Source of the DNA: an uncultured Lachnospiraceae bacterium
GTDB taxonomy: Bacteria; Bacillota; Clostridia; Lachnospirales; Lachnospiraceae
Reading direction: 5' to 3'
Length of the DNA stretch: 40,003 nucleotides
NCBI GenBank assembly: GCA_902785635.1
Contig: CACZZH010000003.1
Span: 1 to 40,003 of the forward strand
Shown: piece after piece, positions 1 through 40,003 of the stretch
How the letters are laid out: each line of letters opens with the position of its first letter
How positions within the stretch are numbered: position 1 is the first letter of the stretch
Position numbers and translations under genes: made by a program
The notes under the pieces: generated by a model
Told to the model about the DNA's origin: nothing
Database searches by the model: none
What the model saw: only the letters and a program-made list of their open reading frames with translations

Positions 1-122
1 TTATTACCCTCGTTTTACTGAATATGGTCAGTTCCCAAAATAATGAATAATCTTAGAACTTTCAAGGTTGTTTCACTGTTCAGTTATCAATGTGCTTTGC
101 TGTCCCTCGCGACAGCTTCTAT
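1..122 (-). other. Probable rRNA-operon leader running off the left edge
   Basis: No coding region is visible here. On the minus strand the stretch follows a strong promoter (123-151). It begins with a 6-bp hairpin (99-104 with 111-116), then a segment containing AACTGAACAGTG and CCTTGAAAG, which resembles the leaders and spacers of Clostridia rRNA operons. A contig edge at an rRNA operon would be natural because the repeats break assemblies. No rRNA itself is present, so this remains an inference. Confidence 0.35.
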
Positions 123-151
123 AATCTAACACTCGATCCAGACTTTGTCAA
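123..151 (-). promoter_or_regulatory. Strong sigma-A promoter directed out of the window
   Basis: Read on the minus strand, TTGACA (151-146) is followed after exactly 17 nt by TAGATT (128-123). No gene follows before position 1, so the transcript belongs to something beyond the edge, probably an rRNA operon. Confidence 0.5.
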
Positions 152-190
152 CACCTTTTTTTAAAATTTTTTTCAAAAATTCTTCGAACG

Positions 191-223
191 AAAAAAGCCC
201 GGACTTTCACGTGAGATCCGGGC
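191..223 (-). terminator. Rho-independent terminator of csoR-copA
   Basis: On the minus strand a perfect 7-bp stem, GCCCGGA/TCCGGGC (197-203 with 217-223), is followed by a run of T (196-191). It lies about 30 nt after the copA stop codon. Confidence 0.85.
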
Positions 224-253
224 CATTTTACAATGTTTTCTCTATACGGTGCT

Positions 254-463
254 TTACTCGATTCCTGTCACGGTGTAATCTTTTGCCTCAACCGCTTCCT
301 TCAGCACGCTTTCTGAAACATTCTCCGCGCAGGTGACTACAGCTGTTCCGTTCTGATGGGAAACTGCAGCGCTTTCAACTCCTTCTACCGCTTCCAGAGC
401 CTTCTTTACAGTTGCCTCACAATGTCCGCACATCATGCCTTCAATTTTCATTGTCTTTGTCAT
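254..463 (-). CDS. Possible separate CopZ-like chaperone from an in-frame internal start of copA
   Basis: Within copA an ATG at 463-461 is preceded by AAGGA with a 9-nt spacer (about 480-464), as good as the ribosome sites of real genes here. Initiation would give a 69-residue protein starting MTKTMKIEG with the MxCxxC copper motif, essentially a complete CopZ fold. The known family makes free CopZ from its own gene, and in E. coli a short CopA fragment arises by programmed frameshift. An internal start serving the same end is my inference; the site could also be a relic of a copA-copZ gene fusion. Confidence 0.35.
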
Positions 464-2893
464 TTTGTTCTTTCCTTTCCCGGCATTGCCGTCATCTGAC
501 ACCGTTTTGTCATCGTTCCTGGTGTTTTTATCATCAGCAGGCTGCTCCTGCGTTTCCAGCAGACGCACGCCCGTTTCCAGGCTGTTTTTCTTTTTCCTGT
601 CCTTTGAGGTATCATGGACCTTAAACAGATTCAGCCGCAGTGCATTGGATACTACACAGAAGCTGGACAGACTCATGGCTGCAGCGCCGAACATCGGATC
701 CATGGTCAGTCCGAACGCATGCACATAGGCTCCGGCTGCAAGAGGGATCAGCAGCGTATTGTAGAACAGCGCCCAGAAAAGATTCTCCAGAATGTTTTTA
801 TATGTCTGCCGGCTCAGCCGGACCGCAGCAGCAACATCTTTCAGAGAACTTTTCATCAGCACTACATCGGCAGCATCGATCGCCACATCGGTTCCCGCTC
901 CGATCGCCATACCGATATCCGCTCTCGTAAGTGCAGGCGCGTCATTAATACCGTCCCCGACCATTGCCACTTTTCCGTACTTCTGAAGCTTACGGATGAT
1001 CGTCTCCTTGCCGTCTGGAAGCACCCCGGCAGCCACCTCATCCACTCCTGCCGCATCCCCGATGGCTTTTGCCGTACGAGGATTATCTCCTGTGAGCATT
1101 ACGACATGGATTCCGAGATTTTTCAGCTGCTCTATAGCCTCCCGGCTGTCGCTCTTCATGGTATCCGCAACGGCGATCAATCCGATCACCTTCTGGTCTT
1201 CTGCGAAAAACAGTGGTGTTTTTCCCTGCCCTGACAGGTGCTCATAGGAAGACCGTCCTTCGGAGCTGACGCCAAAGTGTTCATCGATAAAGGCATAGCT
1301 GCCTCCGCACAGAGACCTGCCCCTGTATTCTGCCTGCAGCCCGTTTCCCGGGAGCGCCGTAAAATCCGTCACTTCTTCCGGGCTGATTCCCTTTTCCTGC
1401 GCATAAGCCATAACAGCCTTCGCAAGAGGGTGTTCGCTTTTTGCCTCCAGAGATGCTGCTTTCCGGACAAGTTCTTCCTTACTGTTTCCGTCAAGTGGGA
1501 TCACATCTGTCACGACCGGAGTTCCGTTTGTGATCGTACCGGTCTTATCAAGCGCGATGATCTGGATATTTCCTGTCTCCTGCAGCGACTGGGCTGTCTT
1601 AAACAATATTCCGTTTTTCGCTCCCATTCCGTTGCCGACCATGATCGCCACCGGAGTGGCCAGCCCTAATGCGCACGGACAGCTCACCACAAGCACACAG
1701 ATGCCGCGGGCCAGCGCAAAACCTGCCGGTCTGCCGGCCAGAAGCCATATTACTGTCGTGATGACTGCGATCAGAATCACGGCAGGGACAAAATATCCCG
1801 AGATCGTATCCGCCAGCTTTGCCACAGGTGCCTTTGTAGCGGCTGCATCACTTACCATGGCGATGATCTTAGCCAGAGAAGTATCTTCTCCTACCCGGGT
1901 CGCTTCGCACTGCAGATAACCGGACTGATTGACGGTCGCGGAGGAAACAGCATCCCCCGGCTCCTTGTCAACAGGAATGCTTTCGCCCGTGAGCGCAGAC
2001 TCATTTACCGCGCTGTTTCCCGAGAGTACCACACCGTCCACCGGAATGTTCTCACCCGGGCGGACAACAAATATATCTCCCTTCCGGACTTCATCAACCG
2101 GAACACTCACTTCTTTTCCGTCACGAAGCAGCACGGCTCTCTCCGGGGCAAGCTTCATCAGGCTTTTCAGCGCACTGGTCGTCTTTCCTTTTGAGTAAGC
2201 TTCCAGCATCTTTCCGACGGTGATCAGTGCCAGAATCATGGCAGCGGATTCAAAGTAAAACTCCATCATGTAGTTCATGACCGCACCATGATCCCCGTCC
2301 GCCTGCGCACGCGTCATTGCGAACAGCATCACTGTGCTGTATCCAAATGCCGCGGAGGATCCCAGTGCGATCAGTGTATCCATATTGGGGGCTCTGTGGA
2401 TCAGGCTCTTAAATCCACTGACAAAAAACTTCTGATTGATCACCATTACGAAGCCGGACAGCAGCAGCTGCACAAGCCCCATTGCCACGTGATTATCCTT
2501 AAAGAAAGCGGGCAGCGGCCAGCCCCACATCATATGTCCCATTGAAAAATACATCAGCACCAGAAGAAAGCCAACCGATGCAATGAGGCGCTTTTTCAGC
2601 AAAGGCGTCTCCCGGTCTTTCAGCGCGTCCTCCTGGGCTGCGATCTTCGCGCTCAGACTTCCTGACGAACCTGCCAAGTTTTCATCCGCTGTGCCGCTGC
2701 GCAATACAGCCCCGTACCCGGCATCCTCCACCGCTTTCAGAATATCCGCCGGTGAAGCACTCCCCTCCACTCCCATGGAGTTTGTCAGAAGGCTGACACT
2801 GCAGGATGTCACCCCCGGAACCTTATTGACCGCTTTTTCGACCCTTGCCTGACAGGCTGCACAGCTCATGCCCGTAACGGAATATTTGTCCAT
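254..2893 (-). CDS. copA: Copper-exporting P1B-type ATPase with fused C-terminal CopZ-like domain
   Basis: This 879-residue membrane ATPase exports Cu(I) from the cytoplasm. It has an N-terminal heavy-metal-associated domain with GMSCAAC (Cys 11 and 14), transmembrane helices, the actuator TGES near residue 302, the metal-translocating CPC motif near 405, the phosphorylation site DKTGT near 449, the SEHP nucleotide-binding motif near 486 and the hinge GDGINDAP. A hydrophilic linker then leads to a second metal-binding domain (GMMCGHC, residues ~811-879) that resembles the free chaperone CopZ. I chose the ATG at 2893 (MDKYSV) because AGAAGGGA precedes it; a TTG nine codons upstream is open but has no good ribosome site. 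The gene follows csoR by 43 nt in one operon under CsoR-type operators, so copper induction is likely. Copper is favoured over silver or other metals by the CPC motif and the CsoR context. Confidence 0.95.
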
Positions 2894-2936
2894 ACTATTA
2901 CAAGTCCCTTCTTTCTCCAAAACAGGATCGTCTGCC

Positions 2937-3251
2937 TCATTTCATAAGCTTTGGCAGCACTTTCAGCAGCTCATCAAGCTTTTCCTCATTCCCTCCGCGG
3001 ATATCCTCCGCGACACAGGAACGCATATGACTGGCGAGGAGTTCCCTGGAAAAGCTGTTCAGCGCGCAGTTCGCAGCGCTTACCTGTGTGAGGATATCGA
3101 TACAGTAGATATCCTTTTCCAGCATTCCGCGGATGCCGCGGATCTGCCCTTCAATAATACTCAGGCGACGCATCAGCGCTTTTCGTTCTTCTTCTGAACG
3201 TTCTTTATGACGCTCTGTATGATGCTCACTGCAGCAGCATTGTTCGCTCAT
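2937..3251 (-). CDS. csoR: Copper-sensing transcriptional repressor CsoR
   Basis: This 104-residue all-helical repressor of the CsoR/RcnR (DUF156) family releases DNA when it binds Cu(I). The Cu(I) ligands of the family are present: Cys50 (in IYCID), His75 and Cys79 (SHMRSC). The helix containing [13 protein letters not shown] matches the family's DNA-binding first helix. The N-terminal tail has three extra cysteines (residues 5-7) and several histidines not needed by the fold, which may also bind metal. AAAGGA precedes the ATG. It is the first gene of the csoR-copA operon, and two CsoR-type operators lie about 180-230 nt upstream, so autoregulation is likely. Confidence 0.93.
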
Positions 3252-3428
3252 CTTTCACGATCCTTTCCTGTCTTTCTTTTATACCCGTGCTCGTTCCGGG
3301 CGGAGTGTCTCATATGTTTTTCCGCAGACGCGATTTTGCTCAAACGGACGGCATGCGCACGGAAGAGGCACACATGCTGTTTTATTTGGGGCAGAGAACC
3401 ATCCCCTACTGTTCCGCCCAAAGCAGAA

Positions 3429-3455
3429 ATACCCCATGGGGGTATCTCATGTCAA
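3429..3455 (-). promoter_or_regulatory. Second CsoR box with a second TTGACA hexamer
   Basis: Box ATACCCCATGGGGGTAT on the plus strand (3429-3445) is the exact reverse complement of the other box as read on the plus strand (3464-3480). On the minus strand another TTGACA (3455-3450) precedes it, with only a weak -10 (GTATTT or TATTTC) at 17-18 nt. The arrangement looks like a tandem duplication of -35 plus operator. Confidence 0.7.
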
Positions 3456-3460
3456 GGCCT

Positions 3461-3489
3461 AATATACCCCCATGGGGTATGTTTGTCAA
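3461..3489 (-). promoter_or_regulatory. csoR-copA promoter with a CsoR operator in its spacer
   Basis: On the minus strand TTGACA (3489-3484), 17 nt, then TATATT (3466-3461). The spacer and -10 contain the box ATACCCCATGGGGGTAT (3480-3464), which matches the GC-rich dyad known for CsoR operators. Repressor bound here would block RNA polymerase directly. The TGA stop of the upstream regulator gene (3488-3486) lies inside the -35 hexamer. The transcript would have a leader of about 200 nt in which I see no clear gene. Confidence 0.85.
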
Positions 3490-4934
3490 GTTCCTTTTCG
3501 TTCGTCTTTCTGCTTTCCTGTTTCCTCCAGCAGCAGCATGGAAAGCCGTATGTATCCTCTTATCTGTGCATCATTCAGATCTTCATTCAGAATTCCTTCT
3601 GCTTTGCGGATCCGGTACAATACAGTATTCCGATGCGTATAAAGCAGCGCGGCGGTACGGGAATAGGATCGTTCCGTATCAAGAAAGATCTCAAGCGTCC
3701 TGTAAAGCTCATCTCCGTCGTCTCCATAACGCTGCCACAGGTAATACACCCCCGGATGGATCGCATGTATCTTATCTTCCGGGTCCTGCGAAGCGAGCAG
3801 ATACATTACACCGCAGTCCCGGAAAAAGAGGATGTTTTCCTCATTTGCAGACGCTGCGCGAGTACGGCGCAGCATATAATCTGCCTGCCGGAACAGATAC
3901 GGAAGACTGAGTATCCCGGGGAGCGCAAGGCTGAAGCCAAGCCGGATATCTTTCTCACTTGTATATGCCCGCACGGCGCTGTGAAAATTAATATCTCCTG
4001 CGATCTCCCAGTTTGAGATCAGAATCACATACGGATTCTGACGAAGCACTGCACATCCGGGAACCGTCCGGCGCATGGCGTGTACCAGAAGATTGACAGA
4101 TACCTCTACATTCCTGTGCTCCTTCGGTTCGATCAGCACGATCTGATACAGGTCTTCTTCCTTCCACTGCAGGTAGGACAGCTGCAGCGCAAGATCCTTT
4201 TCGTTCCATCTTCCTCCAAAGAGCAGATTATACAAATAGTTCTGCCCGGATAATGTTTCCTGCTCACTCATCGAATTCTCCAGGAGCGTACACAGATACC
4301 TCGCCAGCTGTTCATCCCCTTTGTTGATGCTTCTGTTCTTCTCCAGGATCGTAAGCAGTCCAAGTTCGCGGTTCTCCGCACAGATCTCGCAGGTAATTCC
4401 TCCATACTTCAGTTTTGGATTTTCTTTTACTCTTCGTATCCTGCCTGAAGCACCCGCTTCGGATTCGAGATAGAGAGTCCGGGCGATCTTCACGGAAGAA
4501 TGCCTGTGTTCCAGTAGATATTTCCATTCCTCATCCATCTGATTTGGCTCCGGTTCTTTGCTGATGCCCAGAAGGATACGGTTCCCGTCCAGCAGAATCA
4601 TCGGGTTCTGTATCATCCAAACCGATACATCGATCATCCTCTGATAGTTTTTTTCTGTAAGTGCAGCTTTTACACAATCCTCCCATTCCCGGAAATCGTC
4701 AAAAATACTCTGCAGAATCTCAAATCCCTCCAGCAGGCTGATTCCATGAAGTCTTATGGAGCTTTCCGTCCCCGTATAAACAACATCATCTCCATCCATA
4801 TGCACATATACACAGTCTGTTGCATAGGCGAGCCTCGCGCTTCGCAGCACCGGCCGGTCATTTTCGGAAATCTTACATGTCTTTTCCAGCTCCTCCGGAA
4901 GACGGTTCGCAATCATCCACATGCTCAGCTTCAT
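3486..4934 (-). CDS. PucR/CdaR-type helix-turn-helix transcriptional regulator
   Basis: The protein has 482 residues. The C-terminal ~60 residues carry the PucR-type HTH (SYSRTAALLYTHRNTVLYRI), the DNA-binding signature of PucR/CdaR regulators. The middle part (FGGRWNEKDLALQL onward) looks like the GGDEF-like sensor region common in this family, and the N-terminal half has no motif I can name. The start is uncertain. ATG 4934 (MKLSMWM) agrees with my memory of homologues, with AAAGG 14 nt upstream; a GTG at 4985 is also open. It is divergent from the transporter and URO-D genes at 5352-7835, the usual place for a local regulator of such an uptake and catabolic pair. Its stop codon overlaps the csoR promoter. 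Confidence 0.8.
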   Translation of the reverse strand: MKLSMWMIANRLPEELEKTCKISENDRPVLRSARLAYATDCVYVHMDGDDVVYTGTESSIRLHGISLLEGFEILQSIFDDFREWEDCVKAALTEKNYQRMIDVSVWMIQNPMILLDGNRILLGISKEPEPNQMDEEWKYLLEHRHSSVKIARTLYLESEAGASGRIRRVKENPKLKYGGITCEICAENRELGLLTILEKNRSINKGDEQLARYLCTLLENSMSEQETLSGQNYLYNLLFGGRWNEKDLALQLSYLQWKEEDLYQIVLIEPKEHRNVEVSVNLLVHAMRRTVPGCAVLRQNPYVILISNWEIAGDINFHSAVRAYTSEKDIRLGFSLALPGILSLPYLFRQADYMLRRTRAASANEENILFFRDCGVMYLLASQDPEDKIHAIHPGVYYLWQRYGDDGDELYRTLEIFLDTERSYSRTAALLYTHRNTVLYRIRKAEGILNEDLNDAQIRGYIRLSMLLLEETGKQKDERKGT

Positions 4935-5061
4935 AAATGAACCATAAACCTTTCTCTCTGTCCCGGTCAGAGAATTCAAGCACACCTCTGGCGTTCTTGC
5001 CGCGCAGCGCTCGGGGCAAAGCCCCTTCCACTGAGCGCGGCTGCGATCCGCCGGAGGCTTT

Positions 5062-5147
5062 AACTCAGTCGGAGATTGTCACCCGCCCCTGAGTATCATT
5101 TGCTATAACCCACCACCTATAGAGGCGGAGGACTCCCCGGCTGAGTT
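5062..5147. repeat. Long imperfect inverted repeat in the regulator-transporter intergenic region
   Basis: The gap 4935-5351 holds no gene. Its left half is GC-rich and contains arms 5062-5090 and 5121-5147 that pair over about 27 nt with a few mismatches, around a 30-nt loop. Outer pairs AACTCAG/CTGAGTT and inner pairs CGCC/GGCG are perfect. It may be the end of a degraded insertion element or a structured RNA; no transposase is nearby. Confidence 0.6.
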
Positions 5148-5154
5148 GAACAGT

Positions 5155-5197
5155 GCGCACAAAAAAGTGTTCTTTTAACTGTAAAATGCTTGTGCGC
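5155..5197. repeat. Short inverted repeat upstream of the transporter gene
   Basis: GCGCACAA (5155-5162) and TTGTGCGC (5190-5197) are perfect 8-bp inverted copies separated by 27 nt, about 155 nt before the transporter start. The spacing would allow a paired operator for the neighbouring regulator, or a hairpin. This is inferred from position only. Confidence 0.4.
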
Positions 5198-5351
5198 CTT
5201 TGCTATTGGATATGAACGGCTTTCTTCCTATGATAAATATTTAGAAAACTGTTTCATTTTACCAATCGTTATCCGAATAATGGTGAATGTCATTTCGATT
5301 TGTCGTTTACTATTATAGCATAACCGTTTTTCAATGAGGGAGGTATTACAA

Positions 5352-6719
5352 ATGAACAATGACAAAACTCCAAAGAAGCTCAGTACCAGTCTGAAAACAT
5401 TTTTCGGAATTGGTGATTTCGGCTTCACGATGATGTCGAACATTGACACTTTCTACGCTTCCTATTTCTTCATCAACATCGCAATGTTCCCCCTTGCTGT
5501 TGTGTCTGTAATGACAACGATCTCAGCCGTTGTAGATCTGATTCTCTCGTGCATGTACGGCGCCTGGATGAACAAGATCCGCCCGCACAAGTGGGGACGC
5601 TACCGCTCCTGGCTGGTACTTACTCCGTGGCTGGTACCTTTCCTGTATGCGTTGGAATTTCTGAAGATCGGTAATGAAACAGTAAGCATCGTTCTGATGA
5701 CGATCGCCATGATCACCAGCCGGATCGCATGGAATCTTCCCTATATTGCCAACCTTTCCATGATCAATATAGCAGGAAAAACGACCGAAGACCGGATGTC
5801 TCTCTCCTCGATCCGTATGGTATGGACTGCTCTGGGAAGCGTTGTCTACTCCTACCTCGGCCCCTTTGTCGTGGCACGTTTCGCCGCTGCGATCGGTGAG
5901 AAGAATTCCTACGCTGCAACTGCTTTCGTTTTTGCCGCATTCATGGCCGCTGCCTATTTTGCGCACTTCAAAATGTTCGAAGGATATGAGGAGACCGGTG
6001 AAGAGGAAATGAAACGGCTTGCCGCCCAGTCCAAAAACGCAGGACCGGGCTCTGCGCCGAAGGTGAGTGCCCTTGCAGCCATCCGGTGCAATCCGCATCT
6101 GATCGCTCTGATCGTTTCCACAACGACCAAATATATGGTCCTGTTCCTGGTGAATGGTATTGCCATCTATTACTTCCAGTATATCTCACATAACGAAGGA
6201 TTGTTTGCCACATTTATCTTTGTGACAAATCTGTTGGGAATCGCTGCCTCGTATGTGTCAAAATACTTTGTGGCAAAACTGGGATCCAAACGGACGGTCT
6301 TCCTGAGCTATCTGGCAATGGGCCTTTTGATGATTGCAGCTTACCTGTGTTTCCGGAGCACCATCCTGGTCATTGTTCTGATGTCGATCATGTTCTTTGC
6401 CATGAATCTGACCAATGCCTGCGACCCCGAACTCTTCGCCATCTGTGCAGGATACAGTTCACGCAAGACCGGATTTGACACGACCGGTACTGTTATGGGA
6501 CTGCTTACGGTCCCGGTAAAGTTCGGCATTGTAATGCGCGGTATTCTCATCAGCGTGGCTCTCGGTATCGGCGGTTTCTCTGCCTCGATCGATCCCGCTG
6601 CTGCGGATGCATCTGTTCAGCGTGGCATCTGCATCGGTTTTATGATCATACCTGCTGTCGTTGTCCTGATCGGAGCTGTTATTCTTCAGATCGGTTACCG
6701 GCTCGGTTCCAATGAATAA
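5352..6719 (+). CDS. GPH/MFS-type sodium- or proton-coupled solute transporter
   Basis: This 455-residue polytopic membrane protein resembles the MFS_2 (glycoside-pentoside-hexuronide:cation symporter) family. Many hydrophobic helices run the whole length, with a charged central loop (about residues 215-240, EETGEEEMKRLAAQ) between the two halves. The early segment GIGDFGF is like the conserved N-terminal motif of GPH carriers. ATG 5352 is preceded by GGGAGG at ideal spacing; an ATG six codons earlier would place the ribosome site inside the gene. It is followed after 60 nt by the URO-D-fold gene on the same strand and is divergent from the PucR-type regulator. The substrate cannot be read from sequence; GPH members near URO-D methyltransferases may carry methylated compounds rather than sugars (inference). 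Confidence 0.85.
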   Translation: MNNDKTPKKLSTSLKTFFGIGDFGFTMMSNIDTFYASYFFINIAMFPLAVVSVMTTISAVVDLILSCMYGAWMNKIRPHKWGRYRSWLVLTPWLVPFLYALEFLKIGNETVSIVLMTIAMITSRIAWNLPYIANLSMINIAGKTTEDRMSLSSIRMVWTALGSVVYSYLGPFVVARFAAAIGEKNSYAATAFVFAAFMAAAYFAHFKMFEGYEETGEEEMKRLAAQSKNAGPGSAPKVSALAAIRCNPHLIALIVSTTTKYMVLFLVNGIAIYYFQYISHNEGLFATFIFVTNLLGIAASYVSKYFVAKLGSKRTVFLSYLAMGLLMIAAYLCFRSTILVIVLMSIMFFAMNLTNACDPELFAICAGYSSRKTGFDTTGTVMGLLTVPVKFGIVMRGILISVALGIGGFSASIDPAAADASVQRGICIGFMIIPAVVVLIGAVILQIGYRLGSNE

Positions 6720-6779
6720 AAAAGAGTGCGCCTGCAAAGCCGCACATAAAGAAAAAATAAACGCAAAGGAGGAATCTAT

Positions 6780-7835
6780 ATGCTGACCAAAAAGCAAAAT
6801 CTGCGGGAGACCATCCGGGGCGGAAAACCGGATCGGTTTGTCAACCAGTACGAGTATATCGCACAGGTCTTTGATCCTGTGATCCTCAACGCTCTCGGAA
6901 ACTGTCCAAAAGGCGGAAGCTGTATCAACGGCTGGGGCGTCACCATTCAGTATCCGAATTATGTTCCCGGCCCCTTCCCGGATACAAGCCCGGAAAAAGT
7001 CGTGGTGAAAGATGTGGCCAGCTGGAGAGACTATGTCAAGGCACCGCCCACAAAACTGCCGGAGGAAGCGTGGGCTCCCTTCATAGCGCAGGCGGAAGCG
7101 GTGGACCGGAATGAAGTGTTCCTTGCACCGTTCGTTGCGCCGGGAATTTTTGAAAAGCTGCATTATCTGATCGGTATGGAAGAGGCGATGATGGCTTTCT
7201 ATGAAGAGCCGGAGGCGATGGCAGAACTGATCGATTATCTGGCAGACTGGGAGATCGAGCACGCAAAAGAATACATCCGGCATATTCATCCGGATGCACT
7301 GTTCCACCATGATGACTGGGGAAGCCAGAAATCCACTTTCCTCTCGCCGTCCATGTTTGAGGAATTTATTGTTCCGGCTTATAAAAAGATCTATGGTTTC
7401 TGGAAGGACAACGGAATCGAACTCATCGTTCACCACAGCGATTCCTATGCTGCTACGCTGGTTCCGTATATGATCGATATGGGAATCGATATCTGGCAGG
7501 GCGTAATGTCCACGAACGACGTACCCTCCCTTGTTAAGCAGTATGGCGGAAAGATCAGCTTCCACGGAGGCATTGACAACGGGAAGGTAGACCGTGTCGA
7601 CTGGACGGAAGAAAAGATCATGAAAGAAGTACGGGAAGTGTGCGAAGCATGCGGCAGCCTTTATTTCATCCCGGGTACCACCATGGGAGGTCCCGAAAGC
7701 ACCTATCAGAATGTATACGAGACTACATCTGCATGCATCGATAAAATGTCCTTTGAGAAATTCGGATACGAAGGCTCTTCCGGCAACGTTTCCAATCCAC
7801 TGTTCGCAAGAATCGACCGCGAAAGCGCAAAATAA
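6780..7835 (+). CDS. Uroporphyrinogen decarboxylase-fold protein, probably corrinoid-dependent methyltransferase-like
   Basis: The protein has 351 residues and the length and pattern of the URO-D superfamily, which includes true HemE and the methyltransferases MtaA/MtbA. It is not a likely HemE: no haem genes are nearby and it is paired with a transporter. The zinc-binding HxC of MtaA-type enzymes appears replaced by HHSD (residues 218-221), and the later GC-containing loop reads FIPGTTMGG without the cysteine. Other possible ligands are HHDDW (176-180). A demethylase component acting on a methylated substrate imported by the neighbouring carrier is plausible but unproven, and no corrinoid protein gene is adjacent. 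AAAGGAGG precedes the ATG. The stop lies 6 nt from the end of the convergent chromate-transporter gene, with no terminator between. Confidence 0.75.
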   Translation: MLTKKQNLRETIRGGKPDRFVNQYEYIAQVFDPVILNALGNCPKGGSCINGWGVTIQYPNYVPGPFPDTSPEKVVVKDVASWRDYVKAPPTKLPEEAWAPFIAQAEAVDRNEVFLAPFVAPGIFEKLHYLIGMEEAMMAFYEEPEAMAELIDYLADWEIEHAKEYIRHIHPDALFHHDDWGSQKSTFLSPSMFEEFIVPAYKKIYGFWKDNGIELIVHHSDSYAATLVPYMIDMGIDIWQGVMSTNDVPSLVKQYGGKISFHGGIDNGKVDRVDWTEEKIMKEVREVCEACGSLYFIPGTTMGGPESTYQNVYETTSACIDKMSFEKFGYEGSSGNVSNPLFARIDRESAK

Positions 7836-7841
7836 GAAGAG

Positions 7842-8414
7842 TCATACTCCTCCGAAATGAAACACGATTCCAACCAAAGCTGAAATGGCAATGAAAATGA
7901 TCGGATGCCATTTCAGCTTTTTGGATGCTGTGAACAGAATCACCGCCAGCACGATCGCGGGCAGATTGAAGAAATCAAGGATGTTCCCTCCTTCATCCAG
8001 CGCCCCGAGATGAACCAGAGCGATTCTCGCGACATTGATTCCCGCAGCGGAGATCATGGCAATGGAAGCCGGACGGAGCCCGTAAAAGGCACGCTCCACA
8101 TATTTGTTATCCTTGAACTGACTCAGCAGCTTCGAAATAATGATAATAATGATCACAGAAGGCGCGGCAAGCCCGATCGTGGCCACGATTCCTCCCGGAA
8201 CCCCTGATGTGAGATAACCGGCAAAAGTTGCCATATTGATTCCGATCGCCCCCGGTGTGGATTCGGAAACGGCGATCATATCCGCAACATCGCTGTGCGT
8301 AAACCACCCGGTGTTGTTGGACATCTCATAGAGAAACGGAAGTGTAGCCAGCCCTCCGCCTACCGAGAAAAGTCCGGTCTTGAAAAACTGCAAAAACAGC
8401 TGCAGAAAGATCAT
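7842..8414 (-). CDS. Chromate transporter family protein (short CHR, second subunit)
   Basis: This 190-residue membrane protein is one CHR domain. The family's conserved features are present: SVGGGLATLPFL near the N-terminus and SESTPGAIGINMATFAGY around residues 50-70, followed by hydrophobic helices. Full-length ChrA carries two such domains; here, as in many Gram-positive bacteria, they are two adjacent genes. Its ATG overlaps the TGA of the upstream partner by 4 nt and AAAGGAGG precedes it, so the two are translationally coupled. Whether the pair exports chromate or another oxyanion cannot be told. Confidence 0.88.
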   Translation of the reverse strand: MIFLQLFLQFFKTGLFSVGGGLATLPFLYEMSNNTGWFTHSDVADMIAVSESTPGAIGINMATFAGYLTSGVPGGIVATIGLAAPSVIIIIIISKLLSQFKDNKYVERAFYGLRPASIAMISAAGINVARIALVHLGALDEGGNILDFFNLPAIVLAVILFTASKKLKWHPIIFIAISALVGIVFHFGGV

Positions 8415-8974
8415 GCCTGTCTCCTCCTTTCTCTGGCGGTCTGCCAGATCACGCCGAATATTCCTGCCGTGATCACCAGTACCGCCGCAGGAACCTTCAC
8501 AGGCAGCAGGCCGGAGAACACGGTGACCGCAAAGATCACCAGATACAGGATGAGGGCAATATTATCCGGAACCGATTTTTTCCACAGACGCAGGACCGCC
8601 TGAAAGATCAGCACGCAGACACAGACGCGAATCCCCGCAAAGGCATTTTTTACCACCGGAAGGTCCGCAAAGTTTGTCAGAAAAGCAGAGATGACCAAAA
8701 TGATCATAATCGGTATGGTGAGAAATCCGATGGTCGCAGCAAGAGCACCCGGTATCTTTTTTCTTTTATATCCGATAAATGTGGAAACATTTAATGCGAT
8801 CACGCCCGGAGTACACTGCCCAATGGCGAAATAATCCATCAGTTCCTCTGTGGTGGTCCAGTGACGTTTCTCATTCAGGTCACGTTCCAGAAGCGGCAGC
8901 ATGGCATAACCTCCGCCAAAGTTCACCGCACCGATGCGCAGAAAAGCCACATATAACTCAAGCAGCTCCTTCAT
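8411..8974 (-). CDS. Chromate transporter family protein (short CHR, first subunit)
   Basis: This 187-residue CHR-domain membrane protein has the motifs VNFGGGYAMLPLLERDL and IGQCTPGVIALNVSTFIGY. I start it at ATG 8974 (MKELLELY) because AAGGGAG lies 9 nt upstream; an upstream ATG at 9031 is open but has no convincing ribosome site. It forms a coupled pair with the next gene, overlapping by 4 nt, and the two probably assemble as an antiparallel heterodimer as described for short CHR pairs. The region upstream holds a TATAAT (9088-9083) without a clear -35, and a weak TTGACA-based alternative at 9057-9052. Confidence 0.88.
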   Translation of the reverse strand: MKELLELYVAFLRIGAVNFGGGYAMLPLLERDLNEKRHWTTTEELMDYFAIGQCTPGVIALNVSTFIGYKRKKIPGALAATIGFLTIPIMIILVISAFLTNFADLPVVKNAFAGIRVCVCVLIFQAVLRLWKKSVPDNIALILYLVIFAVTVFSGLLPVKVPAAVLVITAGIFGVIWQTARERRRQA

Positions 8975-9094
8975 ATGATCTATCTCCCTTCCATGTTCCG
9001 TATCCTGCTTCTTGACAGACATCATATCCATATTAATGGTAATCCCGCAAATGTCAACCGTATTCCTTTCCGGTCTGAAAAGATTATATCCTTC

Positions 9095-9160
9095 CGCATA
9101 AAAAGCATTCTATTTCCTTTACGCATAAAAAGCATTCTATTTCCTTTACGCATAAAAAGG
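9095..9160. repeat. 27-bp tandem direct repeat, 2.4 copies
   Basis: The unit beginning CGCATAAAAAGCATTC is exactly 27 bp. It occurs at 9095-9121 and 9122-9148 without mismatch, and a third partial copy (CGCATAAAAAGG, 9149-9160) merges into the tRNA terminator. The preceding sequence CTTCCGCATAA (9091-9101) is an inverted copy of the tRNA 3' end and its flank (9190-9200). It probably arose by slippage or duplication from the tRNA end. Confidence 0.85.
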
Positions 9161-9184
9161 GCCTCAGACTGATGTCTGAGACCC
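9154..9184 (-). terminator. Terminator of tRNA-Leu
   Basis: On the minus strand a GGGTCTCAGAC-type stem (9184-9174) pairs with 9169-9159 around a short loop and is followed by five T (9158-9154), directly after the tRNA. Confidence 0.8.
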
Positions 9185-9190
9185 TTCTTA

Positions 9191-9274
9191 TGCGGAAGAT
9201 GGGACTTGAACCCACACGACGTGACCGTCACAAGATCCTTAGTCTTGCTCGTCTGCCAATTCCGACACTTCCGC
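9191..9274 (-). tRNA. tRNA-Leu (anticodon AAG)
   Basis: This is an 84-nt class II tRNA. The acceptor stem GCGGAAG/CTTCCGC is perfect over 7 bp. The D-loop has the usual GG, and the anticodon stem CAAGA/TCTTG encloses loop CTAAGGA, giving anticodon AAG, which reads Leu CUU. A long variable arm follows, then a T-arm containing GGTTCAAGTCC. The discriminator base is A and CCA is not encoded. Confidence 0.93.
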
Positions 9275-9285
9275 GAACAGATGTT

Positions 9286-9314
9286 ATATTAGCAAACCAT
9301 GTTCCAAATGTCAA
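9286..9314 (-). promoter_or_regulatory. Promoter of tRNA-Leu
   Basis: On the minus strand TTGACA (9314-9309), 17-nt spacer, TAATAT (9291-9286), ending 11 nt before the mature tRNA 5' end. Confidence 0.8.
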
Positions 9315-9345
9315 CAGGTTTTTTCGTATTTTTAAAATAAATTTT

Positions 9346-9374
9346 CCCGGATCCACTGTATACGTGAACCCGGG
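9346..9374 (-). terminator. Possible terminator after rplT
   Basis: A hairpin with CCCGG/CCGGG outer pairs and CAC/GTG inner pairs lies 18 nt after the rplT stop. The tract after it is A/T-rich (AAAATTTATTTT on the minus strand) but not a clean T run, so the assignment is moderate. Confidence 0.45.
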
Positions 9375-9392
9375 CTGTACTTATCTTCTCTT

Positions 9393-9749
9393 TCAGGCCA
9401 GTTTGCTCTTTGCAAGTTCTGCCAGAGCTGCGAAACCTTCTGCATCATTCACTGCCATATCAGCCAGGACTTTGCGGTTCAGGTCGACTTCGGCCAGCTT
9501 AAGACCATACATAAATCTGCTGTAGGAAAGACCGTTCAGACGTGCTGCTGCGTTGATACGAGCGATCCACAGCTGACGGAACTGACGCTTTCTCTGCTTT
9601 CTGCCTGCATATGCGCTGGTCAGAGCTCTCATTACGGACTGTTTTGCAATACGATACTGTTTGGATCTGGCTCCTCTGTAACCCTTAGCCAGCTTTAATA
9701 CCCGATTATGTTTTTTTCTAGCGTTAAGACCGCCTTTAATTCTTGCCAT
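9393..9749 (-). CDS. rplT: 50S ribosomal protein L20
   Basis: The 118-residue basic protein has the full normal length of L20. It begins [19 protein letters not shown] and contains [17 protein letters not shown] and [13 protein letters not shown], all hallmark L20 segments. L20 binds 23S rRNA early in 50S assembly and in Firmicutes also acts as repressor of its own operon through the leader. AAGGAGG precedes the ATG. It is the last gene of infC-rpmI-rplT. Confidence 0.97.
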
Positions 9750-9830
9750 TCTTTTATCCTCCTTAGACTCCGGGCCTGTTCACCTGACTGCCCGGGTATC
9801 CTTTTCCGTACTGTGATCTGAAATACAGGT

Positions 9831-10028
9831 TTACAGATACGGAAGAATCTTCTTCATGTTCTGAGCGTTCGTTGCATCCGTGATCGTAGCTTTTCTCAGA
9901 TTTCTCTTTCTCTTTGTGGACTTCTTGGTGAGGATATGGCTCTTATAAGCTTTATTTCTCTTTAACAGACCGGTCCCGGTCTTTTTGAAACGTTTTGCAG
10001 CAGCTCTGCTGGTCTTCATCTTAGGCAT
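9831..10028 (-). CDS. rpmI: 50S ribosomal protein L35
   Basis: The 65-residue basic protein begins [20 protein letters not shown], as L35 does. I chose ATG 10028 because AAGGAGG lies just upstream and the product then has the exact family length; 20 further open codons upstream are not expected in L35. It sits between infC and rplT in the standard order. Confidence 0.97.
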
Positions 10029-10119
10029 GACAGTTCCTCCTTGTTTAAGCATATTTTCTTCTTTACGACCCGCTTTGCGCGTGACCATAAAGGTATGTAT
10101 GAAAGCGGAGCTTTCATAC

Positions 10120-10626
10120 TTACCGTTTTGCAGACAGGAAAACCGTAAGGGTCCTTCCTTCCTGCTTGATCGGTTTATCGATCACAGCGATATCCTCCAG
10201 GGATTTCGCGAAATCTTCCAGTATGTGCCTGCTGGCCTGCATATGGGCCATCTCTCTTCCTCTGAAACGCAGCGTCACCTTCACCTTATTTCCTTTTTCA
10301 AGGAACTTTCTGGCGTTGTTTGTCTTCGTATTCAGGTCATTTACATCAATGTTCGGTGAAAGCCGGATCTCTTTGATCTCAACGATCTTCTGCTTTTTCT
10401 TGGCTTCCTTCTCCTTGCGTACCATCTCATACTTAAATTTACCGTAATCAATGATCTTGCACACCGGAGGCTTCGCCTGAGGAGCCACTTTCACGAGGTC
10501 CAGTTCTGCTTCCCTCGCCAGCTTCATAGCGTCCCTTGCGGACATGATTCCAAGCTGTTCCCCATTTACGCCAATCAATCGAACTTCCCTGTCCCGGATC
10601 TGTTCGTTAATCATTAAATCGCTAAT
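10120..10626 (-). CDS. infC: Translation initiation factor IF-3 (AUU start)
   Basis: This 168-residue protein binds the 30S subunit and controls start-codon selection. The N-terminal domain starts [19 protein letters not shown] (first residue read as Met), and the C-terminal domain contains [14 protein letters not shown] and RFRGREMAH, both IF-3 signatures. The start is ATT at 10626-10624: AGGAGG stands 9 nt before it, while the next ATG is 21 nt from that site and the frame further upstream lies in the leader. A rare AUU start is the classic device by which IF-3 represses its own translation in E. coli; the same logic is likely here. A leader with a terminator hairpin precedes the gene. Confidence 0.95.
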
Positions 10627-10652
10627 AGTATGACACCTCCTATACACGGATG

Positions 10653-10687
10653 TAAAAGAAAAATGAGCGGAAACACATGATCCGCTC
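10653..10687 (-). terminator. Attenuator hairpin in the infC-rpmI-rplT leader
   Basis: On the minus strand GAGCGGA/TCCGCTC (10687-10681 with 10671-10665) forms a perfect 7-bp stem followed by ATTTTTCTTTT, ending about 10 nt before the infC ribosome site. A terminator just ahead of the first gene, about 180 nt after the promoter, fits an L20-type leader in which ribosomal protein L20 sets readthrough. The alternative antiterminator was not worked out. Confidence 0.75.
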
Positions 10688-10866
10688 ACATCAAATCTGC
10701 TCTGTGCCGGAACATAAACATATGAACGGAACTCTGAAACAGCCCGGTCCATATTCCCTGCATCAACAGAATCTATAAACCACTGGTCACAGCTATACGG
10801 CTTCGAAACAAAGCCGGCGTGCCAGGGTGAGAGCGGTAACTCTGCTTTCCTGTATATACCTTTGCT

Positions 10867-10895
10867 ACATTATCATAGGAACCGGCAAATGTCAA
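10867..10895 (-). promoter_or_regulatory. Promoter of infC-rpmI-rplT
   Basis: On the minus strand TTGACA (10895-10890), 17-nt spacer, TAATGT (10872-10867). The transcript has a leader of about 230 nt before the AUU start. Confidence 0.8.
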
Positions 10896-10935
10896 TTCCT
10901 TTCAAAAAATTATTTTTTCTGAAAAAGTCATATCC

Positions 10936-11829
10936 TCAGCGGACAAACGACAGGAAATTGCTGCTCATGATCTTCCGGTATTCTTCATCTGAGAAGCCGG
11001 CATTTTCCCGGATATCCTCCAGGAACAGACTCATATCGGCCTTTCTCGTACGGGAAGGATAAAGCAGAAGCGGAAAATCGCTCCCGAACAGCAGCCTGTC
11101 CTCTCCCACCAGATCGATCACGGCGCGCAGGACCCGGATATTATAAAGCAGAGGGTTCGCTGCCATATCATAACGCACATTAGAGAACTTTCCGAACATA
11201 TGCCGGTTCATCTCATAAAAAGGCAATCCACCGCCAAGATGCGCCAGGATCAGTTTCAGGTCAGGATGATTCGAAATGATCTGCGCCAGAGGAGAAAGAG
11301 ACGTCGTATCCTTGCCTGCGTAAAAATGACCGACCGCTTCCCCGCAGTGAATATTCACCGGGATGTCAAGCGTCTCCGCCATCTCAAGCACCGCATGGAA
11401 ATCCGGATCTTCAAAGTCGTAACCGTTTCCTCCGGGCCCCAGCTCACCGATTCCGCAAAAACCTTTGTTCTCGCAGCGTTCGATCTCGGAGAGTGCTCCC
11501 CATCCGAATTTCGGATTGACACTGATGAAAGCTTTCAGCCTGTCCGGATGCTTTTCTATGGCTTCTGCCATATAGTCGTTGTGCAGACGCATCAGCCCTT
11601 CATCGTTCCAGTACCAGCCCTGCATACACAGGCCATACACTCCCGATTCATCTGCGATCGCCAGCGCTTCTTCGTAGTCCACCCAGGCTTCTTCGGTACC
11701 CTTTCCATTCGGGCTTTTCTTTGTCAGCAGTGCGAATGTCTCATCCTTCCCGGCATATTTATCCCAGTTCCGGTAGATCTCCGGCGGAAATAAATGCACA
11801 TGACTGTCCCATATGTGTATGTCACTCAT
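10936..11829 (-). CDS. TIM-barrel metal-dependent hydrolase (amidohydrolase 2 family)
   Basis: The protein has 297 residues. Metal-ligand positions of the Amidohydro_2 family are visible: DSHVHL at the N-terminus (HxH), HCGE near residue 160, HLGG near 196 and the catalytic Asp in FGSDFP near 252. Members are hydrolases or decarboxylases of small molecules; the substrate here is unknown. Its ATG overlaps the stop of the small acidic membrane protein gene (ATGA overlap), so the two are translationally coupled. It is the last gene of the operon starting at 13343. Confidence 0.85.
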   Translation of the reverse strand: MSDIHIWDSHVHLFPPEIYRNWDKYAGKDETFALLTKKSPNGKGTEEAWVDYEEALAIADESGVYGLCMQGWYWNDEGLMRLHNDYMAEAIEKHPDRLKAFISVNPKFGWGALSEIERCENKGFCGIGELGPGGNGYDFEDPDFHAVLEMAETLDIPVNIHCGEAVGHFYAGKDTTSLSPLAQIISNHPDLKLILAHLGGGLPFYEMNRHMFGKFSNVRYDMAANPLLYNIRVLRAVIDLVGEDRLLFGSDFPLLLYPSRTRKADMSLFLEDIRENAGFSDEEYRKIMSSNFLSFVR

Positions 11830-12041
11830 TCCGGATTCTGTCCTTCCTCTTCGTCCTCTTCGAAGAAATCATAGCAGTCGTCGTCATATTCGTCCTCATC
11901 TTCATCCTGGAACTTAGCCGCTGCCTTTTTGATCATGTAGCGGGCATGCCTCTTCAAAAGGGCAGCACCCGCTGCTGCCACTGCTGCGGCGGCTGCCACA
12001 ACGATCCCTGCGGCGGCTTTCTCAACTTTTGTCAGTCTCAT
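11826..12041 (-). CDS. Small membrane protein with acidic tail, unknown function
   Basis: The 71-residue protein starts MRLTKVEKAAAG. One alanine/valine-rich membrane helix (residues ~10-30) is followed by a basic stretch (KRHARYMIKKAAAK) and an extremely acidic C-terminus made mostly of Asp and Glu. AAGGAGG precedes ATG 12041, which I prefer over the upstream ATG. Its last codons overlap the amidohydrolase start by 4 nt. I recognise no family. The acidic tail would lie on the cytoplasmic side if the positive-inside rule applies. Confidence 0.75.
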   Translation of the reverse strand: MRLTKVEKAAAGIVVAAAAAVAAAGAALLKRHARYMIKKAAAKFQDEDEDEYDDDCYDFFEEDEEEGQNPE

Positions 12042-12079
12042 ACAGACCTCCTTCCGGCCCATGCTCTCTTACTATCTGT

Positions 12080-12826
12080 CTATGCGCTCAATAATCTGCG
12101 TATATACATATATCCGATCGCTGCGCACTCACGCAAAATATAATGTGCCTGCAGAATCGGTTCTGAATGCGCTGCCATCCCGACAGCCTGCTTATAGCCG
12201 CAGCCCTGTGCAAGCTCCAGTGCCCGGTAAATATGGAAGTTATTGGACACCAGTCCGCACGAGGCAGCCCCGCAGCCGGTCAGTCGGTCTGAAAAAACCA
12301 GGTTTTCGTAAGTGCTGGTGGACCGGTCCTCCAGGATCAGCCGGTCTGAAGAAAGCCCATGTTCCTGCAGCCACACATTCATGCACTGTGCTTCGGAAAT
12401 CTCCTCGCCGCTTCCCTGTCCGCCGGACAGAATCAGCAGTGTGTCCGGATGTTTCTGCGCATAATCCAGCGCTTTTTCCAGACGCCGGCGCAGCGACCTC
12501 GACGGTACCGTCTTTTTGACCTGGGCACCCAGAATGATCACATAGTCCAGATCCTGCTGTGTATCATCCCATATATGTGAAAAAATGAGACACAGAAGTA
12601 CGCAGAGAAGCATCGCTGCCCCTGCCCAGAAGATACCGGTAAGGTTTCTCCATATGCCGGAAACCGTTCCCCGGGCAGCCAGGCTCCAGAGCCGGCCGGT
12701 TCCTGCCAGCATCAAAGCTGCAGCCAGCCAGAGCCAGCCGGCGTCAAGCCGGATCCCTGCATATGCTGTGATGCACAGATAATACAGCAGACAGATTCCG
12801 GCCAGCGTATACCAGATTCTCACCAT
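12080..12826 (-). CDS. DUF218 (YdcF/SanA/ElyC-like) membrane protein
   Basis: The protein has 248 residues from ATG 12826 (MVRIWY), which has GGAAAG close upstream and follows the preceding gene by 10 nt. Three to four N-terminal hydrophobic helices are followed by a DUF218 domain: YVIILGAQVKK (family: hG.g), LILSGGQGSGE, ISEAQCM, STSTYENL and VSNNFHIYRA. Proteins of this family act in envelope and peptidoglycan precursor biology (SanA, ElyC); the biochemical activity is unknown. It lies in an operon between the SEC-C protein and the small acidic protein. Confidence 0.88.
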   Translation of the reverse strand: MVRIWYTLAGICLLYYLCITAYAGIRLDAGWLWLAAALMLAGTGRLWSLAARGTVSGIWRNLTGIFWAGAAMLLCVLLCLIFSHIWDDTQQDLDYVIILGAQVKKTVPSRSLRRRLEKALDYAQKHPDTLLILSGGQGSGEEISEAQCMNVWLQEHGLSSDRLILEDRSTSTYENLVFSDRLTGCGAASCGLVSNNFHIYRALELAQGCGYKQAVGMAAHSEPILQAHYILRECAAIGYMYIRRLLSA

Positions 12827-12836
12827 GTTCTTTCCA

Positions 12837-13343
12837 TTAAGCGGTTCTTCCGCAGCAGTGTTTGTATTTCTTGCCGCTGCCGCACGGACACGGATCATTT
12901 CTCCCGATCTTTTTGGGTTTTACGATCGTGTTCATCTTCTTTGCTTCCAGATAAAGTTTCTTCTGCTCTTCTTCGGAATAAATATCATTCCAGGCAGGAA
13001 GTCCGTAAAGCCAGTCAGCCTTGGCGTCAACCATATTCTTATAAAGAAGCTCTTTATCGAAACCAAGGTTGACAGGTGTATCCTCGGTCATTTCCTCGAT
13101 CGGGTTCGCTTCCTTCAGGCTGTCATTGATTCCATCCAGAAAGCCGGTCATGATCTTCACGGAAACGCCGTATTTCTCTGCAAGTTCAGCCACGGTTCCT
13201 GTGACTACAGTATCCGGATCCGCAAGAAGCTGTTCATAAATGCCTTTCTCCTGCATAAAATAATCCTGCCAGAATTTTTCCAGCTGTTTCTTATCGGTTT
13301 CCTGTGAATAGGCTTCCTCGCGCCAGTCCTGTAATAATCCCAT
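12837..13343 (-). CDS. SEC-C metal-binding domain protein
   Basis: The protein has 168 residues from ATG 13343 (MGLLQDW), with AAAAGGA upstream. The C-terminus carries the SEC-C zinc motif [19 protein letters not shown], as at the end of SecA, where it binds zinc and contacts SecB or ribosomes. The N-terminal 140 residues are helical and acidic without SecA ATPase motifs, so this is a stand-alone SEC-C protein (DUF3013/UPF0149-like in architecture) of unknown role. It is the first gene of its operon. Confidence 0.88.
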
Positions 13344-13454
13344 AATATGTCTACCATCCTTTTCATAATACTGATCACCGGGAATCATTCCGCAGCAGCC
13401 GGAAGTCCCCGCATGATCATAATAATCTGCAATAATAACTGCGTAATGAAACTG

Positions 13455-13483
13455 ATTATACGATACTGTATCTTTTTTTTCAA
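13455..13483 (-). promoter_or_regulatory. Promoter of the SEC-C/DUF218/amidohydrolase operon
   Basis: On the minus strand TTGAAA (13483-13478), 17-nt spacer, TATAAT (13460-13455). The spacer contains the 11-bp palindrome GATACAGTATC, a possible operator. Confidence 0.75.
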
Positions 13484-13511
13484 TAACCAGAGGGGATTTG
13501 TGTTCAAAAAT

Positions 13512-13558
13512 AAAAAGGCTGTGAAGCCCGGGATCATTCGATTCCTTTCTTCACAGCC
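13512..13558 (-). terminator. Terminator of the polysaccharide locus (after the Ig-like gene)
   Basis: GGCTGTGAAG/CTTCACAGCC is a perfect 10-bp stem (13558-13549 with 13526-13517), followed on the minus strand by TTTTTATTTTT. It lies about 75 nt after the stop of the Ig-like surface protein gene. Confidence 0.88.
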
Positions 13559-13634
13559 ATTGTTCTTTTCTTTATTCAACGTGCAGGACCCAACAGGCAG
13601 GTCCTGATCTATTGCTGATCCCGGCAGAACTCCG

Positions 13635-14867
13635 TTACGGATAAATGATCTTTTTGCTTCCTATCCATCCGATCACATGCGGCTTCTGTACAGGATAAAC
13701 CATTTTGAGCATCGGATCGTTATCTTTGGCGATCGAGAGATCCACATCCTTTACCTGTATGCTGTAAGGAGCGCCAAATGCAACGTATACTTTGCTTTTC
13801 ACCGCATAAATAGGGCGGTTATCGTTGAACTTCACGCTGTTTTTCATGATCCACTGATAATAACCGACTTTTTTGCCTTTTTTCGGCTTTATCACATAAA
13901 CAGCCTGCTGCAGTTCCCCGTCTTTACAATCCCGCTGATGCTTCGGTACGACCTCATAGACCGTATCCCAGACGACCTTATTGGCTTTGCGCATGTCCCA
14001 GCGTCCCTGGCTGTCAAAATACTTCTTATCATGATAAAACGAATAATTGGTCCAGTATGTATCCTGGGTATTATCCGGCACGTTCGCCCAGCCTCCGGCC
14101 GTCGTCCTGCCCTGGCTGTCCGCATAATACCAGTATCCGTTGATGGCATGCCAGCCTTCCGAAACCAGATATCCGCTCTCATCGAACACATAATAGCTGC
14201 TGCCGATCGGATATGCTCCGCCCGAAAGAGCACCTCCGCTGCTCTTGATATACTGGTTTCCGGACCAGGAACCCGATACAGAATTGAGTTTCACAGTCAC
14301 GTTGCAGGTATAGGTCTTTTTCCCGACTTTTGCCGTTATTTTCGCCGTCCCGGCCTTTGCACCGGCTTTCAGTTTCACAATATGCTTTGTGATCTTACAG
14401 ATCTCCACAACTTCCGGCTTGGAGGATTTCCATGTGATAGATGCCCTTGCCGCATTTTTGAGCACCAGCGATGCCTTCTTGCCGCTCTTAAGAGTAAGTT
14501 TGGAAGAGGAAAGCGCAAATTTGGCGACCGTCACGGTACAATTGTATTTTTTCGCGTTCACAGTGGCTGTGATCACGGCTTTTCCAGCCTTGCTCCCGGC
14601 TGTGATCACGGCACTTCTGCCGCTTCCTTTTACCTTTGCGACCGCAGCATTGCTGCTGCTCCATACCGGAGTTCCTGTAACATTTTTGAGAGTGACCTTC
14701 TCAGTCTGCTTCAGATCAAGAACTACACTGGTCTTGTCCAGACCCGCTTTAGCAGTCGTCTGTGCTGCCTGGGCAGTCATCCGTACAGACGCCGACGGTG
14801 AACATACAAGAAGAGCTGCCGCTGCTGCCACAGCAGCGATCCATTTTGTGAAATAACCGGTTTTCAT
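13635..14867 (-). CDS. Secreted Ig-like (BIG2) surface protein with cell-wall-binding-like repeats
   Basis: The 410-residue exported protein has an N-terminal signal peptide (MKTGYFTKW then an alanine-rich hydrophobic core and AQA cleavage region near residue 34). Two bacterial Ig-like domains of the BIG2 type follow (residues ~40-115 and ~117-195, with the usual WSSSNAAVAKV and ITATV strands). A segment rich in Trp, Tyr and Gly (GYWYYADSQGRTTAGGW, ~245-265) resembles choline/cell-wall-binding repeats. The C-terminal ~130 residues match nothing I recognise. AAGGAGG precedes the ATG. The gene is last in the polysaccharide cluster, 28 nt after the GT4 gene, and a terminator follows. A role in surface attachment is inferred. 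Confidence 0.82.
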   Translation of the reverse strand: MKTGYFTKWIAAVAAAAALLVCSPSASVRMTAQAAQTTAKAGLDKTSVVLDLKQTEKVTLKNVTGTPVWSSSNAAVAKVKGSGRSAVITAGSKAGKAVITATVNAKKYNCTVTVAKFALSSSKLTLKSGKKASLVLKNAARASITWKSSKPEVVEICKITKHIVKLKAGAKAGTAKITAKVGKKTYTCNVTVKLNSVSGSWSGNQYIKSSGGALSGGAYPIGSSYYVFDESGYLVSEGWHAINGYWYYADSQGRTTAGGWANVPDNTQDTYWTNYSFYHDKKYFDSQGRWDMRKANKVVWDTVYEVVPKHQRDCKDGELQQAVYVIKPKKGKKVGYYQWIMKNSVKFNDNRPIYAVKSKVYVAFGAPYSIQVKDVDLSIAKDNDPMLKMVYPVQKPHVIGWIGSKKIIYP

Positions 14868-14895
14868 ACTACCTCCTTGTCTATACTATACTGAT

Positions 14896-16086
14896 TTATA
14901 CTGACTGAAACAGCTTTTCATACTTCCGTACGATCATGTCCCATGAGAATGCAGTCCGGATCCTGTCCCTGGCCATACGGCCCAGCTGCTCTCTTCTCTT
15001 CGGGGACATCGTTTCACAAAGTTCCATCTGCCGGCGCAGGCTTCCCTCTTCTCTGTTCCAGTAGAGCGCAGCTTCCTCTCCGACTTCGCGGTTGAAGGAA
15101 ACATCATACAGGAGACTGACCTGTGTACTCCCCAGCGCTTCCAGAAGGCTTGGATTGGTTCCGCCTACCTCATGACCGTGAATATAGGCAAAAGCATACT
15201 TCCGGATGCCGGTCAGCAGCTGTGTGTCGTATACCGTTCCGGCAAATACTACCCTTGCGTCCTTTTCGAATCCGGTTTTTGCCGCCAGATCTCTGTAAAA
15301 TTTATTTTCCTCTACATTACTGATTATTGCAAGCTTTTTTTCCGTTCCCGAAAGTACAAATTCACGCAGAATCGCTTCGTAATTATTCTCCGGTACGAAC
15401 CTGCCCACGATCAGATAGTACTGCTCTTTTTCCAGTCCTTTCTCTTTCAGCCAGGCCAGTGTCCTTTGTGCCGTCTCACCGGAAAGTTCTTTCTCCGCCA
15501 CTTCCGATCCGTAAGAAAGATACCGGATCTGCCCCCCGGCTTTCGGATAGCTCCGGCGGATATACCGGGCGATACTTTTACTGTCACATATGATCTGATC
15601 CGCCTGATGCACCATTTTATTTTCCGAATATTTCCAGTAAGCACGGATCATCCGGTTCCATTTCGCTCTTTTCCATTCGTGACCGTCCGGATTCAGAAAG
15701 AGAACTGCCCCTTCCTTTTTCAGTTTCCGGACATACGGGCGCAGAAACGGACCGATCCGGCAGGCAAGGATATAAACGACACAGCCCTCCAGCCGGCGGG
15801 ACCGGATATACTGAAGCGTCCACGAAAGAGCATCCAGATCATACAGGACTGCCTTTGCAGCTCCGACCGGTTTCATGGGTATGTAAAAACACTCCGCCCC
15901 GAACACCCGGAATGTCTCTCCGGGAGAAAGTTCATTTCCGGCAGGAGCCTTGCTGCAGGCGACATGATAACAGATATCCTCCGAGCGCCTTCTTCGCACC
16001 AGTTCCTGTACAAACGTCTCAAACCCGCCATAAGATGCGGGTATTCCTTTTGATCCTATTATAAAAACATGTTTTGCCGTACTCAT
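14896..16086 (-). CDS. DUF1972/GT4 glycosyltransferase, rhamnosyltransferase-like
   Basis: The 396-residue cytoplasmic glycosyltransferase has an N-terminus (GSKGIPASYGGFETFVQEL) that is the DUF1972 signature found in streptococcal capsule beta-1,4-rhamnosyltransferases such as Cps2T. The second half has the GT-B nucleotide-sugar region: YLIVGRFVPENN, then HGHEVGGTNPSLLEALG with the conserved Glu of GT4. It would add a sugar, possibly rhamnose, to the lipid-linked repeat unit. Its ATG overlaps the stop of the upstream membrane gene by 4 nt (ATGA). Confidence 0.88.
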   Translation of the reverse strand: MSTAKHVFIIGSKGIPASYGGFETFVQELVRRRRSEDICYHVACSKAPAGNELSPGETFRVFGAECFYIPMKPVGAAKAVLYDLDALSWTLQYIRSRRLEGCVVYILACRIGPFLRPYVRKLKKEGAVLFLNPDGHEWKRAKWNRMIRAYWKYSENKMVHQADQIICDSKSIARYIRRSYPKAGGQIRYLSYGSEVAEKELSGETAQRTLAWLKEKGLEKEQYYLIVGRFVPENNYEAILREFVLSGTEKKLAIISNVEENKFYRDLAAKTGFEKDARVVFAGTVYDTQLLTGIRKYAFAYIHGHEVGGTNPSLLEALGSTQVSLLYDVSFNREVGEEAALYWNREEGSLRRQMELCETMSPKRREQLGRMARDRIRTAFSWDMIVRKYEKLFQSV

Positions 16087-16859
16087 GTCGCTGCCTGTTC
16101 ACTCCACCTGTAAATCTCATATTTCCCAATCGTTTCGAGAAGTTCATATCCGCATTCGGACGGATCGACAGTCTTCTCCCAGTCAGCGCGGAATATAACG
16201 ATCTCACAGCCCCGCTTTTTTGCCCTCCTCAGAATCCTCTTCACTTTATAAGGAGGCTGCCACATCAGTCCGTGCAGTTTGTGGAGGGATTTCGATAATA
16301 CAACTGAGGTAAATCCGTCTATATTTCTTCCATAGACCAGGTCGATCTTTGACGAATACTGTCTAAGATAGCAGTAAAGCGAATCCGGAACCAGCGCCAG
16401 GGTCTCACCGACATTATCTACAATATACTCTGCGATCCGGCAGCTCTCATCCGGGAGCTTATATACATTTACAGCCCTGGTAAAATATCCGCTCTCCCGG
16501 CTGTACATATTTCCTCCGCCGTACACTGCTGCTGCCGTACCGGCAGCGATCACGACCGCACGCATGGACTGCTGCTGCATCCATACCAGTTCCGTGAATA
16601 CATATGCGAACATTGGAATCACAGGCAGCAGCCAGTAGCTCCTCCAGTAAACATGCTGCTCGAGCAGCTTTCTCCACAGAACCTGTGACAGAGGATTGTA
16701 AAGCAGGATGACAAGCCCGACCAGCAGGGTCAGGATCTTACCTGCAAACAGCAGTTTTTTCCGAAAGACCAGAAGACAGATCACCGCTGCCGCGAGCGGC
16801 AGCAGCGCCCGCAGTGTCCCGAAATACTGCATAAAACTGTTCACGTAATTTTCCATCAT
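16083..16859 (-). CDS. Membrane protein resembling the C-terminal half of DUF6077 proteins
   Basis: The protein has 258 residues from ATG 16859, with AGGAGG 8 nt upstream. The first 120 residues hold four or five hydrophobic helices, including a YWRSYWLLPVIPM segment. The remaining part is soluble and ends YEIYRWSEQ. The pattern resembles the second half of the large polytopic DUF6077 proteins seen in Clostridia polysaccharide loci, whose first half matches the gene just upstream. The two lie in different frames 34 nt apart. This could be a natural split into two subunits or the result of an old frameshift; the intact ribosome site favours a real second gene. The function is unknown. Confidence 0.65.
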   Translation of the reverse strand: MMENYVNSFMQYFGTLRALLPLAAAVICLLVFRKKLLFAGKILTLLVGLVILLYNPLSQVLWRKLLEQHVYWRSYWLLPVIPMFAYVFTELVWMQQQSMRAVVIAAGTAAAVYGGGNMYSRESGYFTRAVNVYKLPDESCRIAEYIVDNVGETLALVPDSLYCYLRQYSSKIDLVYGRNIDGFTSVVLSKSLHKLHGLMWQPPYKVKRILRRAKKRGCEIVIFRADWEKTVDPSECGYELLETIGKYEIYRWSEQAAT

Positions 16860-16893
16860 CCGGATCACCTCCTGCATGCTTCCTCCGGACGGA

Positions 16894-17997
16894 TCATTTC
16901 AGAATCACTTTCCACAGAAGTATGTAGATCACTGCATAACACACATTTGGTACCGCACACAGACCGCCCCCGATCAGAATGGATAATTTCCTTTCCCGGA
17001 AGAAGTGCAGCACCGCTATCAGGGCAATGTAAAATGCCGCCAGGAAAATTCCCATTCCGGAACCGAGACAGGCGAACATGGCTGTACCGAGAAGATCGGT
17101 ATAATATCTCCATCCGCCGCGCTGCCTGCGCAGATACAAATAGAAAAAGAGCGGCGCGATCACCGCCGGAACCAGTGATTTGCCCTGCCACAGCCGCGTC
17201 AGAATAAACACCGGCCCCTGTCTCACACTGGTATTGCCCATGATCATCAGTCCCATGCATACTGCCAGAAAGAAAAGCCGTTTTGTCCGTTCCTTCCCCA
17301 TCAGTACTCCGGAAGTCTTCCAAAGGACAATATAACACAAACATAACCAGATGACCGGCCATACGGTATGAATCATGACTGTCGGATGGATTCCGGTGAT
17401 CCGGCTGATACCCGCATAGAAGATCATGACAGGAGATACCACTTCTTTTGAGATCTCTCCCATAAAATACGTCATTTCCGCTCCCGTGTTGGGATGATAG
17501 TGATACATCGTATCTGTCTCATATGCTTCCACCGCATTTGCCACATACCGCGCATCGTCATCATCAATATGCATGCCGTAAATATAAAACCCGCACTGTA
17601 CCATCAGCAGAGCTGCAATGACCAGGGACAGAAGCAAATCTGCCCAGGGCATTCCCTTATCAGCCGCTGTGATCCGACTGTCCGGATCTGTCTGCACATC
17701 CGGCTCACTCTGCCTGATCTTTCCGGAAGAACGCAGAAGATATAATGCCCCTGCAGCTATGAGAAGAAGGCCGTGCCACACCCAAAGCAGAGCATGCAGG
17801 GAACGGTGCATCAGGATCATGGGAACAGCTGCCATCTGGAACAAGGCACACATCATCACCATACCCGCCAGATAATTGGACAGAAAACCCTCCGCATTCC
17901 GGGCCCTGCCTCTGAGCACAGATCCGCACACCTCCGGAATGCACACAAGATAAAGCACCGCCAGAAGAATGCTTAAAAACCCTTTTTGCATTACCAT
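16894..17997 (-). CDS. Polytopic DUF6077-like membrane protein (N-terminal half)
   Basis: The protein has 367 residues with about nine hydrophobic helices. The loop between helices contains HIDDDDARYVANA and a DTMYHYHPNTGAEM segment typical, as I recall it, of DUF6077, a family of large GT-C-like membrane proteins near glycan genes. The acidic loop after an early helix is where GT-C glycosyltransferases carry catalytic acidic residues, so transfer of a sugar from a lipid donor is possible (inference). The protein stops at about half the usual length, and the next gene supplies the rest. It lies 14 nt after licD. Confidence 0.7.
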   Translation of the reverse strand: MVMQKGFLSILLAVLYLVCIPEVCGSVLRGRARNAEGFLSNYLAGMVMMCALFQMAAVPMILMHRSLHALLWVWHGLLLIAAGALYLLRSSGKIRQSEPDVQTDPDSRITAADKGMPWADLLLSLVIAALLMVQCGFYIYGMHIDDDDARYVANAVEAYETDTMYHYHPNTGAEMTYFMGEISKEVVSPVMIFYAGISRITGIHPTVMIHTVWPVIWLCLCYIVLWKTSGVLMGKERTKRLFFLAVCMGLMIMGNTSVRQGPVFILTRLWQGKSLVPAVIAPLFFYLYLRRQRGGWRYYTDLLGTAMFACLGSGMGIFLAAFYIALIAVLHFFRERKLSILIGGGLCAVPNVCYAVIYILLWKVILK

Positions 17998-18011
17998 ATT
18001 TTCAGAAACCT

Positions 18012-18833
18012 CTATTCCATATTCCGGATATGCTGCTGCTGTCGTTCATCAGAAGGTACATCCATGGTAAACTCCCTTCGACCGTACCGCATATACAGAT
18101 AATCCATGTAATCCCGTACGATGCGCAGTTTCAATCCGGCAAACGGAATATCCCGATAGTGCATAAAAACTCTCTGCTCATACAGGATACCCGAATAAGC
18201 CGCAGAAAGCAGTTCCGCACAGTAACGGGTCTTTCTTCCCCGGCTGTGCCTGCGCAGGAAGCCCTCCAGTTTTTCATACCGCCGGACAGGATCCTCCCCG
18301 CGCGCAAAAAGTCCCGCTGCGGAAAAAGCTGCTTTTTTCCAGCCGGTTCCCGGCGTCATTCCATTCTTCCTGTAAAGGAATGTATAAGTATAGCCCGCAT
18401 AGAGTCTCGCGATCCGGAAATAGAGCGGCGTCGGGACCTGGTCCATTACCGTTATGTCGATAAACACATGGCCGCTGCGCTCTCCCCTCGCGATCTGTTC
18501 CTGCATGTTCGTACGCAGATCCTCTACCCGTGAGAACAGAGCCGGGAGATTGTCCGCACCGTCTGTAGAATAATGATGCAGATGATAATATTCTCCCGCC
18601 TTTGAGGGATAAATGCTCAGAAAACGGTCATAGTTCTCCCTGGTCATCATCAGGTCAATATCATCGTCCCACGGGATAAATCCTCTGTATAGGTGTGCGC
18701 CGATCACGGACCCGCCGCACAGGGAATATTCGATTCCGTTTTCCCGGCAGACCCGGTCCACATCCGAGACGATTCCGAGGCAGCACTCCTGTATCTTTTC
18801 CAGTGTGGTCTCCTCTTCCTTTCTCTTTTCCAT
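18012..18833 (-). CDS. LicD-family phosphotransferase
   Basis: The 273-residue protein has the LicD nucleotidyltransferase-fold signature: YSLCGGSVIGAHLYRGFIPWDD followed by DIDLMMTRENYDRF, with the Asp cluster of the active site at residues ~54-60. The family attaches phosphocholine or other alditol phosphates to cell-surface glycans (LicD in Haemophilus and pneumococcus). No choline kinase or cytidylyltransferase (licA or licC) is in the window, so the donor is unknown. GGAAAGGAAA precedes the ATG. It lies in the leftward run between the GT2 gene and the DUF6077 genes. Confidence 0.9.
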   Translation of the reverse strand: MEKRKEEETTLEKIQECCLGIVSDVDRVCRENGIEYSLCGGSVIGAHLYRGFIPWDDDIDLMMTRENYDRFLSIYPSKAGEYYHLHHYSTDGADNLPALFSRVEDLRTNMQEQIARGERSGHVFIDITVMDQVPTPLYFRIARLYAGYTYTFLYRKNGMTPGTGWKKAAFSAAGLFARGEDPVRRYEKLEGFLRRHSRGRKTRYCAELLSAAYSGILYEQRVFMHYRDIPFAGLKLRIVRDYMDYLYMRYGRREFTMDVPSDERQQQHIRNME

Positions 18834-18868
18834 AGCAGTTTCCTTTCCTTCCCGGAAGTTCCTTTCCG

Positions 18869-19810
18869 TTACGGCTTATACCCCGGACGGTAAACGGGAT
18901 GAAGTCCCAGCTGTTTCCTTTTCCCGTCACGAATCGCACAGTGGTAAAGCTTCCCGGTCTGCATCGCTTCCCGGGGCTTTCCCTTCAGCAGAAGCCTGAC
19001 CAGCAGAAGCATTCCGCGGACCCTCTTCCGGAGGATAATGTATTCTTTCGTGCAGAGACCGTAATGTTTTCCGGCCATATGGATCCGGTTACGGATCCCG
19101 TAATACTCCTTCCAGCCCACGACATAACTGCCGCTGTCGTCCACCACCGCTTTATGCTGAATAACTGCCTTGTTCCAGTTCAGGATCCTGGTATGCTCTG
19201 CGATCCGAAGGCAGTATTCCGTGTCATCGTACCAGATAAAATAACGCGCATCCGGATAGCCGATCTCGGGAATCAGACTGTCTGCCATGACAAGACCGCA
19301 GAATGACCCGATCTCACAGGAAAAGCTTTCCCGCCGGTATTCCTCATAGGGTACTGCTGTTTCCTTCTTCAGAATCCGGCCCTGCACACGGCGGCGATGC
19401 CCTCTGCGAATGCCGTCCGTCAGCGGTACGCCTGCAAAGCAGCGGTAGCTGCGGCCGTATTTCCCGATCGCTCTTTCGATCTGTTCCAGGAAATCCGGCT
19501 CCAGGACCGCGTCATCATCGATGATCGTGATCCAGTCCGGATGCAGGGTATGCACATGGCGAAGGCCTTCCGAAAAACCGCCTGCACCTCCCAGGTTCTT
19601 TCTCTCCCGTACAATATGAAACCTTTCTTTCCTCTCCAGTATGTTCAGATAATCAGAAGTACCGTCAGTGCTTGCGTTATCAACGATCAGAACATCATCG
19701 TACGCTCTCGTCTGGGCAAGGATCGCTTCGACGCATTCGCGCAGCAGCGCTGCCCGGTTATAAGTCACGATCAGGACCGCATGCCGGTCCGTCCTGCTGT
19801 TTCCTTCCAT
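18869..19810 (-). CDS. Family 2 glycosyltransferase (GlfT/rhamnosyltransferase-like)
   Basis: The protein has 313 residues. The GT-A fold motifs are clear: VLIVTYNRAALLRECVEAIL, VDNASTDGT, the NLGGAGGFSEGL segment, the metal-binding triplet in IIDDDAVLEPDF, and WYDDTEYCLR toward the acceptor site. This set is typical of galactofuranosyl- or rhamnosyltransferase-like GT2 enzymes. I prefer ATG 19810, with AAGGA 8 nt upstream, over ATG 19828, which directly abuts the preceding stop without a ribosome site. It acts in the cytoplasm on a lipid-linked glycan. Confidence 0.88.
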   Translation of the reverse strand: MEGNSRTDRHAVLIVTYNRAALLRECVEAILAQTRAYDDVLIVDNASTDGTSDYLNILERKERFHIVRERKNLGGAGGFSEGLRHVHTLHPDWITIIDDDAVLEPDFLEQIERAIGKYGRSYRCFAGVPLTDGIRRGHRRRVQGRILKKETAVPYEEYRRESFSCEIGSFCGLVMADSLIPEIGYPDARYFIWYDDTEYCLRIAEHTRILNWNKAVIQHKAVVDDSGSYVVGWKEYYGIRNRIHMAGKHYGLCTKEYIILRKRVRGMLLLVRLLLKGKPREAMQTGKLYHCAIRDGKRKQLGLHPVYRPGYKP

Positions 19811-19828
19811 GAGATCTGTCCTTTTCAT

Positions 19829-20785
19829 TTATGCTTTTACACGGATCCAGTTCTTCTGTGCCAGCGGAGGCTGGTAGGCGGCATTGAACCAGTGATCCGG
19901 TGCGATCACCACCTTGTCCTTTGCATCTCCGAGGAATTGAGCCCACCAGCTGAAAGTACTGTTGGAGATGATGAAATGCCGGCAGGAATACATCAGGCGC
20001 AGCTTTTCCCATACCGGATCATCTCCGCTCTCATATACTGCCTTCCCCGGCACCCGGACATTTTCCTTTACCCAGTCTACATCATCTGAAAACAGAAAAA
20101 ATACCGGATCCTCCACGAGCTTCTTCATTTCTGCCATTGCCCGTTCAAAATAATCCGCTCCGCATACATCCAGCATGGGATACTCCAGATAATTCCCGCG
20201 GCGTATCGTGACGCACACAGAGTTCACGGATGTGATCTGCTCCATCAGCGCAGCATTCTTTTCCGCTGTCGGATATTTCGGCCGGAATTCCTTCAGAAGG
20301 AGCGGCCGGATCTCCTCACAGTATCTCGCGCATTCAAACGGACCGTTCACGAATTTATCTCTCTTTCGGGAAAGAGTAAAATCGTAATCATATCCGACGA
20401 ACAGAATATACAGGCCATGCCTGTTCAACCACGGCAGGAATTTCTTTCTCCACCGGAGTCTCTTTACCGTATCTCCCCGGCCAAAAAACCGGTCCCCGGC
20501 CCAGATCAGCCCCAGGACCGCCTGCTCCGGAAGGCTGGCAGCCCGACGAAGCGGACTGCCCTTTCCATTCCAACGTGTATAGGGCGCCGTCCGGAAATGT
20601 GCCAGTGAATCTTCCCATCCGGGCATGGAAGACCTTTTGCTTTCCATCTCGATATTAGAGAAATCCAGCACCAATGCATTCCGGGAGCTTTTCCCTGCCC
20701 TGCCTGCTTTGTACTGCAGCCACCTTCCGAATGCATAGCGGAACATCTGATTGCCGAGTCTTCCGTTCATCTCAATATAGATCAT
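19829..20785 (-). CDS. GT11 alpha-1,2-fucosyltransferase-like protein
   Basis: The 318-residue protein begins MIYIEMNGRLGNQMFRYAFG, the GT11 N-terminal motif, and has VTIRRGNYLE (the GDP-fucose contact region HxRRxD in its variant form) and HFIISNSTFSWWAQFLG near the C-terminus. The family transfers L-fucose in alpha-1,2 linkage to galactose. Here the usual His and Asp of the H-R-R-x-D motif appear as Ile and Asn (IRRGN), a common variation in bacterial homologues that may mean another donor or acceptor. AGGAGAGG precedes the ATG. It is the first gene of the leftward transcript from the promoter at 20844-20872. Confidence 0.88.
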   Translation of the reverse strand: MIYIEMNGRLGNQMFRYAFGRWLQYKAGRAGKSSRNALVLDFSNIEMESKRSSMPGWEDSLAHFRTAPYTRWNGKGSPLRRAASLPEQAVLGLIWAGDRFFGRGDTVKRLRWRKKFLPWLNRHGLYILFVGYDYDFTLSRKRDKFVNGPFECARYCEEIRPLLLKEFRPKYPTAEKNAALMEQITSVNSVCVTIRRGNYLEYPMLDVCGADYFERAMAEMKKLVEDPVFFLFSDDVDWVKENVRVPGKAVYESGDDPVWEKLRLMYSCRHFIISNSTFSWWAQFLGDAKDKVVIAPDHWFNAAYQPPLAQKNWIRVKA

Positions 20786-20843
20786 TCAGCCTCTCCTTTT
20801 TGCGGCGAACGGCGGTTTCGGTCTGCCGTTCCTGTTCAATAAC

Positions 20844-20872
20844 AGTATACACAGTTCCTCCATTTGCGTCAA
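20844..20872 (-). promoter_or_regulatory. Promoter of the leftward glycosyltransferase genes
   Basis: On the minus strand TTGACG (20872-20867), 17-nt spacer, TATACT (20849-20844), 59 nt before the fucosyltransferase start. It likely drives the genes down to the Ig-like protein at 13635. Confidence 0.75.
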
Positions 20873-20884
20873 ACTGCATCCCGC

Positions 20885-20914
20885 TTTACAGATCGTCCCT
20901 GCATCCTTTATACT
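20885..20914 (+). promoter_or_regulatory. Promoter of the acyltransferase gene
   Basis: TTTACA (20885-20890), 18-nt spacer, TATACT (20909-20914), 36 nt before the ATG and back to back with the leftward promoter. Confidence 0.6.
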
Positions 20915-20949
20915 TATACGGATTTCGAATCTTTCACAAGGAGCACATT

Positions 20950-22020
20950 ATGAAGAATGATCGATCCCAGGTCAGCGCCGGAGGCGCTGGTACCTTTTTT
21001 CTCTCCCTTGCCAGTGTGATCAGCGCATTCGCAGTTGTATCCCTGCATGCCAACAGCTGTTTCCGGAATTTTGACGCCCACGCGCGGTACTGGATCACAG
21101 CAAACTTTATTGAGTGTTTCTTCTATTTTGCCGTACCGGTCTTCTTCATGATCTCCGGAGCCACTCTCCTGGATTTTTTCGACCGGTACGGCCTTGGCAC
21201 CTTTTTCCGGAAGCGGTTCGCGAAAACAGTCGTCCCCTACTGTTTCTGGAGTCTGTTCGCACTGGCTTTTCAGGTCTTTTACCTGAAAAATATCCCGGCG
21301 GACAGCGTGAATCCTGCCATGATCCGCGACGGCCTTCTGAACGGGAAACTTCTCAGTGTATACTGGTATTTTCCGACACTGTTCAAAGTGTATCTGTGCA
21401 TTCCGCTCTTTGCAGCAGTCGACCGGAAAAACCGGAAAAAGGTCTTCATCTATCTCGCTGCGGCCGGTTTTCTTCTGAATCACCTGTTTCCGTTTGTCCT
21501 CGATCTGAGCGGATCCGGCATTCCTCATCCTTATTCCGTAGCAGTTGTCTCAAAATATCTGATCTTTCTTCCAATAGGCTGGCTGCTTAAAGAATATGAT
21601 CCGGACCGGAAGACATCACTTTTGATCTGGGCTGCTGCCATTCTCGGATTTGCACTGCAGTTTTTCGGCACCTGGAAATACTCGGTTGCTGCCGGTGCGA
21701 TCGACGATACATTCAGGGAATATACAAATGTTCCCTGCATCCTCTGGTCTGCAGGTGTATTTCTTGCAATAAAAAAAGCGGGATGCGCACTCTCGAAGAG
21801 CATGTGCATTTCCCGCGTTATCCGTTTCCTGTCCGGATATACCTTCAGCCTTTATCTTCTCCACTGGTTCATGCTGCGGATCCTTGAAAAAGAATTCCAT
21901 GTCAACACATTTTCGATCTTCTACCGGCTGGGAGCTCCCTGGCTGATCGCAGCCGCTGTGATCGGACTCACATGGCTGCTTCGCCATATTCCGTTTGCAG
22001 ACAGGATACTGCCCGGATAA
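20950..22020 (+). CDS. Acyltransferase 3 family membrane protein
   Basis: The protein has 356 residues with about ten hydrophobic helices spread along its length, as in acyltransferase 3 (OafA/WecH-like) enzymes that put acetyl or other acyl groups on surface glycans. Matches include FAVPVFFMISGATLLD after the second helix and FSLYLLHWFML near the C-terminus. The N-terminal catalytic His expected in the first helix may be the one in VVSLHANSCF (His 33). AAGGAG lies 6 nt before ATG 20950; the frame is open upstream but in the divergent promoter region. It is the only rightward gene inside the polysaccharide locus and converges on the GT2 gene at 22026 with a 5-nt gap. Confidence 0.85.
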   Translation: MKNDRSQVSAGGAGTFFLSLASVISAFAVVSLHANSCFRNFDAHARYWITANFIECFFYFAVPVFFMISGATLLDFFDRYGLGTFFRKRFAKTVVPYCFWSLFALAFQVFYLKNIPADSVNPAMIRDGLLNGKLLSVYWYFPTLFKVYLCIPLFAAVDRKNRKKVFIYLAAAGFLLNHLFPFVLDLSGSGIPHPYSVAVVSKYLIFLPIGWLLKEYDPDRKTSLLIWAAAILGFALQFFGTWKYSVAAGAIDDTFREYTNVPCILWSAGVFLAIKKAGCALSKSMCISRVIRFLSGYTFSLYLLHWFMLRILEKEFHVNTFSIFYRLGAPWLIAAAVIGLTWLLRHIPFADRILPG

Positions 22021-22025
22021 ATCTC

Positions 22026-23051
22026 TTATTTTTTATAGTGCATCCGGTATACAAGATACAGGCATCGTTTCATCCTCAGTTTTCCGAGGATCCCCGTGAT
22101 CCGGAAACGTCCGTGCACCAGCTTCAGATCCAGATCACGAAAGATCTGCTTCCAGTCGGGCAGATCCATCACCTGAACAAATCTCTGCCAGCGCGTTTCC
22201 TCCGGTCCGGAAAACACATACATCCGCATGGATCCGGAGAAATGCTCCATCGCCGCAGGCTCAAAATAAGGCTGAAGCGAACGATTCCAGCCGTGAATCT
22301 CATCCCGGTAAGCCTGCAGAAGAGCATGCATCTCCTCCGGAAGATTCTCATGAAAGCGCTGTGTGACGGAACCGATCACAAGCCGGTAAAAATACACAGG
22401 CGCATCGCTTACCACGATTCTGGATACCGGATGGAGAATGTCAAAATTCCAGATCATGTCGTCCCCGACCAGCAGCTGCGGCCGGTAAGGCGTACATTGT
22501 GCGATCTCTCTTTTCAGGAAGCGGGCGTGAGGAGCCCGGTTGATCCAGCTTTCTTCATCCCGGAACGGCCCCTTTTCAAATGTAAGATAGTACTTCCGAA
22601 GCCGGTCGATGATTTCCTCCCCTCCTGCCTGGAAGTGCGCCCCGGTCATCCTGGTGCTCCAGTCTCCTTTCGTACGTACGATCCGTGCGATCAGCAGATC
22701 CGGATCTTCCTGATCGAGGAGCTTTTTCATCTCATCGAGAGCCCCCTCCAGCAGATAATCATCAGAATCCACATAGGTCACATAGCGGCCCGCAGCCTGC
22801 TGTGTCCCGAAGTTTCTTGCCGCCGCAGCGCCTCCGTGCGCCTGATAAAAAACCCGGACCTGCGGCACTTTTCCGGAGATCTTCTTCAGGCACTGCAGCG
22901 TCTCTTCGCAGCTGCCGTCATCTACAAAGATCACTTCCCAGGAAGCATGCTCATTTCCGAGAATCTTCCCGACGCACCGCTTCAGGTCCGCCGGAGGCGT
23001 ATTGTAAACAGGGATGATGATCGAAAAATCGACTGTCTTTTCTGTGTTCAT
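22026..23051 (-). CDS. Family 2 glycosyltransferase
   Basis: This 341-residue enzyme has a GT-A N-terminal domain: FSIIIPVYNTP, FVDDGSCEETLQ, GGAAAARNFG, and the DxD-type TYVDSDDYLLEGA near residue 95. The C-terminal 200 residues are less conserved and likely bind the acceptor. It adds one sugar of the repeat unit. Its ATG overlaps the end of the polymerase gene by 4 nt, giving translational coupling. Confidence 0.88.
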   Translation of the reverse strand: MNTEKTVDFSIIIPVYNTPPADLKRCVGKILGNEHASWEVIFVDDGSCEETLQCLKKISGKVPQVRVFYQAHGGAAAARNFGTQQAAGRYVTYVDSDDYLLEGALDEMKKLLDQEDPDLLIARIVRTKGDWSTRMTGAHFQAGGEEIIDRLRKYYLTFEKGPFRDEESWINRAPHARFLKREIAQCTPYRPQLLVGDDMIWNFDILHPVSRIVVSDAPVYFYRLVIGSVTQRFHENLPEEMHALLQAYRDEIHGWNRSLQPYFEPAAMEHFSGSMRMYVFSGPEETRWQRFVQVMDLPDWKQIFRDLDLKLVHGRFRITGILGKLRMKRCLYLVYRMHYKK

Positions 23052-24271
23052 TCCATTGTCACCTCGTTTTTATCGTTTCCTCCAGCTGCTCCCGGGGAAA
23101 GATATCTGCATACAAATCCCAGGGTCAGAATCACATAGAACGGCGTCCGCATTTCAAAGCAATCCCCGCAGAAGATCACAAAATAGGAACAGAGCGTAAT
23201 ACTGATGACTCTTGCAGGCATTGTATGATTCATTTTTTCCAGTTCCTGCGAAGTCCACAGCAGAAGGGCGGCGAATACCGCGATCGCGAGCAGCCCGCCT
23301 TTGATCAGCAATTCCAGAATATAGTTATGGCAGTGTACCCAGTGCTTGTTGCTGTATCTGGTCATCTTACGGAATCTGTCCGGTGAAAGGACGCCGTAGC
23401 CAAGCAGCGGCCGCTTCCGGAACCGTTTCAGCAATCTCCTCCACAGCTTTGTCCGTTTGCTTAAGGATACGCTTTTATGGAACACTCCCTTGATCAGCCA
23501 TTTAAGAGTCTTCTTATGGAGCTGAAACACTGTGAAGAAGAAGAAGGCCGCGACCCACAGGAATGTATAAAGCTTCAGGCTGTAGAACCAGCTGCTGTGG
23601 ATCACCCAGGTCAGAATGAGAAGGACCGTATAGCACGCAATACCGAGCATGGACGTCACCGACCACATACACACCAGCTGTATAATGCACAGCAGATGCA
23701 GCACCAGATAATCTGCTGCTGCCTTTTTTCCCCGCATCAGCACATCCAGGTAGCCGCAGCACAGTCCTGCCAGCATGGAAACGATGAAAACATTCTCATT
23801 TCCAAGCCAGTGCTGTGCTTCGTGGTCGATCTCCGAATAAAGACCATTCTGAAAAATGAGCCCAAGTATCAGATTGATCACAATATTAATGTAATACATA
23901 TGATAAAATGCCCGGATCATCTTTGCCGGAGCCCTTCGAACCCCCAGCTGGATCAGCATGATCATCGCCGCGATCGGCCATTCATACTTCAGGCACTTCC
24001 ACAGATCCGAACTGATTCCGCTGTAATGAAGTGTGGAAATGATCAGAATGAGTCCAAGCACTGCTGCAGTGAGGTCGAAGCGGTTCAACAGAGAGCGCAG
24101 GGACATGCAGTAAAACACTGTCAGAAGGACCAGCACAAGTATATTTCCTGCGTCGAAGCAGCGGTCCAGCCACCGCACCTGCTGCTTAATAAAATCCGGT
24201 TCCCAGAACAGCCATGCTGCCAGTAAGAAAAACCAGTAACTGCTTAAACATTTATCACGGATCGCTTTCAT
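23048..24271 (-). CDS. Wzy/O-antigen-polymerase-like membrane protein
   Basis: The protein has 407 residues and about eleven hydrophobic helices. The large loop after residue ~255 includes KRPLLGYGVLSPDRFRK and HCHNYILELLIKGG, the pattern (GxG and HNxxLE) shared by O-antigen ligases and polymerases of the Wzy_C family. It would polymerise repeat units on the outer face of the membrane after flipping. The start is the second of two adjacent ATG codons, with AGGAG 6 nt upstream. The order flippase, activase, polymerase, GT2 is transcribed leftward with short gaps. Confidence 0.82.
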   Translation of the reverse strand: MKAIRDKCLSSYWFFLLAAWLFWEPDFIKQQVRWLDRCFDAGNILVLVLLTVFYCMSLRSLLNRFDLTAAVLGLILIISTLHYSGISSDLWKCLKYEWPIAAMIMLIQLGVRRAPAKMIRAFYHMYYINIVINLILGLIFQNGLYSEIDHEAQHWLGNENVFIVSMLAGLCCGYLDVLMRGKKAAADYLVLHLLCIIQLVCMWSVTSMLGIACYTVLLILTWVIHSSWFYSLKLYTFLWVAAFFFFTVFQLHKKTLKWLIKGVFHKSVSLSKRTKLWRRLLKRFRKRPLLGYGVLSPDRFRKMTRYSNKHWVHCHNYILELLIKGGLLAIAVFAALLLWTSQELEKMNHTMPARVISITLCSYFVIFCGDCFEMRTPFYVILTLGFVCRYLSPGAAGGNDKNEVTME

Positions 24272-24289
24272 CATAAGCTCCTGCCTGCT

Positions 24290-25153
24290 TTAAATCCTGC
24301 ACACCCGGACTTCAAGCCCTGCAGACCGGATCTGCCTGCAGTAGGCTTCCATTGTTTCATCTTCTACACCCCGGTATTCCGGAGCCGGAAGTCCGAGGGA
24401 AGTGTATTTGCCTCTTCCCAGTGCATGTTCCTTCAACAGTTCCACCTGAAGCGGAGCTGCATTCTCTTCTTTCAGCCGTGTCAGCAGCCGGACTGCGCTG
24501 TCACGCTGTTCTTTCCCGTCGGTGTATCCTGCGATCACCGGCACCCGGATCACGACCGGGATTCGTTTTCCGTTTCGTCTGTACTTTAAAAGCCGTTCCA
24601 GATTCGTCAGATAACGCTTCGTATCTCCATGCTGGAACTGCATGGCCTTATCCGGATCCAGGATCTTCAGATCTGCATAGAAAAAATCGATCTGTTCCAG
24701 TGCCAGCGTCATTTCCTCTTCTCCTATATATAGAGAAGATTCGCAGGCAATATGGATCCCTTCTTCATGAAGTTTCCCGATCACCGGAGAGATCTGCCGA
24801 ATCTGCGCAAGAGGCTCTCCTCCGGAAAAAGTGACTCCTCCAGGCAAAAGCCGGATCTCATCCGCTCTGCTGATCTGCCAGCCCGTTTCCTGATTGCAGC
24901 CGCTCATCTTCTGCGCAAAGAACGTACGGTCCTTCATCAATTCCAGGATCAGATCCGTATCCTTCATCCATCTTCCGCAGATGATCTGCTTTCCGTCCCT
25001 TAAAAGGGGCTGAGGCTGCGGTCGGATCGTCTCGGGATTGCTGCACCAGGGGCAGCGCAGAGTGCACCCTTTCAGGAAAACAGTCGTACGGATCCCCGGG
25101 CCGTCATGCAGGGAAAACCGCTGGATATCACTGACAAGAATCTGACTGTTCAT
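24290..25153 (-). CDS. Glycyl radical enzyme activating protein (radical SAM)
   Basis: The 287-residue radical S-adenosylmethionine enzyme installs the glycyl radical on a partner enzyme. The [4Fe-4S] motif CTLRCPWC (CxxxCxxC) follows FSLHDGPGIRTTVFLKG, the standard activase opening, and GGVTFSGGEPL is the SAM-binding GGE motif. The stretch between them has only two cysteines, so the extra ferredoxin-like double CxxCxxxC clusters of dehydratase-type activases are absent; it is short like PflA. I start at ATG 25153 (MNSQILV), with GGAG 9 nt upstream. Its partner is almost certainly the glycyl radical enzyme at 26692-28689, with the flippase gene between them. Confidence 0.9.
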   Translation of the reverse strand: MNSQILVSDIQRFSLHDGPGIRTTVFLKGCTLRCPWCSNPETIRPQPQPLLRDGKQIICGRWMKDTDLILELMKDRTFFAQKMSGCNQETGWQISRADEIRLLPGGVTFSGGEPLAQIRQISPVIGKLHEEGIHIACESSLYIGEEEMTLALEQIDFFYADLKILDPDKAMQFQHGDTKRYLTNLERLLKYRRNGKRIPVVIRVPVIAGYTDGKEQRDSAVRLLTRLKEENAAPLQVELLKEHALGRGKYTSLGLPAPEYRGVEDETMEAYCRQIRSAGLEVRVCRI

Positions 25154-25244
25154 GCGTTTTTTCTCCATATCCGATGCCAAAGTCAGGGCCCGCCCGCGGG
25201 TACTGCGCGCAAAAGGACCGGTCTGTACTCATCGAAGTTTCTGA

Positions 25245-26690
25245 TCAATGAAGCTTTCCCCGGACCTTTTCGAGTACTCTTCCGGTGTTCTCCAGGAAAA
25301 AGCTGTCCCTGAGCAGAAAGAGGACAACAAAGTACACGGCAGCTCCCGCTGCCACCTGAAGAAATGTCCCGTACACCGGTGCCGCAACGGCTCTCCCTGC
25401 AATTTTTACGATCCCCAGCATAGCGGTTCCGGCAATAAGGTATTTCCAGCTGCTTTGAAGGATCTTCCCGAAGGAGAGTTCTCTGCGTACGAGATACAGC
25501 TGTACCAGGGCGATCACGGTCTCAGCCGCGACAGACGCGACAGCTGCGCCAATGCTGCGCCACTTTGGAATCAGCACATAATTCATGCAGAAATTCACGA
25601 CCGCACCTATGAACACCGTGAGCGTGAAGTAATTCTGTCTCCCTGTAGGAATCAGATACTGCATACCGGTGACATTGTTGATCCCGATGGCAAGTACCAG
25701 AAACCCCAGGATGCTCAGAAGCGGTATGACTTTTTCGAAGCCCGGTCCGAAATACCATGGCACAAAGCCAGACGCGATCCCAAGCAGGCCGAAGCTTAAG
25801 GGAACCCCCAGAAACCATACGAAACGATATCCGCGATACATGTAGGATCTGACCAGAGAAGTCTCTCCCCTGCCGTAATGATAACCGATCCTCGGAATCA
25901 TCACGGTTCCCAGGGAAGTGACGATCGTGAGCGTCATCTTGGAGATCTTCAGTGCCTGTTCGTAGTAACCGTTCTCAAATGCATCCCGCGTGATCACCTT
26001 GATCATCGTCTTATCCATAACGGTATACACCTGGATGGCGATCGACGGAACAAACAGAAGGACGATCTCCTTTAAATGCTTCCAGGGCTTCAGCTCCCCG
26101 ATCACCGGCCGGTCGATATAACGGGGCAGATAAAACCACAGCGAAACATCTCCTGCAAGCGCAAAAAACGAATGACCGAACACATAAAGCGGAAGATCGG
26201 AGGGTCTCCTGACAAAAGCAAAGATATAGAGGATACTCACGATCTTAAAGACCGTATTTCGCAGCACGATCTTTCCGAATTCCTCCATCCCCTGAAAAAA
26301 CCAGGTGACACTTGCCGTCACGGCGAGAAGGTTCATGGTAAGGATCAGATAAAGAATACGGTTTTCCTGATGAAGCGCAAAGGGAATATATACCAGAAGC
26401 ACGATCAGCGAAGTGAGGATCTGCAGCAGCTTCGTCTCCCAGAATACCCGGCTCCGTTTTGCTCTGTCATCCTGTACGTAGGATATCTCCCTCTGTCCGA
26501 AGATCGCGATCCCAAAAGTGGCTGCCAGGACAAAATAGGATACATCCGCTTCTGTCGCGCTTGCGATTCCTACCCCATCTGCGCCAAGAACACGGGACAG
26601 ATACGGTGCCGTTATGACCGGCGTAAGGATCAGCAGGATCTGATAGCTCACATTATAGATATAATTCCTGCGAATACTTTTCTTGCCCAT
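25245..26690 (-). CDS. Wzx-type polysaccharide flippase
   Basis: The protein has 481 residues and 12-14 hydrophobic helices in the pattern of the MOP/polysaccharide transport family. Features are the N-terminal RNYIYNVSYQILLILTPVI, then APYLSRVLGADGVG, and in the middle TVMDKTMIKVI. It moves the lipid-linked repeat unit to the outer leaflet. ATG 26690 begins one nucleotide after the stop of the glycyl radical enzyme gene, with AAGGAG 12 nt upstream inside that gene, which argues for co-expression of the two. Confidence 0.9.
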   Translation of the reverse strand: MGKKSIRRNYIYNVSYQILLILTPVITAPYLSRVLGADGVGIASATEADVSYFVLAATFGIAIFGQREISYVQDDRAKRSRVFWETKLLQILTSLIVLLVYIPFALHQENRILYLILTMNLLAVTASVTWFFQGMEEFGKIVLRNTVFKIVSILYIFAFVRRPSDLPLYVFGHSFFALAGDVSLWFYLPRYIDRPVIGELKPWKHLKEIVLLFVPSIAIQVYTVMDKTMIKVITRDAFENGYYEQALKISKMTLTIVTSLGTVMIPRIGYHYGRGETSLVRSYMYRGYRFVWFLGVPLSFGLLGIASGFVPWYFGPGFEKVIPLLSILGFLVLAIGINNVTGMQYLIPTGRQNYFTLTVFIGAVVNFCMNYVLIPKWRSIGAAVASVAAETVIALVQLYLVRRELSFGKILQSSWKYLIAGTAMLGIVKIAGRAVAAPVYGTFLQVAAGAAVYFVVLFLLRDSFFLENTGRVLEKVRGKLH

Positions 26691-26691
26691 T

Positions 26692-28221
26692 TCAGCATAC
26701 AGCTCCTTCACTGCGCAGAGCCCGTTCGATCAGCAGATTCTGGTAGTCTTCGGGCAGATCCGCGAAATATGCAGAAAATCCCCATACACGGACGATCAGA
26801 TCCGGATAGTCAGCGGGATTCTTCTTTGCCGCGATCAGCGTCTTACTGTCCACTACGTTCATCTGCATCTCAAAGAAGCCCATCGAAACAGCTGCTTTAA
26901 TAAACAGAACAAATTTATCGATGTTGCTGCGGATCAGCCCGGGGGAGACGAAAAAGTCCACCACATTTCCGTTGGAGCGGTTCCCGCTGTAGTCCATTTT
27001 CCCTGCAAATGCGGTCAGTTCCGTAAACGGAATGGGATCCGCACAGGAAATATGGACGCCGAGCGGTGTTCCGGCTGCCCGTCCGTCCAGGGTCGCGCCG
27101 GTATTCTTTGCATATTCAATATAGTTGGGAGAACTCATCCCCCATTTCAGCCGTCCGCCGAACCGGTTCCGGTAAGACACCAGCCGTTCATCAACCTGCT
27201 GCAGGATGCGGCGTGTCAGCGTGATCACCGGTTCTTCATCCTTGCCAAACCAGTGCATCTGCCGGAGTCTGTCCCCCAGCGCCGGATCAGAAGCATAGCT
27301 GCTGAGCACTGCATTCTTCAGCTGCGACAGCGTAATTTCCTGTTTTTCAAAGACCAGTTCCCGGACGATCAGGAGCGAATCCACCGCATTGGAGAGTCCG
27401 ACCCCCAGAATCCCATAATCACTGTACACCGCTCCGCCCTGTGCAATGTCCCTGCCGCTGTGCGCGCAGCCATCTGTAAACAGTGTCATCAGCGGATCCG
27501 GTTCCCACTCGATCCCGTCCAGATGTGCACGGATCGTTTCCAGTTCGTCGTCCAGACATTTCAGGTACAGAGTAAGTACTTCTTCAAAACTTTTGCACTC
27601 TGCAAATTCCGGCATCCCGGCCATCCGGGAAAGCGCCTGTGCATAATTGATATCGATGATGTTGTTCTTCTCAAGGGATCTCCCGTACGCGACCGGTTCC
27701 CAGCAGGCAGAGGTGACATAATTGCAGGCGTCTGCATGGGAATATCCGAAAGCTTCCAGTGCCGGTTCGACCACTTCGTCATTTGAAAGGACCGGGCATC
27801 CGATGCCGGTCGCTATACATTCCAGGGCTTCCCGGATCAGATCATCCGGCGTATCTGAACAGATCCGCAGAAAAAGCTTCGGATCCGGAAGACGCTTCTT
27901 TATCATGGCACGGATAAAGATACGGGTAAGCGCATTTTCAAAATATCTGCCTTCCGTGTCCTTTCCGCCAAGAATTATGATCTGGCCGGTATCCCCCAGG
28001 GACACATAATTGCTTTTATACGCATAATAGCGATGCAGCTCATCATAGAAATCCATGATCATTGCAGTCGCTTCTTTCTCGTCTTCGTCTGCAAATCTGT
28101 CCAGCAGCACATCCAGCCTGCCAAGACCTACCAGCCTGTGCCTGGACTGCCAGAAAAGGGATGACCAGAAAAGGATTCTCTGAAGCGCCTCCTCCAGACT
28201 CTCTGCTTTCTGCGTACGCAT
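26692..28221 (-). CDS. Glycyl radical enzyme, catalytic part (downstream of an in-frame UGA)
   Basis: 509 codons from the first ATG after the UGA. The active-site cysteine is in SACWEPVAYG (codon at 27705-27703) and the radical glycine in VRVWGFSAYF (codon at 26781-26779), 29 residues from the C-terminus, as in the PFL/dehydratase superfamily. A single Cys followed by x-Glu (C-W-E), rather than the Cys-Cys of pyruvate formate-lyase, points to the eliminase (dehydratase or lyase) branch. The expected N-terminal ~155 residues lie upstream in the same frame, beyond the UGA at 28261-28263. ATG 28221 has GGAGG touching it with no spacer, a poor ribosome site, so independent translation is doubtful. 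With readthrough the enzyme would have 665 residues, shorter than the usual ~780-850. The substrate is unknown; the polysaccharide context suggests a sugar, polyol or linker metabolite. Confidence 0.85.
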   Translation of the reverse strand: MRTQKAESLEEALQRILFWSSLFWQSRHRLVGLGRLDVLLDRFADEDEKEATAMIMDFYDELHRYYAYKSNYVSLGDTGQIIILGGKDTEGRYFENALTRIFIRAMIKKRLPDPKLFLRICSDTPDDLIREALECIATGIGCPVLSNDEVVEPALEAFGYSHADACNYVTSACWEPVAYGRSLEKNNIIDINYAQALSRMAGMPEFAECKSFEEVLTLYLKCLDDELETIRAHLDGIEWEPDPLMTLFTDGCAHSGRDIAQGGAVYSDYGILGVGLSNAVDSLLIVRELVFEKQEITLSQLKNAVLSSYASDPALGDRLRQMHWFGKDEEPVITLTRRILQQVDERLVSYRNRFGGRLKWGMSSPNYIEYAKNTGATLDGRAAGTPLGVHISCADPIPFTELTAFAGKMDYSGNRSNGNVVDFFVSPGLIRSNIDKFVLFIKAAVSMGFFEMQMNVVDSKTLIAAKKNPADYPDLIVRVWGFSAYFADLPEDYQNLLIERALRSEGAVC

Positions 28222-28233
28222 CCTCCGGTAGTA

Positions 28234-28263
28234 ATGCCCTGCTTTTGCCAGGGACGGGTCTCA
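28234..28263 (-). other. In-frame UGA followed by a small hairpin
   Basis: On the minus strand UGA (28263-28261), then 7 nt, then CCCUGGCAAAAGCAGGG (28253-28237), a 17-nt stem-loop with a 5-bp stem and optional extra C-G pair around AAAA. A bacterial SECIS hairpin also follows its UGA closely, but this one starts earlier and is weaker than the E. coli fdhF example, and the affected residue is not a catalytic one. I list it as an observation, not as a selenocysteine call. Confidence 0.35.
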
Positions 28264-28689
28264 TGCGCTGCATCTGCTTTCGATTCTCTCCAGGTACTCT
28301 TCCACCGCACACAGGACCTGATAGTTGTTCCTGTACACGTCGTTCTCACCGGAAGCGTACATCTTCTTCAGCTCCCCGATCGAATGATCGATCACCAGGG
28401 AATAGTCCGGCGGTATATTATCCGTCATAGGACAAAAGGCCGGAAAGGAAAGTCCGGTGTCGATCCACACCTGAAATCTTCTTCCCGGCCTTGTCACGAT
28501 CCGGATCTGACGAAGCATGGAGCGGATCTGACGTACCTTATCTCCGCTCCGCCATGCAAGGCGGAGCGGCGTTTTTTCTTCCGGAGGCATTGACTCATAT
28601 CTCTGCGCGGAGATGGGCAGATATCGTTTCCGGAGCAGATACTGCGCCGGGTATGTTCCCTTGACCAGGGTCTTTACAGGGTTAGCCAT
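28261..28689 (-). CDS. Glycyl radical enzyme, N-terminal part ending at an in-frame UGA
   Basis: 142 codons starting MANPVKTLV, with GGAG 6 nt before the ATG. The sequence has the look of the N-terminal helical region of the PFL-like family (DYSLVIDHSIGELKKMY, then YQVLCAVEEYLERIE). It ends with TGA at 28263-28261, yet the same frame continues open without interruption into the catalytic part: the 13 codons between UGA and the next ATG read DPSLAKAGHYYRR. This is either a recent nonsense mutation, an assembly error or a recoded codon. The gene lies 40 nt after the initiating glycosyltransferase in the polysaccharide operon. Confidence 0.8.
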   Translation of the reverse strand: MANPVKTLVKGTYPAQYLLRKRYLPISAQRYESMPPEEKTPLRLAWRSGDKVRQIRSMLRQIRIVTRPGRRFQVWIDTGLSFPAFCPMTDNIPPDYSLVIDHSIGELKKMYASGENDVYRNNYQVLCAVEEYLERIESRCSA

Positions 28690-28729
28690 TCCTTTCTCCT
28701 TCTGTGCCTGCGTCAGGACTCACCGGTTA

Positions 28730-30217
28730 TTACGCTGCACCTGAACCCCGCAATGCCACCAGAATCGTCTTTGCCAGCAGCTTCAGATCCAGCAGCAGGC
28801 TCCAGTTGCGGATATATTCCATATCCAGTTTCACGACTTCTTCGAAGTCCATCACATTGTTTCTTCCGCTCACCTGCCACATTCCCGTGATGCCGGGCCG
28901 GGTCGCCATACGCGCTCTGTGGTTGGGACTGTATTTTTCCCACTCATCCATCGTCGGCGGGCGAGTACCCACCAGACTCATATCTCCCCGTAGGACATTC
29001 CAGAACTGCGGGAACTCATCAATGGAGGTACGGCGTATAAAATTGCCGATTCCTCCGGGACTCCCATCCTTTCGTTTTTTCCCGCTTCCGATGATCCTGG
29101 GATCGTCATCCATCTTAAACATCAGTCCGTCGGGGCTCTTGTTTTCCCCCTGCAATTCTTCCTTCCGTTTTTCCGCATCCGGGTACATGCTCCGGAACTT
29201 GTACATGCGGAATGTCTTCCCGCCGCGCCCGACACGGGTCTGTGCAAAAATGACCGGTCCCGGGGAAGCCGCATAGATCAGAGGGGCAATAAACACAAAA
29301 AGGATCCCGGTCAGAATACAGCCGACAAGCCCTCCGACGATATCCAGAAGCCGCTTCAGCAGCAATTCCGGCAATGTCACCGTACGCACTGCGTAAGTCA
29401 GGAAAACATTCTGTCCGGTCTTTTCGATCAGAATCTGGTCTGTAATGGCATCAGGCTCAGCAAGCGTTTCCAGCAGCCGGTGGACAATGATGCCCATATC
29501 GATAAAATCCCTTCCCAGGGACTGCTCAAGTGCATCATTCTCAGGAAGATACAGATATACCTCGTCCACCCAGTTATGGGCCGCAAACGTAAGGGCATCC
29601 GCCTCATCTCCCTGTATCTCATATCCTGCACCGCTCTGCGTATCAGCAGGTTCCGTTTCCTGTGCACCGGTTCCGTTCCCTGCCAGATAGATTCCGGCCT
29701 GAATCACGCAGCCGGGATCCTGCTGCGAATTCTTTATCGAATCCATTACCTGCGGGATCCACTCCCGGGAAGTAACTACCATTACGGATCTGTTCACCGA
29801 CGATTTCCGGCGGTAGGCTATGATCCGCTTCAGGAAATACCGCCCGACGGCCGTAAGCAGGACATAAAAGACCCAGGTCATGGCAAGGACATAACGGGAC
29901 AGATATACTGCCACATGGAGAAAATATAAGAACACGACATCCAGAATCCCCATATAGACTGCACTGTAAAGGATCCGGACCAGTTCCCCGGACATGGATC
30001 TGCGCAGAATCCCTCCGTAGGGATCTGCAAGAAACGCATGCACAAAAACACACAGAAACAGCAGCAGTGCTTCTGTCCGGTAAATGTCATGATAATGTAT
30101 ATTACGAAGCTGCAGCACAAAAATCTCCGCGAGGAGAAAAGCCAGCTGCAGTCCGATGATATCCATCAGGAAGAAATCCCAGTGTTTCCACCAGCCTTCT
30201 GTCTGTTTCTGATACAT
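28730..30217 (-). CDS. Initiating polyprenyl glycosylphosphotransferase (CpsE/WbaP-like)
   Basis: The 495-residue membrane enzyme starts repeat-unit synthesis by moving sugar-1-phosphate to undecaprenyl phosphate. The N-terminal half has four to five membrane helices and a soluble CoA-binding-like part (residues ~140-265). The C-terminal bacterial sugar transferase domain has a helix at ~305-330, then PGPVIFAQTRVG, TFRMYKFRSM, RTSIDEFPQFWNV, DMSLVGTRPP and RPGITGMWQVSGR, the complete signature set. It is the first gene of the locus, behind the promoter at 30289-30317. The sugar (Glc, Gal or other) cannot be told. Confidence 0.93.
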   Translation of the reverse strand: MYQKQTEGWWKHWDFFLMDIIGLQLAFLLAEIFVLQLRNIHYHDIYRTEALLLFLCVFVHAFLADPYGGILRRSMSGELVRILYSAVYMGILDVVFLYFLHVAVYLSRYVLAMTWVFYVLLTAVGRYFLKRIIAYRRKSSVNRSVMVVTSREWIPQVMDSIKNSQQDPGCVIQAGIYLAGNGTGAQETEPADTQSGAGYEIQGDEADALTFAAHNWVDEVYLYLPENDALEQSLGRDFIDMGIIVHRLLETLAEPDAITDQILIEKTGQNVFLTYAVRTVTLPELLLKRLLDIVGGLVGCILTGILFVFIAPLIYAASPGPVIFAQTRVGRGGKTFRMYKFRSMYPDAEKRKEELQGENKSPDGLMFKMDDDPRIIGSGKKRKDGSPGGIGNFIRRTSIDEFPQFWNVLRGDMSLVGTRPPTMDEWEKYSPNHRARMATRPGITGMWQVSGRNNVMDFEEVVKLDMEYIRNWSLLLDLKLLAKTILVALRGSGAA

Positions 30218-30281
30218 AGATGTTTCAGCTCCGTTCAGCCCGTTCTGTAATCATACTTCCGATTTCTCCGGATCATCCGGT

Positions 30282-30317
30282 AAGATACAGTATAACACAA
30301 TTTTGTATCTTTTCGAA
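30282..30317 (-). promoter_or_regulatory. Promoter of the polysaccharide operon overlapped by an inverted repeat
   Basis: On the minus strand a weak -35 TTCGAA (30317-30312), 17 nt, and -10 TATACT (30294-30289). A perfect 8-bp inverted repeat, AAGATACA (30282-30289) and TGTATCTT (30304-30311), encloses the spacer and touches the -10, as an operator would. Confidence 0.55.
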
Positions 30318-30367
30318 AGGGAGGAAAAACCCGGTATCCACTGTATCAAATGCTGCCGGATTTTTTA

Positions 30368-30396
30368 ATGACAAGTCTGTTCTCCTGATATATACT
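30368..30396 (+). promoter_or_regulatory. Promoter of the small membrane protein gene
   Basis: ATGACA (30368-30373), 17-nt spacer, TATACT (30391-30396), 30 nt before the ATG; it points away from the polysaccharide operon promoter. Confidence 0.6.
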
Positions 30397-30426
30397 GAAA
30401 TATATGATGCCAAGGAGAGATCAGCC

Positions 30427-30645
30427 ATGAACCGTATCAAAAAAATCCTCGCATGGACAGGAATTATCGTTCTTGTCCTTCTGTATCTGGTCACATTCCT
30501 TCTGGGGGTCTTCGGAAACCCGCACACCCAGAATATGCTCAAAGCCTGTATCGTTCTGACGGTCGTCATACCGGTACTGATCTATGCCATGATGATGCTT
30601 GCAAAGATTCTGAGCAGGAAGCATGACCAGGAACCCGATCCCTGA
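30427..30645 (+). CDS. Small two-helix membrane protein, unknown function
   Basis: The 72-residue protein starts MNRIKKILAW. It has two hydrophobic helices (residues ~7-30 and ~40-60) joined by a short loop with GNPHTQNM, and a charged C-terminal tail (SRKHDQEPDP). AAGGAGAG lies at good spacing before ATG 30427, a promoter precedes it and a terminator follows, so it looks like a monocistronic real gene. I recognise no family. It is divergent from the initiating transferase and convergent with purA. Confidence 0.7.
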   Translation: MNRIKKILAWTGIIVLVLLYLVTFLLGVFGNPHTQNMLKACIVLTVVIPVLIYAMMMLAKILSRKHDQEPDP

Positions 30646-30663
30646 AAGCGACCGGAGATTGTC

Positions 30664-30716
30664 AAAACAGGACCGCGCACCCTGCTTAAGGCAGGTGAAT
30701 GCCGATCCTGTTTTTC
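30664..30716. terminator. Bidirectional terminator between the small membrane gene and purA
   Basis: AAAACAGGA (30664-30672) pairs with TCCTGTTTT (30706-30714), with an inner CCTGC/GCAGG hairpin (30681-30695). T runs lie on both sides in the sense of each strand. It serves both convergent genes. Confidence 0.8.
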
Positions 30717-30721
30717 TTCCC

Positions 30722-32008
30722 TTATGAACGCGTATCCCTGTAGATAATGTCGTCCCTTCCGGGTCCGTTGGAGATCATGGTGATCGGGAAGCCGATCTTC
30801 TTTTCTATAAATTCGATATAATTCCTGCAGTTTTCCGGAAGATCCTCATACTTACGGATCCCGCGGATCTCACATTTCCATCCGGGAAGCGTTTCCCATA
30901 CAGGCTTCGCCTTTGCAAGAAGGCTGGTCGTCGGGAAGTCTTCCGTCACCTTTCCATCGATCTCATACCCGACGCACACCGGAATCTCATCCAGATATCC
31001 CAGCACATCCAGGACGGTAAATGCCACATCCGTCGTTCCCTGCACCCGGCATCCGTAACGGGATGCCACACAGTCAAACCAGCCCATCCTGCGCGGTCTT
31101 CCGGTTGTGGCTCCGAATTCGCCTCCGTCGCCTCCGCGGCGGCGCAGCTCATCTGCTTCATCCCCGAAGATCTCACTGACGAATTCTCCCGCACCTACCG
31201 CACTGGAGTATGCTTTGCACACAGTGATCACCTTACGGATCTCATAAGGCGGCAGCCCTGCGCCGACTGCACCGAAACCTGCCAGTGTAGAGGAAGAAGT
31301 GACCATGGGATAGATCCCGTGATCCGGATCCTTCAATGAACCGAGCTGTCCTTCCAGCAGAACGGTCTTCTTCTCCTGCAGTGCATTCCAGAGAAATGCG
31401 GATACATCACCCACATACGGGCGAATCATGTCGCGGTAGGAATGAAATTCATCCATCAGCTGCTGTTTTGTAAGCGGCTCCTTATGATAGAGATGCTCGA
31501 ACAGCACGTTCTTCAGCGTGCAGATCTTTTCCGCCTTCTCCTCCAGGACTGCATCATCAAACAGCTCGCTGACCTGGGTGCCGATCTTGGCATATTTATC
31601 CGAATAGAACGGAGCAATGCCGGATTTCGTGGAACCGTAGGACTTCCCTGCCAGCCGCTCCTCCTCATACTGATCAAGCAGGATATGATAGGACATCACG
31701 ATCTGGGCACGGTCGGACACAAGAATCTTCGGAGCAGGTACGCCGCGGTCCGTAATGCTCTTGATCTCGTTTATCAGAACAGGGATGTTCAGGGCAACGC
31801 CGCTGCCGATCACGCTGGTCGTATGCTGGTAAAACACTCCTGAGGGCAAAGTATGAAGTGCGAATTTGCCATAATTATTAACGATGGTATGCCCTGCATT
31901 CGCTCCTCCCTGAAAACGGACGACGATATCTGCCTTGCGGGCAAGCATGTCAGTGATCTTGCCTTTTCCCTCGTCCCCCCAGTTTGCGCCAACAACTGCC
32001 TGTACCAT
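30722..32008 (-). CDS. purA: Adenylosuccinate synthetase
   Basis: The 428-residue enzyme couples GTP hydrolysis to the joining of IMP and aspartate, the first step from IMP to AMP. The N-terminus VVGANWGDEGKGKITD is the GTP-binding signature. GGANAGHT and TGRPRRMGWFD are further family blocks, and the length is that of bacterial PurA. I start at ATG 32008 (MVQAVV), with GGAGG 9 nt upstream; a 14-codon upstream extension has no ribosome site. It lies next to purB, which performs the following step, but has its own promoter. Confidence 0.97.
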   Translation of the reverse strand: MVQAVVGANWGDEGKGKITDMLARKADIVVRFQGGANAGHTIVNNYGKFALHTLPSGVFYQHTTSVIGSGVALNIPVLINEIKSITDRGVPAPKILVSDRAQIVMSYHILLDQYEEERLAGKSYGSTKSGIAPFYSDKYAKIGTQVSELFDDAVLEEKAEKICTLKNVLFEHLYHKEPLTKQQLMDEFHSYRDMIRPYVGDVSAFLWNALQEKKTVLLEGQLGSLKDPDHGIYPMVTSSSTLAGFGAVGAGLPPYEIRKVITVCKAYSSAVGAGEFVSEIFGDEADELRRRGGDGGEFGATTGRPRRMGWFDCVASRYGCRVQGTTDVAFTVLDVLGYLDEIPVCVGYEIDGKVTEDFPTTSLLAKAKPVWETLPGWKCEIRGIRKYEDLPENCRNYIEFIEKKIGFPITMISNGPGRDDIIYRDTRS

Positions 32009-32088
32009 AAAACATTTCCTCCACATATGCCAACAGACAAAATGTCTCAAGATCCGCCTGACTGGCCTGTTTGCTGATTCGAATAATT

Positions 32089-32117
32089 ATAATATCATGC
32101 TTCTTCCGTAAATGCAA
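32089..32117 (-). promoter_or_regulatory. Promoter of purA
   Basis: On the minus strand TTGCAT (32117-32112), 17-nt spacer, TATTAT (32094-32089), about 80 nt before the purA start in the gap after purB. Confidence 0.65.
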
Positions 32118-32146
32118 CCTGGGCTGTTCCCCGGCCGAAACCCGGG

Positions 32147-33580
32147 TCAGACAGAAATATCCGCACTCATTCCCAGCACTTCCCGGTTCTTCTCCAGGAC
32201 CGGGTCTACATGATCCCGTATGAACATCTCTACCTGATGGGCGCTGCATCCCGTATAGCGGGATCCGTCCATGGCCATTTCAAGCTGCTCCGGGGTAAGA
32301 CGGAAATCCGGATCCTGTGCGATCATCTCCAGCAGATCATTATCCCTGCCCTCTTCCTTTACATGCCTTCCGGCTTCCATGGACAGCGTACGGATCCGTT
32401 CATGCAGTTCCTGCCGGTCGCCGCCTGCCTTGACTGCATCCATCATGATATTCTCCGTTGCCATAAACGGCAGCTCACTGCGAAGGCGCTTTTCGATCAC
32501 CTTCGGATATACCTTCAGACCATTGGTCACATTCAGGCACAGATCCAGGATTCCGTCCACGGCAAGGAACGCTTCCGCTACAGAGAGCCGCTTGTTCGCA
32601 GAGTCGTCCAGTGTACGTTCGAACCACTGCACCGCGCTTGTCACTGCAGGATTCAGGGCATCGATCATTACATAACGTGAGAGAGACGCGATCCGCTCAC
32701 TGCGCATCGGATTGCGTTTATACGCCATGGCCGAAGAACCGATCTGCGTTTTTTCGAAGGGCTCCTCCACCTCTTTGAGATGCTGCAGCAGGCGGATATC
32801 ATTTGACATCTTGTGTGCACTGGCTGCGATGCCCGCGAGAATATTGCAGACCCGGGTATCCACCTTTCTGGAATAGGTCTGGCCGGATACCGGATAGCAG
32901 GCGTCAAATCCCATCTTCCTCGCGATCATTCCGTCAAGCGCATCCACCTTTTCCTGATCCTGGTCAAACAGTTCCAGAAAACTGGCCTGCGTACCGGTAG
33001 TCCCCTTGCAGCCCAGCAGCTTCAGAGTGGAAAGCACATATTCCAGATCCTCGAGATCCATCAGAAATTCCTGCAGCCACAGGGAAGCCCTTTTTCCTAC
33101 TGTCGTGGGCTGCGCAGGCTGAAAATGCGTGAATGCGAGCGTAGGCATCTCCCGGTATTCCATGGCGAAGGCCTTCAGCTGCGCGATCACATTGATCAGC
33201 TTGGACCGGACCAGGCGCAGCCCTTCCCGCATGATTATGATATCCGTATTGTCTCCCACATAGCAGGAGGTCGCTCCGAGATGAATGATCGGTTTTGCCT
33301 TCGGGCACTGAAGTCCATAGGCATATACATGGGACATTACGTCATGACGGACGACTTTTTCCCTGGCTCTGGCATCCTCATAATTGATATCATTCACATG
33401 AGCGCACATCTCATCGATCTGCTCCTGCGTGATATCCAATCCCAGTTCTTTTTCCGTCTGCGCGAGCGCGATCCACAGTCTGCGCCAGGTGGAAAACTTC
33501 ATGTCCTGGGAAAAAATGTACTGCATCTGCCTGCTGGCATAACGCTCTGACAACGGACTGATATAACGGTCTGTACCCAT
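32147..33580 (-). CDS. purB: Adenylosuccinate lyase
   Basis: The 477-residue enzyme of the fumarase/aspartase superfamily cleaves adenylosuccinate to AMP and SAICAR to AICAR. Signature loop GSSAMAYKRNPMRSE (residues ~290-304) carries the catalytic serine, GATSCYVGDNTD (~102-113) and TLAFTHFQPAQPTT (~146-160) hold the other conserved blocks. The length is nearer the longer, animal-like PurB form than the ~430-residue Bacillus form. AAAGGAGG precedes the ATG. It follows the TPR-like gene by 11 nt, so it is probably co-transcribed with the DUF5717 module. Confidence 0.97.
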   Translation of the reverse strand: MGTDRYISPLSERYASRQMQYIFSQDMKFSTWRRLWIALAQTEKELGLDITQEQIDEMCAHVNDINYEDARAREKVVRHDVMSHVYAYGLQCPKAKPIIHLGATSCYVGDNTDIIIMREGLRLVRSKLINVIAQLKAFAMEYREMPTLAFTHFQPAQPTTVGKRASLWLQEFLMDLEDLEYVLSTLKLLGCKGTTGTQASFLELFDQDQEKVDALDGMIARKMGFDACYPVSGQTYSRKVDTRVCNILAGIAASAHKMSNDIRLLQHLKEVEEPFEKTQIGSSAMAYKRNPMRSERIASLSRYVMIDALNPAVTSAVQWFERTLDDSANKRLSVAEAFLAVDGILDLCLNVTNGLKVYPKVIEKRLRSELPFMATENIMMDAVKAGGDRQELHERIRTLSMEAGRHVKEEGRDNDLLEMIAQDPDFRLTPEQLEMAMDGSRYTGCSAHQVEMFIRDHVDPVLEKNREVLGMSADISV

Positions 33581-33591
33581 GTCTGCCTCCT

Positions 33592-34377
33592 TTATTTCCT
33601 TACACTCCTGCGATATTCCTTTTTCAGCTGCTCCAGCTGCCGTAACGGGTCTTTCTTTGACTCCTCCGAAGGGCTGCCTGCCTCTTTCGCGATCCGCAGA
33701 TTATGTTCCTGGATCTTCCGTACCAGGCTGCTGTCGGCTCCAAGCTCTTCCAGCTTTTTTTCATACACTTCCGGTTCAAGGAACAGCGGAAGCGCGCTTA
33801 CATACCTGCGCAGCATCTCCTTCGTGGGCGTCAGTTTCCATGCATGATAGAAGCAGTCCGCAGCCTCCTCAAACCGGAACATCCTGGCCTGGGCACATCC
33901 GAGATTATTCCATACGCCGGAATAGAAATTCGTCCCCAGAGACCCCGGACTCTGGCGGTCCAGGATCTGCCAGTATTCATTAATGGCGCTCTCATACATT
34001 CCGCTGCGCACCAGGTAATCCGCTTTCAGCTTCTGCCTGAGATCTGCCGCCTGCACATCAAGCTTTCCGATCTTCTCCGCATATTCACGCATACCCGCAG
34101 CAGAAAGATAGCCGATCTCCCGGAAGACCGGCAGAATGAAACCCGCGATGCCTTCCTCCCGTTCCAGCTGCTCGCTCAGCTGCTTTGCAAGCCGTTTCAG
34201 TCCAAGCTCATCCCGCAGCCAGATGCACAGGTCTTCATTGATGATCGACTGATCAAGCAGATACATATTGTTGTACAGATAAAAGCACAGCTCCTCGATC
34301 GAATAGATGTAAGTTCCGATCGCCTCAATGAAGTACGGCTTCACCGCCGGCTTTATCTGGCAAAGATCATAGCTCAA
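33592..34377 (-). CDS. TPR-like helical protein of the DUF5717/DUF5716 module
   Basis: The 261-residue soluble, helix-rich protein contains at least one tetratricopeptide-like pair (YSGVWNNLGCAQARMFRFEEAADCF split across residues ~155-180). The start is TTG at 34377 with GGAGG 6 nt upstream, a good site; no ATG is placed better. The C-terminus is basic and coiled-coil-like (LEQLKKEYRRSVRK). No enzymatic motif is visible. It sits between the DUF5716 gene (27 nt gap) and purB (11 nt gap), suggesting one transcript. A role as adaptor to the larger partners is inferred. Confidence 0.75.
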   Translation of the reverse strand: MSYDLCQIKPAVKPYFIEAIGTYIYSIEELCFYLYNNMYLLDQSIINEDLCIWLRDELGLKRLAKQLSEQLEREEGIAGFILPVFREIGYLSAAGMREYAEKIGKLDVQAADLRQKLKADYLVRSGMYESAINEYWQILDRQSPGSLGTNFYSGVWNNLGCAQARMFRFEEAADCFYHAWKLTPTKEMLRRYVSALPLFLEPEVYEKKLEELGADSSLVRKIQEHNLRIAKEAGSPSEESKKDPLRQLEQLKKEYRRSVRK

Positions 34378-34404
34378 CTTATGCCTCCGTTCCCGGAACC
34401 GGGA

Positions 34405-35592
34405 TCACTCATTCCCGAACCGAATCGTCCGTTTCCAACGCAGTCCTTCCGAAGCGAAAAAACCGCCGAAACCCAGATCTTCCACTTCCGCCACACAGCA
34501 GTGCGCAGAGGTAAAATACACGGTCAGCCGCAGGCGGGTCGCCCGGTTCGGACGATCCGGAAGCCCCGGAAGCCGCAGGACTCTTTCCACTTCCTCCCCG
34601 CCGGTCATCGGCCTGGTGATCAGAGTAATGTCCGTCTCTCCGTCCGGAATCAGTTCACACTCATGATGTGCTTCGTACCAGTTTATACCTGCACTGACGA
34701 TCGGATAATAGGTCTCTTTTCCGTTGATCCTCAGATTCATTCCGACATTATCCCGGATCATATGGGACCCGAGAAACAGCATATCAGGCATGCGGATCAT
34801 TCCTGCCCTGCTCATTGCAGCAAAACATGCTCCCTTGGTATACAGGTTTCCTCCCCGGAAAGCATGGCGCCGCTGGCACAGATACTGGAAAGACCGCACA
34901 GCCCACGATCCGTCATAGAACTCTCCCACCAGATAGCTGGTCACGACATTGCGCCGCTCAAACACCTTTTTGAGCAGTTCAAAAAGAAGCCGGTCTTTTT
35001 CCCGGTCCTTTCCTTCACTGCTCCTGTCGGCAAACTCTTCCTCGTTAACAGCCATCTGCGCCGCTTTCTCAACGGTCACCAGCGCCGGTGTTTTCGTGTG
35101 ATCGATATGGAGCACATATCCGATCATCTCGGGCGCCTCATACTCCAGAAGCGCAACATCGCCATTCCACAGTTCTTTTTTCTGATTAACGGTATAGTAA
35201 AAAAAACTGGACAGATAATCCTGAAGATAAATATATCTTCTTTCGATTCCCAGTTCCATCAGCGCATCCGGAAGGATCTTCTCGATCCCGGCGCGCATCT
35301 GCGGAAGGGTCACCATCACGCGCATGGAAGATAAGTTTCCCTCCGCAGATACCTTCCGCAGCAGCTTATCCAGAAAATCCGTAAGTATTTTCTCATTTCC
35401 GGCAGGATCCGCGCATTCTTTCTCATCAAAGAGCAGGGCAGCGACCTGCGCCGGAACAGGGATCAGTTCCGGTTCCTCATCCTTTCCGGTGCTGCAGGTG
35501 ACCGGATCCTTGAGGTCCGCAGTAAACCAGCTGACCAACGCATATTCACGGGACAGAGCCAGTCCCACTGCGCTTTCTTTCCGATCAGGCAT
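34405..35592 (-). CDS. DUF5716-family, actin/Hsp70-like protein
   Basis: The protein has 395 residues. The N-terminal part (VGLALSREYALVSWF, then VMVTLPQMRAGIEKIL and YYTVNQKKELWNGDVALLEY) resembles the nucleotide-binding fold of Hsp70-like proteins in Lachnospiraceae and matches DUF5716 as I remember it. The usual actin-fold phosphate loops are degenerate (LALSREYA instead of DxGT; no clear GGG), so ATP hydrolysis may be lost. The C-terminal half is beta-rich. AAGGAGG precedes the ATG. It is directly downstream of the DUF5717 gene. Function unknown. Confidence 0.75.
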   Translation of the reverse strand: MPDRKESAVGLALSREYALVSWFTADLKDPVTCSTGKDEEPELIPVPAQVAALLFDEKECADPAGNEKILTDFLDKLLRKVSAEGNLSSMRVMVTLPQMRAGIEKILPDALMELGIERRYIYLQDYLSSFFYYTVNQKKELWNGDVALLEYEAPEMIGYVLHIDHTKTPALVTVEKAAQMAVNEEEFADRSSEGKDREKDRLLFELLKKVFERRNVVTSYLVGEFYDGSWAVRSFQYLCQRRHAFRGGNLYTKGACFAAMSRAGMIRMPDMLFLGSHMIRDNVGMNLRINGKETYYPIVSAGINWYEAHHECELIPDGETDITLITRPMTGGEEVERVLRLPGLPDRPNRATRLRLTVYFTSAHCCVAEVEDLGFGGFFASEGLRWKRTIRFGNE

Positions 35593-35619
35593 CGGTCTTA
35601 CCTCCTTTTTGGCAGATGA

Positions 35620-38600
35620 TCATGCCATTGTAAACAGTTCCCGGGTCAGATGATCCATCTGACGGTAGTTTTCAAGATCTTCCTGCAGCTGCTTCATATT
35701 GCCTTCCTTTGCTTCCCTCGACATTCTGCAGAGCATTGCATAGCGGTCACGCGGGGCGTCCTCCGGAAGGTAGGTACTCAAAGTACGCAGATCCGTAGTC
35801 CGTACCTTTTCTTCACCGTCATACTCTTCAATATAACACTCGATCTGTTCCGTATCGAACAAAACAAATTCTTTCACAAAGATCCCCAGAAAACAGTTTT
35901 TCATCTGCCTGCGTTCAAAGGGACTGCTGCTTCCGGCCGGGCGCGTAAACACGACTGCGGTATGGGACGGATCAGCAACATATTCCAGGAAGACCCGGTC
36001 CTCCAGCTGGGCACGGGAACGCATCCTGGCCGGGAATTTCCGGAAAAAGTCAAACCGGATGTCCCGGGAACAGTAAAGATTCAGCAGCTGTACCGCCAGC
36101 GCTTCCCGCTCCTCACTCAGGTCCGGAAGGGCGCTGTAGTACTGCAGAAGCGCCAGAAGACACACATCATCCTGCTTCTTGTGAGCAGCAATTCCCTGCT
36201 CGATATATGCAAACACATAATTTCCCACCGGCAGATTCTTTACAAGATAATCATAGGATTTCATATTGGCATAGGCTCTGCACAGTTTTTTGCGGCCCAG
36301 CTTCCGGTAGTAGGACCAGAAGATGGATTCTGTATTCGCACTGCCGCTGCGCATGAACAGGACCATGCCCAGTATCTTTTCCTCGAGCGTCATGGTGTCC
36401 AGATCATTCTGACGGCCGGTCTCCCACAGACGTTTCATATCTTCCACCGGCCCGTCATAATAGGACAGCAGATACCCGAGAATATTATCATCATATTTCC
36501 CGTACTGGTAACACTGAAAACAGAACGCCAGCAGTACCGGATCTTCCTCGTATTCCCGGATCAGGACATTCTGGCTGCAGATCCGCACCAGGCAGGAAAT
36601 ATCCACATGTTCGCTTCCGTAAGTCTCCACAAGACGGAAGGCCGTCTCATACATGCCTTCCTGTGTAAGGAGACGGATCAGTTCCGGCTTTCCTGCTTCA
36701 ATATACTGCGTGTAACGCATATCCTTCAGGAAATCATAGAGTCCCTCCGATGAAGGATGCTGTGCATAATAACGCAGTACCTTCTGCCGGATCTTCGCCT
36801 GGAACCAGGGGCGGAAAAGATCCATGTCGCAGGCCCGGTTGTAGTAAGGAAGACTTTCCGCTGTGATCGGTTCCTCACCGGAAGTATAGAAAACGATCAG
36901 TCCCGGTGTATCCGGTGCCAGTTCTCTGCAGAACGACGTGAGCAGCGGTGAATCCAGATACCGCCTCGCCATGTAGAGGGACGGAGATGTATAGCGTTTT
37001 CCATCGGCATCCGCAAGAAAGATCCTTGCCTGCTGGGTATAGATCTGGACTCTCGCCACACCGTTTTTCAGCGGCGTGACGGTCTCCTGGCGCAGACAGT
37101 CGTGCGCTACGATCACCGAGCACATATTGGGATTCTTGCATGTTACCCGGAACGTAAACAATACCTTCACCAGCTGCTGCGCCAGATTCCTGGTCAGCAG
37201 CCTTCGGGTCAGGAAACGCTCATAAAGTACCGCCAGATTGCTGTCGATTCTCCCCAGCTCCAGCTGCTCCGTGATAAAATGCTCGATCCCGGTACGGCTG
37301 GTCCGGTAAACCGAAGGAACGCTTTCCCGGTTATCGGAAATATTGCGGTAAATAGCTGCTTTTTTATGGTAACTGAGTGAATTATTGTAGGAGAAATACA
37401 TACGGATGATCTGAGGCATTTTTTCAATGCTCACCGAATCCATGGTCTCCATATAATTATCATATAGTCCGCCAAGGCGCAGTTCAGCCGCAACTCCCAG
37501 CGAATACCACTCGAAATATTCCGGATCCCTGCATTTATTGTCGATCAGCAGCTGGCAGATCGCCTTCAGGATATCCCTGGAGCCGGTAACCTCATAGCAT
37601 CCCTTCAGAATCCTGAGCAGTCCGCGCTCGATCGTCATCCCCGGAAGGATCAGATTGCTGACCTGCGCGCACAGTTCATCCGTAAGAAGATGTTCCTTAA
37701 CGGCAAACAGAAGGATCTTCCTCTCAAAAGTGCCGATCTTTCGCAGCCAGTATGGATTTTTGCGCAGAATCACTGCCGCCTCCAGATACATGATCGGACT
37801 GCAGCATCCGTAGCGCACCTGCTGTTCTATGGCTTCGAGCTTTGCCGCATCATCGCGAAGAAAGCGTTCCTGCAGATAAAGAAGGATCCACTGAATGATC
37901 CAGCTGTCCCGCTTCTGAAGAAACATCTGCTCCACGCGGGTCTCGACCTGATCCACGTATTCCGGATCCCGCTCAAAAAAAGTCGTCAGATACAGGTAAA
38001 ACGCATACTGTTCGGGATCGGTAAAGCGGTCCATCTGCCGGCCGATCTCCTGAAGCATCCGCTTTCCCTTTATCTTCTTCCCATCTGCATAATACATCTG
38101 CACCAGGAAGAGCTCCGCAAACACATCATTCCCTCCGGCTCTGCGGTAACTTCCGATCACCGTCTGGGAACGCTCGATCCAGCTTGACATCTCGATCCGT
38201 TTCATCCGGAAATCCAGATAAAGAGAAAGCATCTTTTTACGCATCAGGCGCTGTACCCTCAGATTGCGCCGCTTCTCCTTGTCCTTTCCGGCCTCCACCA
38301 CCACATCCAGGAACACACTGCGGTAACAGGTACTGATGCTGATCCTGCCCATGTTCCTTCCGGCATGAAGGAAATTCGTATCAATAATATAATCAAGGGA
38401 GTATGTATCTCCCACAAAATCCAGTGTTGTAAGCGCTGTTTTTTCCGGACGGAGAAACCTGGCATCCGAACTCACCTGGATCTCCTGATATCCCCATCCC
38501 TGCCTGTGAAGCGTGATACTATGCCGTTCGGAACGCAATGGCCTCGGGAGTTCAAGCAGAGTATCCTCAATGCTTACGTCCAGCGGCTCCTTGATTCCGG

Positions 38601-39162
38601 AACTGATCAGATACTCCTCCAGAGCACGAAGCGGACCGTCCGCTTCCAGAAGCGCACGGTACTGATCATACCGGATCCGGTCGATATCCTTCAGCATCGC
38701 CGCATATTCCGCAGAAGCAAAAACAGCCGCAGCAGCCTGCATATCCTTACGTGCCATCACAGTAAGTTTCTCCAGTGACGGAAGGGAATCATCCTCCAGC
38801 CCCCGTGTGCCGGTAAAGGTATCCTTTACCGTGATCGACCACGGAAGCACTTTTTCTCCCTGATCACTGCAGATCGTGAACTGTCCGGATATGGTCTCTC
38901 CAGCATTCAGTCCGCTCATATCCGCCTGATATGCGATCCTGCTGTGTACCCCCTGAAAACGCGGAGGATCAAAGGACATACGTGGATTCGAGGAATACAG
39001 AAATCCCCGGATCCTGCGCGAAGAACCGGATTCGATCTCAAAATGCCCTCTGGGCTGCTCCCCGCTCTTCACAGAAAGAGTGATCTCCGATACCGACAGT
39101 TTGGGAGCGACTGTCTCATATTCAAATTTTCCGTTGGCTAACTGCTCGATCCGCTGCTTTAT
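35620..39162 (-). CDS. Very large DUF5717-family protein (5' end lost at the junction)
   Basis: About 1180 residues remain, beginning near KQRIEQLANGKFEYE. The N-terminal ~130 residues look like a beta-sandwich (SVSEITLSVKSGE, then SSNPRMSFDPPRFQG), followed by a second beta region. The long remainder is helical and repeat-like and may form a solenoid. A frame open further upstream to 39294 is antisense to lgt and not part of this gene; in my memory of homologues only a few residues are missing. No signal peptide or membrane helix is seen in what remains. DUF5717 and DUF5716 genes travel together in Lachnospiraceae; in some genomes Hsp70 and J-domain genes lie beside them, and these would be upstream, beyond the junction. 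Confidence 0.78.
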   Translation of the reverse strand: MKQRIEQLANGKFEYETVAPKLSVSEITLSVKSGEQPRGHFEIESGSSRRIRGFLYSSNPRMSFDPPRFQGVHSRIAYQADMSGLNAGETISGQFTICSDQGEKVLPWSITVKDTFTGTRGLEDDSLPSLEKLTVMARKDMQAAAAVFASAEYAAMLKDIDRIRYDQYRALLEADGPLRALEEYLISSGIKEPLDVSIEDTLLELPRPLRSERHSITLHRQGWGYQEIQVSSDARFLRPEKTALTTLDFVGDTYSLDYIIDTNFLHAGRNMGRISISTCYRSVFLDVVVEAGKDKEKRRNLRVQRLMRKKMLSLYLDFRMKRIEMSSWIERSQTVIGSYRRAGGNDVFAELFLVQMYYADGKKIKGKRMLQEIGRQMDRFTDPEQYAFYLYLTTFFERDPEYVDQVETRVEQMFLQKRDSWIIQWILLYLQERFLRDDAAKLEAIEQQVRYGCCSPIMYLEAAVILRKNPYWLRKIGTFERKILLFAVKEHLLTDELCAQVSNLILPGMTIERGLLRILKGCYEVTGSRDILKAICQLLIDNKCRDPEYFEWYSLGVAAELRLGGLYDNYMETMDSVSIEKMPQIIRMYFSYNNSLSYHKKAAIYRNISDNRESVPSVYRTSRTGIEHFITEQLELGRIDSNLAVLYERFLTRRLLTRNLAQQLVKVLFTFRVTCKNPNMCSVIVAHDCLRQETVTPLKNGVARVQIYTQQARIFLADADGKRYTSPSLYMARRYLDSPLLTSFCRELAPDTPGLIVFYTSGEEPITAESLPYYNRACDMDLFRPWFQAKIRQKVLRYYAQHPSSEGLYDFLKDMRYTQYIEAGKPELIRLLTQEGMYETAFRLVETYGSEHVDISCLVRICSQNVLIREYEEDPVLLAFCFQCYQYGKYDDNILGYLLSYYDGPVEDMKRLWETGRQNDLDTMTLEEKILGMVLFMRSGSANTESIFWSYYRKLGRKKLCRAYANMKSYDYLVKNLPVGNYVFAYIEQGIAAHKKQDDVCLLALLQYYSALPDLSEEREALAVQLLNLYCSRDIRFDFFRKFPARMRSRAQLEDRVFLEYVADPSHTAVVFTRPAGSSSPFERRQMKNCFLGIFVKEFVLFDTEQIECYIEEYDGEEKVRTTDLRTLSTYLPEDAPRDRYAMLCRMSREAKEGNMKQLQEDLENYRQMDHLTRELFTMA

Positions 39163-39165
39163 ACC
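39142..39165. other. Probable chimeric junction between two genomes
   Basis: Left of here the minus strand encodes the DUF5717 N-terminus (KQRIEQ at 39159-39142); from 39142 rightward the plus strand reads LLDPLLYTLLICTIVGARLG, a good Lgt sequence. The codon before it (39139-39141) is a stop in the lgt frame, so the switch falls in these ~20 nt, which suit both genes. Both genes lose their 5' ends at the same point. Confidence 0.8.
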
Positions 39166-39873
39166 CTGCTGATCTGCACCATAGTGGGCGCGCGTCTCGG
39201 GCACTGCCTCTTCTATCAGCCGGACTACTACCTCGGCTCCTGGAAGGGTTTCTGGGAGATCTTCATGCCCTGGAAGGGCGGTCTGGCGAGCCACGGCGGA
39301 GCAATCGCTCTGCTGCTCGGAATGTGGTGGTTCTCAGCTCATTACGGGAAGAAGAACGGCTTCGATTTCCTTTGGATAATGGACCATCTCTGCATAGCGG
39401 TGGCCTTCGCCGGATGCTTCATCCGCCTGGGCAATCTCTTCAATTCCGAGATTTACGGCGATGTTACCTCCCTGCCCTGGGGAGTGATTTTCGAAAGGAA
39501 CGGCGAGACCGAACCCAAGCATCCTACCCAGCTCTATGAGGCCGGTTCGTACCTGATCCTGGGCCTCTACCTCATCTGGCGCTATTGGAAGAAACTGGAC
39601 CGCACCTGGCGCGGCTTCTTCTTTGGAGTCTTCCTTCTCGGCTGCTTCGGCATGCGCTTCCTCATCGAGTTCATCAAGGAGCCCCAGGTGGAATTCGAGA
39701 ATAATATGGTCCTCGATATGGGCCAGTGGCTTAGCATCCCCTTCATAGTCGCCGGCATCTGCATCCTCATTTATTCCTATAGGAAAAAGGTGCCTGCAGC
39801 TGCCGTGCCGCCGGTAGCTCCTCCTAAAAAGCCCTCCGGCCCTACAACCCTAAGCAACGCACATTCCCTATAG
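39142..39873 (+). CDS. lgt: Prolipoprotein diacylglyceryl transferase, Bacteroidales type, 5'-truncated
   Basis: About 243 residues, lacking the N-terminal ~70-80. The enzyme moves diacylglycerol from phosphatidylglycerol to the lipobox cysteine of prolipoproteins in the membrane. Conserved blocks are VGARLGHCLFY, the catalytic-region GGLASHGG, IRLGNLFNSEIYG (the Arg, Asn and Glu of the Lgt signature), KHPTQLYEA and RFLIEF. The C-terminal tail is proline-rich and low-complexity. The Bacteroidales resemblance rests on the GHCLFYQPDYY-type sequence and the following exported protein. The left 39 kb are Gram-positive. Confidence 0.92.
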   Translation: MLDPLLYTLLICTIVGARLGHCLFYQPDYYLGSWKGFWEIFMPWKGGLASHGGAIALLLGMWWFSAHYGKKNGFDFLWIMDHLCIAVAFAGCFIRLGNLFNSEIYGDVTSLPWGVIFERNGETEPKHPTQLYEAGSYLILGLYLIWRYWKKLDRTWRGFFFGVFLLGCFGMRFLIEFIKEPQVEFENNMVLDMGQWLSIPFIVAGICILIYSYRKKVPAAAVPPVAPPKKPSGPTTLSNAHSL

Positions 39874-39874
39874 T

Positions 39875-40003
39875 ATGCGTCGGGTCTTGTTGTGCATCCT
39901 TGTCTTGTCTGCTTTCTTCCCCGCAGGAGCGCAGATAGTGAACCGTCTGAAGGTGGATGACGCTGTATTTCAGCGCTATGCATACGGGCGTATGCAGATG
40001 TAC
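39875..40003 (+). CDS. Start of an exported protein, cut by the window end
   Basis: The 43 visible codons begin MRRVLLCILVLSAFFPAGAQ, a clear signal peptide ending in AGAQ as in Bacteroidetes. The next residues (IVNRLKVDDAVFQRYAYGR) recall the first helix of periplasmic TPR-containing sensor proteins of Bacteroides, but too little is present to assign a function. The ATG follows the lgt stop after one nucleotide, so the two genes are co-transcribed in their source genome. Confidence 0.7.
   Translation, partial: MRRVLLCILVLSAFFPAGAQIVNRLKVDDAVFQRYAYGRMQMY

Follow-up and report, generated by a model that had tools for sequence, protein, structure and literature searches.

Glycyl radical enzymes encoded beside Wzx flippases in bacterial glycan assembly loci

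To our knowledge, the glycyl radical enzymes (GREs) that have been characterised serve catabolism, fermentation or nucleotide reduction. Pyruvate formate-lyase carries an adjacent Cys-Cys pair, Asp447 and His281 are active-site residues of glycerol dehydratase (GDH), and the activases of eliminase GREs usually hold auxiliary iron-sulphur clusters between their CxxxCxxC and GG-SGGE motifs. In CutC the residue that packs the substrate is Phe395 (PMC8473560). The Escherichia coli enzymes YbiW and PflD cleave two anhydrohexitol 6-phosphates to 1-deoxyfructose-6-phosphate by means of a glycyl radical, according to a review (PMC12441222). Among the titles and abstract openings listed in a literature search, none describes a Wzx/Wzy locus that encodes a GRE. 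The enzymes presented here are a real GRE subfamily located in glycan assembly loci and are undescribed as far as that search shows.

The starting point is a stretch of 40,003 nucleotides from an uncultured Lachnospiraceae bacterium (contig CACZZH010000003.1), referred to as the window, which carries the following features.

28730-30217, minus strand: initiating phosphoglycosyltransferase (PGT; TIGR03025 EPS_sugtrans, above cut-off)
26692-28689, minus strand: GRE, frame interrupted, 142 aa + 509 aa (ORFs, Pfam, family profile, tree)
28263-28261, minus strand: TGA stop within the GRE frame, at codon 143 (translation; constraint on either side)
27711-27694, minus strand: Cys loop SACWEP of the GRE (sequence; C-W-E in 13/13 aligned)
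26790-26764, minus strand: Gly loop RVWGFSAYF of the GRE (sequence; W640 and G641 in 13/13)
25245-26690, minus strand: Wzx-type flippase (Polysacc_synt, 80 bits; Wzx tree)
24290-25153, minus strand: radical-SAM GRE activase (TIGR02494, above cut-off)
25066-25043, minus strand: activase CxxxCxxC, here CTLRCPWC (sequence)
23048-24274, minus strand: Wzy-like polymerase (Wzy_C)
22026-23051, minus strand: family 2 glycosyltransferase (profile match)
20674-22020, plus strand (opposite to the others): acyltransferase 3 family protein, start uncertain (profile match)
19829-20785, minus strand: family 11 glycosyltransferase (profile match)
18869-19828, minus strand: GlfT2-like family 2 glycosyltransferase (GlfT2 is the top PDB match, though a weak one at E 9.6e-9)
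18012-18833, minus strand: LicD family protein (profile match)
16894-17997, minus strand: DUF6077 membrane protein (Pfam model)
14896-16086, minus strand: DUF1972 / family 4-type glycosyltransferase (profile match)

With PGT, Wzx, Wzy and glycosyltransferases together, the window contains a Wzx/Wzy-type glycan cluster. The first-pass annotation had placed the PGT, Wzx, activase and Wzy-like genes on one strand, which the profile matches confirm (all minus), and its gaps of 1-91 nt agree with recomputed distances of 40 nt between PGT and GRE, 1 nt between GRE and Wzx (taking the ATG at 26690 as the Wzx start, for which a GTG at 26711 is the alternative), 91 nt between Wzx and activase and 15 nt between activase and Wzy. 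The SACWEP, RVWGFSAYF and CxxxCxxC motifs it reported were all located in the genes to which it assigned them. Its treatment of the GRE as a single open frame did not survive, since the TGA at codon 143, which it left unmentioned, divides the gene into a 142-aa ORF (28261-28689) and a 509-aa ORF beginning with the ATG at 28221. A broken gene at the DUF6077 position was considered and ruled out, the Pfam model being covered almost from end to end.

The 509-aa part of the GRE scores far above both Pfam GRE-domain thresholds (PF02901 and PF01228; 175.7 and 49.3 bits), so its identity is not a matter of chance, and the fold predicted for L020 matches GREs. When this part was used as a query, 14 of 299 genomes gave matches with E below 1e-60; seven of these, the window's own genome counted, reached at least 430 bits and the remaining ones at most 261 bits. 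The genome-collection search yielded two loci, L020 and L021, and within the window's genus the family is present in 2/13 genomes (G000 and G309), a 206-bit match in a third genome of the genus (G308) being assigned by the tree to the sister clade treated below. The order was surveyed with a profile of seven intact members. The family proved rare, being found at 746 bits or more in 8/392 genomes; five of these eight were new, one of the eight belongs to another family of the order, and three more genomes held lesser GREs at 330 to 363 bits. In a phylum sample of 398 genomes it was detected in the window's genome only, the next best scores being 330 to 384 bits. Spread beyond the order was rejected on this result, there being no member among the 397 other genomes of the sample with the best two candidates scored in each. 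Plasmid carriage was likewise ruled out, as none of the 117 plasmid records matching the query covers more than 80% of it. The family has so far been found only in the window's order, which would be Lachnospirales, and comprises 14 distinct loci (the window plus L020-L027 and L052-L056).

The phylogenetic tree included 13 family GREs (the window represented by its 509-aa part, the degraded L026 copy omitted), 11 sister-clade GREs and nine others, namely E. coli PflD and YbiW, two PflD-like proteins, two GREs from the window's own genome, GDH, CutC and 2f3o. All 13 family members form one clade with support of 100/100 and a long stem. An initial NCBIfam scan of the 509-aa part was repeated with three intact members (L054, L020 and L022). 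The general PFL2/dehydratase model, which has a cut-off of 678, gives them 222 to 238 bits. The models of CutC, HypD and the sulfopropanediol dehydratases have cut-offs between 1000 and 1100 but give 134 to 174 bits, of which 157 to 174 against 1050 for CutC (TIGR04394) and 155 to 163 against 1100 for HypD (NF043068). The pyruvate formate-lyase equivalog TIGR01255 gave 26 to 35 bits against 994.2 for L054 and L020 and was unlisted for L022. Clustering inside a GRE group of known function, which would have told against the original proposal, is therefore not seen: the clade is separate at 100/100 and the NCBIfam models are missed widely.

The active-site motif is of the eliminase type. C333-W334-E335 (L020 numbering) is invariant in the 13 aligned family GREs, and this C-x-E on the Cys loop, together with the TIGR01255 scores, upholds the earlier placement in the eliminase branch and not with pyruvate formate-lyase. 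The fold, the C-x-E motif and a radical-SAM activase are shared with CutC, HypD and the sulfopropanediol dehydratases, although the site of CutC Phe395 is Gly or Gln in the family. The glycerol and propanediol dehydratases (1r8w and 5i2g) also have C-x-E, and 1r8w is the best Foldseek match of the predicted L020 structure (pLDDT 86, pTM 0.88). Relative to these dehydratases the family is about 120 residues shorter, GDH Asp447 aligns with N347, an Asn in 13/13, and the GDH His281 site is variable (T, R, K, N or P). Foldseek places GDH, propanediol dehydratase and CutC first, ahead of the sugar-phosphate enzymes 8id0 at rank 16 and 8id7 at rank 30. In PDB profile searches the best match is 8id0 (306 bits), a structure solved with 1,5-anhydromannitol-6-phosphate, followed by PflD 8yjo (279), GDH (272) and CutC (247). 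PflD, YbiW and 8id0 have the eliminase motif in common with the family and act on sugar phosphates, but PflD and YbiW are catabolic, whereas the family GREs reside in glycan loci. The PflD/YbiW rows of the alignment have N at K275, A at W640 and V or I at W334, the anhydrohexitol-6-phosphate GREs are 763-810 aa long, and branches with 100/100 support separate PflD and YbiW from the family.

The nearest relatives are Lachnospiraceae GREs of a sister clade, called W-type here (L028-L035, L037, L047 and L049), whose function is unpublished as far as was found. At about 690 aa they resemble the family in length, and they share with it C-W-E, D237, Q240, D-P-K, an Asn at the GDH Asp447 site and R-V-W-G. 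In the comparison with the nine other GREs, seven residues are common to both clades: D237, Q240, D273 (in 12/13 family members), K275, W334, N347 and W640. Six of them are seen in none of the nine, some rows being gapped, and Q240 is seen in four. The sister clade is nevertheless a separate clade at 100/100. Most of its members have ACWEF and RVWGWSGYF where the family has ACWEP and RVWGFSAYF, and at K229, Y253, K519 and D582 the sister clade departs from residues that never vary in the family: K229 is replaced by Y, K519 by R and D582 by T. Sister-clade GREs appear, from sequences judged by eye, to adjoin sugar importers, kinases and aldolases, including a DeoC-like protein. The shared residues, this context and the 8id0 match together suggest a sugar-type substrate for the family and nothing beyond that.

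For the neighbourhood comparison, locus genes were identified by eye from ORF lists and key genes were checked with profiles built from family loci. The test proposed with the first-pass annotation, namely whether homologues sit in glycan loci, came out in its favour, with 14/14 homologous loci lying among glycan-assembly genes. An activase is encoded beside or near the GRE in all 14, and in 12/14 a Wzx gene lies next to the GRE or has nothing but the activase in between. Wzx is absent from the 24 and 32 kb of DNA available for L024 and L027, where glycosyltransferases are abundant. The sister clade differs in this respect, with Wzx in 0/8 loci checked (Fisher p 1.4e-4), and neither the family GRE nor its activase occurs in 23 control Wzx loci, two of which come from one genome and one of which (L089) is outside any glycan cluster. 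The order of GRE, activase and Wzx varies between loci while the trio remains together. It is present in all five loci from the order search, which were found after the pattern had been noticed and later entered the profiles. In a single case, L024, a protein of 746 aa begins with a family 2 glycosyltransferase and ends with the activase.

The flippases were compared in a tree of 38 Wzx proteins, 12 GRE-linked and 26 unlinked, the latter selected for resembling a profile built from the linked set. Eleven of the 12 linked proteins fall into one clade of 13 with support of 100/98, the L054 flippase being the one placed outside. The two unlinked members of the clade (G188 and G292) have no GRE or activase within the 20 kb examined. 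Such a clade is consistent with adaptation of the flippase to some common feature of the cargo, but also with plain co-transfer. Many capsule flippases are reported to have broad specificity (PMC11759038). Co-transfer of neighbouring genes could also account for part of the linkage between GRE and Wzx.

The side-by-side arrangement of GRE, activase and Wzx suggests a so far unrecognised radical step in the building of bacterial sugar coats. As read from gene content and motifs, the eliminase-type GRE probably modifies a sugar-type building block of the glycan that Wzx exports. The family would be passed on inside surface-glycan clusters as a cassette in which the GRE is joined by a dedicated activase and, in most cases, by a Wzx from one particular clade. 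The radical-SAM activase would generate a radical at the RVWG glycine, from which it would move to the Cys of CWE; the resulting thiyl radical would abstract a hydrogen from the sugar-type substrate, and the neighbouring Glu would assist departure of a beta leaving group. A deoxy, keto or ring-opened product would then enter the repeat unit flipped by the neighbouring Wzx. We infer radical chemistry at this locus, a substrate of sugar type and action before flipping. The fuller reading, in which a dedicated GRE subfamily builds surface glycans through radical elimination shortly before export, acting on a sugar linked to a nucleotide, a phosphate or a lipid and producing a novel residue for an adapted flippase clade, is plausible and put forward tentatively. 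If true, the residue made would lie outside the range of the usual nucleotide-sugar dehydratases. A GRE family fixed beside Wzx would add a biosynthetic role in the surface polymers of gut anaerobes, and commensals would be expected to display unusual sugars on their surfaces. The proposal is testable now because intact orthologues with activases are present in L020, L022, L054 and other loci.

Other roles for the GRE were weighed against the same loci. The LicD genes of the window, L052 and L054, the cytidylyl- or nucleotidyltransferase genes of L026, L052, L053 and L054 and the diol dehydratases known among GREs from PDB titles would suit an enzyme that makes a non-sugar substituent (a polyol, a glycerol- or choline-type group or a phosphonate), which would be CTP-activated before LicD-type transferases attach it. 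This is unlikely, given that LicD is not enriched over the control Wzx loci (3/14 against 8/23, p 0.48), nor are LicC-like transferases (4/14 against 5/23), and that the GDH Asp447 position is Asn in 13/13. The first-pass reading of a glycan building block is accordingly supported in part: C-x-E and the glycan loci speak for it, while the LicD counts lend nothing to the deoxy, polyol or choline identities it had offered. That the GRE is a catabolic or fermentative enzyme and a mere passenger in glycan loci is quite improbable; the context of the sister clade is catabolic and glycan loci are frequently exchanged, yet no catabolic partner is common to the 14 loci (genes judged by eye), the GRE-activase-Wzx trio is kept through changes of gene order, and an activase is fused to a glycosyltransferase. 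Action on galactofuranose, a sugar with a C5-C6 diol, before or after its transfer by GlfT2-like glycosyltransferases is a doubtful reading with very little probability. GlfT2-like transferases occur in 6/14 family loci against 1/23 control loci (p 0.007), but the profile was seeded with five of its six positives and the remaining one (L024, 106 bits) is outscored by the lone control match (201 bits). One such transferase is the partner in the activase fusion, and L026, L052 and L056 encode UDP-galactopyranose mutase (Glf) within the locus or next to it. Glf in the locus is, however, no more than background (3/14 against 3/23 control loci), and it is found above cut-off in 10/13 genomes (11 with fragments in G098) against 134/150 in a sample of the bacterial family as a whole, at least four of whose genomes carry the GRE. 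The search did not find it in the two genomes closest to the window, G000 (79% complete) and G309. With the LicD, LicC-like and Glf counts at background, neither the CTP-activated substituent nor galactofuranose by way of the mutase is supported as a common theme, and both were set aside.

The interrupted frame of the window GRE raises the further question of selenocysteine. A profile of intact relatives aligns across the stop as a single protein, scoring 955 bits with a lone TGA in the matched frame. The GRE of L020, from the same genus and on the same contig as G309, is whole at 669 aa and 77% identical to the window GRE over 509 aa. The pN/pS ratio between the two is 0.27 before the stop and 0.25 after it, so both parts have been similarly constrained for most of their divergence. 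An in-frame TGA with constraint on both sides is what a selenoprotein GRE would display, and a second damaged copy, in G098 (L010/L026) with a short N end, also has an internal TGA. The latter lies at a different site in the gene, however, and the window TGA falls in a variable linker of the family alignment. The RNA 3' of it, examined for a SECIS-like fold, folds no better than shuffled RNA (z 0.35 to 0.86), and SelB has no match above cut-off in any of the four genomes searched (G000, 79% complete, G309, G098 and G046). Selenocysteine at this codon is thus extremely improbable and was discarded on the folding, the SelB search and the displaced TGA of G098. General reassignment of TGA was rejected because the GRE frame itself terminates with TGA. 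From the intact relative in the same genus and the constraint on both halves, we conclude that the stop either arose by nonsense mutation recently or is an artefact of assembly.

The original suggestion that the enzyme works only under anoxia is probably moot, because Lachnospiraceae are anaerobes. In the activases, the region between CxxxCxxC and GG-SGGE contains 0 to 2 cysteines in 10 of the 12 that could be scored (L026 was unscorable and the L024 fusion was outside the set), so most may have lost the auxiliary iron-sulphur clusters; the other two, L027 and L056, have 4 and 5 cysteines there.

Glycyl radical enzymes (GREs) of about 690 aa with the motifs ACWE... and RVWGWSGYF make up a wider clade, separate from the glycan-linked family, with members at L028 8979-11057, L030 8265-10619 and other loci. 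These GREs are adjoined by sugar-catabolism genes, including a DeoC-like aldolase, kinases and importers, and no described function was found for the clade.

Within the glycan-linked family, both loci lacking Wzx encode a small protein immediately 5' of the GRE (L024 8480-8878, 132 aa; L027 12571-12987, 138 aa), which has no Pfam match and whose fold, judged by eye, is Rossmann-like. L024 also carries a single 746-aa open reading frame (10911-13151) in which a family 2 glycosyltransferase is fused to the GRE activase. The GRE copy at L026 5646-7022 (genome G098) is degraded: its N end is short, and a TGA lies inside the gene.

In L052, a fusion of nucleotidyltransferase, CTP-transferase-like and PEP mutase domains (2058-4892) adjoins LicD. 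Farther along are an alcohol dehydrogenase and a gene resembling phosphonopyruvate decarboxylase; from this set of genes, the glycan locus that holds the GRE also looks equipped for phosphonate decoration. Near the glycan locus of L053, inspection by eye revealed surface proteins whose repeats look choline-binding-like, as well as a fusion of a LicC-like part with a kinase (both within 15339-19900). The glycan cluster of the window ends with a predicted surface protein (13635-14867) that has weak Big-like domains and repeats resembling, by eye, choline-binding ones.
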